Below, piece after piece: positions 1 to 64,000 of a DNA stretch of 64,000 nt. Source of the DNA: Bartonella sp. HY038 (GTDB lineage Bacteria > Pseudomonadota > Alphaproteobacteria > Rhizobiales > Rhizobiaceae). The stretch covers positions 1,922,001-1,986,000 of the forward strand of contig NZ_CP059725.1 in NCBI RefSeq assembly GCF_014117425.1, in the 5' to 3' direction. A program made the position numbers and the translations under genes. The first letter of the stretch is position 1; each line of letters starts with the position of its first letter. The notes beneath the pieces are model-generated. The model ran no database searches and was not told the DNA's origin. It worked only from the letters and a program-made list of their open reading frames with translations.

Positions 1-37
1 AAAAAATCGCCGCAATACATTAATCGAGGAATAATTT

Positions 38-84
38 AAAAGGCATTTTTGAAAAAACACTTGTTGTTTTATAAAATGCCTTTT
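38..84 (+). terminator. Terminator-like inverted repeat upstream of recJ
   Basis: A perfect 12-bp inverted repeat (38-49 against 73-84) surrounds a 23-base loop and its right arm ends in four T. It probably ends a gene to the left of the window. The long loop and short T run make it only a moderate candidate. Confidence 0.4.
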
Positions 85-225
85 GAATCTATAAAAAACT
101 AAGATTTCACTCTTGCTCTTGTTTTCAATCAAAAAACACAATTTAAGCGCTCATCAATTTGATTTGTAGTTACGAAATATTCTAAACCACTTCACAGATG
201 GAATAATTTACACTACATATAAATT

Positions 226-2031
226 ATGAAGAATATAGATATTGCTGATAAGAAAAACTGCTTTTTAGGTGTTGAACGCTCGGTACTTGGCTATCGCTGG
301 GTAGATCGTTTAAACAAGGCTAATTTAAACGCTGTTTTAGCAATGACGCAAAAATATGGCATTCCTGACATGCTAGCACGTGTTTTGGTAGGGCGCGGCA
401 TTGAAGAAGGCGATGTCAATCAATTTCTTGATCCAACCTTGCGCGATTCTATGCCTGATCCTTCCAGCTTTACTGATATGGATAAGGCCGCAACACGCAT
501 TGCCGATGCCATTATCAAGCGTGAAAAAGTTGCAATTCTTGGTGATTATGATGTTGACGGCGCATGTTCATCTACCATATTGGCACGTTTTTTACGTAGC
601 TTTGGTCTTTTAGTTGAAATTCATATTCCTGACCGTATTGTCGAGGGCTATGGCCCCAATGATGATGCAATGGCACAACTTGTTCATAATGGCGCAAGCC
701 TCATTGTCACGGTTGATTGCGGCTCTTTAAGTGAAGGGCCTATTGCGGTTGCTGCCGATCTTGGTGCAGATGTGGTGGTGCTTGATCACCACCAAATGGG
801 CGATGTTTTGCCAAGCAAGGCATTAGCAGTAGTTAATCCCAACCGCCCTGATGATTTTTCTGGCCATGGGTTTTTATGTGCGGCAGGGGTGGTTTTCATC
901 ACTCTTGCAGCTATTTCCCGTAATTTACGCGAGCGCCAATTTAAAGGGCAAATGCCCGACCTGTTGGCATTGCTTGACCTTGTCGCCCTTGCCACCATTT
1001 GTGACGTTGTGCCGCTGATCGGGGTAAATCGTGCTTTTGTGGTTAAAGGCTTACAAGTCGCCCGCAGCATGAATAATGTTGGGTTTGCCGCTCTTGCAAA
1101 AGCTGCGCGTATTGGTGAACCATTAAACACGTTTCATCTTGGTTTTTTAATTGGTCCACGCATTAATGCAGGCGGTCGCATTGGCAATTCTGCCCTTGGT
1201 AGCATTTTGCTTGGTACCGATAATGGCGATCAAGCAACACAAATTGCCCTTGAACTTGAAGGCTTAAATAGCGAAAGACAAGCATTAGAAGCGGTGCAGC
1301 TAGAAGAAGCAGAAGCGCAAGTTTTATTTGAGCTATCGCAGCAAACCACCGAGCCATCGGTGATTGTTGTCGCAAGCCCTGACTGGCACCCCGGTATTGT
1401 TGGGCTTTTAGCATCACGTTTGAAAGAACGTTATCAAAGACCAGCCATTGCCCTTGCCATTAAGCCAGATGGGTCGGCAACTGGCTCTGCACGCTCTATC
1501 ACTGGTTTTGATGTGGGCGATCTTATACGCCGCGCAGTTGAAGAAGGTTTGATTGAAAAGGGCGGCGGCCATATTATGGCGGCGGGCCTTACCATTAATG
1601 CCAGCAAGATCAATGATTTTAGAATTTGGTGTAATGCAGAAGCCAATAAGCGCGTTTTAACCTTACGCCAATCAGCAACTCTTGCCATTGATGGTGCAAT
1701 TTCTGCAAGTGGCGCAACCAATGATTTTATCAAATTGCTAGAAAAAGCTGGTCCTTTTGGTGCTGGCAATGATCAGCCTATTTTTGCAATTCCATCCCAC
1801 TGTCTTGTTGATGTGCGTGAGGTTGGAAAGGGACATATTGCTGTAACTCTTGCCAATGCTGAAGGAAGAAAACTCAAGGGCATTGCGTTTCGTAGCGCCA
1901 GTTCTGACCTTGGCACATTTTTATTGGCTAATCGCGGCAATTACATTCATATGGTTGGCAATTTATCACTTAACTATTGGAATGGCTCCTATTCTCCGCA
2001 AATACGCATTATTGACGCTGCCCCTGCCTGA
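226..2031 (+). CDS. recJ: Single-stranded-DNA-specific exonuclease RecJ
   Basis: RecJ is a 5'-3' single-strand DNA exonuclease of the DHH phosphoesterase family that acts in recombination and mismatch repair. The 601-residue length is normal. Visible metal-binding motifs are DYDVDG at residues 107-112 (D107, D109, D111) and DHH at 187-189. GPRINAGGR at 310-318 precedes the DHHA1 domain with GGGHIMAAG at 446-454, and an OB-like C-terminal domain follows. The start was chosen because FLGVERS, the usual N-terminal beginning of alphaproteobacterial RecJ, follows closely. The ribosome site is weak. It stands alone, with a hairpin after it. Confidence 0.95.
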   Translation: MKNIDIADKKNCFLGVERSVLGYRWVDRLNKANLNAVLAMTQKYGIPDMLARVLVGRGIEEGDVNQFLDPTLRDSMPDPSSFTDMDKAATRIADAIIKREKVAILGDYDVDGACSSTILARFLRSFGLLVEIHIPDRIVEGYGPNDDAMAQLVHNGASLIVTVDCGSLSEGPIAVAADLGADVVVLDHHQMGDVLPSKALAVVNPNRPDDFSGHGFLCAAGVVFITLAAISRNLRERQFKGQMPDLLALLDLVALATICDVVPLIGVNRAFVVKGLQVARSMNNVGFAALAKAARIGEPLNTFHLGFLIGPRINAGGRIGNSALGSILLGTDNGDQATQIALELEGLNSERQALEAVQLEEAEAQVLFELSQQTTEPSVIVVASPDWHPGIVGLLASRLKERYQRPAIALAIKPDGSATGSARSITGFDVGDLIRRAVEEGLIEKGGGHIMAAGLTINASKINDFRIWCNAEANKRVLTLRQSATLAIDGAISASGATNDFIKLLEKAGPFGAGNDQPIFAIPSHCLVDVREVGKGHIAVTLANAEGRKLKGIAFRSASSDLGTFLLANRGNYIHMVGNLSLNYWNGSYSPQIRIIDAAPA

Positions 2032-2108
2032 TAATGTCAGTGACAAACGCTTTAGCTTTGCACATAAAGTGCTTGTGAAACCTGTACTTAATCCCCATCT
2101 ATAAAAAT

Positions 2109-2137
2109 AATAATCATTGCAAAGGGCAATGATTATT
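2109..2137 (+). terminator. Hairpin after recJ
   Basis: A 12-bp perfect stem (2109-2120 with 2126-2137) with a 5-base loop lies about 75 bases after the recJ stop. The sequence after it is T-rich but broken by AAAG, so termination is probable but not textbook. Confidence 0.5.
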
Positions 2138-2200
2138 CTTAAAGTTTTATAGACATTGCATTTTTTCATATAAATTTCTGTTCACCCTATAAGGTTTATC

Positions 2201-4312
2201 ATGGCAAAAACATTTCCAGCTATTGCAGCACCTGAAACCGCAAAAATTGCACAAAAATCTGTGCATCATGGCATTGAAAAAATTGATGAATATGCATGGC
2301 TACGCGCAGATAATTGGCAAGAAGTGTTTCAAGATCCATCAAAGCTTGATCCAGCTATTTTAGCGCAATTGCAGCAGGAAAATGCCTATCAGGCCGAAAT
2401 GATGACCGGCACTGAAGAATTACAAGCCAAGCTTTTTGCAGAAATGAAGGGCCGCATCAAGGAAGATGATTCATCAGTTCCTGAAAAAGATGGTGAATTT
2501 GCTTATGGTTCAGCCTTTGCAATTGGTGGCGAGCAACCTTATTTTTTCCGCACCAAACGTGATGGTGGCGACCAATCTATTTATCTTGATGGCCATAAGG
2601 AAGGCGAAGATAAAGCTTATTTCCAGCTTGGCGGCGTTAGCTATGCGCCAGACCATAAAAAATTTCTTTGGAGCTATGACGATAAGGGATCAGAATTTTA
2701 CAATATTAAAATTCGTGATTTTGGGCACGATAGTGACCATGATGAAATTTTGTCGCACACCAGTGGTGATGGGGTTTGGGATGCCAATGCACAAGGTTTT
2801 TTCTATAGCAAATTAGACGAAAACCACCGCGCAAGCGAAATTTTCTATCACCGTCTTGGCACACAGCAAAGCGAAGATAGACTTATTTTTAAAGAAGAAG
2901 ATACCCGCTTTTTTGTGCAAGTTTCAGGCTCTGCCTTGGAAGATTATATTTTTATTAATCTGCATGACCATGAAACATCTGAAATATGGTATTTGCCAGC
3001 CAATGATCCATCAGCACAACCAAAATTAATTAAGGCGCGCGAAACCGGTGTTGAATATGAAATTATTCCAGCCGGCGAGCAATTCTATATCTTGACTAAT
3101 ATGGATAAGGCGCGTGATTTTAAAGTGATGGTAACACCATCAGCGCAGCCAGAGCCAGAAAATTGGCAAGACTTCATTCCCCATGAAGAAGGCCGTTTGA
3201 TTGTTGGCTTTGATGCTTATGAAAATTATCTTTTATGGCTAGAAACCCAAAATTGCTTGCCTGCAATTAAGGTTTGGAACCGTGCAACCAAAGATGTTCA
3301 TTCCATTGCCTTTGATGAAGAAGCCTATTCCTTGGGGCTGCATGGCGCAGTAGAATATGATAGCGATATCATCCGCTTTTCCTATTCATCACCAACCACA
3401 CCGCGCCAGCTTTTTGAATATGATTTGAGCTCGCGTGAGCGCAATTTGCTTAAAGAGCAAGAAGTACCATCAGGACATAATGCCAGCGATTATGTTGCCC
3501 GCCGTCTAATGGCTAAAGCGCATGATGGCGAATTGGTACCATTAACCCTGCTTTACCGCAAAGATATTGCCCTTGATGGCTCTGCGCCATGTCTTTTATA
3601 CGGTTATGGTGCTTATGGCATGAGTATGCCTGCAAGTTTTAGCACTACGGTTCTATCACTGGTTGATCGCGGTTTTATCTATTGTGTAGCGCATATTCGT
3701 GGTGGCAAAGAAAAAGGCTATCATTGGTATGAGAATGGTAAGTTAAAGAATAAAACCAATACATTCCATGATTTTATCACTGCCGGCCGCTATTTGGTTG
3801 AAAATGGTTTTACGTCCCATGAAAAATTAATCGCTTTTGGTGGTTCTGCTGGTGGTATGCTGATGGGGGCAATTGCCAATATGGCACCCAATGATTATGC
3901 CGCCATTGTTGCATCCGTGCCTTTTGTTGATGTGTTAAACACCATGCTTGATGCAAGCCTGCCCCTCACCCCACCAGAATGGTCGGAATGGGGCAACCCA
4001 ATTGAATCTAAAGATGATTATGAGTTAATTGCTTCTTATTCGCCTTATGACAATGTTAAGCAACAAGCCTATCCGCCAATTTTGGCACTTGCTGGCCTAA
4101 CGGATCCACGCGTTACCTATTGGGAGCCAGCCAAATGGGTTGCACGCTTACGTGAACGCAAAAGTGACTATAATCCTGTTTTATTCCGCATTAATATGGA
4201 TGCAGGACATGCTGGCGCATCGGGGCGTTTTTCACGGCTTGAAGAATGGGCCTATATGTATTCTTTCATGCTAAAAATTGTCAATTATGACATTTTGGCA
4301 GAAAAAATCTAA
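2201..4312 (+). CDS. ptrB: Oligopeptidase B (protease II), S9A serine peptidase
   Basis: This is a prolyl-oligopeptidase-family serine peptidase that cleaves short peptides after Arg or Lys, normally in the cytosol. The 703-residue length is typical. An N-terminal beta-propeller region of about 400 residues is followed by the alpha/beta hydrolase domain. Catalytic residues are recognisable: Ser549 in GGSAGG (547-552), Asp635 in LTDPR, and His670 in AGHAG. The segment TDPRVTYWEPAKWVARLR is characteristic of oligopeptidase B as opposed to prolyl oligopeptidase. There is no signal peptide. It appears to be a single transcription unit. Confidence 0.93.
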   Translation: MAKTFPAIAAPETAKIAQKSVHHGIEKIDEYAWLRADNWQEVFQDPSKLDPAILAQLQQENAYQAEMMTGTEELQAKLFAEMKGRIKEDDSSVPEKDGEFAYGSAFAIGGEQPYFFRTKRDGGDQSIYLDGHKEGEDKAYFQLGGVSYAPDHKKFLWSYDDKGSEFYNIKIRDFGHDSDHDEILSHTSGDGVWDANAQGFFYSKLDENHRASEIFYHRLGTQQSEDRLIFKEEDTRFFVQVSGSALEDYIFINLHDHETSEIWYLPANDPSAQPKLIKARETGVEYEIIPAGEQFYILTNMDKARDFKVMVTPSAQPEPENWQDFIPHEEGRLIVGFDAYENYLLWLETQNCLPAIKVWNRATKDVHSIAFDEEAYSLGLHGAVEYDSDIIRFSYSSPTTPRQLFEYDLSSRERNLLKEQEVPSGHNASDYVARRLMAKAHDGELVPLTLLYRKDIALDGSAPCLLYGYGAYGMSMPASFSTTVLSLVDRGFIYCVAHIRGGKEKGYHWYENGKLKNKTNTFHDFITAGRYLVENGFTSHEKLIAFGGSAGGMLMGAIANMAPNDYAAIVASVPFVDVLNTMLDASLPLTPPEWSEWGNPIESKDDYELIASYSPYDNVKQQAYPPILALAGLTDPRVTYWEPAKWVARLRERKSDYNPVLFRINMDAGHAGASGRFSRLEEWAYMYSFMLKIVNYDILAEKI

Positions 4313-4378
4313 TTATAACAATTAAGCTAAACCTATTTTTTGGGATATTTTAGCTCATAAATTAAAGGAGAAAGTGCA

Positions 4379-4696
4379 ATGATAAACAAAATAAAAGTAA
4401 TTTTTATAAGTATCTTCGTTGCACTTCTTCCGCTAACGTCTTTTGCAGCAGCGCCAGATAGGCAAAATGAATTTTTAGGCAAGCGCTGCAATACACCGCC
4501 CAAAGGCAGCGGCATTGTTGCCGGTTTTTTCCGTGGTTGGGAACAAACACCATTTCAATATTATGGCTCTGGCTATATGCCGGTAGAACGCTATCGCTGT
4601 TTTCAAACTATGAATGAGTGTAAAACATGGCTTTTCACCATGAATTATTATTATAATGAAAAAACACCTGATGCCTCGCTCTGCACGCAGTTTTAA
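4379..4696 (+). CDS. Small secreted cysteine-containing protein, unknown function
   Basis: A 105-residue protein preceded by a strong ribosome site (AAAGGAG, 8 bases before the ATG). Residues 1-23 form a clear Sec signal peptide with a hydrophobic core and cleavage near SFAAA. The mature part of about 80 residues has four cysteines (in GKRC, RYRC, NEC and SLC) and many aromatic residues, suggesting a disulfide-bonded periplasmic domain. No family was recognised. It lies 66 bases after ptrB, but a functional link is not evident. Confidence 0.75.
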   Translation: MINKIKVIFISIFVALLPLTSFAAAPDRQNEFLGKRCNTPPKGSGIVAGFFRGWEQTPFQYYGSGYMPVERYRCFQTMNECKTWLFTMNYYYNEKTPDASLCTQF

Positions 4697-4804
4697 GCGC
4701 ATTTTCAGCAAAAATTAAAACAACTTTTGGGTTAAATTAATACCCAAATATAAAGATTAAAAAGTCACCGCTTCCACTCTCTTAATTAATCCATGGGATG
4801 CCGC

Positions 4805-5725
4805 ATGTCTAAAGACTATTATTATGGCCTTGGTGCTGTTTTCTTCGCGGCACTTTTATGGGGAACAACAGGAACGGCTGCGGCTATGGCACCACAAGTT
4901 GGGCCTATTGCCATTGGTGCTGCGGCTATGGGGCTTGGCGGATTAATCCAAGCTTTTATGGCACGCAAAAAAATATCTGCGCAACTATCTGCCCTCAAAC
5001 ACCATTGGGTTTTATTATTGGCAGGAGGCATTTCAGTTTTGGTTTATCCGCTTGCTTTTTATGCTTCTATGCGGCTTGCCGGCGTTACTATTGGTACGGT
5101 TATTTCCATTGGTTCAGCACCATTATGCTCGGTTTTTATCGAGCGTATTTTTGAAAAGCACCCAATTTCCATGCGCTGGCTCATTGGCATTAGTGTTGGT
5201 CTTATTGGCATTATTTTACTTTGCCTTGCGACACAGCATGGCGCATCTACCCATAAGGGCGATGAAAATGCCCTGCTTGGTATATTTTTAGGGCTCGTTG
5301 CTGGGCTTACCTATGCTGGCTATTCTTGGACATCCCGTCAGCTTATGCAAAAGGGCATAGCCTCATCGGCAGCTATGGGCGCAACCTTTGGGCTGGGTGG
5401 CCTTATGCTCATGCCAATACTTTTGGCAACTGGCGCACCTTTCTTGCTATCATGGCAAAATTTTTCGGTAGGGCTTTATATGGCTCTTATCCCAATGTTT
5501 TTAGGATATCTGTGTTTTGGCTATGGGCTTGCACGCATTAAAGCAAGCCTTGCCATTACCATTACACTGATGGAACCAGTTGTTGCGGCATTTTTGGCAG
5601 TGCTTATTCTTGGGGAGCGCTTACCACTTATCGGCTGGCTCGGCGTATTACTAATTCTTGCATCATTGGTGTTTGTAACCTTACCCAGTAACCTATTTAA
5701 TAAAAAAACAAAAACCGCATCTTGA
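4805..5725 (+). CDS. EamA/DMT-family inner-membrane transporter
   Basis: About 306 residues with ten hydrophobic segments in two halves, the layout of the drug/metabolite transporter superfamily (two EamA domains). The N-terminal half carries FAALLWGTTGTAAAMAP and the C-terminal half ends its conserved part with EPVVAAFLAVLILGERL, both typical of the family. The substrate cannot be predicted. An upstream in-frame ATG at 4793 would add four residues (MGCR). The second ATG is preferred because MSKDYYYGLGAVF begins directly at the first membrane segment. No good ribosome site is seen for either. Confidence 0.85.
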   Translation: MSKDYYYGLGAVFFAALLWGTTGTAAAMAPQVGPIAIGAAAMGLGGLIQAFMARKKISAQLSALKHHWVLLLAGGISVLVYPLAFYASMRLAGVTIGTVISIGSAPLCSVFIERIFEKHPISMRWLIGISVGLIGIILLCLATQHGASTHKGDENALLGIFLGLVAGLTYAGYSWTSRQLMQKGIASSAAMGATFGLGGLMLMPILLATGAPFLLSWQNFSVGLYMALIPMFLGYLCFGYGLARIKASLAITITLMEPVVAAFLAVLILGERLPLIGWLGVLLILASLVFVTLPSNLFNKKTKTAS

Positions 5726-5827
5726 TATTTTCATAATTATGCGATTGGCAAGACCATGATTTCACCGTCGATATTTTAAAAAACTAAAAGCATATTTTTA
5801 AATATAAACGGTTAAGGATAAACCGCC

Positions 5828-6091
5828 ATGAGCGATGAAAATTCTCAAAACCTATCGGCAAAAGAAAGAATAATAGCTCTACGCAATATTATTCAACAAA
5901 ATAATGCTGAAAAGCTGTTTTTGATAGATAACCCAGATAAATTTGATAGCTATAGTATTAATTTTAACTATCGCGGCGGCACAATCACTTATTGCGATTG
6001 GCGTGGTCCTGAAATACGATTTGAAACCAATAACACCGACAAATTAATCAGCTATTATTTGCAATTAATAGCTAATTATAAAAAAGATTAG
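5828..6091 (+). CDS. Small hypothetical protein
   Basis: An 87-residue hydrophilic protein with no signal peptide or membrane segment. A ribosome site (AAGGA) lies about 9 bases before the ATG, supporting translation. It is rich in Asn, Ile and Tyr and its C-terminal part looks helical. No family was recognised. It stands alone between the transporter and the convergent ndh gene. Confidence 0.55.
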   Translation: MSDENSQNLSAKERIIALRNIIQQNNAEKLFLIDNPDKFDSYSINFNYRGGTITYCDWRGPEIRFETNNTDKLISYYLQLIANYKKD

Positions 6092-6155
6092 CAGCGATAA
6101 GGTACAATACATTATTGCTGCAGCTATATATATTACCCTTTAAAGCGGCAAAATG

Positions 6156-7430
6156 CTACATTTGTTGCTCGTCAGTCCGGCGGGTTTCACGTTGGGTAAT
6201 AAGACGAGCGGAACGGCGGCCTGAAATGGAAAGCCACAACCAATTTAAGGCAACGGCTAACCGACTTTGCGCGCCAATTAAGAAATAAATATGGGCAACA
6301 CCCCAAATCCACCATGCAAGAAAACCGGTGAGCCGAATTTTACCAAAATCAATCACCGCAGAATTGCGGCCAATGGTTGCAAGATTGCCAAGGTGGCGAT
6401 AATGAAAAGCGGGCGGCGGCGTCAAATTTTTGCGGCGATGATTAATAACCTTTGCAACATATTCGCCCTGTTGCTTGGCGGCAGGTGCAATACCGGGAAC
6501 TGGATTGCCATTTATTTGCTTTACCGATGCCGTATCACCAATAATGAAAATTTCTGGATGGTTCTCCACCGAGAGATCATCCTTAACAAAAGCGCGACCA
6601 GCTCGATCTTTTTGCGTATTAATCCAATCAGCAGCATCTGATGCTTTAACCCCTGCCGCCCAAATAATTGTACGGGCAGGTATAGCTTCATCACCAATGG
6701 CGACACCATCTTCATGACACTCGGTTACTGGTTTGCCCGTGCGCACATCAACGCCCATTTTTTCCAAGGTTTTCTTGGCATATTCAGATAATTCTTCAGG
6801 AAAGACTGGTAAAACACGGCTACCTGCTTCAACAAGCAAAACCTTAGCTTTGGTTGTATCAATATTGCGGAATTCTTTTGGCAAAGTTTTATGGGCAAGT
6901 TCAGCAATAATACCGGCAAGCTCAACACCTGTTGCACCGCCGCCAATAATCACAAAAGTAAGCAGCGCTTCACGCAGTTTAGGATCTTTTTCCATTTCAG
7001 CTTTTTCAAAAGCCACCAACATGCGCCGTCTTATAGTTGTTGCGTCTTCAAGATCTTTAAGACCGGGTGCAATATCTTCCCACTCATCTTTACCAAAATA
7101 GGCATGCCGCGCGCCAGTTGCTAAAATTAACGTGTCGTAGGATAATTGCTTACCATCCGATAGACTAACTTGACGTGCTTCCTTATCAATTGCTGTTACC
7201 TTACCAAGATAGGTGGTAATATCTTTACGCTTGCGCAGTAAATGACGAATAGGCCACGCAATTTCTGATGTTGCAAGAATGGTAGTTGCTACCTGATAAA
7301 GCAGTGGTTGAAAAAGATGGTGGTTACGTTGGTCAATCACGGTAATCACAGTATTTGGGCATTTTATTGCTTTGGCTGCAGAAAGCCCCGCAAAACCGCC
7401 ACCCACAATAACCACACGATGATCAGACAT
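6156..7430 (-). CDS. ndh: Type II NADH dehydrogenase (NDH-2), FAD-dependent
   Basis: A single-subunit, non-proton-pumping NADH:quinone oxidoreductase bound to the inner face of the cytoplasmic membrane. The 424-residue length is typical. The FAD-binding Rossmann motif is GGGFAG at 10-15, the NADH-binding motif is IIGGGATGVE at 161-170, and the second FAD contact is IIGD at 296-299. A hydrophobic C-terminal stretch at about 365-402 fits membrane attachment. The ATG follows a strong AAGGAG ribosome site. With the complex I operon nearby, the cell has both energy-conserving and non-conserving NADH oxidation. Confidence 0.9.
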   Translation of the reverse strand: MSDHRVVIVGGGFAGLSAAKAIKCPNTVITVIDQRNHHLFQPLLYQVATTILATSEIAWPIRHLLRKRKDITTYLGKVTAIDKEARQVSLSDGKQLSYDTLILATGARHAYFGKDEWEDIAPGLKDLEDATTIRRRMLVAFEKAEMEKDPKLREALLTFVIIGGGATGVELAGIIAELAHKTLPKEFRNIDTTKAKVLLVEAGSRVLPVFPEELSEYAKKTLEKMGVDVRTGKPVTECHEDGVAIGDEAIPARTIIWAAGVKASDAADWINTQKDRAGRAFVKDDLSVENHPEIFIIGDTASVKQINGNPVPGIAPAAKQQGEYVAKVINHRRKNLTPPPAFHYRHLGNLATIGRNSAVIDFGKIRLTGFLAWWIWGVAHIYFLIGAQSRLAVALNWLWLSISGRRSARLITQRETRRTDEQQM

Positions 7431-7755
7431 TACTTACTCCTTAAAAAGGCAATTCCAAAATAGCAACAATTAATGCCTTTAAGCTACTATGTAGCTCTAA
7501 TTTATTCGGGGTATATTAGCAGACAATGAAAAAATAAAAATCATTAAATTTTGATTTCAATCAAATAATATTGAAAACTAAATTGTTTTCAATAAAAATC
7601 TGTTGTTGTTTTGAAACACTATAAATCGCACTAAAATTTATCATCGAATAAGGCATAAAATCTATTTAACCTGCCCTATAACACTACCATTACATTAAAA
7701 AACAGGCCGCACTGGGCGCATGGTCAAATTATAGCCAAAAATGATTCACCTTTGA
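7431..7755. other. Intergenic stretch between ndh and the WYL regulator
   Basis: This AT-rich 325-base gap lies upstream of ndh and downstream of the WYL gene. It must hold the ndh promoter; a weak candidate (TTGTCT, then TAAATT after 16 bases, read on the minus strand) lies about 90 bases before the start. No other gene is visible. Confidence 0.4.
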
Positions 7756-8472
7756 TTAAAACTGCTCCAGTTTGAAATCCTCGCAGCTTTCTTTCATCAT
7801 TTCTGCCCAGTCGCGAAATAATTTACTGCGGCTTTGGGGATAGCTTTGTGGCAATGCATTACAGCTCAAAATCCTATCGGTTCTAAAATGCCTAAAATCA
7901 TCGCGTTCCTCGCAATGGGCCAAGATGATACGGCTTTTTGCAAAAAAAGCTAATCCAAAAGGCCAAATAATCCGTTTGCTAAATTTACCATGGGCATCAC
8001 AATAGGTAATCGCAAGTTTTTTATGATCGCGAATGACTTTGCGCAATAATGTGACTACTTCCATAGTTTCGGGCTGGTTAAACCGCGTATCAGGCGGAAC
8101 ATGTAGTGCAACAGCTTGCATTGAATCGGCTAAGGCTTTGGGCAAACAAGCCGCAATTTTTGCCATGGCAGAGCGCGCATCTTGCAACAATGCGCCCTCG
8201 CCCAAACTTGCAACCAAGCGCGACCCAAGCACCAAGGCTTCCAATTCGTCATGGCTAAACATTAAGGGCGGCACATGAAACCCAGGGCGTAAAACATAGC
8301 CAAGCCCTGCCTCGCCCTCAATTGTTGCACCTTGCGCTTGCAAACTTGCAATATCGCGATAAAGCGTCCGCAAACTTACCTGTAATTCATTGGCAAGCAC
8401 AGCTCCCGTTACAGGATAACGGTAACGACGCAACAGGTCTAATAGAGCAAGTAGACGTTCTGATTTGGTCAT
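7756..8472 (-). CDS. YafY-type transcriptional regulator (HTH_11 plus WYL domain)
   Basis: A 238-residue protein. Residues 1-60 form a DeoR-like winged helix (ERLLALLDLLRRYRYPVTGAVLANEL, then SLRTLYRDIASLQAQGA as recognition region). About 135-215 is a WYL domain of the kind that senses small ligands or nucleic acids. This architecture is common in YafY/PafB-type regulators, which often control their own neighbourhood or DNA-damage genes. No target can be assigned: it stands alone, downstream of a large gap and convergent with nothing obvious. Confidence 0.85.
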   Translation of the reverse strand: MTKSERLLALLDLLRRYRYPVTGAVLANELQVSLRTLYRDIASLQAQGATIEGEAGLGYVLRPGFHVPPLMFSHDELEALVLGSRLVASLGEGALLQDARSAMAKIAACLPKALADSMQAVALHVPPDTRFNQPETMEVVTLLRKVIRDHKKLAITYCDAHGKFSKRIIWPFGLAFFAKSRIILAHCEERDDFRHFRTDRILSCNALPQSYPQSRSKLFRDWAEMMKESCEDFKLEQF

Positions 8473-8580
8473 AAAAAGCTAAATGGCAAATGAATAATCG
8501 GTTTAAAAAATGAAATTGGACCATATCACCCAATATCCAGAAATTCTATAGCTACTTAGACTAGAATGTAGCAAAAGCAA

Positions 8581-8838
8581 TTATGGACATTGATAAGGGC
8601 TTAAACCAGCCATGTCGTGACCCGTTTGGGTATTTTTAATTGTAACAACGGATTTTGGATTAAACTTGCAAAGCATTCGCCGATATTTTCCAAACATATC
8701 GCTTGTAGCATCTGTTAAATTAATTTTTGGTCCTAACTCTTTACCATTAACATCATGTGAAACAATACGGTAAGTTCCTGATACAGTTGAACATGCAGAA
8801 ATAAAAATAAAGATTAATAAAACACTTATATTTTTCAT
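8581..8838 (-). CDS. Small putative lipoprotein
   Basis: With the start at the second of two adjacent ATGs, this is an 85-residue protein whose first 16 residues form a lipoprotein signal ending in ISAC, a good lipobox. The mature part is short and polar, with SGTYRIVSHDVNGKELGPK and three further cysteines or prolines near the end. An upstream in-frame start at 8853 would add five residues. No family was recognised. The next region is IS debris. Confidence 0.6.
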   Translation of the reverse strand: MKNISVLLIFIFISACSTVSGTYRIVSHDVNGKELGPKINLTDATSDMFGKYRRMLCKFNPKSVVTIKNTQTGHDMAGLSPYQCP

Positions 8839-8889
8839 CATATACACCACCATTACACAACAAAATAATAAATAAAAGGTCTTGCCTAT

Positions 8890-9592
8890 TTAAACGGGTT
8901 TAACCTTAGCTATTGTAGCAAGATTTTTGCTTTATCGTAAGATAGGTTGTTAAACATCCATTCTCATTCTTTAAGATGCAGATGGAACGTCTTTTCAGGA
9001 ATGCTTTTGAATTTGCTGAGCCTTACTTTTGCTAATCCCCAAAAACCTTCAATACCCTTGATATAAACACGCCCCTTTCAAATTCGTCTTTGCAAATGGT
9101 TAACATGGAAATGTCGGTAACCAAAATCAACCAAACCATTATATCCGCGCCACCCATTAGAGTTTATGATCAAGGCAATATCCACTTTTCTTGCGCCATA
9201 AAGCCCTGTAAGGTAGCTTTTGAGCAGTTTGGTACAATTTCAGTATAAACTTACCCCCTCGTTCAAATGTACCCAAAACTATTGTTTTACCAAAAGAGCC
9301 ACGCCCATGTTTGCCTATTAGACGACGAGAACCGAATAGTTTTTCATCAACTTCAACAATACCAAACACGGGACGTTTAAGCTTCACAAGCTAGATAGAT
9401 GGGTTCGCGCAGCCCCTGATAAATGTGGTTAATGATATTAAGGTTTAGCCCAGTCAATCGTGAGGTTTGAAATCCAGTTAAATCAACCACAAAACAGCGA
9501 ACAACATCACTAATTTTCTGTTTTAAAATTCTACTACAAATGGAAAGCTTATTTTCACGTCTTATCATAGCCTTATGACGAATAATTGTCAT
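8890..9592 (-). pseudogene. IS1595-family (ISXO2-like) transposase remnant
   Basis: Fragments of one transposase lie in order across several frames. The N-terminal DLTGFQTSRLTGLN and INHIYQGLREPIYLACEA (about 9377-9500) come first. VEVDEKLFGSRR with HGRGSFGKTIVLGTFERGG (9157-9387) follows, then NGWRGYNGLVDFGY plus KGRVYIKGIEGFWGLAK (about 9000-9155), and a C-terminal LKE region near 8950. These match the DDE domain layout of ISXO2-type transposases. Frameshifts and stops make it inactive. No clear terminal inverted repeats were found. Confidence 0.85.
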
Positions 9593-9740
9593 TTAACTAG
9601 GCAAGACCCTATTATATTTTTTTTAATTTATTAATCGACTACATAGAATAAAAATTCTAAATATTATGACTATGTCATTTAAATTCTTTATATTAATAAT
9701 TATAAATATATCGCAATTTAAATTCTAATGGAAACGCAAA

Positions 9741-10135
9741 CATACGCATTACTTTAAGACAAGTTGAATATTCTATAGCTAATGCGGAAACTGGTACATT
9801 AGTCTTGCGTCTGAACCTTTTAAGGTGTCCTCGCCATTAATACCAACTGCGATTGCCAATCTTGAGGAAGAATTGCAAGCAAAATTGCTCATTCGACGGC
9901 ATGCTCAAAGGCTGGCTTTAACTCCAGCAGGTAAAAAGGCGCTTATTCAAGCAAAAAAATATTGATGAAACTGAAAACTTTATAATGTAACGGATGATAT
10001 AACAAACTAGTTGCGCAAACAAATTGTCGTAGGCTGCATGGTGACCTTTGCGCCGATGAATATGCCGAAAGTTAGCAAAGGATTATAAAGAGGCGACAAC
10101 CTCATCACCCATTTGAGCGTTAATCTCAAATAAAG
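9741..10135 (+). pseudogene. LysR-family regulator remnant
   Basis: Three frames together give a LysR N-terminus. ITLRQVEYSIANAETGT (from about 9745) comes first. It is followed in another frame by IPTAIANLEEELQAKLLIRRHAQ and LALTPAGKKALIQAKK (to about 9960), which is the winged helix-turn-helix and wing. Near 10020-10075, QIVVGCMVTFAPMNMPKVS resembles the beginning of the effector domain. At least two frameshifts and several stops are present and the C-terminal half is gone. This is a decayed gene, not a sequencing slip. Confidence 0.75.
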
Positions 10136-10392
10136 ACATATGCTGATACCTGATAGTTATCAGTAAAAAATATAAAAAGACAATCACTCTGTAAAAAAAC
10201 AAATAGCGGCTAGCTATCCACATGCGATAAATCACCGCAATCTCAATCAAAAAATCCCACAATCACAGACTTACTTGAATTTGTATGGATAGCTTCGGTA
10301 CTTATCGAGAAATAAAACTATTGCAATTTAGAATTATTCGATTGAATATATCTATCCAACTCGCAAACGAGATAGTTATGGAGAGATTGTGC

Positions 10393-11433
10393 ATGGAGAG
10401 GCAAAATCATATCGCCGATCAACAAACAGCAACTCCCAAAGCTGCAAATAATAAATCCCTTAAGCAGCCAAGATTTTCAATTGGATTTATTCTTGCTAAC
10501 GACTTTGCCTTGAGCGCATTTGCAAATTTTATTGATGTTTTAACCCTTGCCAATAATAAGGTTGCACGCATTAATCAAACGTCGTGTCATTGGTCTGTTT
10601 TATCCAATTCCCTGAACCCAATTTTTTCAAGTAGTGGTATTGGCGTACAACCCAACCAGACACTCATTGCCCCACAAAATTTTGATTATATAATTGTGGT
10701 TGGCCGTTACACTGATAGCTTAAGCGAACTTGATAGTAGCTATGTTGATTATCTCCATCTTACAGCACAAAGCAAAATTACGCTTGGTGGTATCGGTACT
10801 GGCAGCCTTATCATCCATGCTGCGGGTCTCATGGAAGGTTATCAAACTTGCCTTAGCCCATTGCGCGGTCAAACTTTTTTAGAAAAATATAGTGGTTTGC
10901 GCTCTGTTGTGGATAAAAGCTTTATCATTGACCGAGACCGCTTAAGCACCGATAGTGCGGCAGGTACCAGCCAACTTGCTTCCTACATTGTAGCAAAACA
11001 TATCGGGCGAAGCGAAGCACGTAAGGCTTTGCATACATTGGCGGCTAATGAACCGTTCCCCCCAGATAAAACGCAGCCAACTATCCCCCAAGAATGGCAT
11101 AGCGATAACCCTGTCGTTGCGAAATCATTGCATATGATGCAGCAAAATATTGATTGTCCATTATCTATAGATGATATAGCCAAAACAATAGGCCATAATA
11201 AACGGCAAATAGAGCGCCATTTTCAGCAAGCCCTTGCAACTTCACCACAAGCGGCATTTATTGATATGCGGCTTAATTTTGCCCGCACACTTATTGAAAC
11301 CACCAACAAGCCCCTTGCGGAAATTGCAATCCAATGTGGCTTTTGCGACTCATCGCATTTAAGCCGCATGTTTCGCCGTCGTTTTGGTAAAAAGCCCTTT
11401 GACCTGCGTGCTAAAAACAAGGATATAAATTAA
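10393..11433 (+). CDS. GlxA-type transcriptional regulator (DJ-1/PfpI-like domain plus AraC HTH)
   Basis: About 346 residues from the ATG that follows GGAGAG. Two in-frame upstream starts at 10285 and 10378 are less likely. The N-terminal part (from FSIGFILANDFALSAFANFIDVL) is a class I glutamine amidotransferase/DJ-1-like sensor fold. The C-terminal 100 residues carry two AraC helix-turn-helix motifs (SIDDIAKTIGHNKRQIERHF and LAEIAIQCGFCDSSHLSRMFRRRFG). Members of this group often regulate arginine, choline, carnitine or glycine betaine use. No operon partner is visible, so the regulon is unknown. Confidence 0.85.
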   Translation: MERQNHIADQQTATPKAANNKSLKQPRFSIGFILANDFALSAFANFIDVLTLANNKVARINQTSCHWSVLSNSLNPIFSSSGIGVQPNQTLIAPQNFDYIIVVGRYTDSLSELDSSYVDYLHLTAQSKITLGGIGTGSLIIHAAGLMEGYQTCLSPLRGQTFLEKYSGLRSVVDKSFIIDRDRLSTDSAAGTSQLASYIVAKHIGRSEARKALHTLAANEPFPPDKTQPTIPQEWHSDNPVVAKSLHMMQQNIDCPLSIDDIAKTIGHNKRQIERHFQQALATSPQAAFIDMRLNFARTLIETTNKPLAEIAIQCGFCDSSHLSRMFRRRFGKKPFDLRAKNKDIN

Positions 11434-11490
11434 ACCTTGGAAATCTAGCAAAAAGACACTCGATTTTAAAGATGCTAACTGACTTTTTGA

Positions 11491-12294
11491 TTATTGTTTG
11501 GCGGAAAATACTTGGTTGGTAAAATGCACTTCACCGGCAGATATTGTTTTGCGCACGCCATTATCTTGGTAAATAACCAACTGGCAATTTTCATCAATGG
11601 TTTCAAAAACGCCAGTGATTAATTCACCATTGACCATGATATTAACCCGCCCACCCAGATTAGCAGCATGTTGCAGCCATTTATCGCGAATTGCGCTAAG
11701 GTTTTTTCCCTTATCCCATAATTTATAATTGGTTGCCCATGTATCCGATAGGCTTTCAAACCATTGTGCTGCATCAATATTATAGCCAATATTGTGCAAG
11801 GCGGCAGTAGGGTAAGGCATATTATCGGGCGAGCTGACAATATTGCCACCAATACCAATAATGATTGCGTGATTTTGGTTTGGTAAAGTCACCAGTTCCA
11901 ATAAAATACCAGATAATTTGGCATCGCCCACCAAAAGATCGTTGGGCCATTTTAATTTGACAGGTTCATTGAAAATGCCAAAGCCTATTGAGCGTTTGTG
12001 TTGTTCTAACGCTTCGATTAATGAGACGCCGGTTACAAAACCTAATGTTGCGGCATTATGCGGCGCAAAATCATCCACCAATAATAGTGAAACAAAAAAA
12101 TTACCTTTGGGACTAACCCATTGGCGACCACGCCGCCCACGCCCTGCTAGCTGCTCATCTGCAACTATCCATAATTTTCCTTGGTCGCCGTTCTTTGCAA
12201 ACTCAGTGGCTAGTTGATTGGTTGAGTCTAAAAGTTCATAAAACTCAACCCGATAACCAGCTTTTTTTGCTTGCGAAGAAAGGCGAACAACCAT
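11491..12294 (-). CDS. birA: Biotin--[acetyl-CoA-carboxylase] ligase
   Basis: This enzyme activates biotin with ATP and attaches it to biotin carboxyl carrier proteins. The 267 residues contain the biotinyl-AMP loop GRGRRG at 51-56, and KWPND at 115-119 with the biotin-contacting region after it. There is no N-terminal winged helix, so it is a monofunctional ligase and not a BirA-type repressor. It begins 34 bases after nuoN on the same strand and is likely cotranscribed with the end of the nuo operon. Confidence 0.92.
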   Translation of the reverse strand: MVVRLSSQAKKAGYRVEFYELLDSTNQLATEFAKNGDQGKLWIVADEQLAGRGRRGRQWVSPKGNFFVSLLLVDDFAPHNAATLGFVTGVSLIEALEQHKRSIGFGIFNEPVKLKWPNDLLVGDAKLSGILLELVTLPNQNHAIIIGIGGNIVSSPDNMPYPTAALHNIGYNIDAAQWFESLSDTWATNYKLWDKGKNLSAIRDKWLQHAANLGGRVNIMVNGELITGVFETIDENCQLVIYQDNGVRKTISAGEVHFTNQVFSAKQ

Positions 12295-12328
12295 TTGAAA
12301 CTTTACTTAATTATTGTCTACTTAGTAA

Positions 12329-13822
12329 TTATTGTGCCATGAAAAGGGATTGTGCGGCTGTTGCTGCCCATGGTGTAATCCATACAGCAAAGAACACATA
12401 GAACAATCCAAATACACCGCTCAAGAATAAAACAATGCGTAATTCACTTGGCAAAGCTAAGAAGCCGCCCTTGGATTCATCAAACCACATGACTTTGATA
12501 AGGCGCAAGTAGTAAAAAGCACCAACCACAGATGCCATCATACCAATGACAGCGAGTGGCACCAAGCCAGCACCAACGGCCGCTGAGAATGTGTACCATT
12601 TACCAAAGAACCCAGCTAAAGGCGGAATGCTGGCAAGTGAGAACATATGCATGGTCATGATTGCTGCCATAAAAGGATTGCTCCAAGCAAGGCCCGCAAG
12701 GTCACTGATTTCTTCAACATTACCATCGCGATTACGCATAGCTAGAATAAAGGCGAATGCACCAAGCGTCGTAACAAGGTAAATCGTCATATAAATGATG
12801 ATACTTTGTACACCAGCTGTAGCAATTTCCAAAGACCCTGCTCCAGCAGCAGCAGAAAGACCAACAAGCGCGTAGCCCATATGGGTAATAGATGAATAAG
12901 CCATTAGGCGCTTAATGTTCTTTTGGCCAATACCAGCAAAAGCACCAAGGATCATCGACGCAATCGCAATGAACACAAGAATTTGCTGCGCTGCAGGCAT
13001 AATGCTTGATTGTGCACCAATATGGTCTGGACTAAAGCCCATAACCACAATACGACCAATAAGCGCAATAGCTGCAACTTTTGGAGCACCGGCAAAAAAG
13101 GCAGTTACAGGTGTTGGCGAACCTTCATAAACATCGGGCGTCCACATATGAAATGGAACAGCAGAAATTTTGAATGCAAGACCCGCAAGCACAAATACCA
13201 TACCAAAGATAAGACCAAGTGGCGGATGACCACCTGAGAAGCTTTGGGCAATTTCCATGAAACCAATATGTCCAGTATAGCCGTAAACCAGTGAAATACC
13301 ATAGAGCAACATGCCTGAAGACAAAGCACCCAAAACGAAATATTTAAGACCAGCTTCAGATGAGCGGGCATTATCACGGTTAAAGGCTGCAAGCACATAA
13401 AGGGCAAGAGATTGCAATTCCAAGCCCATATAAAGTGATAGCATATTGCCAGCTGAAATCATGAGCATCATGCCAACAGTTGAAAGCAAGGCTATGATTG
13501 GAAATTCAAACTTATCAAAACCGTAATTCTTGGCATAGCCAACCGACATAACCAGTGCGACAAGCGCACCAATCACGGTTAGAACTTTCATGTAACGACT
13601 ATAACTATCCATAATCAAGGCATCGCCAAACACGTTACCATAGGGCGGAAACACCACTAATAATACAAGAGCCGCAGCCAAAACAACAACGGCAAGCGTG
13701 GTTATCATTGTATAAGATTGCTGTTTTGAATATACGCCCACCATGAGCAACACAAGAGCACCCACTGCGATCACTAGCTCTGGAAGCATGAGCGTCAATT
13801 GAGCCATCAAATCAATCTGCAT
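12329..13822 (-). CDS. nuoN: NADH-quinone oxidoreductase subunit N
   Basis: One of three antiporter-like proton-pumping subunits of the complex I membrane arm. The 497 residues form about 14 membrane segments. Recognisable conserved parts are [44 protein letters not shown] and the Lys-bearing helix around [20 protein letters not shown]. It follows nuoM by 14 bases, with a GAGG ribosome site, and is the last nuo gene before birA. Confidence 0.95.
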
Positions 13823-13836
13823 CAGATTTGCCTCTT

Positions 13837-15372
13837 CTATTGCATCAATGTTGCACTTGAAGCGATTGCCTGCAGTGCATCATTATAATTGGTAATAAGG
13901 TTGTTTACGGCACCTGAAATAACATTCAAGATAGCCATTGGATAAATACCGAAGAAAATAGTCAAAACAACCATTGGGTAGAGAAGGAATTTTTCCCGTG
14001 GCGATAAGTCTAGCAAAGCCTTCAAGCTTTCTTTTTCCAGCGGACCAAAAATGACCCGGCGGTAAAGATAAAGCGCATAAGCAGCCGAGAGAATAACCCC
14101 AGAGGTTGCAAAAACTGCAAACCAAGTATTGACTTGGAAAAGTCCAATCAGCGTCAAAAATTCACCAATAAAGCCCGAAGTACCCGGTAAGCCGACATTG
14201 GCCATGGTGAAAATTAAAAATACGGTTGCATATTTTGGCATGTTATTGACAAGACCACCAAATGCCGCGATCTCGCGAGTATGCAGGCGATCATAAATGA
14301 CACCCACACAAAGGAAGAGTGCACCTGATACAAAACCATGCGAAATCATCTGATAAATCGCACCTTCAACGCCTTGGGCATTGGCGGAGAAAATACCCAT
14401 TGTCACATAGCCCATATGAGCAATTGATGAATACGCAATGAGCTTTTTCATGTCCTCTTGCGCAAGAGCGATCACCGAGGTGTAAATAATTGCGGCAACT
14501 GACAAGAAAAAAACGAAATTTGCAAAATATTCTGATGCAACTGGGAACATAGGCAGCGAGAAACGCAAGAACCCATAGCCACCAAGCTTCAACAAAATAC
14601 CTGCAAGAATAACCGAGCCTGCCGTTGGTGCTTCAACGTGTGCATCTGGCAACCAAGTATGGACTGGCACCATTGGCATTTTAACTGCAAAGGACGCAAA
14701 GAAAGCAAGCCATAACCACGTCTGCATGGAAGCAGGGAAATGGTGATTGTTTAACAATTCAACAATATCAAGTGTACCAGCATTCCAATACATTGCCATT
14801 AAGGCAACAAGCATGAGAAGCGAACCAAGCAAGGTATAAAGGAAAAATTTTATACTTGCATAAACGCGGCGCTGACCACCCCATACGCCAATGATGATAA
14901 ACATTGGAATAAGGCTACCTTCAAAGAAGATATAGAATAGCACACCATCAAGCGCACAAAATACACCAATAACCATTGTTTCTAGAATAAGAAACATAAT
15001 CATATATTGCTTTACACGCTTTTGAACTGTTTCCCAACTAGCAAGAATACAAAATGGCATAAGAAATGCGGTAAGCACCACAAATAAGATGGAAATACCA
15101 TCGACACCCATATGGTAGCTAATTGCTGGTTTACCTTCAGAATTGGTAAGCCAAACAAGTTTTTCAACCATTTGGAAGCCTGCATTGCTGCGATCAAAAC
15201 CTGCCCAAACGACAAGCGAAAGTACAAATACAAAAATAGTGGTTAATAGCGTTACATTACGAATATTGCGCTTGGCAGCCTCGCCATCTTCTTTAATCAA
15301 GAGGATAAGCAATGCGCCGAGTAACGGCAGGAATGTAACCGTTGAAAGAATTGGCCAATAATGCTCACTCAT
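13837..15372 (-). CDS. nuoM: NADH-quinone oxidoreductase subunit M
   Basis: A proton-pumping antiporter-like subunit of the complex I membrane arm, about 511 residues with about 14 membrane helices. Conserved sections are [17 protein letters not shown], the helix with the key Glu ([16 protein letters not shown]), [22 protein letters not shown] and [20 protein letters not shown]. The start used gives a TGATG junction with the nuoL stop (one-base overlap), which suggests translational coupling. A further in-frame start 36 bases upstream would overlap nuoL more and is not favoured. Confidence 0.95.
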
Positions 15373-17354
15373 CAGTTTACACTCCAAAATGTTCCAAACA
15401 TCATCCAAGTGATGAGGGCTGCAACACCGATAAGCATCGCAAATGCATAATGATAGAGATAGCCGGTTTGCATGCGTACAGCGACCTTATTGGTAATAGT
15501 AAGAACAAGACTGGCAAGACCATTTGGTCCTAGTCCGTCAATTATTTTTCCGTCAACGACCTTCCAGAAGAAACGGCCAATGGCAAAGGTGGGACGAACA
15601 AAAATAGCGTCATATAATTCATCAATATACCATTTATTGAGCAGGAATTTGTAAAGGCGTGGCATTGCTGTTGCAAGTGCCTTTGGAACGGCTGGCGAAA
15701 TGATATAGAACCAAAAAGCAAGAACGAAACCAAGAGCCATAACAATAAAGGGTGACCATTTTACCCAAACTGGCACGCCGTGAGCATCATGCATCACATG
15801 GTTGTGCTCGGAAGTAAATAATGCACCTTTCCAGAAAGCGTCATAATGATCGCCGAAGAAATAAGGCATAAAGATAAAGCCCGCAAGCAAAGCGCCAACT
15901 GCCAAAACAAACAATGGCGCTAACATGACAGGCCCAGATTCATGCACATGATGCATAACGTCAGCCGTTGCGCGTGGTTTACCGTGGAAGGTAAGGAAAA
16001 TCAAACGCCATGAATAGAAACTGGTCATAAAGGCGGCAATGACAAGAAGCCAGAAACCATAGCCTGATGCAGCATTATGGGCAGCATAAGCCGATTCAAT
16101 AATTGCATCCTTGGAGAAGAAACCAGCAGTACCAATAACGGTTCCTGGAATACCAACGCCAGTCAAAGCGATTGTACCGATAATCATCATCCAATAAGTG
16201 GTTGGAATATATTTACGCAAGCCACCCATGTGACGCATATCTTGTTCATCAGACACAGCATGGATCACTGAACCTGCACCAAGGAACAATAATGCCTTGA
16301 AGAAAGCATGAGTGAACAAATGGAATACTGCCGCGCCATAAGCGCCAACACCAAGAGCCACAAACATATAACCAAGCTGCGAACAGGTTGAATAAGCAAT
16401 AACGCGCTTAATATCATTTTGCACAAGGCCAACAGTTGCCGCAAAAAATGCAGTTGTCGCACCAATAAAGGTAATGACTGTCAAGGCTGTAGGCGAAAGC
16501 TCAAAGATTGGCGACATACGTGCAACCATGAACACACCAGCCGTCACCATGGTAGCCGCATGGATAAGAGCAGATACTGGAGTTGGGCCTTCCATCGCGT
16601 CTGGCAACCAAGTATGCAACAAAAACTGCGCTGATTTACCCATTGCACCAATGAATAACAATAAGCAGGTAATCGTCAATGCATTGGTGCGGTCAACTTC
16701 CCAGCTTAAGAACGTAAAAGTATTAGCATAGTCGCCACTACCCGCACGGGCAAAAATATCTTCAAACCCAACAACACCGAAAATCACAAAAATGCTAAAC
16801 ATGCCAAGTAGGAAGCCAAAGTCACCAACGCGGTTCACCACGAAAGCTTTCATGGCTGCCTTGCTAGCTGAAGGTTTTTGATACCAAAAGCCAATAAGCA
16901 AATAAGATGCAAGACCAACGCCTTCCCAACCAAAAAACATTTGGACGAGATTGTCAGACGTGACCAACATCAACATCATAAAGGTGAAGAGCGAAAGATA
17001 GGCAAAAAAGCGTGGACGGCTTGGATCATGGTGCATGTAACCGATGGAATAGATATGCACAAGCGCCGATACGGTATTAACAACAACCAACATAATTGCG
17101 GTTAGAGTATCAACCCGAAAAGCCCAATCAAAGTCCAATCTACCTGATAAAATCCAGCTAAGCACCTCCACATGCTGGGTTTCACCATTTGCATTCATTG
17201 CAATTGTAATAAATGCAACCCAAGACAATATGGCAACAACAACCATCAAGCTACAGGTGACTAATTCACTTGCACGCGCACCGATGCTATTGCCAAAAAG
17301 ACCAGCAATGAGAAAACCAATTAGTGGAAGGAAGACGATTGCGTCAAATAACAT
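15372..17354 (-). CDS. nuoL: NADH-quinone oxidoreductase subunit L
   Basis: The distal proton-pumping subunit of complex I, 660 residues. Antiporter-like helices include [19 protein letters not shown] and the hallmark [32 protein letters not shown]. Lys-bearing [20 protein letters not shown] follows. The C-terminal extension carries the long lateral helix and a final membrane anchor. The ATG follows AAAGG and lies 6 bases after nuoK. Confidence 0.95.
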
Positions 17355-17360
17355 GATGCG

Positions 17361-17669
17361 TCAACCTTTCATCATATTGACATCTTCCACCGCGATAGAA
17401 CCGCGATTACGGAAGAATACAACAAGTATGGCAAGACCAATTGCTGTTTCTGCAGCAGCAACTGTTAGCACGAAAAGTGCAAAGACTTGGCCTACCAAAT
17501 CATTTAAAACAGCAGAGAATGCTACGAAATTTAAATTAGCCGAGAGCAAAATAAGCTCTACCGACATTAAAATAATAATAACATTCTTACGATTTAGAAA
17601 AATACCGAAAACGCCAATCGTGAACAAGATCGCCGAAACGGTCAGATAGTGAGCAATTTCTATATGCAT
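17361..17669 (-). CDS. nuoK: NADH-quinone oxidoreductase subunit K
   Basis: A 102-residue, three-helix subunit of the membrane arm. The start at MHIEIAHY is the usual NuoK beginning; a longer open frame upstream overlaps nuoJ and is rejected. Conserved glutamates of the proton channel are seen in [19 protein letters not shown] and [14 protein letters not shown]. It starts 13 bases after the nuoJ stop. Confidence 0.95.
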
Positions 17670-17682
17670 TTTTTTCTTCCCG

Positions 17683-18297
17683 TTAAATACCTTTATTGGA
17701 TTCGACTTTTTTAATCTCAATGGCAGTTTCAGGTGTACGTGCAACTTGGGCAGCAATTGATTGGCGCTTAACATTAGGGCGGTGACGCAATGTCAAAACA
17801 ATTGCCCCAATCATAGCAACCAAAAGCACCAAACCGGCTAATTGGAAATACAATACATAATCAGTATAAAGTATTTCACCAAGCGCTTGTGTATTGGTTT
17901 TAGCAACATCACTTGCCGCTTTTGCAGCAATGGCAACATCTGGAATGATCGAGTTCGAAGTAAAAACAACCACAAGCTCAATAAGCAAAATAAGACCGAC
18001 AAGCGCACCAATTGGTGCATATTGCAATGCACCGCGCTTTAATTCGGCAAAGTCCACATCAAGCATCATGACCACAAACAAGAACAATACCGCAACGGCA
18101 CCGACATAAACCACAAGCAAGATCATGGCCAAAAATTCAGCGCCGGTGAGCAAAAATAATGCTGCGGCATTGAAAAAAGCCAAAATGAGGAAAAGAACCG
18201 AATGAACGGGGTTACGTGCCGCCACCACCATTACGGCACTTGCGATCAAAATGAACGAGAACAGATAAAAAAACGCAACCACAGGACCAGTTAGCAT
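17683..18297 (-). CDS. nuoJ: NADH-quinone oxidoreductase subunit J
   Basis: A five-helix membrane subunit of complex I, about 204 residues. Conserved [27 protein letters not shown] and [21 protein letters not shown] (including the pi-bulge helix 3) are present. The ATG at 18297 is preferred; an in-frame TTG four codons upstream is the only longer option. The preceding 190 bases are an unusually long, hairpin-rich gap inside an otherwise tight operon. Confidence 0.93.
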
Positions 18298-18499
18298 GGG
18301 GTTCCCCAAGATAATTCAACGCAGTGACGTGGAATGAAAGCGCCACGTCTTCGCCTGAAAGAAGCTAAATTAAAGCTTCCGATGACAAGAGGGTCAAACT
18401 TTTGCCCCTCGAAAAGCTGCCTAAACAGCCTTAAATAAAACCCTATAACCGCATACAAAACAAATAGTTACAATGTGATATTAAGGTTATACTAAATTA
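18298..18499 (-). promoter_or_regulatory. Structured gap between nuoI and nuoJ
   Basis: This roughly 200-base gap holds three inverted repeats in a row: 18326-18332 with 18343-18349 (7 bp), 18361-18366 with 18374-18379 (6 bp, 7-base loop) and 18389-18393 with 18406-18410 (5 bp). No reading frame is convincing. It may be an RNA processing, stability or attenuation element that changes expression between the peripheral-arm and membrane-arm genes. The function is inferred only from position and folding potential. Confidence 0.4.
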
Positions 18500-18991
18500 T
18501 TAACGATACGGTGCATCAAGCGCAATATTGCGAGCAATTTCGCGCTCCCAACGATCACCATTAGCGAGCAACTTTTCCTTATCATAATAAAGCTCTTCGC
18601 GGGTTTCGGTCGCAAATTCAAAATTTGGTCCCTCAACAATCGCTTCAACTGGGCATGCCTCTTGGCAAAAACCACAATAAATGCACTTTACCATGTCAAT
18701 ATCGTAACGCACTGTACGCCTTGTACCATCATTACGGCGTGGGCCAGCTTCAATGGTAATAGCTTGTGCAGGACAAATAGCTTCACATAATTTACAAGCA
18801 ATGCAGCGTTCTTCACCATTTGGATAACGGCGCAGCGCATGTTCACCACGAAAACGTGGTGAAATACGACCTTTTTCATAAGGATAATTGATGGTTGGCT
18901 TTGGTGCTACAAATTGCTTGCAGGCAAGAAAAAAGGCACTTACCAATTCAAGTAGCAATAAAGATTTAGCAGCTTGGAAAAGACTTGACAT
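18500..18991 (-). CDS. nuoI: NADH-quinone oxidoreductase subunit I (2 x 4Fe-4S)
   Basis: The TYKY-type ferredoxin subunit that carries clusters N6a and N6b between the peripheral arm and the quinone site. The 163 residues show two perfect CxxCxxCxxxCP motifs with cysteines at 63, 66, 69, 73 and 103, 106, 109, 113. An AGGAG ribosome site precedes the ATG, 12 bases after nuoH. Confidence 0.96.
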
Positions 18992-19003
18992 TATCTTAAA
19001 CTC

Positions 19004-20041
19004 CTATGCCAGACCAGTAATTTTTAAGAATGCAGCCGTAAGCACGACCATTGCAAGTGAAATAGGCAAGAAGACTTTCCAACCAAGACGCATGAGCTGA
19101 TCATAGCGATAACGTGGAACGAAAGCTTTAACCATCGCAATCATAAAGAATACAGCGCAAACTTTGAACAAGAACCAGAACACACCCGGTATCCAATTGA
19201 GCCACCAAACATCAAGCGGCGGCAACCAACCACCCAAGAATAAAATCGTAGTCAAGGCGCACATCAAAACAATCGCAACATATTCACCAAGCATATAAAG
19301 AAGATATGGGCCTGAAGAATATTCAACCATGTGACCAGCCACAAGTTCAGATTCTGCTTCGACCAAATCAAAAGGTGGGCGATTTGTTTCAGCAAGTGCT
19401 GAAATAAAGAAAATCACGAACATTGGGAAAAGACCTAACCAATGCCAATCAAGAAATGATGCAAATGGCAAACCAGCCATAGTGCCGATACCATCTTTTT
19501 GTGCAAGCACAATTTGAGTAAGATCGAGCGAACCTACGCAAAGTAGCACAGTCACAATCACAAAACCAATGGACACTTCGTAAGATACCATTTGCGCGGC
19601 AGAGCGCAATGCACCAAGAAATGGATATTTGGAGTTTGATGCCCAGCCGCCCATAATAACACCATAAACTTCTAACGAAGAAATAGCGAATACATAAAGC
19701 ATGCCGACATTAATATCAGCAACTGCCCACCCTTCATTAACTGGAATAACCGCCCAACCACAAAGGGCAAGGCCTGCCGAAATGAATGGAGCAAGAAGGA
19801 AAATACCTTTATTTGCGCCGGCTGGAATGACAGGTTCTTTAACAATAAACTTAATCAAATCCGCAAAAGATTGGAAAAGACCAAATGGACCAACAACATT
19901 GGGACCGCGACGCAATTGAACCGCTGCCCAAATCTTACGATCTGCTAAAAGCAAGAATGCAATGATAACCAACAGCGCTACAATAAATAATAGCGACTGC
20001 CCGATTGGCAACAATATCTGCATCAAGAAGAAATCTAACAT
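19004..20041 (-). CDS. nuoH: NADH-quinone oxidoreductase subunit H
   Basis: The membrane subunit that links the peripheral and membrane arms and forms part of the quinone chamber, 345 residues with eight or nine helices. Conserved segments are [60 protein letters not shown] and [20 protein letters not shown]. It lies 27 bases after nuoG. Confidence 0.96.
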
Positions 20042-20068
20042 TTTATATCACTCTTCCTCTTGTAACCA

Positions 20069-22147
20069 TTATTCTGCTGCTTGCGGAATGCGACCGCTTG
20101 CAAGCGCCGAACACTCAGCCATAATAGCAGATGAGCGTGCGATCGGATTGGTAAGATAGAAATCTTGTATAGGTAAAACGAATTTTGCTGAACCAAGGGT
20201 TTTAAAGCCATTAGCCAAAGTGGTAATATCTTTAACGTCACCCACCAGAATATCATCAATGGCGGCAAAGTGTGGATACTCATTATAAAGCTTACGTCTT
20301 AAAGCACCAAGTGAATCATAAGGCAAACGCACACCCAAAACATCAGATAATGCGCGTAAAATTGCCCAATCTTCTTTTGCTTCACCAGGAGCAAAAGTTG
20401 CACGATTGGTCATCTGTACGCGGCCTTCAGTATTAACAAAAATACCTGATTTTTCAGTGTAAGCTGCACCGGGCAAAATAATATCTGCATTATGCGCGCC
20501 ATTATCGCCATGGCTACCAATATAAATTGTGAAGCCTTTTTTAGCATTCAAATCAATTTCATCAGCGCCAAGCAAGAATAACACTTCGCTATCACTTACT
20601 ACGTCTTTTGCCCTTGCATTATCTTCGGCAACAAAACCAAGATCAAGTCCGCCAACGCGTGAGGCTGCAGTGTGAAGGACATTAAAGCCATTCCACTCGT
20701 CATTAACCGCACCAATAATTGTAGCAAGCTTTGCAGCCGCCTTTGCAATATTAGCACCATTCTCGCCGCTAAGTGCACCCTGACCAAGTATAATCATAGG
20801 TTTTTGAGCAGTTTTCAATTTTTCAAGGAATGAAAGCTTGCCATCAATAAGTTGACTGAGTGTTTCTTCCCCTGCCCCAAGATATTCGAAAGGATAGCGC
20901 ATTTCACCACGCTCGCCAATCACAGCAATTGGATAATCGCTCTTTCTTTGGCGTTTACGAATACGGGCATTAAGAACCGATGCTTCAAAACGTGGATTAC
21001 TACCAATGATAATCAATGCATCGGACTGCTCAATACCGGCAATCGTTGTATTGAAAATATAGCTAGCGCGACCCGCTTTTGGATCATGGGCTGCGCCATC
21101 TTGGCGGCAATCATAATGGGTGGAACCAAGCGCATTAAGCAATGATTTTAGCGAATAGATTTCTTCAACTGTCGCAAGATCACCAGCAATAGCACCAATT
21201 TTGGTGGCATTTGCCTTATCAATCGCAACTTTAATCGCCGCAAAAGCTTCTTGCCAACTTGCTGACATTAACCGACCTTGGCCATTGCGAATATAAGGGC
21301 GATCAAGACGCTGGGTTTTTAAACCATCCCAAATGAATCGGCTCTTATCTGAAATCCATTCTTCATTAATCGCTTCATTAACCCGTGGCATAATACGCAT
21401 AACTTCGCGTCCACGCGAGTCAACACGGATAGCTGAACCAACCGCATCCATAACGTCAATAGTTTCAGTCTTGCTAAGTTCCCAAGGACGTGCATTGAAA
21501 GCATATGGGCGTGATGTCAAAGCACCAACAGGACAAAGATCGATAACATTGCCCTGAAGCTCTGATGTCATTGCCTTTTCAAGATAGGTGGTGATTTCAG
21601 CGTCTTCGCCGCGACCAATAAGCCCCAACTCAGAAATACCTGCAACTTCGGTGGTAAAGCGCACACAACGTGTGCAGTGAATGCAACGCGTCATCACTGT
21701 CTTTACTAACGGCCCAATATATTTATCTTCTACCGCACGCTTATCTTCTTGATAACGTGAGAAGTCACGACCATAAGCCATTGCTTGATCTTGCAAATCA
21801 CACTCGCCGCCCTGATCGCAAATGGGGCAATCAAGCGGGTGGTTGATAAGAAGAAATTCCATGACGTTTTCACGCGCGCGCTTTACCATAGGTGTTTTTG
21901 TAAAGATCTGCGGTGGCTCACCATTAGGACCGGGGCGCAAGTCTTTTACGCCCATTGCACAGGAAGCCTGTGGCTTAGGTGGCCCACCTTTTACTTCAAC
22001 CAAACACATGCGGCAATTGCCGGCGATAGACAAACGCTCGTGAAAACAAAAGCGGGGCACCTCGGCTCCGGCCTCTTCCGCTGCTTGTAGCAACGTATAG
22101 TGATCGGGAACCTCGATCTCCTTGTCGTCAACTATGATCTTTGCCAT
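20069..22147 (-). CDS. nuoG: NADH-quinone oxidoreductase subunit G
   Basis: The large iron-sulfur subunit of the peripheral arm, 692 residues. The N-terminal ferredoxin domain binds a 2Fe-2S cluster (C34, C45, C48, C63). The His-Cys motif follows (H103, C107, C110, C116), then a 4Fe-4S motif (C155, C158, C161 and a Cys in DLCPVG near 205). The rest is a molybdopterin-oxidoreductase-like domain without cofactor function in complex I. The length fits alphaproteobacterial NuoG, shorter than the E. coli form. Confidence 0.96.
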   Translation of the reverse strand: MAKIIVDDKEIEVPDHYTLLQAAEEAGAEVPRFCFHERLSIAGNCRMCLVEVKGGPPKPQASCAMGVKDLRPGPNGEPPQIFTKTPMVKRARENVMEFLLINHPLDCPICDQGGECDLQDQAMAYGRDFSRYQEDKRAVEDKYIGPLVKTVMTRCIHCTRCVRFTTEVAGISELGLIGRGEDAEITTYLEKAMTSELQGNVIDLCPVGALTSRPYAFNARPWELSKTETIDVMDAVGSAIRVDSRGREVMRIMPRVNEAINEEWISDKSRFIWDGLKTQRLDRPYIRNGQGRLMSASWQEAFAAIKVAIDKANATKIGAIAGDLATVEEIYSLKSLLNALGSTHYDCRQDGAAHDPKAGRASYIFNTTIAGIEQSDALIIIGSNPRFEASVLNARIRKRQRKSDYPIAVIGERGEMRYPFEYLGAGEETLSQLIDGKLSFLEKLKTAQKPMIILGQGALSGENGANIAKAAAKLATIIGAVNDEWNGFNVLHTAASRVGGLDLGFVAEDNARAKDVVSDSEVLFLLGADEIDLNAKKGFTIYIGSHGDNGAHNADIILPGAAYTEKSGIFVNTEGRVQMTNRATFAPGEAKEDWAILRALSDVLGVRLPYDSLGALRRKLYNEYPHFAAIDDILVGDVKDITTLANGFKTLGSAKFVLPIQDFYLTNPIARSSAIMAECSALASGRIPQAAE

Positions 22148-22201
22148 CGTTTTTCCAAACCGGCGGCCTCGCCGCCTATCCTAGAAATTAAACCAAAAAA
22201 A

Positions 22202-23440
22202 CTATTCAGCAGCTTCAAGCGCAATATTACGGCTTTGCACTGCATTATGGGTATATTCATCAATCCGCTTTTCAATTTCAGGGCGGAAATTACGAATAAG
22301 CCCCTGAATAGGCCAAGCAGCAGCATCACCGAGCGCACAAATCGTATGCCCTTCAACCTGCTTAGACACATCAAATAAAAGGTCTATTTCGCGCTTTTGC
22401 GCGCGCCCTTCAACCATGCGCCCCAAAAGACGCATCATCCAACCAGTACCTTCACGGCATGGTGTACATTGGCCACAGCTTTCATGCTTAAAAAATGCTG
22501 CAATACGCCAAATAGCTTTAATAATATCGGTCGATTTATCCATAACAATCGCGCCGCCAGTACCAAAAGAAGACTTAACTTCCCTTAAACCGTCAAAATC
22601 CATGATCACATCGATCATGGCTTCGCCGCGAACGACAGGACAAGATGCACCGCCTGGGATAACGCCTAAGAAATTATCCCATCCACCACGGATACCACCG
22701 GCATGTTTTTCAATAAGCTCACGGAAAGTAATGCCCAAAGCTTCTTCAACGGTGCATGGTGTATTTACATGACCTGAAATCATGAATAATTTGGTGCCCA
22801 CATTATTAGGACGACCAATAGCTGCAAACCATTCTGCACCGCGGCGTAAAATTGTTGGCGCAACTGCAATGGATTCAACATTATTAACGGTTGTAGGGCA
22901 ACCATAAATACCCATATTAGCTGGAAATGGCGGCTTCAAACGTGGCTGGCCTTTTTTGCCCTCCAAGCTTTCAAGCAGCGCAGTTTCTTCACCACAAATA
23001 TAAGCACCGGCACCATGATGCACAATAATATTGCAAGGATGGCCATGTTTTGGATTTTTACCCAAAAGTCCTGCATCATAGCATTCATCAATAGCTGCTT
23101 GCAGCGCTTCACGTTCGCGAATATATTCACCGCGTACATAAATAAAAGCAGTATGAGCGCCCATTGCAAAAGTTGCTATAACACAGCCTTCAATCAAAGT
23201 ATGTGGATCGTGACGCAAGATCTCTCTATCTTTACACGTACCAGGTTCGGACTCATCGGCATTGACAACCAAATAATGAGGGCGACCATCACTGACCTTT
23301 GGCATGAATGACCATTTCATGCCAGTCGGGAAACCCGCACCGCCACGGCCACGCAAACCAGATGCTTTCATCTCATTGATGATCCAATCACGACCTTTTT
23401 CGATAATGCCTTTGGTGCCGTCCCAACAGCCACGAGACAT
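22202..23440 (-). CDS. nuoF: NADH-quinone oxidoreductase subunit F, apparently started at an internal ATG
   Basis: The NADH- and FMN-binding subunit, which takes electrons from NADH and passes them to cluster N3. From this ATG it is 412 residues. [10 protein letters not shown] at 31-40 binds NADH/FMN and [11 protein letters not shown] near 335-345 holds cluster N3. The family normally has about 23 more residues. These are present upstream ([16 protein letters not shown] in this frame) but are separated from the strong ribosome site and ATG at 23507 by a one-base frame change. The ATG used here has AGGTG just before it. It could be a true start after reinitiation, or the frameshift could be a sequence error. 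Confidence 0.85.
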
Positions 23441-23447
23441 TGCACCT

Positions 23448-23507
23448 TTAAGAGATGTGTCTTTTAATCCGTAAATATTGGTGAATATGCGATTTATCAG
23501 CTAGCAT
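23448..23507 (-). other. 19-codon leader frame at the expected nuoF start
   Basis: The ATG at 23507 follows an excellent ribosome site (AGGTGAG, 4 bases away) and begins MLADK, the usual NuoF N-terminus. The frame is then shifted by one and ends at TAA (23448-23450). That TAA is 7 bases from the in-frame ATG at 23440, and the 7 bases contain AGGTG. The arrangement fits termination-reinitiation. The alternative is a mutation or assembly error that splits nuoF. Confidence 0.6.
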
Positions 23508-23571
23508 GTCTCACCTATTCCTTTCCGTCCGTAACCATCGGCTTTTAAAGCAATCTCACTCATTAGCATAA

Positions 23572-24219
23572 CTACTCTTTAGGCTTTACAGCTTGAGCTT
23601 TTACCTGATCACCATCAAGCAATGACGTTAATCCTGTGATTGGTTCTGATGACTTGCGTGAATTTTGCGGCCCAACAGGGACTGACGCACCTTCACCACG
23701 CTCAAAAGCATCAATAATTTCTTCTAAACGCTCTGGTGTTAGGTCTTCATAGGTATCTTTGAAAATCATCACCATTGGTGCATTAACGCAAGCGCCTAAG
23801 CATTCGACCTCTTCCCATGAAAGCGTGCCGTCTGCATTGGTTTCAAATGCATGTTCGTTGATCTTATTCTTGCAAAGTTTGATCAGTTCACCTGAACCGC
23901 GAAGCATGCAAGGAGTTGTACCACATATTTGCACATGGGCTTTTGTACCCACTGGCTTTAACTGGAACTGCGTATAAAATGTTGCTACTTCCAAAACACG
24001 AATATAAGCCATACCGAGCAAATCAGCGATATACTCAATTGACGCGCGTGTGACCCAACCATCTTGCTCTTGCGCACGCATGAGCAAAGGAATAACCGCC
24101 GATTGCTGGCGACCTTCTGGATATTTAGCAATGGTTTTTTCAGCCCATGCCATATTTTCAGCATTAAAAGCAAATGTATCGGGCTGTACAGATTCATCAG
24201 CGAGACGGCGAACAGACAT
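23572..24219 (-). CDS. nuoE: NADH-quinone oxidoreductase subunit E (2Fe-2S)
   Basis: The 24-kDa-type thioredoxin-fold subunit carrying cluster N1a, 215 residues. The four ligands are C99, C104, C140 and C144 (CGTTPC and CLGAC). A C-terminal tail of about 50 residues rich in Gly, Ser and Lys is common in alphaproteobacterial NuoE. Its ATG overlaps the nuoD stop by one base (TAATG). Confidence 0.96.
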
Positions 24220-25409
24220 TAGCGATCAACCTCTCCAAAAACAATATCAAGGGAACCAAGGATAGCAGCAACGTCTGCAAGCATGTGACCCTTACACAAG
24301 AAATCCATTGCCTGTAGATGTGCATAACCCGGCGCACGTAATTTAACACGATATGGCTTATTGGTACCATCTGCGACGAGATAGACACCAAATTCGCCTT
24401 TTGGCGCTTCCACTGCTGCATAAACTTCACCCGCAGGAACGTGGAAACCTTCAGTAAAGAGTTTGAAGTGATGAATAAGCGCTTCCATTGAACGCTTCAT
24501 ATCACCGCGTTTTGGCGGGGTAATTTTTTGATCAACACTCGAAACAGGGCCAGTCTTTTCTGAACTCAACAAGCGCTCGACACATTGGCGAATGATACGG
24601 ACTGACTGGCGCATTTCTTCCATGCGGACAAGATAACGATCATAACAATCGCCATTTTTACCGACTGGAATATCAAATTCCATCTCTTCATAGCATTCAT
24701 AAGGTTGGCTTTTACGTAAATCCCAAGCCGCGCCCGAGCCACGCACCATAACTCCAGAAAAACCGTAAGCCCATGCATCTTCAAGCGAAACCGTTGCAAT
24801 ATCAACGTTACGTTGTTTGAAAATACGATTAGGTGTAATAAGCGCATCCAAATTACCAAGCGCTTCAAGAAACGGATCAAGAAATGCGCCAATATCTTCA
24901 ACCAACTGCTCTGGCAAATCTTGATGAACACCACCTGGACGGAAATAATTGGCGTGAAGACGAGCACCACAAGCGCGCTCATAAAATACCATCATTTTTT
25001 CGCGCTGCACAAAGCCCCAAAGTGGTGGCGTTAAAGCACCAACGTCCATGGCTTGCGTGGTAACATTAAGAAGGTGGTTCAAAATACGACCAATTTCGGA
25101 AAAAAGCACACGAATGAGCTGGCCACGCTTTGGCACCTCAACTTTGAGCATTTTTTCAATGGCGAGCACATAGGCATGCTCTTGATTCATTGGCGCAACA
25201 TAGTCCAAACGATCAAGATAGGGACCTGCTTGCAAATAGGTCTTAGTTTCCATCAACTTTTCTGTACCGCGATGCAGAAGCCCAATGTGCGGATCAACCC
25301 GCTCTACCACTTCACCATCGAGCTCCAATACCAAGCGCAACACGCCGTGCGCTGCTGGATGCTGCGGACCAAAATTGATATTAAAATTACGGACATTGAC
25401 CTCAGCCAC
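24219..25409 (-). CDS. nuoD: NADH-quinone oxidoreductase subunit D
   Basis: The 49-kDa-type subunit that forms the quinone-binding site with NuoB and descends from hydrogenase large subunits. About 396 residues. [22 protein letters not shown] and [14 protein letters not shown] at the N-terminus are diagnostic. The start is taken as GTG ([16 protein letters not shown]), 8 bases after GGAGGG. A TTG two codons earlier is possible. It starts 2 bases after the stop of the GFA-family gene. Confidence 0.95.
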
Positions 25410-25411
25410 GA

Positions 25412-25858
25412 TCAAATCCCTCCGTTTGAAAAGAGCGCCTCAATGTCCTTACCGGTCATCTTACGCGTTTCATTTGCAAATTCATAAAAATGCGGTTTTT
25501 CGTCGTAATAAATTTCACTTTTCAATTCAAAACCACTTTGATCGTCAAATGCAGCAGCACTTAAATAGACCATTGATCCATCACGCATACGCCAACCAAG
25601 CGAACTTCCACATGATGAACAAAACAGCCGCTCGCCCCAAGAAGACGATGGATAAACTGAAAATTCAACATTACCCAGCACTTCAATCGCTGGATCAACC
25701 GCTAGGGACATAAAAACGCCACCAGACATTTTCTGGCACATATGACAATGGCATATGCCGACATCTATACCAGATAGCTTTGCCTTAAAATGCACATCAC
25801 CACAAAGACATTTACCCTCGCGAATGAAAGTGCTTTCTTCTGGCTGACCTAGATTCAT
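25412..25858 (-). CDS. GFA/CENP-V-family zinc protein inside the nuo operon
   Basis: A 148-residue protein of the glutathione-dependent formaldehyde-activating (GFA) enzyme-like family. The zinc-ligand pattern is complete: C17 and C19 (CLCG), C36, C38 and C41 (CHCHMC), and C80 and C83 (CSSC). Despite the family name, most members have no proven formaldehyde activity and may be glutathione-linked lyases or oxidoreductases. Its ATG overlaps the nuoC stop (ATGA) and its stop is 2 bases from nuoD, so it is translated as part of the operon. It is not a standard complex I subunit; a role in complex I biogenesis is only a possibility. Confidence 0.88.
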
Positions 25859-26466
25859 TTGCGCTCTCCTGCTTTTTCATCACCAGGCAGAACATAATCT
25901 GTACCTTCCCAAGGCGACAAAAAGTCAAAGCTGCGCATTTCTTGACGAAGAACAACGGGTTCATAAACTACCCGCTTTACTTCATTATCATAGCGACATT
26001 CTACAAAACCAGTGGTTGGAAAATCTTTACGCAATGGGTGTCCTTCAAAACCATAATCGGTCAAGATACGACGCAAATCTGGATGATCTGAGAACAAAAC
26101 GCCATACATATCGTAAACTTCACGCTCATACCAATCCGCACCTGGATAGACACTGAAAGCTGACGGCACATCTTCATCTTCACTGACCTGAACCTTAACG
26201 CGAATGCGCAGATTCTGACGTGGTGACAAAAGATGATAAGATACATCAAAGCGCTTTTCACGCGATGGGAAATCAACGCCACTAACGTCAATAATACAGA
26301 TGAATTGACACTGCACATCGTCACGCAAGAATGTCAATACACCAAGCAGCTCGGCAGGATCAACCAAAAGATTTAACTCACCATAAGCAATCTCTTGGCT
26401 CAACACCTTAGAACCTATACGCTCAGCAAGATAGCTATTGAGATCTTCAATTGCTTCAGAAGCCAT
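25855..26466 (-). CDS. nuoC: NADH-quinone oxidoreductase subunit C
   Basis: The 30-kDa-type peripheral-arm subunit, 203 residues, separate from NuoD as usual in alphaproteobacteria. The signature [41 protein letters not shown] is present as overlapping conserved pieces. A GGAGAG ribosome site precedes the ATG, 9 bases after nuoB. Its stop overlaps the next start by four bases. Confidence 0.96.
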
Positions 26467-26475
26467 AATACTCTC

Positions 26476-27054
26476 CTAGCGCTCGATCGAACCGGTACGG
26501 CGTATCTTCTTCTGCAATAGAAGCACACCATAAAGCAGCGCTTCAGCAGTAGGAGGACAACCAGGAACATAAATATCTACAGGAACAATACGATCACAAC
26601 CACGCACAACCGAATAGGAATAATGGTAGTAACCACCACCATTTGCACATGAACCCATTGAAATCACATAACGCGGCTCAGGCATCTGATCATAAACTTT
26701 GCGCAATGCGGGAGCCATTTTATTGGTAAGCGTACCAGCAACCATCATAACATCTGATTGGCGCGGTGAAGCGCGCGGAGCATAACCAAAACGCTCATTA
26801 TCATAATGCGGCATTGAACAATGCATCATCTCAACTGCACAGCAAGCAAGACCAAAGGTCATCCACATCAATGAACCAGTACGCGCCCAAGTAACGAGCG
26901 CATCTGTCGATGTAACCAAGAAACCCTTATCAGAAAGCTCGGCATTAATATCCTGGAAGAACTTGTCGTCAGCACCAATAAGCTTGCCAGTATTAGGATC
27001 AATAATTCCTTTAGGCTGCGGCGCGACCAAAGTCTTATTTCCGGTCAATTCCAT
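26476..27054 (-). CDS. nuoB: NADH-quinone oxidoreductase subunit B
   Basis: Carries cluster N2, the final electron donor to quinone. With the start at [17 protein letters not shown] it has 192 residues. Cluster ligands are C71 and C72 (ACCAVEMM), C136 (MGSCANGGG) and C166 (VPGCPP). The ATG lies inside the end of nuoA (8-base overlap), so translation is probably coupled. A longer upstream frame is not favoured. Confidence 0.96.
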
Positions 27055-27410
27055 TCCAGAGCCCCTTTCTTCCATTCATAGATAAAGCCTACAGTCAAAA
27101 CGCCTAAAAACAGCATCATTGACCAAAACCCGAACATCCCGATATCGCGGAAAGCAACCGCCCACGGGAAAAGAAAAGCTACTTCAAGATCGAAAATAAT
27201 GAATAGAATTGAAACAAGATAAAAACGAATATCAAATTTCATGCGCGCATCATCAAACGAGTTGAAGCCACATTCATAAGCAGATAATTTTTCTGGATCG
27301 GGCGAACGATAAGCCACAATATAGGGCATAATCAACAAAGCACCTGCAATCACCAATGATACTATAATAAATATCAATACAGGCAGGTAATTCATCAGAA
27401 TATCAGGCAT
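27045..27410 (-). CDS. nuoA: NADH-quinone oxidoreductase subunit A
   Basis: First gene of the complex I operon, a 121-residue three-helix membrane subunit. The start at [12 protein letters not shown] is supported by AAAGGA just before it. Conserved [41 protein letters not shown], seen in overlapping parts, is diagnostic. A longer open frame reaching 27551 uses a TTG and non-conserved residues and is rejected. Confidence 0.95.
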
Positions 27411-28168
27411 ATCCTTTAACACCTTTTCAAACGAGGCAACGCCATTAAACACTTTGCATTTAAGAAAACAGCTCAGTGCACCAAAGAATCTCTTTAGACA
27501 TTTTCCTCGCCCAAACAGCTTCAAGGGCATGCTGCGCGAAATTTGTCGCAAGGGTTAACGCAGAGTACACAAACAAGCAATAGTTTTATCACAAAAAAGA
27601 TAATTTATGCGACATTTTGCTTACTGTTAACAGATGAAACAGAATTATCTAAAAACCCTACTTCACAACTCAACTTTTCCCTAACACCATAGAATTTACG
27701 GTATTTTTGCTATAATATCTTTCAATATGGTTTCTCAAACTAAAGATACAAGACACTAATCTTCACTTTATTGAGAAGCCACCATATTTTCGCCAAAACT
27801 AGCAAATTTAAGCAAAAATCATGATGCAACCATAGAATCATTCTAACACAAGTTCAACTCAATTTGTTACAATTTAGATGATAGTCACAGCATAGGTAGC
27901 TGCTCATTTTGCATTCCCTTGCAAATATCACCACCCGATGGAGTAATGACAAATTAAATAGAACAAGTGGAATTACCAGAGTTAAATCTAAACGCTTTTA
28001 CAAGAGCAAGATGAGCGGATAGCATTAAGCGCTAAATAGAAATCACCACAAAACATTAACTGAACAAGCAAAGCTACAATGAGCCAATATTGCAACTAAA
28101 GCAAAAAGTAACAAAGCTAGCATGAACCAGAATCATAACATATTATTTTATGTAGGGAAAATTAATAG
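27411..28168. other. Long intergenic stretch upstream of the nuo operon
   Basis: About 750 AT-rich bases between nuoA and the first tRNA-Asp. The nuo promoter must lie in the part near nuoA, but no match close to consensus was found. There is no convincing coding frame, repeat or RNA gene. Confidence 0.5.
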
Positions 28169-28195
28169 CGCCACTAAACTTAAAGTTTAGTGGCG
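28169..28195 (-). terminator. Terminator hairpin directly after tRNA-Asp 1
   Basis: A perfect 12-bp stem (28169-28180 with 28184-28195) with a 3-base loop follows the tRNA on the minus strand. Its first arm includes the encoded CCA end and the discriminator base of the tRNA, so terminator and tRNA 3' end share sequence. Confidence 0.6.
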
Positions 28196-28267
28196 CGAGT
28201 GACGGGACTCGAACCCGCGACCTCCGGCGTGACAGGCCGGCACTCTAACCAACTGAGCTACACCCGC
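28191..28267 (-). tRNA. tRNA-Asp (anticodon GTC), copy 1
   Basis: A 77-base cloverleaf including encoded CCA. Acceptor GCGGGTG pairs with CACTCGC, the D-arm is AGCTCAGTTGGTTAGAG, the anticodon loop CTGTCAC gives GTC, and the T-arm contains GGTTCGAGTCC. Identical to copy 2. Confidence 0.97.
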
Positions 28268-28746
28268 GCATTTGACGAAACCGTTAGTTACTGAACTTTC
28301 TTATTATCGAATTTTCATCACCATTTCATCTGGCGTGAGCGGTGTCTAAGACGTTCAAACAAAGAAGTCAAGCGCTTTAATTGAAATAATTTCAATTTAT
28401 CCATTTTTTATTGTTAAATGCCACAGTCAGCCAAACGGCCACTACCTCACCCCATAACAAAAGGCATAAAATACTAAGAAAGCCTTTTGAATAATAATGA
28501 CTTTCACCAAAACGTTAAATGTAGACAGGAATGCAGTTTGCGAGGATAGCAAAAAACAACCAAGATAAAATGAATGAGAATTAACCTATATAATAGGGCG
28601 CAAAAAGCAGGCAAAAACACCAGCCAACTTAAGCCAATAGATAGTAAAACTAAACATAAAGGAAAAGAGAACAATCAGCCATTGATTAAACAGTGCAGCA
28701 AAGCCACCAAACCCAATTAATCAAAAAACATTTTTGAAAGGTTAAG
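28268..28746. other. Spacer between the two tRNA-Asp genes
   Basis: About 480 AT-rich bases with no supported gene. The promoter of tRNA-Asp copy 1 is expected next to 28267, but no clear match was seen. Confidence 0.4.
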
Positions 28747-28823
28747 TGGCGCGAGTGACGGGACTCGAACCCGCGACCTCCGGCGTGACAGGCCGGCACT
28801 CTAACCAACTGAGCTACACCCGC
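28747..28823 (-). tRNA. tRNA-Asp (anticodon GTC), copy 2
   Basis: Same 77-base sequence as copy 1, including encoded CCA. The flanks differ, so only the tRNA body was duplicated or kept the same. Confidence 0.97.
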
Positions 28824-29001
28824 GCACTTATCAACCAAGCCAATAAACTATTTAAACAACAGCTATTTGTTTGGCGTTGGCACCGTTTAAAAGGTTAAAA
28901 TGGATTCGTCAACCACATATTTTAGAAAATCGACACAAATTTCACTTTTCTTCGTTTTTTTCTAAAATTTACAAAAAAATGCAATTTTTCATTTTTTTTG
29001 C

Positions 29002-29030
29002 TTGCACTTTGCAAAACTATCAATTAGAGA
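29002..29030 (+). promoter_or_regulatory. Candidate promoter of the tRNA-Val pair
   Basis: TTGCAC (29002-29007) and TAGAGA (29025-29030) are 17 bases apart and lie 18 bases before the first tRNA-Val. The -35 is good and the -10 weak, which is common in alphaproteobacteria. Confidence 0.45.
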
Positions 29031-29047
29031 GTGCCTACCCTTAACGG

Positions 29048-29123
<76 letters not shown>

Positions 29124-29164
29124 TTATTTCTTATTATAAATGTAAGAAATAGAAAGTTATAAAA

Positions 29165-29240
<76 letters not shown>

Positions 29241-29519
29241 TTATTTCCACTTTGAAATCTTAGAGTAATTTTACTACCAGCTGCTTCGCAATAACTTGGC
29301 TTTATATCCGCTTGTTTAGTTACAATGGTCAATTTCCATAAGGTTTAAAAATAAATCTACAGCAGCTAGTTTTTTCGTTACTTAAGCAAAAGCGTAATAT
29401 CCTGCTTAAAGCCTAACTTTAAACACACTATTATCTACTTAATTTCTTATTTGATTCTTTAAATAGAGTTTCATAATTTAATGAATATGATGGATATTTA
29501 AACAGATGAGGAATTTACA

Positions 29520-29945
29520 GTGAAAAAACTCGGCTTTCTTTTTTCAGCGCTCGCAGTTTTAACTGCCTGCAATAGCACGTTACCAGCGCAACTATCACCT
29601 GATAATACGTCAGCAGAATTTGAAAGCCGTTTTTATGATGGTGGTGACATTCAACCGCAAACTTTAACAAGGGCTGCCGGAATTGCCCAAAGACGAGGCT
29701 TTGATTATTTCACCCTTGAGACAAAACGGCCAGAATCATCAAGCAGGCCACGTTTTACCGTAGATTATGGTCGCAATCCCAATGGCTTTGGTGACGCTGG
29801 TGCATCTACCCCCAACGGATTGAATGCTGGAATAACTGCTGGTGGCGCGACAAGAACCCATTGGTTAGTTCGATTCTATAATGGTAATGACCGCCCAAGC
29901 CATTTAAATGTCTATTCAACCAAAGAAATATTAAACCGCCGCTAA
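29520..29945 (+). CDS. Putative lipoprotein, CC0125/CC1285-like
   Basis: A 141-residue protein starting at GTG after GAGGAA. Residues 1-17 are a lipoprotein signal ending LTAC. The mature part includes GIAQRRGFDYFTLE, similar in pattern to the 'RAAELAxxxGYDYF' element of small alphaproteobacterial lipoproteins of the CC0125/CC1285 type; this match is from memory and is moderate. The Gly/Asn-rich middle and the LVRFYNGNDRP end are of unknown function. Confidence 0.7.
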   Translation: MKKLGFLFSALAVLTACNSTLPAQLSPDNTSAEFESRFYDGGDIQPQTLTRAAGIAQRRGFDYFTLETKRPESSSRPRFTVDYGRNPNGFGDAGASTPNGLNAGITAGGATRTHWLVRFYNGNDRPSHLNVYSTKEILNRR

Positions 29946-30046
29946 TTATCACGGGACTATTGGGGGCAGTTTGCCCTCACATCATGTAACGACAAAATGG
30001 CAATAACAAACAGAATCAATTTTATTGAGCTGCATAGGAAATTACC

Positions 30047-30802
30047 ATGAACAATAACTCAACTTATTCATATACAGCTGCCATGCTTGCCATTGGCGAC
30101 GAATTGCTTTCAGGCAGAACAAAAGACAAAAATATTGCGCTCCTTGCTGAAACTTTAACTCAAGTCGGAATTGAATTAAAAGAAGTACGTATTGTCGGCG
30201 ACGAAGACACTGCAATTATTGCTGGCATTAATGCTCTTAGAGCCCAATATGATTATGTGTTTACCAGTGGCGGCATAGGGCCAACCCATGACGATATTAC
30301 CGCAGAATCAATATCAAAGGCTTTTGATCTTCCTTGTATTTTCAATCCCGAAGCCGAATTGATTCTTAGTGATTATTATAAAGAGCGTGATGTGCCTTTT
30401 ACCCCTGCCCGCCGTTTGATGACAAGAACACCGCAAGGAGCAAGCTTAATAGCAAACTCGGTGTCAGCAGCACCCGGCTTTAAAATTAGCAATGTTTTTG
30501 TACTTGCCGGCGTTCCCAATGTTTTTAATGCGATGCTCAATGCAATTTTGCCAAGTTTAGATAAAGGTACACCTTTTCAATCCATTTCAATTAACTGCCC
30601 CTTTGGTGAAGGTGTCATCAGCCAAAAACTAGGCGAAATACAAAAAGCCAACCCACAAACAATTATCGGTTCTTACCCCAAATTTTCAGAAAATAAAGAA
30701 AATCCGTTTTCTGTTGAACTCGTCATAAAAAGTAAGGATGCAACTGCATTAGATAAAGCAAGTGCGGAAGTATTAAGCATGATCAAAGAGTTAGAAAAAT
30801 AA
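30047..30802 (+). CDS. CinA-type molybdopterin-binding-domain protein
   Basis: A 251-residue stand-alone MoCF/CinA-N domain protein with GDELLSGRTKDKN at 17-29 and SGGIGPTHDD at 74-83, the phosphate-binding loops of the MogA/MoeA fold. Proteins of this type occur in many alphaproteobacteria separately from the CinA-C nicotinamide-nucleotide amidase. They are annotated as competence/damage-inducible protein A, but their substrate is not settled. A ribosome site (AGGAAA) precedes the ATG. Confidence 0.88.
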   Translation: MNNNSTYSYTAAMLAIGDELLSGRTKDKNIALLAETLTQVGIELKEVRIVGDEDTAIIAGINALRAQYDYVFTSGGIGPTHDDITAESISKAFDLPCIFNPEAELILSDYYKERDVPFTPARRLMTRTPQGASLIANSVSAAPGFKISNVFVLAGVPNVFNAMLNAILPSLDKGTPFQSISINCPFGEGVISQKLGEIQKANPQTIIGSYPKFSENKENPFSVELVIKSKDATALDKASAEVLSMIKELEK

Positions 30803-30946
30803 GACATATTTTTTTTAAAATACTGATTTTACATTTATATATTGCGATATTTATGATGTTCTATAGAATTTAAAAGCAAGTTAGGGCAAAAAATCTAACT
30901 TGCTAAACTAAACAATAATAAAAATAGTTAAAAAAATTTAATAATA

Positions 30947-31546
30947 ATGAACAAACGACAAATTCGTGCAATTTTTAACCAAAACACTATTCGTGTATAT
31001 CAAGCTTTTAATAATGGTATTGCTGATGCAGCAATCAAAAAAGGGACTTTTAGCTCTCCCCCCTTTAGCCTTACCCGTATGACATGGATTAAACCATCCT
31101 TTTTGTGGATGATGTATCGCTGTGGCTGGGCGGAAAAAGATGTTGGGCAGCAACGGGTTTTAGCAATTGATATTACCAGAGAGGGGTTTGAATATGCGCT
31201 TTCCCACTCCTGCCTTAGCCATTTTGACGCTGAGCATCATCAATCCCATGACGAGTGGAATCAACAGTTAAAAATTAGCCCTATACGCATTCAATGGGAT
31301 CCTGAGCGCGATATTTACAGCAAACCGCAAGACCACCGCTCACTGCAAATTGGCATATCTGGGGCAATGCTTGAAAAATATGTTAACGAGTGGATTGTTG
31401 CCATTAGCGATATTACGTCGCAAGTAAAGCAAATGAAAAAGCTACTCGATGCGGGTAAAGAAGACGAACTATTGCAACAATTACCGCAAGAAGCTGTTTA
31501 TCCATTGCCACAAAAAATTCAAAAAATAATTAGCATGGATAACTAA
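30947..31546 (+). CDS. DUF4291-family protein
   Basis: A 199-residue protein. RQIRAIFNQNTIRVYQAFNNGIADAAIKKG, SPPFSLTRMTWIKPSFLWMMYRCGWA and QRVLAIDITREGFEYAL, read in pieces, are the conserved core of DUF4291. The biochemical role is unknown. No ribosome site stands out in the A/T-rich leader. It stands alone. Confidence 0.8.
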   Translation: MNKRQIRAIFNQNTIRVYQAFNNGIADAAIKKGTFSSPPFSLTRMTWIKPSFLWMMYRCGWAEKDVGQQRVLAIDITREGFEYALSHSCLSHFDAEHHQSHDEWNQQLKISPIRIQWDPERDIYSKPQDHRSLQIGISGAMLEKYVNEWIVAISDITSQVKQMKKLLDAGKEDELLQQLPQEAVYPLPQKIQKIISMDN

Positions 31547-31925
31547 GTTTAAATATGATCTTTAAGACGAAAAATAATAACATCTATTTTTGTCTGCAAA
31601 AGATGTCTTTTAGGTCGAGCAACTAAAAATTAGCCCGCGCCCTTATCTCCATCTATCAAATTAATTAGATTTAACGGTAAGCCGCAGAATTATGAAACCA
31701 TTATTTTTGGCCAAGTTAATTTATTATATAGGTAATTAATGCCTTAATATTGGTTTATAAAACCGTTGCAGCTTGAAAATAGGTATAAAATTGTTTTAAA
31801 AGCAATTTATTATCATAGTAAAACCATATTAACATGGAAATGCAAAAATTCAAATAATGAGATTAGAGTATGAGGCTCATCTCCATTATTTTCGTATATC
31901 CATTACTTCTAAATGAGAGAACAAC
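31547..31925. other. AT-rich intergenic stretch
   Basis: About 380 bases between the DUF4291 gene and the next protein, with no supported gene or terminator. It presumably holds the promoter of the following gene. Confidence 0.4.
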
Positions 31926-33602
31926 ATGGCATCTGTTGGCAATTGGCTAAAAAGATTTATATTGCGTAGTTTTATCTACCTGTTTGGGATAATCATTGTT
32001 TTGGTTGTTATTGGCGGGGTTGCTTTTGTTGTTGCAAGACCGCAGATTAATGATTTCGTTAATAAAGAAATCAATAAATATGGCGTTGAATTAGAAAGCT
32101 GGAGCATTGGATTAACCGGCAAGGCTAATCTTTATAAAGTACGAATTCCCCTTTCTGATGGAACAATTATTACAGTTCGGGAAATATCTGCCCGTCCACC
32201 TGTTAGCAGTTTTAAAGGCGTTGCCGATCTTTATGATGTAAAGGTTGAGCATGGTGGAGTAAGCTTGCAAATTCCGCAGCTTCATGTCGATGGCATTGTA
32301 CAAAATGGCAAGGATGTGACAATTCAGTCAAAAAAGTTGCAAATGTTGATGCAAATTGGCCTGTCCTCTATACGCGCAAGTGATATTAATCTTGTTTCTA
32401 ACTTAAATGGTGCACAGGAAACAGCAACTATAAAAGGTTTTAAGCTTGATAATCTTGATAAGGGAAAAATCGCCTTTATCGGTTTTGATTCAATGCAAAC
32501 CACATCAAACTTCACACAAGGTGAACTGTCCGGCTTACGCATAGAAAGCGGTGCCGCTAGTGCAAAAAATATTGATGTTGCTTCAGCCTACAGTTTCTTA
32601 GAAAATACTCTTTCACAAAATCAATCCGTAGTGGATTTATTTGGCCCTCTAAATCTTTCGAACGTAAAGTTAGATGCAGGATTAAGCGATGGCAAAGAGT
32701 TTCATGCTAGTTTAGGCGCACTTAAAACTGAAGGCTTTTCCTTGCGCAACTTGGGACAAAACCCTATTGGACAAGCCAAAGCTGCAATGGCTGTTTTAAA
32801 AAATAGCAATGCGAGTAAAGAAGAGCGCAGTACTGCAACCAAAACACTTGTGCAATTGCTTCAAAATATCGCAAAAATAAATGGAAGGTTAGAAAATCTT
32901 GTCGTTGATACAGCAAGTGGCAAATTGTCCGTTGGATCATTTGAAATAACCCCAAGCAGTTGGAACAGTGTCATTCCAGAATCGCTTTTGATCAAAGCTG
33001 ACAACGTTCTTTTTGATTTAGCCGACTTGCCAAGTAAAGAAATCCAGACACTAAGAGATATGGGGTATGCCCAGATGGATCTTTCCTTTGTCATGAGCCT
33101 AAATTGGAACCGTGATGACAATTCGTTAAATATTAACGAATTAAGTTTTACCGGCAAAGATATGGGACAAGCCCAAATATCAGGTAAATTTAAAAACGTC
33201 GCCCCCGCATTTTTTTCGGGTGATTTGCTTCAAATGACTATGGTGGCTTCAGGCATTACCTTGCAAAGTTTAGATATTGCATTTAGCGATTATGGTGCAT
33301 TTGAACGGATCATTAAATCTGGTGCACCATATGGCGGCGTGAGTGAAGCCAATCTGCGTGCCGACATACGTGAAATCGCAGTTAAAAGCCCACCAGCACT
33401 TTTGAAAAACCATAAGGATGCAAATGCGATTTCTGAGGCCTTAGGAAGCTTTGTGGACAACCCTGGCACCGTTAATATCCATATCGTTTCAAAAGCACCG
33501 GCTGGGCTTAGCCTACTTGATTTATTAATTTCGCAGGCGGACCTACCTGCAATTTTAGATAAGCTTGATTTTAGAGTGACATCAACAGGCAAACCTCATT
33601 AA
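31926..33602 (+). CDS. Membrane-anchored protein, AsmA/DUF-like periplasmic repeat region
   Basis: A 558-residue protein with one N-terminal membrane helix (about 15-37, IIIVLVVIGGVAFVV) and a long periplasmic part of alternating beta-type segments. These segments, such as DLYDVKVEHGGVSLQIPQLHVDG and LSISG-like strands, recall AsmA-like lipid-transfer proteins, but no hallmark motif was seen. This assignment is tentative. A weak ribosome site (GAGAGA) precedes the ATG and a strong terminator follows. Confidence 0.7.
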   Translation: MASVGNWLKRFILRSFIYLFGIIIVLVVIGGVAFVVARPQINDFVNKEINKYGVELESWSIGLTGKANLYKVRIPLSDGTIITVREISARPPVSSFKGVADLYDVKVEHGGVSLQIPQLHVDGIVQNGKDVTIQSKKLQMLMQIGLSSIRASDINLVSNLNGAQETATIKGFKLDNLDKGKIAFIGFDSMQTTSNFTQGELSGLRIESGAASAKNIDVASAYSFLENTLSQNQSVVDLFGPLNLSNVKLDAGLSDGKEFHASLGALKTEGFSLRNLGQNPIGQAKAAMAVLKNSNASKEERSTATKTLVQLLQNIAKINGRLENLVVDTASGKLSVGSFEITPSSWNSVIPESLLIKADNVLFDLADLPSKEIQTLRDMGYAQMDLSFVMSLNWNRDDNSLNINELSFTGKDMGQAQISGKFKNVAPAFFSGDLLQMTMVASGITLQSLDIAFSDYGAFERIIKSGAPYGGVSEANLRADIREIAVKSPPALLKNHKDANAISEALGSFVDNPGTVNIHIVSKAPAGLSLLDLLISQADLPAILDKLDFRVTSTGKPH

Positions 33603-33627
33603 TTAGCCTGTCAATTTAATTACATGG

Positions 33628-33661
33628 AAAGCGGAGTGATACAAAATCACTCCGCTTTTTT
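33628..33661 (+). terminator. Rho-independent terminator
   Basis: A perfect 13-bp stem (33628-33640 with 33646-33658), GC-rich in its centre, with a 5-base loop and a T-rich tail. It lies 26 bases after the membrane-anchored protein gene. Confidence 0.9.
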
Positions 33662-33928
33662 ATTTTTTTAAATATTCAATGTTACACAATGTAATTGTTT
33701 TAATTGATGGCTTACACTAACCCATCATTTGCAACAAAATATTACAGGTAGAAGATTGCGATATTGCTTTTAAAAACACTTTTTGCCGAATTATTCTAAC
33801 ATTCGCTTGAAAATGAATATGACTAACTACGCAAGTTTAATGCTAGTTATTATTTCGCGGTTTCTCCTTATCACAAAAGCGTATGTTTAAACTCGTTTTC
33901 CATTTTTTGATGCGTATATAATACGTTT
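33662..33928. other. AT-rich stretch before the IS remnant
   Basis: No gene, repeat or RNA is supported here. It joins the terminator to the decayed accessory patch. Confidence 0.4.
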
Positions 33929-34200
33929 TTAAAAGATCAGCTTTGAATTTTCTAAACCAAACTTTGACCAATCCACAAAATCGACCAAAGCATTAGGCCG
34001 GCGCGCTCCATCTAAATTTATTATCAAGGCAAAATCTACTTTACCACATATTACGCCCTGTAACGTTCTTTCGAGCAATTGGCACAATTTCGTTATAAAC
34101 TTGTCCATCTTGTTTAAACATACCAAAAATTGTTATTTGTCATTAAGCCCCCGTTTGCGTTTTTACGACGAGTATGGAAGATTTATCTGGACTAGCAAGA
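33929..34200 (-). pseudogene. Second IS1595-type transposase remnant
   Basis: A short, much decayed segment aligns by eye with the middle of the IS1595-type remnant at 9.0-9.4 kb. The regions for FILKLYQTAQ and the following catalytic-domain start share clear base similarity (GCCCTGTAA, AATTTCGTTATAAACTT and neighbours). Its own frames give fragments such as KFITKLCQLLE and NALVDFVDWSKF. It lacks both ends. Confidence 0.65.
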
Positions 34201-34345
34201 GCTGTTATTATTCAATTACTTTGTCTACTAAATATTTAAACCAATATGGAGTTGTCCAATCTGATTGATACCGCTAATGTAAATAAAATCATTACAATTG
34301 ATCTTTAAATGGATATAGAAACAATATTTTTGTAAGAAGAAACTA

Positions 34346-34588
34346 ATGATTATTCAAATATCACGAGGTTCTTTAAGGGTAAAATTAGCAAATAAAATAG
34401 CTTATATTGAAGGCGAATTATGCTTTCCCCCAACGGAAAATTTTGAATTTATAGTTTACGTTAACAGCATAAAGAATTGGGAAAAGCCTTTTGATAATAT
34501 AGAAATTACTGAAGAGGAAAAAGAACAACTTATAAATGATATAAAAAATGAATTTAGACAAAAAAGAGGAAAAGTTGTTTTTGATTAA
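34346..34588 (+). CDS. Imm74-family immunity protein (orphan)
   Basis: An 80-residue protein. IQISRGSLRVKLANKIAYIEGELCFPP, FIVYVNSIKNWEKPFD and ITEEEKEQLINDIKNEF, taken as separate pieces, fit the Imm74 immunity family found beside polymorphic-toxin genes. Such proteins neutralise a partner toxin by direct binding. No toxin gene is present; the flanks are an IS remnant and degenerate DNA, so it may protect against toxins of neighbours or be a relic. Confidence 0.75.
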   Translation: MIIQISRGSLRVKLANKIAYIEGELCFPPTENFEFIVYVNSIKNWEKPFDNIEITEEEKEQLINDIKNEFRQKRGKVVFD

Positions 34589-34699
34589 ACCTTTTCATAT
34601 TAACTTAGATTTTTTTAAATTCGTACTTTGGTGTAAAATGTTTTCCTTATCTTTGCAGCCCAATATCTCATATGCGGAGCATTGCTAAAAGCTAGCAAG

Positions 34700-34858
34700 C
34701 AGATAATTACAAAGATATTCGTAGCCTTATATCCATCACTACACAACGGTGAATTAATTGCGGTAGGAATTAATTTTCAATATGAAACTGATTGAAATGA
34801 TAATCGATTACTAGGGGCAGATCCCATTAAGTTGAACGAAATAGTATTTATCGATTAA
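34700..34858 (+). pseudogene. Degenerate coding fragment
   Basis: An open stretch reads YPSLHNGELIAVGINFQYETD, then an in-frame TGA, then NDNRLLGADPIKLNEIVFID and TAA. The protein-like character either side of the TGA suggests the C-terminal end of a lost gene. The family is not recognised. Confidence 0.4.
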
Positions 34859-35101
34859 ATGAGGGAGTAAATACTCATTTTCAAACTGGTTAGATATGTG
34901 AAAAGATATTACATTTTTATTAGCTTTTTTAATCATGATAAAAATTTAATCTCAATCGGCATATAACTAATCATGAAGGACTACATATCAAGATAGAAGT
35001 TCTTAACGGAAAAAGCGGCGAAAAATGCACGATAAATATTTTATTGAAAATTGAAATGGATATAACGTAGCTTCTGATTGCTGATGATAGTGTGGATTAT
35101 A

Positions 35102-35527
35102 ATGACTGACGTAGACTATATTTGCCTTATTTTTTCTGATGCTAATAAAATATTAAAAAAATATATTGGCTATGACATAAGTATTTTTTCAAAAATAGAT
35201 CAAGTTAAAAAATTCCATGAAATATGTAGGATAGATGATTATTCTTCTAAAAGCGATATAGAATTACTGGATAAATTAAATATTAAAAAATATTTAATTG
35301 GGAACGTATTTATATACACAGAGGATTATTCCCTTGATAATAATATTATATTTGAAATAAATTATTCTTTAATTGAGGTTTTTGTTCGTCAGTTTCATAA
35401 AAATTTCAATACTCCTTTTTTCAAAGATAAGACTATATTTATTTGCCCCAACACACAAAAACTTTTACTTTATTTTGCAGAAGGTTGGTGGTTCTATTAT
35501 GATTTACCGTTGGAATTTTCAGAATAA
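35102..35527 (+). CDS. Hypothetical protein, possible immunity protein
   Basis: About 141 residues from the ATG at MTDVDYIC; an upstream ATG at 35084 would add six. It is acidic, rich in Ile, Tyr and Lys, lacks a signal peptide, and ends with FAEGWWFYYDLPLEF. The base composition is more AT-rich than in housekeeping genes. Size, composition and its place near an Imm74-like gene fit a small immunity protein, but no family match was recognised. Confidence 0.5.
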   Translation: MTDVDYICLIFSDANKILKKYIGYDISIFSKIDQVKKFHEICRIDDYSSKSDIELLDKLNIKKYLIGNVFIYTEDYSLDNNIIFEINYSLIEVFVRQFHKNFNTPFFKDKTIFICPNTQKLLLYFAEGWWFYYDLPLEFSE

Positions 35528-35746
35528 TTTTTACACATGACATGATAATTAAAAACCCAAATGAAATAATTGAGAATGTGCATAAGGCGCAATTTTCATC
35601 GCGAAACTTTATAGGAACATGTTGAAGCAGTTTTTTCATCTCAAGTAATTTTTACGTTGGTCAAGATTTTTGTATCAATAGGTTATAATGGTTAATAGCG
35701 AGCACATTTATTTAAAAAATTTAATTAATCAGAGATTAGGCGACAC

Positions 35747-36156
35747 ATGATAAAATTAGTAACATCAATAATTGGTCTTTTCTTCTGTTTATAACCGGCC
35801 TAGTTTTAGCTGCCGATAATCCACTTAGTGTGCATGTTTTAAACTTAACTGCCGCTCTGCCCTCGCCTAACATTGAAGTCAACGTTAAAAAATTAAATGG
35901 TGATAAATGGGAACTTTTAAATAGCGCAACGGCCAACAAGAATAGCCGTATCACCGCCCTTTATCCTCCTAGAAAAGAAATTTTTTCTGGAATTTACAAG
36001 GTGACATTTCAAACTTAAAAATGGTTTAAAGAAAACAACCGAGAAGCATTTTTTCCAAAAGTGCCAGTTATCTTTACCTTCAATGAAAAAGTCGATCATC
36101 CTCACATTCCATTACCGCTAAGTCCCTTTGGATGTTCTACCTACCGAGGTAATTGA
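35747..36156 (+). pseudogene. Periplasmic 5-hydroxyisourate hydrolase remnant (transthyretin-like)
   Basis: The reading frames give a signal peptide (MIKLVTSIIGLF, then a frameshift to LLFITGLVLAAD), then NPLSVHVLNLTAALPSPNIEV, the start of the transthyretin-like HIU hydrolase domain. An in-frame TAA at about 36016 separates it from KWFKENNREAFFPKVPVIFTF and the C-terminal hallmark PLPLSPFGCSTYRGN. One frameshift and one stop make it a recent pseudogene. The enzyme hydrolyses 5-hydroxyisourate in urate breakdown. No other urate genes are in the window. Confidence 0.85.
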
Positions 36157-36173
36157 TTATTTTCAGATAAAAT

Positions 36174-36208
36174 AAAAAAGGCGGGGCATGAACCCCGCCT
36201 TTTTTTAT
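36174..36208. terminator. Bidirectional rho-independent terminator
   Basis: A perfect 13-bp stem (36174-36186 with 36193-36205) with a GC-rich core (GGCGGGG/CCCCGCC), flanked by A on the left and T on the right. It can end both the hydrolase remnant (plus) and ftsK (minus). Confidence 0.92.
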
Positions 36209-36226
36209 TTAAAAATCATTTTAATC

Positions 36227-39142
36227 TTAATGATTATTGATTAAAATTTCACGCTTGCCAACATGGTTTGCCGCGCCAACAAGGCCTTCTTTTTCCATGC
36301 GCTCAACAAGGCTTGCGGCTTTATTATAGCCAATACCGAGGCGGCGTTGAATATAAGAGGTGGAGCATTTTTTGTCACGCATAACCACTTTTACACCTTG
36401 CACGTAAAGCTCTTCAGCATCATCACCAGCATTAGCAACGAGTTCTGCGATATTGTCGCTATCATCTTCTGGCTCATCTTCTTCACTGTCGGTAACCGTT
36501 GCAAGATAATCCGGTGTGCCTTGGGTTTTAAGATGGGAAACAATATGTTCAACTTCGCTATCTGAAACAAATGCACCATGAACACGCACGATGCGGCCGC
36601 CGCCAGCCATATGTAGCATATCACCTTGGCCAAGAAGCGTTTCTGCGCCTTGCTCGCCCAAAATGGTGCGGCTATCGATTTTAGATGTTACTTGGAACGA
36701 AATACGGGTTGGGAAGTTGGCCTTGATTGTACCAGTAATAACGTCAACGGATGGACGCTGGGTTGCCATAATCAAGTGGATACCAGCGGCGCGTGCCATT
36801 TGGGCAAGACGTTGGATAGCCCCTTCAATTTCTTTGCCAGCAACCATCATCAAGTCCGCCATTTCGTCAACAATAATGACGATGTAAGGCAATGGATTAA
36901 GATCCATAGCTTCTTCATTGTAGAGAAGCTCGCCAGTTTCTTTATCAAAGCCTGCTTGTACTGTGCACATAATGGTTTCACCATTTTTAAGGGCTTCAGT
37001 CACACGTTCATTAAAACCATCAATGTTACGAACGCCTAATTTTGCCATCTTGCGATAACGATCTTCCATTTCGCGTACGGCCCATTTAAGCGCGGTCACT
37101 GCCTTTTTAGGATCTGTTACAACAGGGGTAAGCAAATGCGGAATACCATCATAAATGGAAAGTTCAAGCATTTTAGGATCAACCATGATCAAACGGCATT
37201 GATCAGGAGTAAGATGATATAAAAGCGATAGGATCATCGTGTTAATGGCAACAGATTTACCAGAACCAGTGGTACCTGCAACCAAAAGATGCGGCATTTT
37301 TGCAAGTTCTGCAATGACCGGTTCACCACCAATATTTTTACCAAGAGCTAAAGCAAGTTTAAACTCTGATGTTTCAAAGGCTTTTGACTGCACGATTTCG
37401 CGTAAGAAAACCGTTTCACGTACAGCATTTGGCAATTCAATACCAATGACGTTGCGGCCAGGTATAACCGCAACACGAGCCGATACAGCTGACATTGAGC
37501 GGGCAATATCATCAGCAAGACCAATAACGCGTGAGGATTTTACACCAGGAGCTGGCTCAAATTCATAAAGTGTAACGACAGGACCTGGGCGGACATGAAT
37601 AATTTCACCCTTGATGCCGAAATCTTCCAAAACGCTTTCTAAAAGTCCAGCGCTACGTTCTAAAGTTTCTTGTGAGATTACCGCACCATCTTTGTAAACA
37701 GGTGGCTGCAACAAATCAACGGATGGGAATGTGTAATCATGACCGGTTGCTTGCTTAGTTATCCGCAAGCCCGACTGTAGGTCGGTAACGTGACGAGGTG
37801 TAATCGCCACACTCTTAGTTGGCATGTGCTCTGGCTCATCGGCCTTTACATCATCTTCAATGGTTTCAACTTCAACCATATTGGTTGCAGTTTCAATATC
37901 TTCATGGCTTTCCGCTTCGATGGCGATGATGTCGTCATCTGCGGCTAAAGTCTGTTCAACAAAGGCTGCGTCAGAAAGGGGATTTTCAACGGCAACAATA
38001 TGATCTGCTGCTTTTTCGTGTTTTTCAATGCTTTCAGCCTTTTCGATGCAATCCATTGCATCAAAATCCATATTATTATCATTGGCACTAGCAAATGCAT
38101 GAGAATACTGAATAGCTTGATCTTCTGTTGATGCAACTTCTAATATTTCAGATGCTGGCACATCAATAAGGGCTGCACCTTCATTAACAGCTACGGTCTC
38201 AATATCTATGTCACCAACAACATCTTCGTTAAACTCATTTGCTGGAATTGCGACTTGAGATTCAGCTTCAATATTTGCGACTGCGGCTTCTTGATTGTCA
38301 GGTACATGAATTGCGGCTGCTTTAGCCTGTTCAACAGCTTCCATACGGCCAGATTTTGAAAACTTGCATTCAAGCACACGGAAAAGCTCGGTAATGGATG
38401 GTTGCGGTGCTTGCGGCTCATTTTCAAGCTCTATCTGTGCCTCTGCAACCATATCAGTTTGTTGATTGCTTGGTTCAATATCAAATGGACCAAATTCGAA
38501 AAAGGCGAAATCTGAAATGGCTATTGGCTCGGATTTGACAGCCTCAATCTTATTATTCGCAACTGGTGCATTAGTTGTAACAGGGGTTGTAGTTTCAACT
38601 GTTGCCGGTGTTTCGATGGTGTTTATTTTATTCGCAAGCATGGTATCACTTTCCGGCCGTTCGAGTTGTATTGATTGATTAACAAGTGGTGATTGGGCTT
38701 CAGTCGTTGATTGAACCTCAACGGTAATAATTTCCTTCGCATTTTCTGGGGCTTGACTGATATTCAACAAATCAGCGGTTGGAAGTTCGGTTTTAAGTAA
38801 AGATTCAAAATCTTCCTCACCTGGCTCGATTTCACTGCCGCCAATTATAATCGGCTTTTTTTGCTGACGCTCATAAATAGCTTGCAATTGTTCAGCATAA
38901 GCAGGATCGCTTTCAGCTTTTTTACGAATAATTTCGATATCTGGCGTGCGCGTAAAACGAACATTTTCCGCCAATGCAAAGGCCTGCCGCCAAATGGGTG
39001 GATAATCTGCCAGCGATTCTAGCAAAAGTGGTTTTGAAATAGGTTTTCCATCCGACTTTTGGGTCGGATCAGCCTTAATTGTTTGTTTGTAACTATCATA
39101 AGTAAAAGATTTTATATTACGCATAACACTCAAATACACCAT
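36227..39142 (-). CDS. ftsK: FtsK/SpoIIIE-type DNA translocase without membrane domain
   Basis: A 971-residue (or 965 from the second ATG at 39124) motor protein that pumps DNA during chromosome segregation or dimer resolution. The first 480 residues are an acidic, Glu/Val/Ala-rich low-complexity linker with no membrane helices. The motor begins near [20 protein letters not shown]. Walker A (AGTTGSGKS) ends at about residue 624, and Walker B is [13 protein letters not shown]. The C-terminal gamma winged helix ([25 protein letters not shown]) should read KOPS-type sites. Rhizobiales often have such a soluble second FtsK besides the membrane form. Confidence 0.9.
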
Positions 39143-39468
39143 GTTTCAGCCAGAATCGTCAGGCTTAATAAACTTATCGATTTTGGTTGATTGCCAACAA
39201 TCATCAAGCTGCACTGTAATGGGCGAAAGTTAATAAGTTTTTGCCATAATGATTTTCATTGGCACTTTCCTACAAGAAAAATGCAGTGTGGTTTTTTGCC
39301 AACAGATAGTGTGGTTTTTTGCCAACAGATGTTGAATGACGTAATTTTCAATCAAGTTAAATAAAAGTTCAATTCTTAAGGATTTGAATATTTTTCAACG
39401 TTAATATCATTCAAATAGTAACCATATACATCTTGATACAAGGTGAAAGACAGCAAAGGAAAGTTTCA
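39143..39468. promoter_or_regulatory. Divergent ftsK/eipA intergenic region with a 23-bp tandem repeat
   Basis: About 326 bases separate two divergently read genes. It contains a perfect 23-bp tandem duplication at 39285-39307 and 39308-39330. The rest is AT-rich. The repeat lies about 150 bases from each start, in promoter space. Confidence 0.6.
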
Positions 39469-40098
39469 ATGTTCCATGCCATTTTATCCTTTTTTTCTAG
39501 ACAAAAGGGCTTTTTGCACTTGCGGCTTTTAAATCCTATTGCTGCGATACTTATATTCTTATCCTGTGCGAGCATAGCAACACCAACAGTGGCGCAAAAT
39601 CGCAATAATAGCAGCGAGCATTATACCGCGCAGGAAATTATTGATTCAGGTCATCGTTTTTTTGGTGATACATCGGGTGGACTTGCCACCGCAATTCAAA
39701 ATATTTTTTCACGCCACGGACTTCCTAATGGCTATATTCAAGGTGAAGAAGGCTCAGGTGCTTTTATTGGCGGTTTAACCTACGGTGAAGGAGCACTTTA
39801 CACAAAAAATGCTGGTGATTATCGCATGTTTTGGCAAGGCCCATCTATTGGTCTTGATTATGGCGGCCAAGGCTCACGCGTTATGATGCTTGTCTATAAC
39901 CTTGATAATGTGCGTAATATTTGGGGGCGTTACGGCGGTGTTTCAGGTTCTGCCTATCTTGTTGCTGGCGTTGGCTTTAATGTATTGAAGCGTAAACAAG
40001 TGCTTTTAGTACCTATCCGCACTGGGCTTGGGGCACGCCTTGGTGTTAATATTGGCTATTTAAAATTAACGCCAAAGCCAACATGGAATCCATTTTAA
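39469..40098 (+). CDS. eipA: DUF1134 envelope protein (EipA-type)
   Basis: About 209 residues from an ATG preceded by AAAGGAAAG. An N-terminal hydrophobic signal (about residues 17-40) directs it to the periplasm. The DUF1134 core is plain: GHRFFGDTSGGLATAIQ, GLTYGEGALYTK, WQGPSIGLDYGGQGSRVMMLVYN and GVGFNVLKRKQVLLVPIRTGLG. In Brucella the homologue EipA is a periplasmic protein needed for envelope integrity. A start at 39433 would precede the ribosome site and is rejected. Confidence 0.88.
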   Translation: MFHAILSFFSRQKGFLHLRLLNPIAAILIFLSCASIATPTVAQNRNNSSEHYTAQEIIDSGHRFFGDTSGGLATAIQNIFSRHGLPNGYIQGEEGSGAFIGGLTYGEGALYTKNAGDYRMFWQGPSIGLDYGGQGSRVMMLVYNLDNVRNIWGRYGGVSGSAYLVAGVGFNVLKRKQVLLVPIRTGLGARLGVNIGYLKLTPKPTWNPF

Positions 40099-40211
40099 GA
40101 ATGGTGGCTGACATTAACAACCTTCACTGGCAAATTTACCATAAATTTACATAACATTTATGGAAATTATCAAGCCACTACAAGTCTTATTTCAATTAAT
40201 GAGTAGCTTCT

Positions 40212-41018
40212 ATGATTTGGGTACAATCCATTTTATTTTTCATTTTTGGTAGTGCCGTTACCGGTTTTTTGGTGATGCTTGTTTTTCCGTTGGTTTGGCG
40301 AAGGGCACTTTTCCTTGCCAATAAAGCGGTGCGCATGGAAGTGCCCGTTTCATTAAATGAAGTTGAGGTAGAGCGCGATTTTTTGCGGGCTGAACATGCA
40401 ACAACTGTGGCAAGGTTGGAAGAACTGCTCAAAATATCTGAAAATCGTTATGCAGAGGCTTTACTTCATGCGAGCAAAATGCGCGAGCGTAATTATTACC
40501 TCGCATCTTTTGAACAACAAACGCAGGAATTAATAGATTCAAATAAGCAGCTTAGTCATGAAATAGTTACTTTGAAGCAAGAATTAAATGTCGCAAAATC
40601 TGCGCTGCTTGAACAAAAAGCTTTGACAATTGGATCAACTATGGCTGAAAGCAACGATAACGAGACCTCAGCAACGGTTGAAAACTTTAACAAAAACCTT
40701 TCCACTGACAACCAACAAGATTTTAAAAAACTAAATCTACGTGGTGAAGGTGATATGCAAAGTCTCACGGCATTAACCGATCAAGAAATATCCCATTTTT
40801 ATGAAGAAAATAAAAAACTATTGGTAGCCAAGGAACAAACGCTGAATGTATTGCGCGAGCAAATTAAAACTATGGCTGCAATATTAGTTGCCAATGTAGC
40901 CGCTAACGAAGGAGCAGACTCGCCAATTTTCGGACTTATATCAAAAGATGAAAATGCAAATAGTCTTGCTAGATTGATTAAAAGGAATTCGGCTAATGTT
41001 TCTAACAAAACAGCTTAG
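40212..41018 (+). CDS. Membrane-anchored coiled-coil protein, unknown function
   Basis: A 268-residue protein with one N-terminal membrane helix (about 5-30) followed by a long charged region with coiled-coil character. Examples are RAEHATTVARLEELLKISENRYAEA and LASFEQQTQELIDSNKQLSHEIV, plus EISHFYEENKKLLVAKEQTLNVL near the end. It is probably a cytoplasmic-side scaffold. No family is recognised. It lies 113 bases after eipA on the same strand. Confidence 0.65.
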   Translation: MIWVQSILFFIFGSAVTGFLVMLVFPLVWRRALFLANKAVRMEVPVSLNEVEVERDFLRAEHATTVARLEELLKISENRYAEALLHASKMRERNYYLASFEQQTQELIDSNKQLSHEIVTLKQELNVAKSALLEQKALTIGSTMAESNDNETSATVENFNKNLSTDNQQDFKKLNLRGEGDMQSLTALTDQEISHFYEENKKLLVAKEQTLNVLREQIKTMAAILVANVAANEGADSPIFGLISKDENANSLARLIKRNSANVSNKTA

Positions 41019-41285
41019 GCATTTTGGGTTTAGAATAATATTGCCAATTTTTCCTAAAGGACAGCTTAAGCATTTTTTAAGTTCAAATAATCATTATCAT
41101 AACCATTTTAACCATGATAATGATTAAATCGATTAAAATATATATAAGTCATCAAAATATTGTACGATGTCTTGCCAATGATAGCGTGTAGCAAGTACAA
41201 GAAAACTATCGCGCCTGTTTTATGCAGTGCGCCATAAGCACTTACACCGGTTTCCCGGCCATGTAAAATCAGAAGGATTGCAAAA

Positions 41286-42677
41286 ATGAGCAAAACCCGT
41301 ACAGAAACTGATACCTTCGGACCGATTGAAGTTCCCGGCGACCGCTATTGGGGCGCACAGACAGAGCGTTCAATCCACAATTTTGAAATTGGTACCGAGC
41401 AACAACCTTTGCCGCTTGTTCATGCTTTAGGGCTTGTTAAACAAGCTGCTGCTGAAGCCAATATGGTTGCTGGCAAATTATCACCCGAAATTGGACGCGC
41501 TATCATTGCTGCTGCCGAAGAAGTGGTTGATGGCAAGTTTGATGATAATTTTCCATTGGTTGTCTGGCAAACAGGCTCTGGCACACAAAGCAATATGAAT
41601 GCTAATGAGGTTATTTCAAACCGCGCTATTGAAATGCTTGGTGGCGAAATGGGCACAAAAAAGCCCGTTCACCCAAATGACCATGTCAATATGAGCCAAT
41701 CTTCAAATGACTCATTTCCAACAGCAATTCATGTTGCAACCGCCATTGAAACAGTAACGCGTCTTTATCCGGCGCTTGACCATCTTATCTTGGCACTAAA
41801 AACAAAAGAGGATGAGTTTAACGACATTATCAAAATTGGTCGTACCCATACACAAGATGCGACACCAGTCACCTTGGGGCAAGAATTTTCAGGCTATCGC
41901 GCTAGCCTAGAACATGGCAAATTGCGTGTTGAAGAAGCGTTAAAAAGCGTGCTTTATCTTGCGCAAGGCGGCACCGCCGTTGGTACGGGTCTTAATGCGC
42001 CGATTGGGTTTGATAAAGAATTTGCCGCGCAAATGACAACCATCACTGGCATTCCGTTTAAAACCGCAAGTAATAAGTTTGAAGCCTTGGCAAGTCATGG
42101 TGCGATTACTTATTTCCATGGCAGCTTAAATGCTTTGGCAACTGATTTGTTTAAGATTGCCAATGATATTCGGTTCTTAGGTTCCGGCCCTCGTTCTGGC
42201 CTTGGTGAATTGAGCTTGCCTGAAAATGAGCCGGGTTCATCAATCATGCCGGGCAAAGTCAATCCAACCCAGTGCGAAGCGCTTACAATGGTTGCATGCC
42301 AAGTCTTTGGTAATAATACAACTGTTACTGTTGCATCATCACAAGGGCATTTTGAGCTTAATGTTTATAAGCCAGTTATTGCTTATAATGTTTTGCAATC
42401 TATTCGTTTGCTATCAGATTGCATGCGCTCCTTTGCCGATCATTGTGTTGATGGTATCGTTGCTAATCGCGCTCGCATCCAAGATCTTATGGAACAATCC
42501 TTGATGTTGGTCACGGCATTAGCACCTGCTATCGGCTATGATGCGGCTGCAAAAATTGCAAAAACCGCCCATAAAAACGGCACCACCTTGCGTGATGAAG
42601 CACTAAAAAGCGGTCTTGTAAGCGAAGAAGATTATAATCGTCTGGTTCGTCCAGAGGATATGATCCACCCTAAATAA
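41286..42677 (+). CDS. fumC: Fumarate hydratase, class II
   Basis: An iron-independent tetrameric TCA-cycle enzyme interconverting fumarate and malate. The 463-residue length is standard. Conserved parts are [15 protein letters not shown] (96-110), the catalytic-His region [16 protein letters not shown] (about 185-200), and the superfamily signature [13 protein letters not shown] beginning at 317, whose S318 or S319 is the catalytic base. An AAGGA ribosome site lies before the ATG and a clean terminator follows. Confidence 0.97.
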
Positions 42678-42709
42678 GCAGCTTGCTCATTCTATTTAAC
42701 AAATTGACA

Positions 42710-42745
42710 AGCAGAAAGTCTATTCAATGAGGCTTTCTGCTTTTT
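42710..42745 (+). terminator. fumC terminator
   Basis: A 9-bp perfect stem (42710-42718 with 42733-42741), with two further weak pairs, and a T run at 42741-42745. It lies 30 bases after fumC. Confidence 0.85.
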
Positions 42746-42862
42746 ATTTATCTTATCAATCGTTACATTTATTAATAAAATTGGTTTTATATAAAATTGC
42801 TAGTTGAAGGCTACGCTTTGATAGGTTAGAAAGCAAAAATTGATTTTTCAGGAATCAATTAC

Positions 42863-42939
42863 GCACCCGTAGCTCAGCTGGATAGAGCGTTGCCCTCCGA
42901 AGGCAAAGGTCACAGATTCGAATTCTGTCGGGTGCGCCA
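42863..42939 (+). tRNA. tRNA-Arg (anticodon CCG), island attachment target
   Basis: A 77-base cloverleaf with encoded CCA. Acceptor GCACCCG pairs with CGGGTGC, and the anticodon loop CTCCGAA gives CCG. Bases 42891-42937 recur exactly at 59595-59641. The tRNA stays intact because the integrated element supplies its 3' part. Confidence 0.97.
42891..42937 (+). repeat. attL: 47-bp direct repeat in tRNA-Arg
   Basis: This segment of the tRNA, from the anticodon stem to the acceptor stem, is identical over 47 bases to 59595-59641. Use of a tRNA 3' half is the usual target of tyrosine integrases. Confidence 0.93.
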
Positions 42940-42999
42940 TTAAAATATAATAAAATCAATATTTTAAGGCATTATTTACTGTATTTTTTTTCGTTCAAT

Positions 43000-43026
43000 T
43001 TTAAATTTGTAGCAGTTTTGTAGCAA
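43000..43026 (+). repeat. Left inner 27-bp direct repeat (putative integrase arm site)
   Basis: Identical to 59466-59492. It contains TTTGTAGCA twice, 11 bases apart, about one helical turn. It lies 62 bases inside attL. Confidence 0.75.
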
Positions 43027-43207
43027 TTGGCGTGAAAATGTGTTTTAAACCAGCGCATTGATCCTTTTGAGCGCAGTTAAATTTGTTATTATTTTCACTT
43101 GTTTTAAATGTACTTGATAGGCTTGAAGAGCGAATCTTTAACGAAGCTTCGCCGACAATTGACTAGCTTTTATCATGGAAGTGGTTTGACCATGAAAAAA
43201 ACGCGCC

Positions 43208-43552
43208 TTACTCCCCTTCATTATCGCCATCATATTTACCAGCTTTATAATTTTTTTCAATTTGCTTAAATGCGCTGGTGGTTAGCGTGTTAACTTCATA
43301 AGCGCATTGCTGGTCTTCCATAAATTCATGGTTGGCAACAATTTCAATATAAGGCTTGGCTTTTTCACTTGCAGGATTTTTATAATAATAAGTGCAGACC
43401 TCTTCTTGGCAAAATTTAACTAAAACATTTTGCTTGTTTAATTTAAAGCTTTTGAGCACTTGTGCAATTGGCTTGCAATCTTGCGCATGTGATGATGTTA
43501 TTAAAAACGTTGATATACTGGCTATAAGCACTGCTGTATAAATCTTTTTCAT
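43208..43552 (-). CDS. Secreted hypothetical protein, island left end
   Basis: A 114-residue protein with a clear signal peptide (1-23, cleaved near SSHAQ). The mature part has four cysteines (in DCKP, FCQEEVC, QQCAYE), which suggests two disulfides. No family is recognised. It is divergent from the next secreted-protein gene, so the two may share regulation. Confidence 0.65.
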   Translation of the reverse strand: MKKIYTAVLIASISTFLITSSHAQDCKPIAQVLKSFKLNKQNVLVKFCQEEVCTYYYKNPASEKAKPYIEIVANHEFMEDQQCAYEVNTLTTSAFKQIEKNYKAGKYDGDNEGE

Positions 43553-43656
43553 TTAAGAGCCCCCATAATTCAGATGTAATTTAATGCGTTTACAAATCAG
43601 CTATTTTCACCGTAACTTAAGCCATAGAAAAAGTCATTTTAATTGGAGGATGTTTA

Positions 43657-44166
43657 ATGGCAAAGTTTAATATATCTTTTAAGATATTGGGCGCATTGTT
43701 TGTTACAGCATTTTTATTGATAAGCCCAGCGCAAGCACAAAAATTTGAAAATTATCCAGCCACTCAAATTTATAAAGGCAAGCAAGCCAAATTGCAGCTC
43801 ACCAAGGATAATGGTGGCTTAACCTTTAAAACAAGAATTACTGAAGCTGCCAAAAAGGGTGTTAATTTTGCTGGACAATATAGCATTGTTGAAATTGGCT
43901 GCGGCTCGTCCTGCCTTATTGCGTATGTGGTGGATTTAAAAAGCGGCAAATTATTTAGCTTTCCTCTTGGTGGGGAGGAAAATTATCAAATGCAATTGCA
44001 ATATAAGCCCAACAGCCGCCTTATCAAAGTGGTGTGGAATGATATCAATGCCGCCCAAAATAAAGCTTGTGTGATTGAATATTTGGAAATGCAAAAAGAT
44101 AAATTTAAAACCATAAACCGCACAAGAATGCCATCTGATGGTTTCTGTGATGCTTATGTAGATTAA
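43657..44166 (+). CDS. Secreted hypothetical protein with conserved core
   Basis: A 169-residue protein after a GGAGG ribosome site, with a signal peptide (1-28, cleaved near AQAQK). The mature part includes GVNFAGQYSIVEIGCGSSCLIAYVVDLKSGKLF, a pattern seen in small periplasmic proteins of many Proteobacteria; the function is unknown. Its stop overlaps the start of the following gene by one base (TAATG), so the two are probably coupled. Confidence 0.7.
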   Translation: MAKFNISFKILGALFVTAFLLISPAQAQKFENYPATQIYKGKQAKLQLTKDNGGLTFKTRITEAAKKGVNFAGQYSIVEIGCGSSCLIAYVVDLKSGKLFSFPLGGEENYQMQLQYKPNSRLIKVVWNDINAAQNKACVIEYLEMQKDKFKTINRTRMPSDGFCDAYVD

Positions 44167-44906
44167 TGAGAGATAAACAAATGATAAAAGTTGACGATAA
44201 TTATATAATAAATTCAATACAGAGATATAAAAATGAGTTATCGCTGAATAGTGATAGAGCGCATTCTTTTGATTACTGTTTTAATTATTTTAAAAGAAAC
44301 TGTAATACCTCCAGATATTCCTTTGCAGATAATATGGAATTAAGTTCCTTACATTTAGGTTTTTACCTAGCAAGTTGGGGAATGTATCGAGGTTCAAGTT
44401 ATTTATTACAAAATAGTCTCTCAATTTATGAAAAAGTTATTGAATATTTTGATGTTTTGAAAAAAAACCATTTAGAGTTAAATCATTTGTCACCATGGGA
44501 TATAGACGTAAGTAGCTATAATGAAGATAGCATAAAATTTTTATTAAATCTTCATAAGAATATAAAAGAGTGCTTAAAAATAAATACAAAAGAACCTTCA
44601 GATATTTTGATTACAAAAATTATGCTAGGTGTGTTTGGAAATGTACCAGCTTATGACGCTTATTTTAAAAAAACTTTTAAATTGATATCTAAAGATCTGA
44701 ATTACGATTGTGCATTTACTTCGTTTAATAGTAAATCATTAAAAGTAATTAAAAAATTTTATGATAAGCATAAACAATCCATAGACACGATAGCTCAAAC
44801 CTATACAACAGTAGATTTTAGTTCAAAGAAAAAAACAGATATAAATTACACAAAAGCAAAAACTATTGATATGTTTGGATTTATGTGTTCGTTTCAAAAT
44901 AAGTGA
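44166..44906 (+). CDS. Hypothetical cytoplasmic protein, island cargo
   Basis: A 246-residue, AT-rich-coded helical protein. The block LHLGFYLASWGMYRGSSYLLQ is strongly protein-like, and from memory similar blocks occur in unassigned bacterial hypotheticals. There is no signal or membrane helix. A later ATG at 44181 is possible. It overlaps the secreted-protein gene by one base. Role unknown; its place in a defence-rich island makes it a candidate for testing. Confidence 0.65.
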   Translation: MRDKQMIKVDDNYIINSIQRYKNELSLNSDRAHSFDYCFNYFKRNCNTSRYSFADNMELSSLHLGFYLASWGMYRGSSYLLQNSLSIYEKVIEYFDVLKKNHLELNHLSPWDIDVSSYNEDSIKFLLNLHKNIKECLKINTKEPSDILITKIMLGVFGNVPAYDAYFKKTFKLISKDLNYDCAFTSFNSKSLKVIKKFYDKHKQSIDTIAQTYTTVDFSSKKKTDINYTKAKTIDMFGFMCSFQNK

Positions 44907-45370
44907 TATTTATTGTTAGACTCAATCTATTTGGGGCGATGATCAAGCAGACGCATGTAGTTCGTGGTTTATTTGATATATTTCAAAATGTTGCTCAACT
45001 GACTATAATTTCGCGTATTACCCCTGTTGGACTTTGTTGCGAGTAGATACTTTTCACTACGAACATCATTAGATTTATTGGAAGCGCATAACTCCTGTAT
45101 AAATTGGATTGTTATTATTTACATAAAAATGCATAAAATTGGAAGATTACGATAGAGCTTTTAAAGCACTGTTAAATTTCGGATTGACTAATGTGTTTTG
45201 TCACTTATAGTAACCTTATAGTTTTGAAAGCTACATTATTTTGCTACAAGCTTTGAGTCCAAATCTCATAAATTCATAAACGCAAATCAAATAATCAAAA
45301 TTTCTGAAAACGAATAAGTAAGCGCTTACAGTGTTTGCCTTCAAGTCGTTTTAATTTAATGAGGTAAAAT
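44907..45370. other. Intergenic stretch inside the island
   Basis: About 460 AT-rich bases. No intact frame, RNA or repeat is supported. The part next to 45371 must contain the promoter for the deoxynucleotidase. Confidence 0.4.
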
Positions 45371-45943
45371 ATGACATCTTCAAAAGATGATAAATGGAAT
45401 GAGCCTTTTAATCCAATGATTGAAGAGGAGTTTTTAAAAAAATATAATATAAAAAAAACAACTAAAAATACTCTATTTATTGATATGGATGGTGTGCTTG
45501 TTGATTTTGATAAAGGTTATGAAAACTATTTTGGCTATAAACCGACTAAAGTTGATGACAATGTCGATTGGGCGTTGGTGAATGGTGTAGAAAGTTATTA
45601 TGCGAATATTCCGCCTATGGAAGATTTTAAGGAATTATGGGAGGGGATAGCACATTATAACCCTATTATTTTGACTGGTGTTCCTAAAGAAGTGCCGTCG
45701 GCTGCTGATGATAAAAGAAAATGGGTTGATAAACATATTGGTAAAAGCCAATTAATGATTACCTGCTTGTCAAAAGATAAAAGCCTTCATATGAAAAATA
45801 AAGGTGATATTTTAATTGATGACTGGACAAAATACCAACATCTTTGGATTGAGCGCGGTGGACGCTGGATCACACATATGAGTGCAGAACAATCACTTGC
45901 TGAATTAGAAATGTCTATTTTAATGGACGATATATTTGTGTAA
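45371..45943 (+). CDS. 5'(3')-deoxyribonucleotidase-like HAD phosphatase
   Basis: A 190-residue HAD-superfamily protein of the NT5C type that removes phosphate from (deoxy)nucleoside monophosphates. Motif I is DMDGVLVDF with nucleophile D38 and acid D40. Motif II is the Thr of ILTGVPKE (T102), and motif III is ILIDDW (D150, D151). An N-terminal extension of about 30 residues precedes the core. A ribosome site (GAGG) lies 8 bases before the ATG. In this island it may serve nucleotide metabolism or phage defence. Confidence 0.82.
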   Translation: MTSSKDDKWNEPFNPMIEEEFLKKYNIKKTTKNTLFIDMDGVLVDFDKGYENYFGYKPTKVDDNVDWALVNGVESYYANIPPMEDFKELWEGIAHYNPIILTGVPKEVPSAADDKRKWVDKHIGKSQLMITCLSKDKSLHMKNKGDILIDDWTKYQHLWIERGGRWITHMSAEQSLAELEMSILMDDIFV

Positions 45944-45967
45944 CAATTATTGTACTCTGTTCAATAG

Positions 45968-45990
45968 GATTGAATAGTAGCTATTCAATC
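45968..45990. terminator. Hairpin between convergent genes
   Basis: A perfect 10-bp inverted repeat (45968-45977 with 45981-45990) with a 3-base loop lies between the nucleotidase stop and the dGTPase remnant stop. It lacks a T run, so it is only a candidate terminator. Confidence 0.5.
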
Positions 45991-45993
45991 AAC

Positions 45994-46401
45994 TTACTGA
46001 TCATAAATTGAGCCAATATCAGGCATAAATAAGCGTTGATATTTTTTAGACGCATAGTAATCTGTTATGCCTGCAATATAATTGCAAACAATACGATGTT
46101 TGATGCCTTTTTCGTTCTCATAGAGTTCAAGATGATATTCACCCATAAATAAAGGATTTTCACAAAAGACATCAAAAAGTTGACGGATTAATTTGCGCAA
46201 CTTCTAAACTATGCGTCAATCGATTACGGTAAAAATCACTTTCACGATGCTTAAAACCTGTCTTTTTCCTTGTAATCTTCTAAAAGCAGAGGAATTTATC
46301 ACTCTTGCGCGGTCAAAATGGGCAACTTCTTATAATAATTGGTCTTTAAAGGAAGGAAGCTCTCTTCCTTCATAAGATTTGCGCATTTTCCACAGTTTCA
46401 T
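45994..46401 (-). pseudogene. dGTP triphosphohydrolase remnant with large internal deletion
   Basis: From 46401 the frames give a dGTPase N-terminus: MKLWKMRKSYEGRELP, then FDRARVINSSAFRRLQGK and RESDFYRNRLTHSLEVAQI, the region with the first metal-binding His of the HD domain. The sequence then jumps to the C-terminal region LFDVFCENP and HRIVCNYIAGITDYYASKKYQRLF. About 250 central residues and several frames are missing. The family hydrolyses dGTP and can limit phage DNA synthesis. Not functional here. Confidence 0.8.
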
Positions 46402-46558
46402 AGCAATTCCTTTGATTTGATAGAGGGTACTTTAATGAATTGTATTCATTATATAATCATAAATAAAACATGATGACAAATGCTTTTTAAATGTATTTTT
46501 ATGAGTTTTTATCATATATAAATGATGATTAATTGAAGCCATTATTTAAGGGTTAGTG

Positions 46559-48580
46559 ATGCAAACAGAATTAATTAATGCTCTAAACATTGTGTTAAAG
46601 CAATTTCCAGAATATTGGGAAGCTGACAAGTTGCACCGTACAATGGTGATTGAAGATATTCAAAATAAAAAGCCTGAATTGATAAAAGCATTCATTCAAA
46701 ATGAAAAAATAAAATCTCTTTACGGTATTGATATTGGAGGTGTTTTAGTTTTTGATTTTAATGGCTTAATTTCTATCCTTAAATATAAAGAATATTGGGC
46801 AGATAGCTTTACAAAATATCGCAATAAAATTGGCTTAACGACAGATGGGCGTTACCTTGAATATAATTCCGATGTTGTATTAGATTTTCCTTATAAAGAT
46901 TGTGTGCTTGAAGGTGGAATGAGCACAGAAGAGCAAGGTAAGAATGAAATTTATTATAATGAAATTATCGCTAAGGATGAAATTGACCGCCTTTTTGGAC
47001 CCAAAGTTTTGACCAATGCGAAGCGCTATAACAAAGATGGTGTTGAAGAAAGTATCACTAATTTTAATGATGAGGATAACTTAATTATTAAAGGCAATAA
47101 CTTAATTGCGCTACATTCATTGAAACAACGCTATGCTGGCAAGGTGAAGCTCATTTACATCGATCCACCTTATAATACAGGCAATGACGGCTTTAAATAT
47201 AATGACCGCTTTAGCCGTTCTACTTGGCTAACATTTATGAAAAATCGGCTTGAAGTGGCAAGAGAATTGTTAAGCGATGATGGTGTCATATTTGTGCAAT
47301 GTGATGACAATCAGCAGGCATACTTAGTTATTTTGATGGATAGTATTTTTGGGCAAACGAATAAAATTAATGTAATTAGTGTTAAAATGTCAGAGGCAAC
47401 GGGAGTTAAAATGTCCCACGCTGACAAAAGATTTCCAAAATTAAAAGAATACATTTTATTTTATAAGAAAGAAAACTTAACATTTTTAAATCCTGTAAAA
47501 ATACCTATCGACGCTTGGAACAATGAATATAAAGAAATTATTTTGAATGTTAACAAAGATGATTTGGAAACAATAAAAGAAATAATGGAAAAAAATAAAT
47601 CAACTATAGATGAAGTAAATCTTGTAAATGAGATTGTCTCTTTAGCAAATATAAAAAGTCTTTCCAGCTATTTTAATGAAAATGATATCAGTAAAGACCA
47701 ACAAGATAAATTTAAATGGGAGAATTCTTGGCGCATAATTCAAGCAGTCGGAGCAGGAAGTATTAAAGAGCGTGCCATCAATGCAAGAACAAATAATGAA
47801 ATATCTGCTTTACTTACATCAACTGGTAAACTAAATATTTTTAAAAATAATTTTGATGAAACTTCAAAAGATCCAAGAATACGAATTATATTTGCAGATA
47901 AATATCTTGAATATAATCCAGGCGATTTTTGGACTGACATTAAAACTGCAGGCGGTGTTGGAAAAGAAGGTGGAGTTCTTTTTCCAAAAGGTAAAAAACC
48001 TGAACAATTACTGCAACGTATAATTAATAGCGTGACACTATCAAATGACATTATTCTCGATTTCCATCTTGGAAGCGGCACCACTGCTGCTGTCGCTCAT
48101 AAAATGGGACGGAGATATATCGGCGTTGAACAAATGGATTATATAGCTGATATCACAGTACCACGTTTGCAAAAAGTTATTGAAGGTGAACAAGGCGGTA
48201 TTTCTAAGGATGTTAGCTGGCAAGGTGGTGGTAGTTTTGTTTATGCGGAGTTGAAAAAGCTTAATTATGAATTTGCAGATGTCATAGATGCGGCAACAAC
48301 TAGTGATGATTTAAAAATCATTTATGAAGAGATGCGGCAAAAAGCGCATCTTAACTATCAAGTAGAATTAGATGGCATTTTAAACAAAGTATATGAAGTG
48401 GATGGTGTTGACCATTTTCTCTCGTTTAATGAATTGGATTTGCAAGAACAGAAGAAGCTATTGATTGAGCTTTTAGATAAAAACCAGCTTTATGTAAACG
48501 CTTCAGAGATGGAAGATAAGCAATTAAATTTTTCTATGGAAGAAAAAGCATTTACAGCAAGTTTCTATAAAAAGGATTAA
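46559..48580 (+). CDS. Type III restriction-modification methyltransferase (Mod), N6-adenine type
   Basis: A 673-residue DNA methyltransferase that recognises the site and protects host DNA. The order is that of the beta class: catalytic DPPY at 202-205 (motif IV) precedes the S-adenosylmethionine motif DFHLGSG at 501-507 (motif I). The long region between, about 230-480, is the target-recognition part. The ATG is preferred to a GTG one codon earlier. It ends 4 bases before res, and the two proteins form the restriction complex. AT-rich codons suggest transfer. Confidence 0.92.
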   Translation: MQTELINALNIVLKQFPEYWEADKLHRTMVIEDIQNKKPELIKAFIQNEKIKSLYGIDIGGVLVFDFNGLISILKYKEYWADSFTKYRNKIGLTTDGRYLEYNSDVVLDFPYKDCVLEGGMSTEEQGKNEIYYNEIIAKDEIDRLFGPKVLTNAKRYNKDGVEESITNFNDEDNLIIKGNNLIALHSLKQRYAGKVKLIYIDPPYNTGNDGFKYNDRFSRSTWLTFMKNRLEVARELLSDDGVIFVQCDDNQQAYLVILMDSIFGQTNKINVISVKMSEATGVKMSHADKRFPKLKEYILFYKKENLTFLNPVKIPIDAWNNEYKEIILNVNKDDLETIKEIMEKNKSTIDEVNLVNEIVSLANIKSLSSYFNENDISKDQQDKFKWENSWRIIQAVGAGSIKERAINARTNNEISALLTSTGKLNIFKNNFDETSKDPRIRIIFADKYLEYNPGDFWTDIKTAGGVGKEGGVLFPKGKKPEQLLQRIINSVTLSNDIILDFHLGSGTTAAVAHKMGRRYIGVEQMDYIADITVPRLQKVIEGEQGGISKDVSWQGGGSFVYAELKKLNYEFADVIDAATTSDDLKIIYEEMRQKAHLNYQVELDGILNKVYEVDGVDHFLSFNELDLQEQKKLLIELLDKNQLYVNASEMEDKQLNFSMEEKAFTASFYKKD

Positions 48581-48584
48581 GTTA

Positions 48585-51230
48585 ATGGCAAAGGCTGTAA
48601 AAAAACAGAAGCTTGACCTGCTTTTTAATCAATGGGAAGATGATAAACAATTAAATTTGTTTATGAAAACCATTAACGTATCTGATTATATAAAAGATAA
48701 TTTGAAAGATGACTTGCGTCCATATCAAGAAAAAGCGTTGCGAAATTTGCAATATTCGCAAAATGAGCAAGGTGCTGATTTCCGCTATAATCATCTATTG
48801 TTTAACATGGCGACGGGCTCAGGTAAGACAATGGTGATGGCTGCTGTTATCCTTTATATGTTTAAAGAATTTGGATATCAAAATTTCATTTTCTTTGTAC
48901 ATACAGATGCTATTATTCAAAAAACGAAAGAAAACCTATTAAACCCCACATCTTCAAAATATCTTTTTGCTGATACTATAGAGATCAATGGTCGTCAAAT
49001 AGAGATTAAAGAAGTTGATACATTTCCTGCTCAGCCAGATAAGCATACGATTTATATTAAATTTTCGACTATTCATAAGATTCATGATGAATTTAGAAAC
49101 CGCCGTGAAAACTGCGTGAGTGCAGAAGATTTAAAGGAATTCCCACTCGTTTTATTAGGCGATGAAGCGCATCACTTCAATGCTGCCACTAAAAAAAGTG
49201 ATGACAAAGAGGATGATGAGAAGACTTGGGAAAATACCGTTGAGGCGATTCTTCGTTTGCAGCCTAAAAATCGTTTATTTGAATTTACTGCAACAATCGA
49301 TTTAGAAAACAAAAATTTATATGACAAATATAAAAACAAGATTGTTTATCAATATGATCTCAAGCAATTCATGTCGGATGGTTACTCTAAAAAAGTAATG
49401 CTGTTAGAAGCGGATCAAAATGATGACGACAAAATGCTTGATGCTGTTTTGTTAAGTCAATATCGTAAATTAGTGGCAATGGATAACGGTATTAAAAATT
49501 TCAAACCTGTTATTTTATTTAAATCAAATCTCATCGCTGTTTCCAAAGCAAAACAAGAGGATTTTATTCAGATGATAGAAGCGCTATCGCCTAATAAAAT
49601 TGAACAGCATTTAACGGATAAACAATCGCAAATAAGCATTACAAGTATATGGAATAAAGTTATTGAGCGTTATGCGAAAGGTAATTTGCTTAATATTGTT
49701 CAAGGCATTCAAAAAGATTTTGATGAAATGAATTTATTGAATGTCAACAAAACTGATTTGATGGAAGAGCGACCTGTTTTATTAAACACTTTAGAAGAAA
49801 TGGATAATCCTATTCGTGCAGTCTTTGCCGTTGCAAAAGTCAATGAAGGCTGGGATGTATTAAACTTATATGACATTGTTCGCATTAAAGAAAAAGCCTC
49901 GAGCTCTAAAACTGGAGCAGAAGCCGAAGCACAGTTAATTGGACGCGGCGCAAGATATTATCCATTTATTTACAATGGTGAAAAAAGTTATATCAGACGT
50001 TTTGATAATAGCGTCAGTGATTTAAGTGTATTAGAGCAGCTACATTATCACACAATTAATGATCCAAGTTATATTACGAATTTACATGCTTCCTTAGAAA
50101 ACGCCAATGTTATTTCTCAAGTTGATGGTTCTGGAAAACGAGTAAATGCCAAATTAAAAGAAGAATTTAAAGAGTCAAAAATCTATCGAGAAGGCAAACT
50201 TTTCTTTAATAAGGTTGAAGAAATAAAAGATAATGAAAGAACATGGGAATCCTATTCATTAGATAAAATATTTGAAGTGACGTTTAAAAATCTTTCGGAA
50301 GTGAGTTTAGATAAATTATCCAATCATGAAGATGTTGAAGTATATTCTTTGACATTAGAAGTTGATAAAAGATATTTTCAAAAGGCAATTCAATCAAATG
50401 ATTTTTATCAATTTGATAACCTAAAAAAATATTTTCCTACTCTCGAAAGTATTGAAGAGTTTATTGTAAGTGATGAATATCTAAAACAACTGACTATCAT
50501 TGTGCAGTTGCCTTCAAAAGTAAAATTAGAAAATTTATCTGCTAAAGATAAGTTGAAAATTTTAAATGAGGTCATGGATAGAATTGCAAACAACATAAAA
50601 AGAAATAATAAAAAATATATAGGTACTTATAATTTTGTTAGTAAGCCTCTTAAAGAAGTTATCACTGATTATAGCATGATCATTGATGAAACTTCGTTAA
50701 GCGATGTAAGCCAAATTATAACTGCTGAATCTTCTATTGGAAAAACGTGGTATGTTTATGATCAGGCAATATTAAACCAATTGGAACATAGATTGATTAA
50801 ACTTCTTGAGGGTTTTATGTCAAAACTTAAGGAAGATTATAGCGAAATTTATGTTATCAGAAATGATGAACGATCAACGCGTTTTAAATTAACCGAGTTT
50901 AATGCCGTTAGGGGCTTTATGCCTGATTTTATTATGATTATGACGAAGAAAGAAAGCAACGAATATTATCAAGTATTTTTAGAGCCGAAAGGTGGCAACA
51001 GATTATTAGAAGATCAATGGAAAGAAGAAATGCTTGAAACTATCAATAGTGATAGGATTATCATTATTGGTGAAAATGATAATGTCAGATTGGTAGGTAT
51101 TAAATTTTATAATGATGATGCAAAAGGCAGAAAAGACGAGTTTGTAGAAGACTTTGAACGAAGACTTTATGATGGGAAAAAACTACTCAATACTGCACAG
51201 AGAGAAACTCAGCCAAACTTATTAGATTAA
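48585..51230 (+). CDS. Type III restriction enzyme, helicase-nuclease subunit (Res)
   Basis: An 881-residue SF2 ATPase and endonuclease that works with Mod to cut between inversely oriented unmodified sites. Walker A is ATGSGKT at 76-82, DEAH is at 193-196, and the C-terminal helicase lobe holds EGWDVLNLYDIVRI and AQLIGRGARYYPF. The PD-(D/E)xK nuclease is recognisable from D781 (MPDF) to E800-x-K802 (LEPKGG). All key residues are present, so the system looks active. Confidence 0.93.
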   Translation: MAKAVKKQKLDLLFNQWEDDKQLNLFMKTINVSDYIKDNLKDDLRPYQEKALRNLQYSQNEQGADFRYNHLLFNMATGSGKTMVMAAVILYMFKEFGYQNFIFFVHTDAIIQKTKENLLNPTSSKYLFADTIEINGRQIEIKEVDTFPAQPDKHTIYIKFSTIHKIHDEFRNRRENCVSAEDLKEFPLVLLGDEAHHFNAATKKSDDKEDDEKTWENTVEAILRLQPKNRLFEFTATIDLENKNLYDKYKNKIVYQYDLKQFMSDGYSKKVMLLEADQNDDDKMLDAVLLSQYRKLVAMDNGIKNFKPVILFKSNLIAVSKAKQEDFIQMIEALSPNKIEQHLTDKQSQISITSIWNKVIERYAKGNLLNIVQGIQKDFDEMNLLNVNKTDLMEERPVLLNTLEEMDNPIRAVFAVAKVNEGWDVLNLYDIVRIKEKASSSKTGAEAEAQLIGRGARYYPFIYNGEKSYIRRFDNSVSDLSVLEQLHYHTINDPSYITNLHASLENANVISQVDGSGKRVNAKLKEEFKESKIYREGKLFFNKVEEIKDNERTWESYSLDKIFEVTFKNLSEVSLDKLSNHEDVEVYSLTLEVDKRYFQKAIQSNDFYQFDNLKKYFPTLESIEEFIVSDEYLKQLTIIVQLPSKVKLENLSAKDKLKILNEVMDRIANNIKRNNKKYIGTYNFVSKPLKEVITDYSMIIDETSLSDVSQIITAESSIGKTWYVYDQAILNQLEHRLIKLLEGFMSKLKEDYSEIYVIRNDERSTRFKLTEFNAVRGFMPDFIMIMTKKESNEYYQVFLEPKGGNRLLEDQWKEEMLETINSDRIIIIGENDNVRLVGIKFYNDDAKGRKDEFVEDFERRLYDGKKLLNTAQRETQPNLLD

Positions 51231-51264
51231 ATATGATGTAATAAAGAACTTATGGAAAAACCTC

Positions 51265-52090
51265 ATGCGTAAATCGAATGGATTTAATAAAATGCAAGAT
51301 TAATTTAGAGGTTGTCTTATAGGTGGTGCAATTGGTGATGCTTTAGGTGCACCTGTTGAGTTTGTGGGTTATGATGAAATCATCAATAAATTTGGAAAAA
51401 AAATACCGAATATTCACATGCTTATGGTGGTTTGGTTAAAATTACTAATGATACTCAAATGACACTTTTTATTGTCAAGGGTATCATTTGTGTTGTATTT
51501 TGTGATTAAGAAAAAAGCATTGATACATTATTGTGTCAATTAGCAGCTTCTTATTTGCGTTGATTTGACATGCAAGGGATAAACAATACTGCTTTAAATG
51601 TTGATTATTCATATATGTTAGAAGGTGTTTTGTTTAATCAAGTATATAGCAAGAAATGCTTCTGCTACCGTAAATATGCATTGAAAAATGGTTTACATTT
51701 AGTTGCTGCAATTAATGAGACTTGTAATATACAGAAACTTATACCAACAAAGAAACGAATGAGAAAATTACGCAAGGTTTGCTGCTCGCTTTTGAATATC
51801 TTCTTACCTATGAAGGAATTAAGCTTATAGGAAAAGGCTGGAAAGCAGAAGAGGCATTAGCTATTTCCCTATATTGTGCACTTACTGCAATTAAATTGAA
51901 GATGGCATTATAAAGTTATTAATCAAAGCGGAGTTTCATATCCAGAAGGTTCAATAACAGGCAAGATTTTAGGGCACATTTACGGCTATCAGCCTATCAA
52001 TGATTGTTTGCTCGATGACTTTGAACTCAAAAAGGTCATAATTGAACTATCCGATTATCTTTTTACAGTTACAACAAGAGGCATATCGTT
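51265..52090 (+). pseudogene. ADP-ribosylglycohydrolase-family remnant
   Basis: A start followed by an in-frame TAA at 51301, then [20 protein letters not shown], the N-terminal hallmark of ADP-ribosylglycohydrolases. In other frames follow [18 protein letters not shown] (metal-binding TDDT-like element), GLLLAFEYLLTYEGIKLIGKGWKAEEALAISLYCAL and the C-terminal GVSYPEGSITGKILGHIYGY, where the usual second metal motif is altered. Multiple frameshifts show decay. The family removes ADP-ribose from proteins or nucleic acids. Confidence 0.85.
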
Positions 52091-52273
52091 TGAAAAAAGG
52101 TTCGTTATTATCCCTTTCGATTTAAAAAACATTCAAATCAGAATTAGCTTTTAAGTTTTATATTTGGTGTGCAAAAACGGTCATTTATGCCCATGCGGGC
52201 AATAAGGGTATTTAAATAATAAAACACATGCGCTATATTATGGTTACCCTTATTGCGCATGGAGATTAAAACT

Positions 52274-52840
52274 ATGGCTATTTTTGCATATTTGCGCGTT
52301 TCTACTGAAGAACAAACAACCGATAATCAGTTAAAAGAAATAAAAGATAGATTATCTGTCTCACCCGACTATATTTTCTCTGAGCATATTAGCGGTAGCG
52401 TACCGGTTAATAAAAGACGCATGTTTTTAGAGATGATTGGTAAAATGCGAGCAGAGGATGTTTTGGTTGTTACCAAGCTAGATCGGCTTGGGCGTGATAT
52501 GATTGATGTTGTAACAACTATTCGTAAATTAAGCGATCAGGGGATTGCACTTAAATGCCTTCAATTAGGTGATGTAGACCCAAATACAAGCATAGGTAAG
52601 CTAACCTTGGGTATTCTATCCATGGTTGCCGACTTTGAGCGTGATTTAATTATCGAGCGTACCAAGTCAGGATTAGCAAGAGCCAAGGCACAAGGCAAGA
52701 AACTAGGGCGCCCAAAAGCCTTAACTGATAAGATGATTAAAAAAATTCAAAGCGATGCTGCAAAGAAAATGAATATATCGCAAATAGCTCGTGAAAATGG
52801 ACTATCGAGACGTACGGTTAATAGAGCTTTGGAAAACTAA
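52274..52840 (+). CDS. Serine recombinase (resolvase/invertase family)
   Basis: A 188-residue small serine recombinase from an ATG after GGAGA. The N-terminal catalytic domain has YLRVSTEEQ with nucleophile S10 and KLDRLGRD at 68-75. The E-helix SMVADFERDLIIERTKSGLARAKAQG leads to the C-terminal HTH (NISQIARENGLSRRTVNRAL). It may invert or resolve DNA locally. No inverted site pair was found beside it. Confidence 0.9.
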   Translation: MAIFAYLRVSTEEQTTDNQLKEIKDRLSVSPDYIFSEHISGSVPVNKRRMFLEMIGKMRAEDVLVVTKLDRLGRDMIDVVTTIRKLSDQGIALKCLQLGDVDPNTSIGKLTLGILSMVADFERDLIIERTKSGLARAKAQGKKLGRPKALTDKMIKKIQSDAAKKMNISQIARENGLSRRTVNRALEN

Positions 52841-53076
52841 TTTGGTGAAATCATAATTGACGCATATAAAAGATAATAATTCATTTTAGATATGAACTTT
52901 TATTCAAATATTTTTCCTGATCCTAAATTATTTTAAACCATTAAGACCAAAATAACTAAGTCGTTTTTAAATTAATAACATTAAAATACTTATTTTAATT
53001 TTGCATAAACATGTAGTCTGATAAAAAGCCTCTATTAGAATTTAAGGAATTTTGTTATATTCTATGATGAGGAAAA

Positions 53077-54372
53077 TTAAATAAATAAAAAATTTTTAAT
53101 ATTTTGAGGATTTTCAAGTTCAAAAGGGACAACTCTTATTTTAGCTGAACCAGCTTGAATATTAATTTGAAAATCGAGTAATGGTTTGTCAAATTTTTCT
53201 TTCATAAAAGGATAAATCAAAATAACTTCACTTGTATGTTTTAAATAAAAATAACTATAGGCAAACATTTGCTGAATATCACTATCTTTCAGTCCAAAAC
53301 GATTTTGAATATCATTTTGATTTAAAAGTTTCCATTTTGTATCTAAAACAACTTTTTTCTTTGTTTCTTTATTTTCAATATGAATATCAGGGCGTAACCG
53401 AAAAATTGGCTTGCCGTCATATTTGCATATATGTTGGCTAGAAAATTGTGTTTTTACATCCCAAGCTTTGAGTTCACGGCGCAAGTGATAGGCAACATAA
53501 TATTCAAATAGCTTTTCCATAGGGAATAATAAGCTCATACCATGCCAATTACCTTGTGTGGCGACAGGGATATATTTCCCAAGTATCAACTCTGTCCATG
53601 GTTTAATATTATCGTAAAGTGTTAATAAGCGGTTTGATTGCCATTTTTTAAAATCTTGTTGGATAGCGTCACTTTTTGGTATTTCATGTGTCATTAATTG
53701 AAGTTCATGCGCCATTTTCCAATTGCTTGCATCGTTTGTCTTTTTACACACGATTTCTAGGGCAGTTTTGATAAGCCGATTTTCTGCGCGATTTAGTTCA
53801 TAGATATCATGTTCAATTGGGAATATATGCTTTTGTGTTGGCGATTGTCGCATATGTTTTACATAACGCAATTGTCCGCGTAAAAATTTCTGATCCTCTT
53901 GCACGCGGTTATAATCAAAACGTAAGCCTTTTTGTACTAAGGTTTTAAAAGCTTTTAGAAATTGCGTAATAATCCATTCGTGCAACGGGTGCCTAAAATT
54001 CTTTAAATTTGCACTTCCTGCTTCTCTATAAGGTAAATGTAAAGAGACCTTGAGCATATTCTGAAGGAGGTTTCGCTCTTTGTTAATAATCTCTTGTTTG
54101 TCTTCAATTGATGTTATCTCAATATGTTTAGGCAATATTTCGATTATAACGCCACATGGTGTTTCAATAATTCCGACATATTGATCTAGCTTGATCTTTT
54201 TTCGTCCAGCCAATTCAAATAATCGCGTACCATCTGCTTTAAAAGATCCTAATAGTTTACATAAATGATTAAACGCACTTTCAGAAATATAAGCATGCTC
54301 TAAGCTGGACTCAGGGCATCCCTCGTAAGCAATGCTTATAAAAGCATATTCTCGTACTGTGAAAATGGGCAT
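53077..54372 (-). CDS. mcrC: McrC-type nuclease subunit of a McrBC restriction system
   Basis: A 431-residue protein from the ATG that follows AGAGGA; an in-frame TTG overlapping the mcrB end is less likely. The C-terminal PD-(D/E)xK nuclease carries RLRPDIHIENKETKKKVVLDTKWK (D...D-x-K), and the N-terminal part is the McrC domain that stimulates the McrB GTPase. Together with McrB it cleaves DNA with modified cytosines. It lies 11 bases after mcrB. Confidence 0.88.
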   Translation of the reverse strand: MPIFTVREYAFISIAYEGCPESSLEHAYISESAFNHLCKLLGSFKADGTRLFELAGRKKIKLDQYVGIIETPCGVIIEILPKHIEITSIEDKQEIINKERNLLQNMLKVSLHLPYREAGSANLKNFRHPLHEWIITQFLKAFKTLVQKGLRFDYNRVQEDQKFLRGQLRYVKHMRQSPTQKHIFPIEHDIYELNRAENRLIKTALEIVCKKTNDASNWKMAHELQLMTHEIPKSDAIQQDFKKWQSNRLLTLYDNIKPWTELILGKYIPVATQGNWHGMSLLFPMEKLFEYYVAYHLRRELKAWDVKTQFSSQHICKYDGKPIFRLRPDIHIENKETKKKVVLDTKWKLLNQNDIQNRFGLKDSDIQQMFAYSYFYLKHTSEVILIYPFMKEKFDKPLLDFQINIQAGSAKIRVVPFELENPQNIKNFLFI

Positions 54373-54383
54373 AATATCCTCTA

Positions 54384-56705
54384 TCAACTATTAAGGATTT
54401 TAGAAAATGCTTCAATGGATTGTAATGCCCTATCGTCTATCTCCCAAATAGTTTGTTCTTCAATAAAGCTTCCGTTTTCAATATCAATATTTGAAAATAA
54501 TTGAGCATGTTCAATGTCTTTTTGTTTTAGCATGCCATTAGCATTTAAAACCATGTTGATCTTTGACCAATCATCGAAAAAATATTCTTGAAGTTGTGGA
54601 ATGATTTTATGTTTGAATATGAGAGCTAAGTCTTCAACTGATGGTGTTGTTTTTAGGGACAAGAAATTAGCATGACCAATACAATGATCGCGGTCTAATA
54701 GAACTTCAATACGCTTATTCATGATGTCTAAAAGATCACCAATATTCAAATTACCAATTTTAACGTCTTTTAATAGCTCTGGCTTTGGAGGCATTTCGAT
54801 AAAAGTAAAACGACGACGTAAAGCAATATCCAAACCAGTCAAAGAGCGATCAGATAAATTCATTGTACCAATAAGATAAACATTCTTAGGCACAAAAAAT
54901 TCTTGCTTAGAATATGGCAGCGTTACTGATAGCTCTTCTTCCGATCCTTGGCGCTTTGTATCCTCAATAAGCGTTATCAATTCCCCAAAAATACGCGAGA
55001 TATTGCCACGATTGATTTCATCAATGATTAAAACGTAGTTTTGCTTTTTACTAGAATGAGCGTCGAGATATTCACTTAAAAATGGGATTAATCTTGCCAA
55101 AATGGAATTATAGCCATTGATTAAATATGGCTCTAACAATATATTTTTACCCAATTTATCAATGACTTGCTTTTCAGAAAAATCATTTGCGGTGATTTTA
55201 TTTTCTCTATATGCGTTTAATAATATATTTATTAAATCGCGTGATAGATGGATTATATTGCCATTAGGTTTTTCTATTTCAAGCAACTCTTTGGTTATCT
55301 TATTTAAAGTGTAATCACCAAATTCGGTTGCCACTTGGAAAAGCATTAAACCATCTTGAATGTTTAAGTCGCAAATTTCCTTAAAAATGCCTGACTTAAT
55401 GTTATATGTTAATTGCCCAAGCGCATTTGTCTCGGCACGTATGCCTTCGACAAAATCTTCATAACTAAAACTTTGATGAAAGGTGACAAATTTGATTAAA
55501 CCTTGCTCTTTATATTGGTCAAAACGATGTTTTAAAGTTTCACGATTTTCATCGTTTAGTGCATCCAATGTTACATTTTCAATAATGGACAAAGCATGAT
55601 TGATCGTGTGATAAGTTTTACCTGTGCCAGCCGCGCCATATAAAATACGGTTTAAAGGTTGGTTTAGTTTACTTTTATCTGTGTTTTTGTTTTTCAAAGA
55701 AACATCAGGGGATTGTATGATTTCTAACTTACCTTCATACCAATCACAAAAAATTTCTAACTCTTCAAGGCTGTTTATACTTAATAAGTACGCTTCTTTG
55801 CCTTCTGCTAAAGTTTTTGCGCGTGAATTTAAATTACTATTTCTTGTTTCTGTAGCAGCATAATGTCTTTTAATTGTTAAATTTAATACTACAGGTGGAA
55901 AGGTGTCACAATATATTGTTACTTTATTCTGGTTGGAATTTAAAGCTAACTCTTTTCCATTATTTGTATTATAAACTTTTATATACTGAGTTCCATCTCT
56001 AGTTCCTGGATATCTTTTATCTAAATATTCTATTGCTTCTTCTACGGAGCAAATTTCACTCACCTCCTTTTCATATATATCCCATATGAAAATATTTATA
56101 TCGAACATGTCTATCGCATTATTTTTAATTTCATCTGCAAAAGCGTCTCGGACTTTTTCAACTAAGTAAATGTTTTTTTCAAACCAGTTTTCTTGATTTA
56201 TATCTTTTGGAAATTCAATAATTTGCTTTTCAATTAAAAAATTAACAAGTTTAGTTAGTTTTTCCTCATGCACGACGCTTGAAACATCTAATGTACATGA
56301 AGCACATGCACGATTAAATAACAAAGGTGCATTGCTTTTTTTTATTTCGTTTAATAATGATTTACCATGTTGCTGAAGTGCATTATAATTATCAAGATTT
56401 GGATTTAATATTAGATTTTGTACAATAGTTATAAATTTAGTATCGTTAATTAAATATTCAAAGGCATCATTGGTGATATTAGATTGACCATTCGTGCTTA
56501 CGCCATTTCTATCATCTTTCAATAATTCACTTAAAAAATCTTTATCATTTTCAACGGTTAAATTATATCTATTTTGTAATTTTTCTTTATATTCTTTCAC
56601 TCTTTCATAAGTGTGGCTATAGTCACTTTTCCACTTAATTGTAGGTGCAGCGGCACGTTTTTTCGTATATTTTGCAAATAATTTATGTAGAATGTCTATA
56701 TTCAT
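54384..56705 (-). CDS. mcrB: McrB-type AAA+ GTPase with an unrecognised N-terminal domain
   Basis: A 773-residue motor subunit of a McrBC-like type IV restriction system. Walker A is GAAGTGKT at 357-364, FHQSFSYEDFVEG at 410-421 follows, Walker B is IIDEINRG at 560-567, and the McrB signature GTMNLSDRS is at 613-621 (usually MNTADRS). The first 350 residues should determine which DNA is bound. They do not resemble the E. coli N-terminal domain to my eye, so the modified base recognised is unknown. The start lacks a good ribosome site. Confidence 0.88.
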   Translation of the reverse strand: MNIDILHKLFAKYTKKRAAAPTIKWKSDYSHTYERVKEYKEKLQNRYNLTVENDKDFLSELLKDDRNGVSTNGQSNITNDAFEYLINDTKFITIVQNLILNPNLDNYNALQQHGKSLLNEIKKSNAPLLFNRACASCTLDVSSVVHEEKLTKLVNFLIEKQIIEFPKDINQENWFEKNIYLVEKVRDAFADEIKNNAIDMFDINIFIWDIYEKEVSEICSVEEAIEYLDKRYPGTRDGTQYIKVYNTNNGKELALNSNQNKVTIYCDTFPPVVLNLTIKRHYAATETRNSNLNSRAKTLAEGKEAYLLSINSLEELEIFCDWYEGKLEIIQSPDVSLKNKNTDKSKLNQPLNRILYGAAGTGKTYHTINHALSIIENVTLDALNDENRETLKHRFDQYKEQGLIKFVTFHQSFSYEDFVEGIRAETNALGQLTYNIKSGIFKEICDLNIQDGLMLFQVATEFGDYTLNKITKELLEIEKPNGNIIHLSRDLINILLNAYRENKITANDFSEKQVIDKLGKNILLEPYLINGYNSILARLIPFLSEYLDAHSSKKQNYVLIIDEINRGNISRIFGELITLIEDTKRQGSEEELSVTLPYSKQEFFVPKNVYLIGTMNLSDRSLTGLDIALRRRFTFIEMPPKPELLKDVKIGNLNIGDLLDIMNKRIEVLLDRDHCIGHANFLSLKTTPSVEDLALIFKHKIIPQLQEYFFDDWSKINMVLNANGMLKQKDIEHAQLFSNIDIENGSFIEEQTIWEIDDRALQSIEAFSKILNS

Positions 56706-57037
56706 GATTTTATTTAAGCCTAAATTTAAAAATATGTTTGTTTTATAGCATATTTTTTGCGTGAAGAGAGTTTTATCTATTTTACACGCACTAAATTTTG
56801 GAATGATTCTTACTGTTAACGTAAAGTAATATAAGTAAATAATTTTATTGGTTGATTAGCATAGAAATTGAGTGATCGCAGGTGCGTCGTTTAAAATGTG
56901 TTATAAAATACAATGTTTAAATTTTTAAGTTTCCACTTAGTAAGGTTAAGCGAATTCTAATATTAATGGTCCACTTGAATTAAGCATTTGCTAGGTAATA
57001 TCTATTCATTATAGTATTCAAAAATGGAAGATTCAAT
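56706..57037. other. Intergenic stretch between mcrB and the HUH gene
   Basis: About 330 AT-rich bases. It should contain the mcrBC promoter. No gene, clear promoter or terminator is identifiable. Confidence 0.4.
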
Positions 57038-57772
57038 TTAATGATAAAAATCTAAGTTCCCATTGCTGTATCGCGGTAAAAATTCTTGATCTATTTTACA
57101 AATTAGTTGCTTCGCATTTTGTGGTATGAATTTACTTGCATAGGTAAGCAGATAAGGGACAGTATTAAGCCCTAATCCATAATCATAGACCTTTTGAATA
57201 TCAACACTATCAAATGAAAAATGCTTTTGGTTCTTTGAGTTTTTAAAAAATGCATTATTACAATTTTTAAATTCCAAATGCTTATTTTCAGGTATGACCA
57301 TTAAGGCATGTAAATGTATATTGTTGTATTCATTTTTAAATGTACCCCATCGTGTTCCTTCAGCATCTAAAAAACCATATGTAATAGGTCTATCTTTATG
57401 AGGCTTAAGGGTCATGAAGTTGCGGTCATTTGTAAATTTCCTTGTAAATCTATTATAATAATCACGGAACTCGTAAACGAGCAATGCTGACAAGTCAGCA
57501 TTGGAGCTAGTTATCGGTGAATTTAATTGACTTAATTTAGAATTTTTAAATAAAAGATTATTATATGAATATGTTATTGTAATAAAATAACTATTAAGTA
57601 ATATATATTCTAAATTTGACTCTAAATTATAATTATAATTAATTTCATTAATGATATTCTTCGAATATCCATCTATTCTTTTTTTATTTTTATAATAATT
57701 ATTGTTAAATTTAAATTCATTTAATTCTGTAATAAATTCATTTTTATAAGTTTCATTAAAATTAAAATTCAT
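57038..57772 (-). CDS. Putative HUH-endonuclease replication initiator-like protein
   Basis: A 244-residue, very Asn/Tyr-rich protein starting after GAGGT. Three elements occur in the order of rolling-circle Rep proteins. A motif I-like strand FITITYSY is at 63-70. The metal-binding HUH motif HLHAL has H153 and H155. A motif III-like YxxK follows (YASKF, Y211 and K214, with Y207 just before). This suggests a nicking enzyme that starts single-strand replication or transfer of the island. It lies on the same strand as the integrase, with two hairpins directly upstream. No database check was possible. Confidence 0.62.
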   Translation of the reverse strand: MNFNFNETYKNEFITELNEFKFNNNYYKNKKRIDGYSKNIINEINYNYNLESNLEYILLNSYFITITYSYNNLLFKNSKLSQLNSPITSSNADLSALLVYEFRDYYNRFTRKFTNDRNFMTLKPHKDRPITYGFLDAEGTRWGTFKNEYNNIHLHALMVIPENKHLEFKNCNNAFFKNSKNQKHFSFDSVDIQKVYDYGLGLNTVPYLLTYASKFIPQNAKQLICKIDQEFLPRYSNGNLDFYH

Positions 57773-57805
57773 ATTTACCTCAAATTTTAGACACTATTAA
57801 ACATC

Positions 57806-57865
57806 CACCGATAGAAAAACCTATCGGTGTTAATGGCTTCAAAATATGCTGATAGAGTTTTGAAG
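57806..57865. other. Two hairpins upstream of the HUH gene, candidate nick site or operator
   Basis: A perfect 9-bp inverted repeat (57806-57814 with 57821-57829, 6-base loop) and a second 8-bp repeat (57837-57844 with 57858-57865) lie 34-93 bases before the HUH gene start. Rep proteins commonly bind or nick such structures. The first could alternatively terminate the integrase transcript. Confidence 0.45.
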
Positions 57866-57978
57866 GGATAAGCCTCAACAAAATGCGATCGCACTATACT
57901 ACTTTATACTATTTATAATAATTGAAATTCTGGTGATTAGCCAAATAGCTTCAAGCTTAATATTAACTAACAAAAATG

Positions 57979-59073
57979 CTAATCGATACGGAATGAATAT
58001 GCATCCGCTTGCTTAAGATATTCATTGGCGATAGCCACGCTAGGATTAATATAACGATTAACAGATCGTACATCACGATGTCCCGTAATTTTTTGAATTA
58101 CATGTGGAGGCGTATTGGCATTCGCAAGAGATGTAATTCTTTCATGCCTTAAATCATGAATCCTATAATTAGGGATGTCAGCTTGTTTTGTAGCACGAGC
58201 AAACATGCGTGTTATTGCATCGCCAGTTATTGGAAAAATTCTATCGTCTATTGCTGATGCTTTTAAATCATTAATTATTTTAACTGCAACCGAGCTTAAT
58301 GGAATAACTTTATTTATAACCTGATTGGGTTTTCTAGAGTTTTTAACATCACGTATAAGAACTTGAACGGTATTATCAGCGTTTACCTTTACATCGCTAA
58401 AATTAAGGCTTGTTAATTCACCTCTGCGTATTCCTGTCTCAAGCAGGAAGTTCACCACATAAGTTAACCACTTTGATTTTGATTTTTTGCAGGCTGCGAT
58501 TAGCTTTTCTCTTTCCTCAGAAGATAAAATTCTATCCCTTGGCTCAGATGGTGCTGGACGATCAATAAATTCACTATTGAAGGGATTATCTTTTATACGC
58601 AGACGGCGCATTGAATATCTAAATACACCTTTAAGCAAGGTAAGCTCACGCAAAACAGTATCGAAGGTAACGGCTTTCTTTCGAGAGGATATAAACTTAT
58701 TAATATCCATATCGGTTATATTGGATGTAATGAGGCTACAGAACCACTTTTCACGTTTTAAAAAGCTATTTAACCTACTCATATCAGAAATAACAGAATG
58801 TTCTTTTCTTCTAATAGAATGTAGGTCGTCTCTAAAGCGTTTAATTGTATCACGAAATCGTTCAGTGGAATTTGGTTTGGCAACAGGATTTGTATTTTCA
58901 TAAGATTCATGTTGACATCTATCTCTGTAAGCCTTGGCTTCCTTTAATGTATTAAATGTCTTAGCAGGATAGCGGTTGCCGTTTTGTCTAATTTGTACCC
59001 TATATGTATCAGATCCATTTATATTTTGAATAACAGTAATATTCTTCATATCAGCTTTTTTATTATAATTCAT
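57979..59073 (-). CDS. int: Tyrosine recombinase integrase
   Basis: A 364-residue phage-type integrase. An N-terminal arm-binding domain (about 10-60, TYRVQIRQNGNRYPAKTFNTLKEA) is followed by a core-binding domain and the catalytic domain. Residues R216 (TGIRRGEL), H306 and R309 (HDLRH), H332 (GHRD) and Y341 complete the active site. AAAGGA lies directly before the ATG. It is 19 bases after the Xis-like gene and would act at the 47-bp attL/attR sites. Confidence 0.94.
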   Translation of the reverse strand: MNYNKKADMKNITVIQNINGSDTYRVQIRQNGNRYPAKTFNTLKEAKAYRDRCQHESYENTNPVAKPNSTERFRDTIKRFRDDLHSIRRKEHSVISDMSRLNSFLKREKWFCSLITSNITDMDINKFISSRKKAVTFDTVLRELTLLKGVFRYSMRRLRIKDNPFNSEFIDRPAPSEPRDRILSSEEREKLIAACKKSKSKWLTYVVNFLLETGIRRGELTSLNFSDVKVNADNTVQVLIRDVKNSRKPNQVINKVIPLSSVAVKIINDLKASAIDDRIFPITGDAITRMFARATKQADIPNYRIHDLRHERITSLANANTPPHVIQKITGHRDVRSVNRYINPSVAIANEYLKQADAYSFRID

Positions 59074-59092
59074 TTCCTTTCATCTCTTTTTG

Positions 59093-59275
59093 TTAAATTT
59101 CAACTTCGTTTTGCTCAACCCATTCACTTATACGTTGATAAGAAAATCTTATACTTTTTCCTATTTTGCTAAAAATTGGTGCGTCCCCATTTGTAATCAT
59201 TCTTCTAAATGTAGAGACACCAATATTTAAAAATTTTGCAGTCTCCGTAATGGTAAGCAATTTATCTTCAAGCAT
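59093..59275 (-). CDS. AlpA/excisionase-like small HTH protein
   Basis: A 60-residue MerR-type winged helix protein (LLTITETAKFLNIGVSTFRRMITNG, then KIGKSIRFSYQRISEWVEQ). Such proteins help integrases excise or activate integrase expression. It is the first gene of the minus-strand recombination unit, behind a near-consensus promoter. Confidence 0.88.
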   Translation of the reverse strand: MLEDKLLTITETAKFLNIGVSTFRRMITNGDAPIFSKIGKSIRFSYQRISEWVEQNEVEI

Positions 59276-59465
59276 ATATCCATTAAACTCCCTTTCTTTA
59301 GGTAAAGATTAAAACAATACATTATTATAGCACAATTATATATTGTTGTAAACATTAAAATTGATTTTTTTTAGATTTAACTTATTGATTTAGATCGTTA
59401 AATCGATCATGAGTATTTTTAGTATATTGATGTTTAGCTATTAAATAAAACGCCTTAAAAATAGC
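59276..59465. other. Leader and spacer at the island right end
   Basis: AT-rich DNA between the Xis-like gene and the inner repeat. It contains the promoter listed separately and no gene. Confidence 0.5.
59324..59352 (-). promoter_or_regulatory. Near-consensus sigma-70 promoter of xis-int
   Basis: Read on the minus strand, TTTACA (59352-59347) is followed after exactly 17 bases by TATAAT (59329-59324). Transcription would start about 40 bases before the Xis-like gene. It is the best promoter match in the window. Confidence 0.8.
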
Positions 59466-59492
59466 TTTAAATTTGTAGCAGTTTTGTAGCAA
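59466..59492 (+). repeat. Right inner 27-bp direct repeat (putative integrase arm site)
   Basis: Identical to 43000-43026, same orientation, 103 bases inside attR. It contains the same pair of TTTGTAGCA boxes spaced 11 bases apart. Confidence 0.75.
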
Positions 59493-59594
59493 AAATATAG
59501 CGAAATTTGATTAAAATTGGCAAATTCTTATCGTTGTGATTTTCTAATGTTGCAATTATATCAATGAGTTAAGGTGATATGCAATGATACTTTC

Positions 59595-59641
59595 TGCCCT
59601 CCGAAGGCAAAGGTCACAGATTCGAATTCTGTCGGGTGCGC
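59595..59641 (+). repeat. attR: 47-bp copy of the tRNA-Arg 3' part
   Basis: A perfect repeat of 42891-42937. It is not a tRNA gene, since the 5' acceptor arm and D-arm are missing. It marks the right end of the island. Confidence 0.93.
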
Positions 59642-59834
59642 AATTTTTAACAAATAAAACAACTGGTTACTTTTTTAAGGCAATGTGCGCAAATGCAATA
59701 GTTTCGCACTATGTTCGCTATATAGTAATTTATAAGGCTATTGGTTTTGCTTCATTTTTTTATGAGGTGGCATAATAGGAATTTTAGCTACTCTATGGGC
59801 GCGGAAACAAAAAATTGGCAACCCAGTCGGTAAA

Positions 59835-60530
59835 ATGGTTCTCATTTGCTTAGCAAATTTTTCAAACGAGTTCGGTGAGTGTTGGCCGTCTCAAGCAACC
59901 ATAGCACAGGAAACTGAACTCTGTGTAAGGACAGTGCGTGATTGGCTTAAAAAATTAGAAGAACGCGGTTTAATAAGCAGATTAAGGCGCCATAGGTGTA
60001 ATGGTTCACGTACGTCGGATATGTTTCAATTAAATATTGCCGATATTAACTCAGTTTTATCTATGAAAACAGAGACGCATGTTGCTTCAAAGCATGAGGC
60101 ATCTCCTTCCGGTACGAAATTACAAGCGTCAGCTCATTCACAGCCTAGCGGCAGCTTACGCGCTACCTACAGGCATGTCTTGCCGAGCAATGATAAAATC
60201 AGAAAATATAAAAAGAAAAGCGGCAATTTTTCAAATTTGTTAAATCCAAAAATACAAATTGATGAGCCATTGAGGTTAGAGCATAAAACTAAACGTTATT
60301 TTGCAAAAATATTCATTTCAATTTTTGAGACTGATAGAGCTGCGGCTTGGCAAACTTGGCTTCAACGCAATCAACTTCCTAATCTTGAGCATAGTGGTAT
60401 TCCAATACAAAAGGGAGAAAGCAAAGGTTATTACTTGCTTTCACGCTGGCCTCCATCTGTTGATAGCGAAGCGTATACAAATTGTTTATACTTGTTTAAA
60501 TTAAAAATTTCAAGATTTTTTACAGTCTGA
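59835..60530 (+). CDS. HTH_36-type replication-associated protein, 5' end uncertain
   Basis: From the first ATG the protein has 231 residues. The N-terminus VLICLANFSNEFGECWPSQATIAQETELCVRTVRDWLKKLEERGLISR is a winged helix of the HTH_36 type common in plasmid or phage replication proteins. Family-like residues continue upstream of the ATG in frame (LWARKQKIGNPVGK, from about 59790), but no ATG, GTG or TTG lies there before a TGA at about 59763. The gene may be truncated by rearrangement near attR or use an unusual start. The C-terminal half is unrecognised. Confidence 0.6.
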   Translation: MVLICLANFSNEFGECWPSQATIAQETELCVRTVRDWLKKLEERGLISRLRRHRCNGSRTSDMFQLNIADINSVLSMKTETHVASKHEASPSGTKLQASAHSQPSGSLRATYRHVLPSNDKIRKYKKKSGNFSNLLNPKIQIDEPLRLEHKTKRYFAKIFISIFETDRAAAWQTWLQRNQLPNLEHSGIPIQKGESKGYYLLSRWPPSVDSEAYTNCLYLFKLKISRFFTV

Positions 60531-60638
60531 TGCGATCAAGCTGAACAGGAAACCAGCAAATGATGCAATACACAAATTTTGAATTGAAGTGATATCGATT
60601 TTTTTAATAACGCTGCTGTAAAACTTATTAGCTTACAT

Positions 60639-60983
60639 CTAAATCAAGTCCTCTAATTTGTAGTCGGAAGGGTTGTAATTAAAACTTGGCATTTCGGGGC
60701 GTTTCCAAACTTTCGGAGGAATTTTTGTGATTGTTTTATCTGGAGTGGTATCAGCTGGTGTATCAGTGGTTTTAGGTAACAGAGTATTTTTAATATCTTT
60801 ATGTCTGTATTGGCTTACGAAACGATAAAATGTTGTCCGATGTACAGGTAGTTCTAACATATTAATTATCATTAAAGCTGTGTATTTTTGATCTAAAAGA
60901 GTAAAAATTTGCTCTTTGTTTTTATGCAGAAGAAGTCTTGCAATACCCCATTCAGTGCGTTTGGATTTAACGGCCTTTTCCAT
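60639..60983 (-). CDS. TraK-like HTH protein
   Basis: A 114-residue basic protein. Residues 1-30 (KSKRTEWGIARLLLHKNKEQIFTLLDQKYTAL) and an HTH-like IINMLELPVHRTTFYRFVSQYR recall TraK-type relaxosome accessory proteins of mobilisable plasmids. The Pro/Thr-rich tail ends in acidic residues. The call rests on pattern and on the divergent TraJ-like gene nearby. Confidence 0.55.
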   Translation of the reverse strand: MEKAVKSKRTEWGIARLLLHKNKEQIFTLLDQKYTALMIINMLELPVHRTTFYRFVSQYRHKDIKNTLLPKTTDTPADTTPDKTITKIPPKVWKRPEMPSFNYNPSDYKLEDLI

Positions 60984-61279
60984 TGCAATAACACCTTATT
61001 AAAATGAGAAGTCGGATTAATCTATGCTAAAATTCATAGCCTCTTATATAAAAATTATATACAACATGTTTATATTTGGCAATATTATTGTTTATTCTTA
61101 ATGAGTTAACGAGATATAGCAAAGGTTCTATGAGGTAGTGTAAATATTTTTTAAAAAAAATTGGCAAGATGTGTAATGTAGGCCTACAGCCGAAACATTA
61201 CTCCTGTTATTCGCATGAAATGCTCAACAGTTTTCTTGCTCTACGAGGTTTAATTGCTGCCGCAATAAAGGAGATTTTA

Positions 61280-61594
61280 ATGACACGACCACGTAGTTGT
61301 CATATCAAGGTTTGGTGTACGGAAGAAGAGAAGAAAAATATTGAAAATAATGCTCAGCTTGCATGCATGTCTCTATCTATGTATTTACGAAGCACAGGTT
61401 TGTTGGAACAGATCAGGGCTCCCATGGATTATCATGCAATTAAACCACTCGTTTCATTACATGGCGATCTAGGACAGGTAGCAGGGCTATTAAAGCTATG
61501 GCTGGTCACCAATGGCGGAAAAGGTTCATCCCCAAGCGATATTACAGAATATGATGACAGAGTTTCGTGTTTTGCAAAGATCAATTTTCGATAA
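61280..61594 (+). CDS. TraJ/MobC-like relaxosome protein, C-terminus probably frameshifted
   Basis: About 104 residues from an ATG after AAAGGAG. SCHIKVWCTEEEKKNIENNAQLACMSLSMYLRSTGL is the ribbon-helix-helix-like core of TraJ/MobC proteins, which bind oriT next to a relaxase. The last 18 residues look out of frame: another frame gives a helical end (TEFRVLQRSIFDKIADL) ending at about 61608, as expected for this family. An upstream start at 61169 lacks a ribosome site. No relaxase is nearby, so mobilisation is probably lost. Confidence 0.65.
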   Translation: MTRPRSCHIKVWCTEEEKKNIENNAQLACMSLSMYLRSTGLLEQIRAPMDYHAIKPLVSLHGDLGQVAGLLKLWLVTNGGKGSSPSDITEYDDRVSCFAKINFR

Positions 61595-61829
61595 AATCGC
61601 AGATTTATGAATGATCTTTACCTATCCGGCAATTAGCTAAGAACAATCAAGCAATGCACGCTTTAAAGGTGTTATAATTTGTAATCATAAATATCAAATT
61701 TTCTAGTCTTGGTAGAAGCTATCGTGAAGTGCAGAACTAAATTATTTGAAGCATAATTTGATATCAGTTTCAAATTTTTTCATGAAAGCTTGAAGTGATA
61801 TTTTGAAGCTGAGACATTTTCTTGGGTGT

Positions 61830-62680
61830 TGTGTTTATGGTGATGATAATGTCCTCGATATCGTTGTCGGTTATAGCATCCTAATTGGTGTAACGTACCA
61901 GTCATCGCTTGATATGTACGTTGATATTTTCAACGCCGATTTTTTGACGTGAGGCATATGCATCATAGAATTTGTTTTTTAGGTTTGAGCTTTTGGCTAA
62001 CAGATTATGTTTGGCAAAGGTCATTTCATTATCTATGTTACGGATTGAGGTTGCATACGGCTTTTTCTCTCATTGATAGCCAATAAGGAGGATAACCAAA
62101 AGCGCGCGATTTCTATTGCAGATGACAAGATCACTTTCCCAATAACCAAAGGTCGAGCGATCATTGATATGATCTGGCCGCTTATGGATAAAGCGGCGTT
62201 CATTGATCCTATCGCGTGAAGCCTTATTTTGTCATGCAGGTCTTAGCACATTGTTTTTTGATCTTATGATGGTTGGCGCATGAGATATTTCCATAACTTG
62301 TGCACTTTCTGAAAAGTGCATGAGACAATGCTTTAGGTAGTTTCAAAAGTAATGGCACATAGGTCTTTCGCCTTGCCTTCCCTCAGCCAGCCGCTGATCT
62401 GTTCCAGTGACCAGCCTTGCGACAGGCGCTCAACAACAAACGTATTCAAGGCGCTGTCCTTTTCCAGAAGGCACAACCTTTGGCGATGTTGCAGGTAGTC
62501 CGCTTATGTCACAAGGGAGAATAACCGGTATGTGTCAGGCGATTGCGATTGATCTCGTGGCAAATCGTTGAACGATGACGTGACTGCGTTTTACAATCGC
62601 GTTCAAACTATAACCTGAAATATGTAAAAACTGGATTTCTGATCTTTCTTCAAAATATGAAAAAGAATAAGATATCATGG
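61830..62680 (-). pseudogene. IS30-family transposase remnant
   Basis: Pieces in several frames follow the IS30 order. At the N-terminal end there is an HTH-like VFTYFRL/RSHVIVQRFATRS region, then LNTFVVERLSQGWSLEQISGWL (about 62375-62450). NERRFIHKRPDHINDRSTFGYWESDLVIC (about 62115-62200) is the DDE-domain start, and the end has IIITINTTPKKMSQ near 61840. Stops and frameshifts are frequent. The middle is more GC-rich than the surroundings, which fits foreign origin. Confidence 0.75.
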
Positions 62681-62910
62681 CAATACTCCCAGTTTGCAAA
62701 CAGAGCAATAGCATATTACGTGAGTGTGCTGCACTTCCATTTAAAAATCACTAAGTACTAAGATTAATAGTCCAAAATAAAGCAAAGCCTTTGGTGAATG
62801 GATTAACAAGTATTTGCCGATGCTTTATGAGGATTATTTGAAAAACAAAGCTCAAAAATCTATAGTGATAAATTTGACATATTAAAGCAAATTTTAATAT
62901 GCCAAACTTG

Positions 62911-64000
62911 CTAAATTGTGGTTATATCAATGACGTTATCTTCACCGAACCATTCTTTGGCAGTTTTTAAAACCGCATTTGATGGTTGATGATAATAGCA
63001 AACAAGGTTTTCTTTTGCCCTTGTGCAACAGACATAAAATAGCCGTGCAGTTCTTTTTTTTACTGTTTCATTTGGTAAAATTTTGCCTGCACTATTGGTA
63101 TCGTCACCGAAAAGTTTTTTAAAATTATAGTTATTCCACTTGCCGTTATCTAAGACTACTAAAACATTATCAAATTCCGCACCTTTGGTTTTATGCTGGG
63201 TAGAAAATGAAGTACCACCGGTTACATAATCATAAAGCTTGATAAATTGTGAATAGCTTAATGTCTTTATACTTTCAAAAATGAAGCTTTTATTTTTGAT
63301 GAAATCATAAAAATTATCATCTTTGCGACATAGACCATATTTATCAGCATCATCGATAACCGCGCCAATAGTTTGACTGCCACTATTATTTTTTAGAATA
63401 TCGATAAAATTTTGTAATTTTTTTCGATCTTCATGTTTAGTAATTTTAAAGTCAGTCTTTCGCATAAATGCATTATAATTTTGTTTTTCTGTAAGTGAAA
63501 TAAGGCTTTGTATTTTAAATAAATGCTCGATCAAGGCATCTCTTTGCGATTGGCTATTTTGTGTGCCGTCTTCATTTTCACCAAAATCACTAATCAATTG
63601 CTCTTTTCTGGTATAGAGTTTAAAAAATGCCTCCACTGGTTGACTTCGAGCATTTTTAAATAGGTCGGGATTGTTTTGAATATAATTCTGTTGGGTCGCT
63701 GTCGGTTGTATTTTAGTTAACATTGTTTTTTCGGCCTTATATTTCGTTTCCAATGCACCAATCACATCACCAAATGTTTGGCCAAGATTATTTACATCTA
63801 GACCATGCTCTCTAATAAAATCTTTAACGCGGTTTCTATAGTCCAATATTTTATTATTATTATAAACTTCCATTAAGCTTACAAATCCTACCTGTGCAGC
63901 AATAAGATTATGCGTAAGGTTTAACTCTTTAGTTGTTTTAGCATTGTTAAACGACCAGCCTAAGGTTTTCTTGAGCTTTTTTAAATGATCGTCAGCTTGT
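62911..64000 (-). CDS. UvrD-like superfamily 1 helicase, C-terminal part (5' end outside window)
   Basis: The frame is open from 62911 to the window edge (about 362 codons), so the start lies beyond 64000. The residues KTTKELNLTHNLIAAQVGFVSLMEVY near the edge occur, in my memory, in UvrD-type helicases found beside OLD-family ATPases. SF1 motif V is HKTKGAEFDNV and motif VI is VCCTRAKE, giving the 2A domain. The N-terminal Walker A half is outside. It may be GajB of a Gabija system or another stand-alone SF1 helicase. Confidence 0.75.
   Translation of the reverse strand, partial: QADDHLKKLKKTLGWSFNNAKTTKELNLTHNLIAAQVGFVSLMEVYNNNKILDYRNRVKDFIREHGLDVNNLGQTFGDVIGALETKYKAEKTMLTKIQPTATQQNYIQNNPDLFKNARSQPVEAFFKLYTRKEQLISDFGENEDGTQNSQSQRDALIEHLFKIQSLISLTEKQNYNAFMRKTDFKITKHEDRKKLQNFIDILKNNSGSQTIGAVIDDADKYGLCRKDDNFYDFIKNKSFIFESIKTLSYSQFIKLYDYVTGGTSFSTQHKTKGAEFDNVLVVLDNGKWNNYNFKKLFGDDTNSAGKILPNETVKKRTARLFYVCCTRAKENLVCYYHQPSNAVLKTAKEWFGEDNVIDITTI

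Follow-up and report, generated by a model that had tools for sequence, protein, structure and literature searches.

A tRNA-Arg(CCG) island of Bartonella sp. HY038 with a probable rolling-circle initiator and restriction cargo, next to a second foreign block

Defence genes of Escherichia coli and Pseudomonas are clustered in mobile or site-specific islands and at integrase hotspots (PMC10121019; PMC9122126; PMC12629846). Among Pseudomonas islands, those of the I23/I44/I55 type, as described in PMC12595487, combine a tyrosine integrase, an AlpA protein, a phage-replication-type gene, flanking direct repeats and defence cargo with a small stable RNA as target (tmRNA) and no recognised transfer genes; many of them carry alpA together with an inovirus Gp2-like gene, and I55 is reported to excise by its tyrosine integrase, to be carried by a jumbo phage and to protect by its R-M gene. 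Streptococcal IMEs likewise join an integrase to a rolling-circle-initiator-type protein and accrete in tandem at one site (PMC5704250).

The island of Bartonella sp. HY038 described here shares the gene layout, the insertion at a small stable RNA gene and the tandem accretion, but there are also differences. Its target is tRNA-Arg(CCG), unlike the tmRNA reported for the Pseudomonas islands, its own Rep-like protein has no Pfam inovirus Gp2 match, no RadC or YqaJ match was found among the island ORFs scanned, and it lives in another host class. Because the target is tRNA-Arg(CCG) and the island does not lie downstream of a tmRNA, it is not filed under the I55 family. Compared with the streptococcal IMEs in PMC5704250, it comes from another phylum, no coupling protein was recognised and any relaxase role is putative; its likeness to the E. 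coli and Pseudomonas defence islands, which occur in other hosts, is at the level of general layout. As an element, it is thus ordinary in kind, belonging with known tRNA/tmRNA islands that carry an integrase, AlpA, a Rep-like gene and defence cargo, and what is new lies in details, namely a rare Rep family, the geometry of the putative arm sites and the array in which the island stands.

The window analysed is a stretch of 64,000 nucleotides from the HY038 genome (3.60 Mb, 4 contigs). The tRNA-Arg(CCG) gene serving as integration target lies at 42863-42939 on the plus strand (ARAGORN), and its 3' part forms the left copy (attL, 42891-42937, plus strand) of a 47-bp core whose right copy (attR) is found at 59595-59641, also on the plus strand. 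The initial annotation held that an exact tRNA-derived repeat bounds the island, and this is borne out, with 47/47 nt alike and only these two occurrences in the window when up to 10 mismatches on both strands were allowed. A 401-bp query over the tRNA, with 40 of 67 candidates scored, found no third copy in the same genome and only two tRNA-like stretches, at 75-76%. GC content is 0.313 in the island, against 0.412 in the left flank and 0.356 at the start of the block to the right. We consider it likely that the AT-rich 16.7 kb at 42938-59641 are best explained, as a whole, as one integrative element; the earlier view of an att-bounded integrated element, with defence cargo and with recombination genes at one end, was right. 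Elsewhere in the window, positions 12001-20000 stand apart by a strong AT skew (0.17 to 0.34) that stays steady for 8 kb, and GC falls to 0.29 at 34001-36000 amid DNA of 0.36-0.44, possibly another small foreign insert.

The tyrosine integrase gene (57979-59073, minus strand; Pfam Phage_integrase, E = 1.3e-22; phrog_1, E = 5.3e-52) is located at one island end, 521 nt from attR. Beside it, 59093-59275 on the minus strand encodes an AlpA/Xis-type HTH protein (Pfam HTH_17, E = 1.2e-11; NCBIfam excise domain, E = 6.6e-10), which by these domain matches is a probable excisionase. At E <=0.001 the integrase had matches, most of them weak, in 113 of 199 family genomes; only 3 of 394, its own included, fell at E <1e-45, and the two others at that level both lie beside tRNA-Arg(CCG).

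Further in from the cores, a second pair of identical sequences, 27 bp long, is found at 43000-43026 and 59466-59492, both on the plus strand, and each contains two 9-mers (TTTGTAGCA) 11 bp apart. These inner repeats are probably arm sites of the integrase, because three genomes whose related integrases lie at tRNA-Arg(CCG) have similar repeats of period 11, which begin 65-68 nt past this tRNA. The tRNA scan covered 18 of the 30 non-own integrase loci from two integrase searches: tRNA-Arg(CCG) was present in three (G040, G020 and G533), tRNA-Val in two, and no tRNA in the stretch covered in the other 13. All three tRNA-Arg(CCG) loci have the period-11 repeat at this distance, and in the island itself it stands at offset 66 in attL and is present in attR as well. 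Period 11 was sought after it had been seen in the island, with periods 8-15 scanned, and the only other repeat found in that scan was one of period 9 in G533; when the five regions are shuffled one by one, such a period-11 repeat arises in 1.1-5.5% of 1000 shuffles. In G040, G020 and G533 the integrase starts just past the tRNA, whereas in HY038 it lies at the far end of the island.

The gene at 57038-57772 (minus strand), 206 nt from the integrase, had been overlooked: the earlier account listed recombination genes plus cargo correctly, but its gene list was incomplete. It encodes an HUH-endonuclease Rep-like protein, recognised by motifs and a putative HUH fold, with Pfam REP_ORF2-G2P at E = 0.031, below the cut-off. 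The statement that there are no phage genes must accordingly be withdrawn, as this HUH Rep and the AlpA/Xis-type protein are present. The protein shares with microvirus replication initiators and Pfam REP_ORF2-G2P an HUH motif, a YxxxYxxK motif and viral matches in Foldseek; however, the Pfam match stays below the cut-off, profile comparison gave no support for kinship with microvirus initiators or REP_ORF2-G2P, and no capsid gene was recognised in the island. Homologues are rare, with seven found. Motif 1, the HUH motif and the catalytic-tyrosine motif follow in this order in 6/6 close members; in a set of eight members neither HxH nor the second tyrosine with ASK varies, and none of these eight had an inovirus Gp2 family match in the Pfam scan. 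The closest homologue, full length and 97% identical, is from Bartonella sp. HY761, which is recorded from bat faeces; the cultured isolates HY038 and HY328 come from bat faeces too and are said to lie close to B. tamiae (PMC9769573).

From its motifs, the product of 57038-57772 is a probable rolling-circle initiator, and since an HUH-type Rep is encoded here, rolling-circle replication is the probable mode for the element after excision. A hairpin with a 9-bp stem and a 6-nt loop (57806-57829, minus strand), 33 nt upstream of rep, is a candidate origin or terminator; perfect stems of at least 9 bp occur at four places in the island, this one included, and 12 of 200 shuffles fold at least as well as its region.

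The cargo begins with a 114-aa protein (43208-43552, minus strand) and a 169-aa protein (43657-44166, plus strand), which both have signal-peptide-like starts; the proposal of secreted proteins stands to the extent of these two ORFs, judged by eye only. The former had no family at or above the cut-off in Pfam, PHROGs or NCBIfam, and neither the latter nor the following 246-aa protein (44166-44906, plus strand) had a convincing one in Pfam, PHROGs, NCBIfam or PADLOC. Next come an NT5C-like 5'(3')-deoxyribonucleotidase (45371-45943, plus strand; Pfam NT5C, E = 8e-8; phrog_2643, E = 1.3e-32) and a decayed dGTPase (45994-46329, minus strand), identified piece by piece with NCBIfam dGTPase models; the anti-phage dGTPase model gives the best score for two of its three open pieces, and an ordinary dGTPase model for the third. 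The type III R-M system consists of the methyltransferase Mod (46556-48580, plus strand; PADLOC MTase_III, E = 1.7e-245, and Pfam) and the restriction subunit Res (48585-51230, plus strand; PADLOC REase_III, E = 1.9e-248, model positions 15-866 of 873), with Mod residues 127-672 and Res residues 21-867 on the PADLOC models. It is followed by a decayed ADP-ribosylglycohydrolase (51304-51913, plus strand) in two open pieces (Pfam ADP_ribosyl_GH, E = 2e-9 for 51304-51462 and E = 0.018, below the cut-off, for 51728-51913) and by a serine recombinase of the invertase/resolvase family (52253-52840, plus strand; Pfam Resolvase, E = 4.3e-36; phrog_125, DNA invertase).

McrC (53077-54387, minus strand; Pfam McrBC, E = 1.2e-95, model positions 1-318 of 318) and McrB, the AAA GTPase-type subunit (54384-56705, minus strand; Pfam AAA_5, E = 1.4e-10; NCBIfam McrB model, E = 6.7e-34, below that model's cut-off), complete the cargo. 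Their identities rest on Pfam and NCBIfam, because PADLOC did not match McrC at all and McrB matched there only weakly, to type II models. Both subunits are present and near full length in the type III and in the McrBC system. The cargo named by the initial annotation is thereby confirmed: type III R-M, McrBC, nucleotidase and serine recombinase by Pfam, PADLOC and PHROGs (McrBC via Pfam and NCBIfam), and the decayed nucleotide and ADP-ribose hydrolases piecewise. Among plasmids, Res matched 190 records at E <=1e-100, the best being 61.9% identical (uncultured bacterium, Acinetobacter indicus); McrB matched 291 records, of which only that of Acinetobacter sp. NCu2D-2 covers at least 80% of its length (97%, at 56% identity).

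The DNA right of 59641, earlier taken as native flank, is instead a second foreign block, which begins at 59642-64000 and continues past the window to about window coordinate 70136. Its genes run in the order O-like replication-initiation HTH, NikA/TraJ-like, GajB and GajA (Gabija by PADLOC), and further right come a repressor-like HTH, a protein resembling AlpA and an integrase with a prematurely ending open frame. Directly behind this broken integrase lies a 94% copy of window 42985-43546 (G000:C1:1992137-1992695, or L007:11638-12196), which spans the region of the arm sites together with the first small gene, the latter without an open frame of at least 80 aa there; past it follows an IS1595-like transposase gene with inverted repeats, and no core copy was found at this outer end. 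The island is the tRNA-proximal part of a tandem array of at least two foreign blocks. Because the second block ends in a stretch 94% identical to the left end of the island, the tRNA has taken in one element after another, with the older end now eroded. The element had also been called datable, a claim that is unsupported; the sole age-like signal is this 94% identity between the left end and its relic, which lie 27 kb apart, and it comes without a clock.

Several other observations concern this neighbourhood. The NikA/TraJ-like gene at 61169-61594 resembles traJ of B. krasnovii, B. harrusi and B. kosoyi plasmids, with 67-69% DNA identity to traJ of Bartonella plasmids, and plasmid-derived DNA thus adjoins the island. 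The Gabija stretch, L007:3204-9373, runs from window 61703 to beyond the window end; there, GajB and GajA (L007 4412-6493 and 6487-8730) stand between direct repeats of about 530 nt that are 81-95% alike and spaced about 5.6 kb apart, and GajA contains a 156-nt tandem duplication (L007 8038-8349). VgrG-like genes with T6SS/phage-baseplate Pfam domains, split over two ORFs, are found at L007:17191-19454, and DNA related to them at 84-87% occurs at three places in the genome of another species of the same genus (G001).

This G001, the one other species of the genus compared, is 93% identical in the fumC-tRNA region up to 42943. Its 47-bp core occurs once in a 19.9-kb stretch, with no second core there, and no integrase match was found in the genome. 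An island-less site in a relative had been predicted, and in these respects it is seen; however, a complete-looking type I R-M system (HsdM, HsdS and HsdR; L045:13245-19193) directly follows the same tRNA-Arg(CCG), and not the sequence right of 59641. The Gabija part of the second block was not found in G001; matches to the IS-like and VgrG-like parts lie dispersed in that genome. As the right flank is foreign, a search for the tRNA joined to that flank therefore addresses an earlier state of the array and not the pristine chromosome.

In the mechanism that we favour, the tyrosine integrase would insert the circle into the chromosome by recombining the 3' part of tRNA-Arg(CCG) with a 47-bp attP core that matches it; the 27-bp inner repeats would act as putative arm sites flanking attP on both sides, and the AlpA-type protein may serve as the excisionase with which the integrase reverses this reaction. 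The HUH Rep-like protein would then nick the circle and start rolling-circle replication, by which the excised form may be kept or multiplied, and type III R-M together with McrBC, for restriction of modified DNA, may be the payload guarding host and element against phage. Because no canonical transfer gene was recognised, the element probably moves with a helper, by phage transduction or by conjugation in trans. An improbable alternative is that the element integrated once and is now immobile, the integrase and Rep being leftovers and only the restriction genes under selection. Two decayed cargo genes, the neighbouring block with its broken integrase and eroded end, and the fact that no excised form is known would agree with this, but the integrase, AlpA and Rep frames are full length, both cores are exact, both 27-bp repeats are identical, and HY761 has a full-length Rep that is 97% identical. 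IS91-type transposases, too, have two tyrosines three residues apart, and this spacing, common to Rep and to those enzymes, might suggest that the HUH gene encodes the transposase of an insertion element, IS91-like or of another HUH type, which landed beside the integrase by chance. We regard this as very unlikely, as rep is single copy in the genome, its homologues are rare, one of them may share a contig with a related integrase, and no transposase family was matched.

The remaining alternatives to an integrative element with its own rolling-circle replication concern the helper and the HUH protein's main role. Packaging of an excised, multiplied circle by a helper phage is a doubtful but real possibility: the layout of integrase, AlpA, Rep-like gene and defence cargo is that of the islands carried by jumbo phage in PMC12595487, but no gene for packaging, capsid hijacking or capsid interference was recognised among the larger ORFs by Pfam (ten ORFs) or PHROGs (eight), and no helper phage is known. 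It is unlikely that the HUH protein would be mainly a non-canonical relaxase and that transfer would use a resident conjugation system, as proposed for streptococcal IMEs. Many of them have rolling-circle-initiator-like relaxases (PMC5704250), and TraJ-like mobilisation genes of Bartonella-plasmid type lie next door; yet the streptococcal IMEs come from Firmicutes, scans of island ORFs with Pfam, PHROGs and NCBIfam recognised no coupling protein, canonical relaxase or other gene for transfer, and no origin of transfer was identified in the island. We give still less credence to a broader proposal, in which a Rhizobiales element family would unite a tRNA-Arg(CCG) integrase with an undescribed HUH initiator serving both rolling-circle replication and, as relaxase, conjugation in trans.

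Overall, the layout of integrase, AlpA, Rep-like gene and defence cargo known from Pseudomonas islands is also found in a Bartonella relative, and a rare Rep family likely supplies the replication gene. The end geometry, with repeats of 11-bp period 65-68 nt past tRNA-Arg(CCG), is usable to find related islands in Rhizobiales. If the Rep works, the persistence after excision of islands without transfer genes becomes testable. Furthermore, if the initiator did have the dual role, restriction systems would pass between Bartonella relatives in single-stranded form, with neither phage nor canonical mobilisation genes involved.
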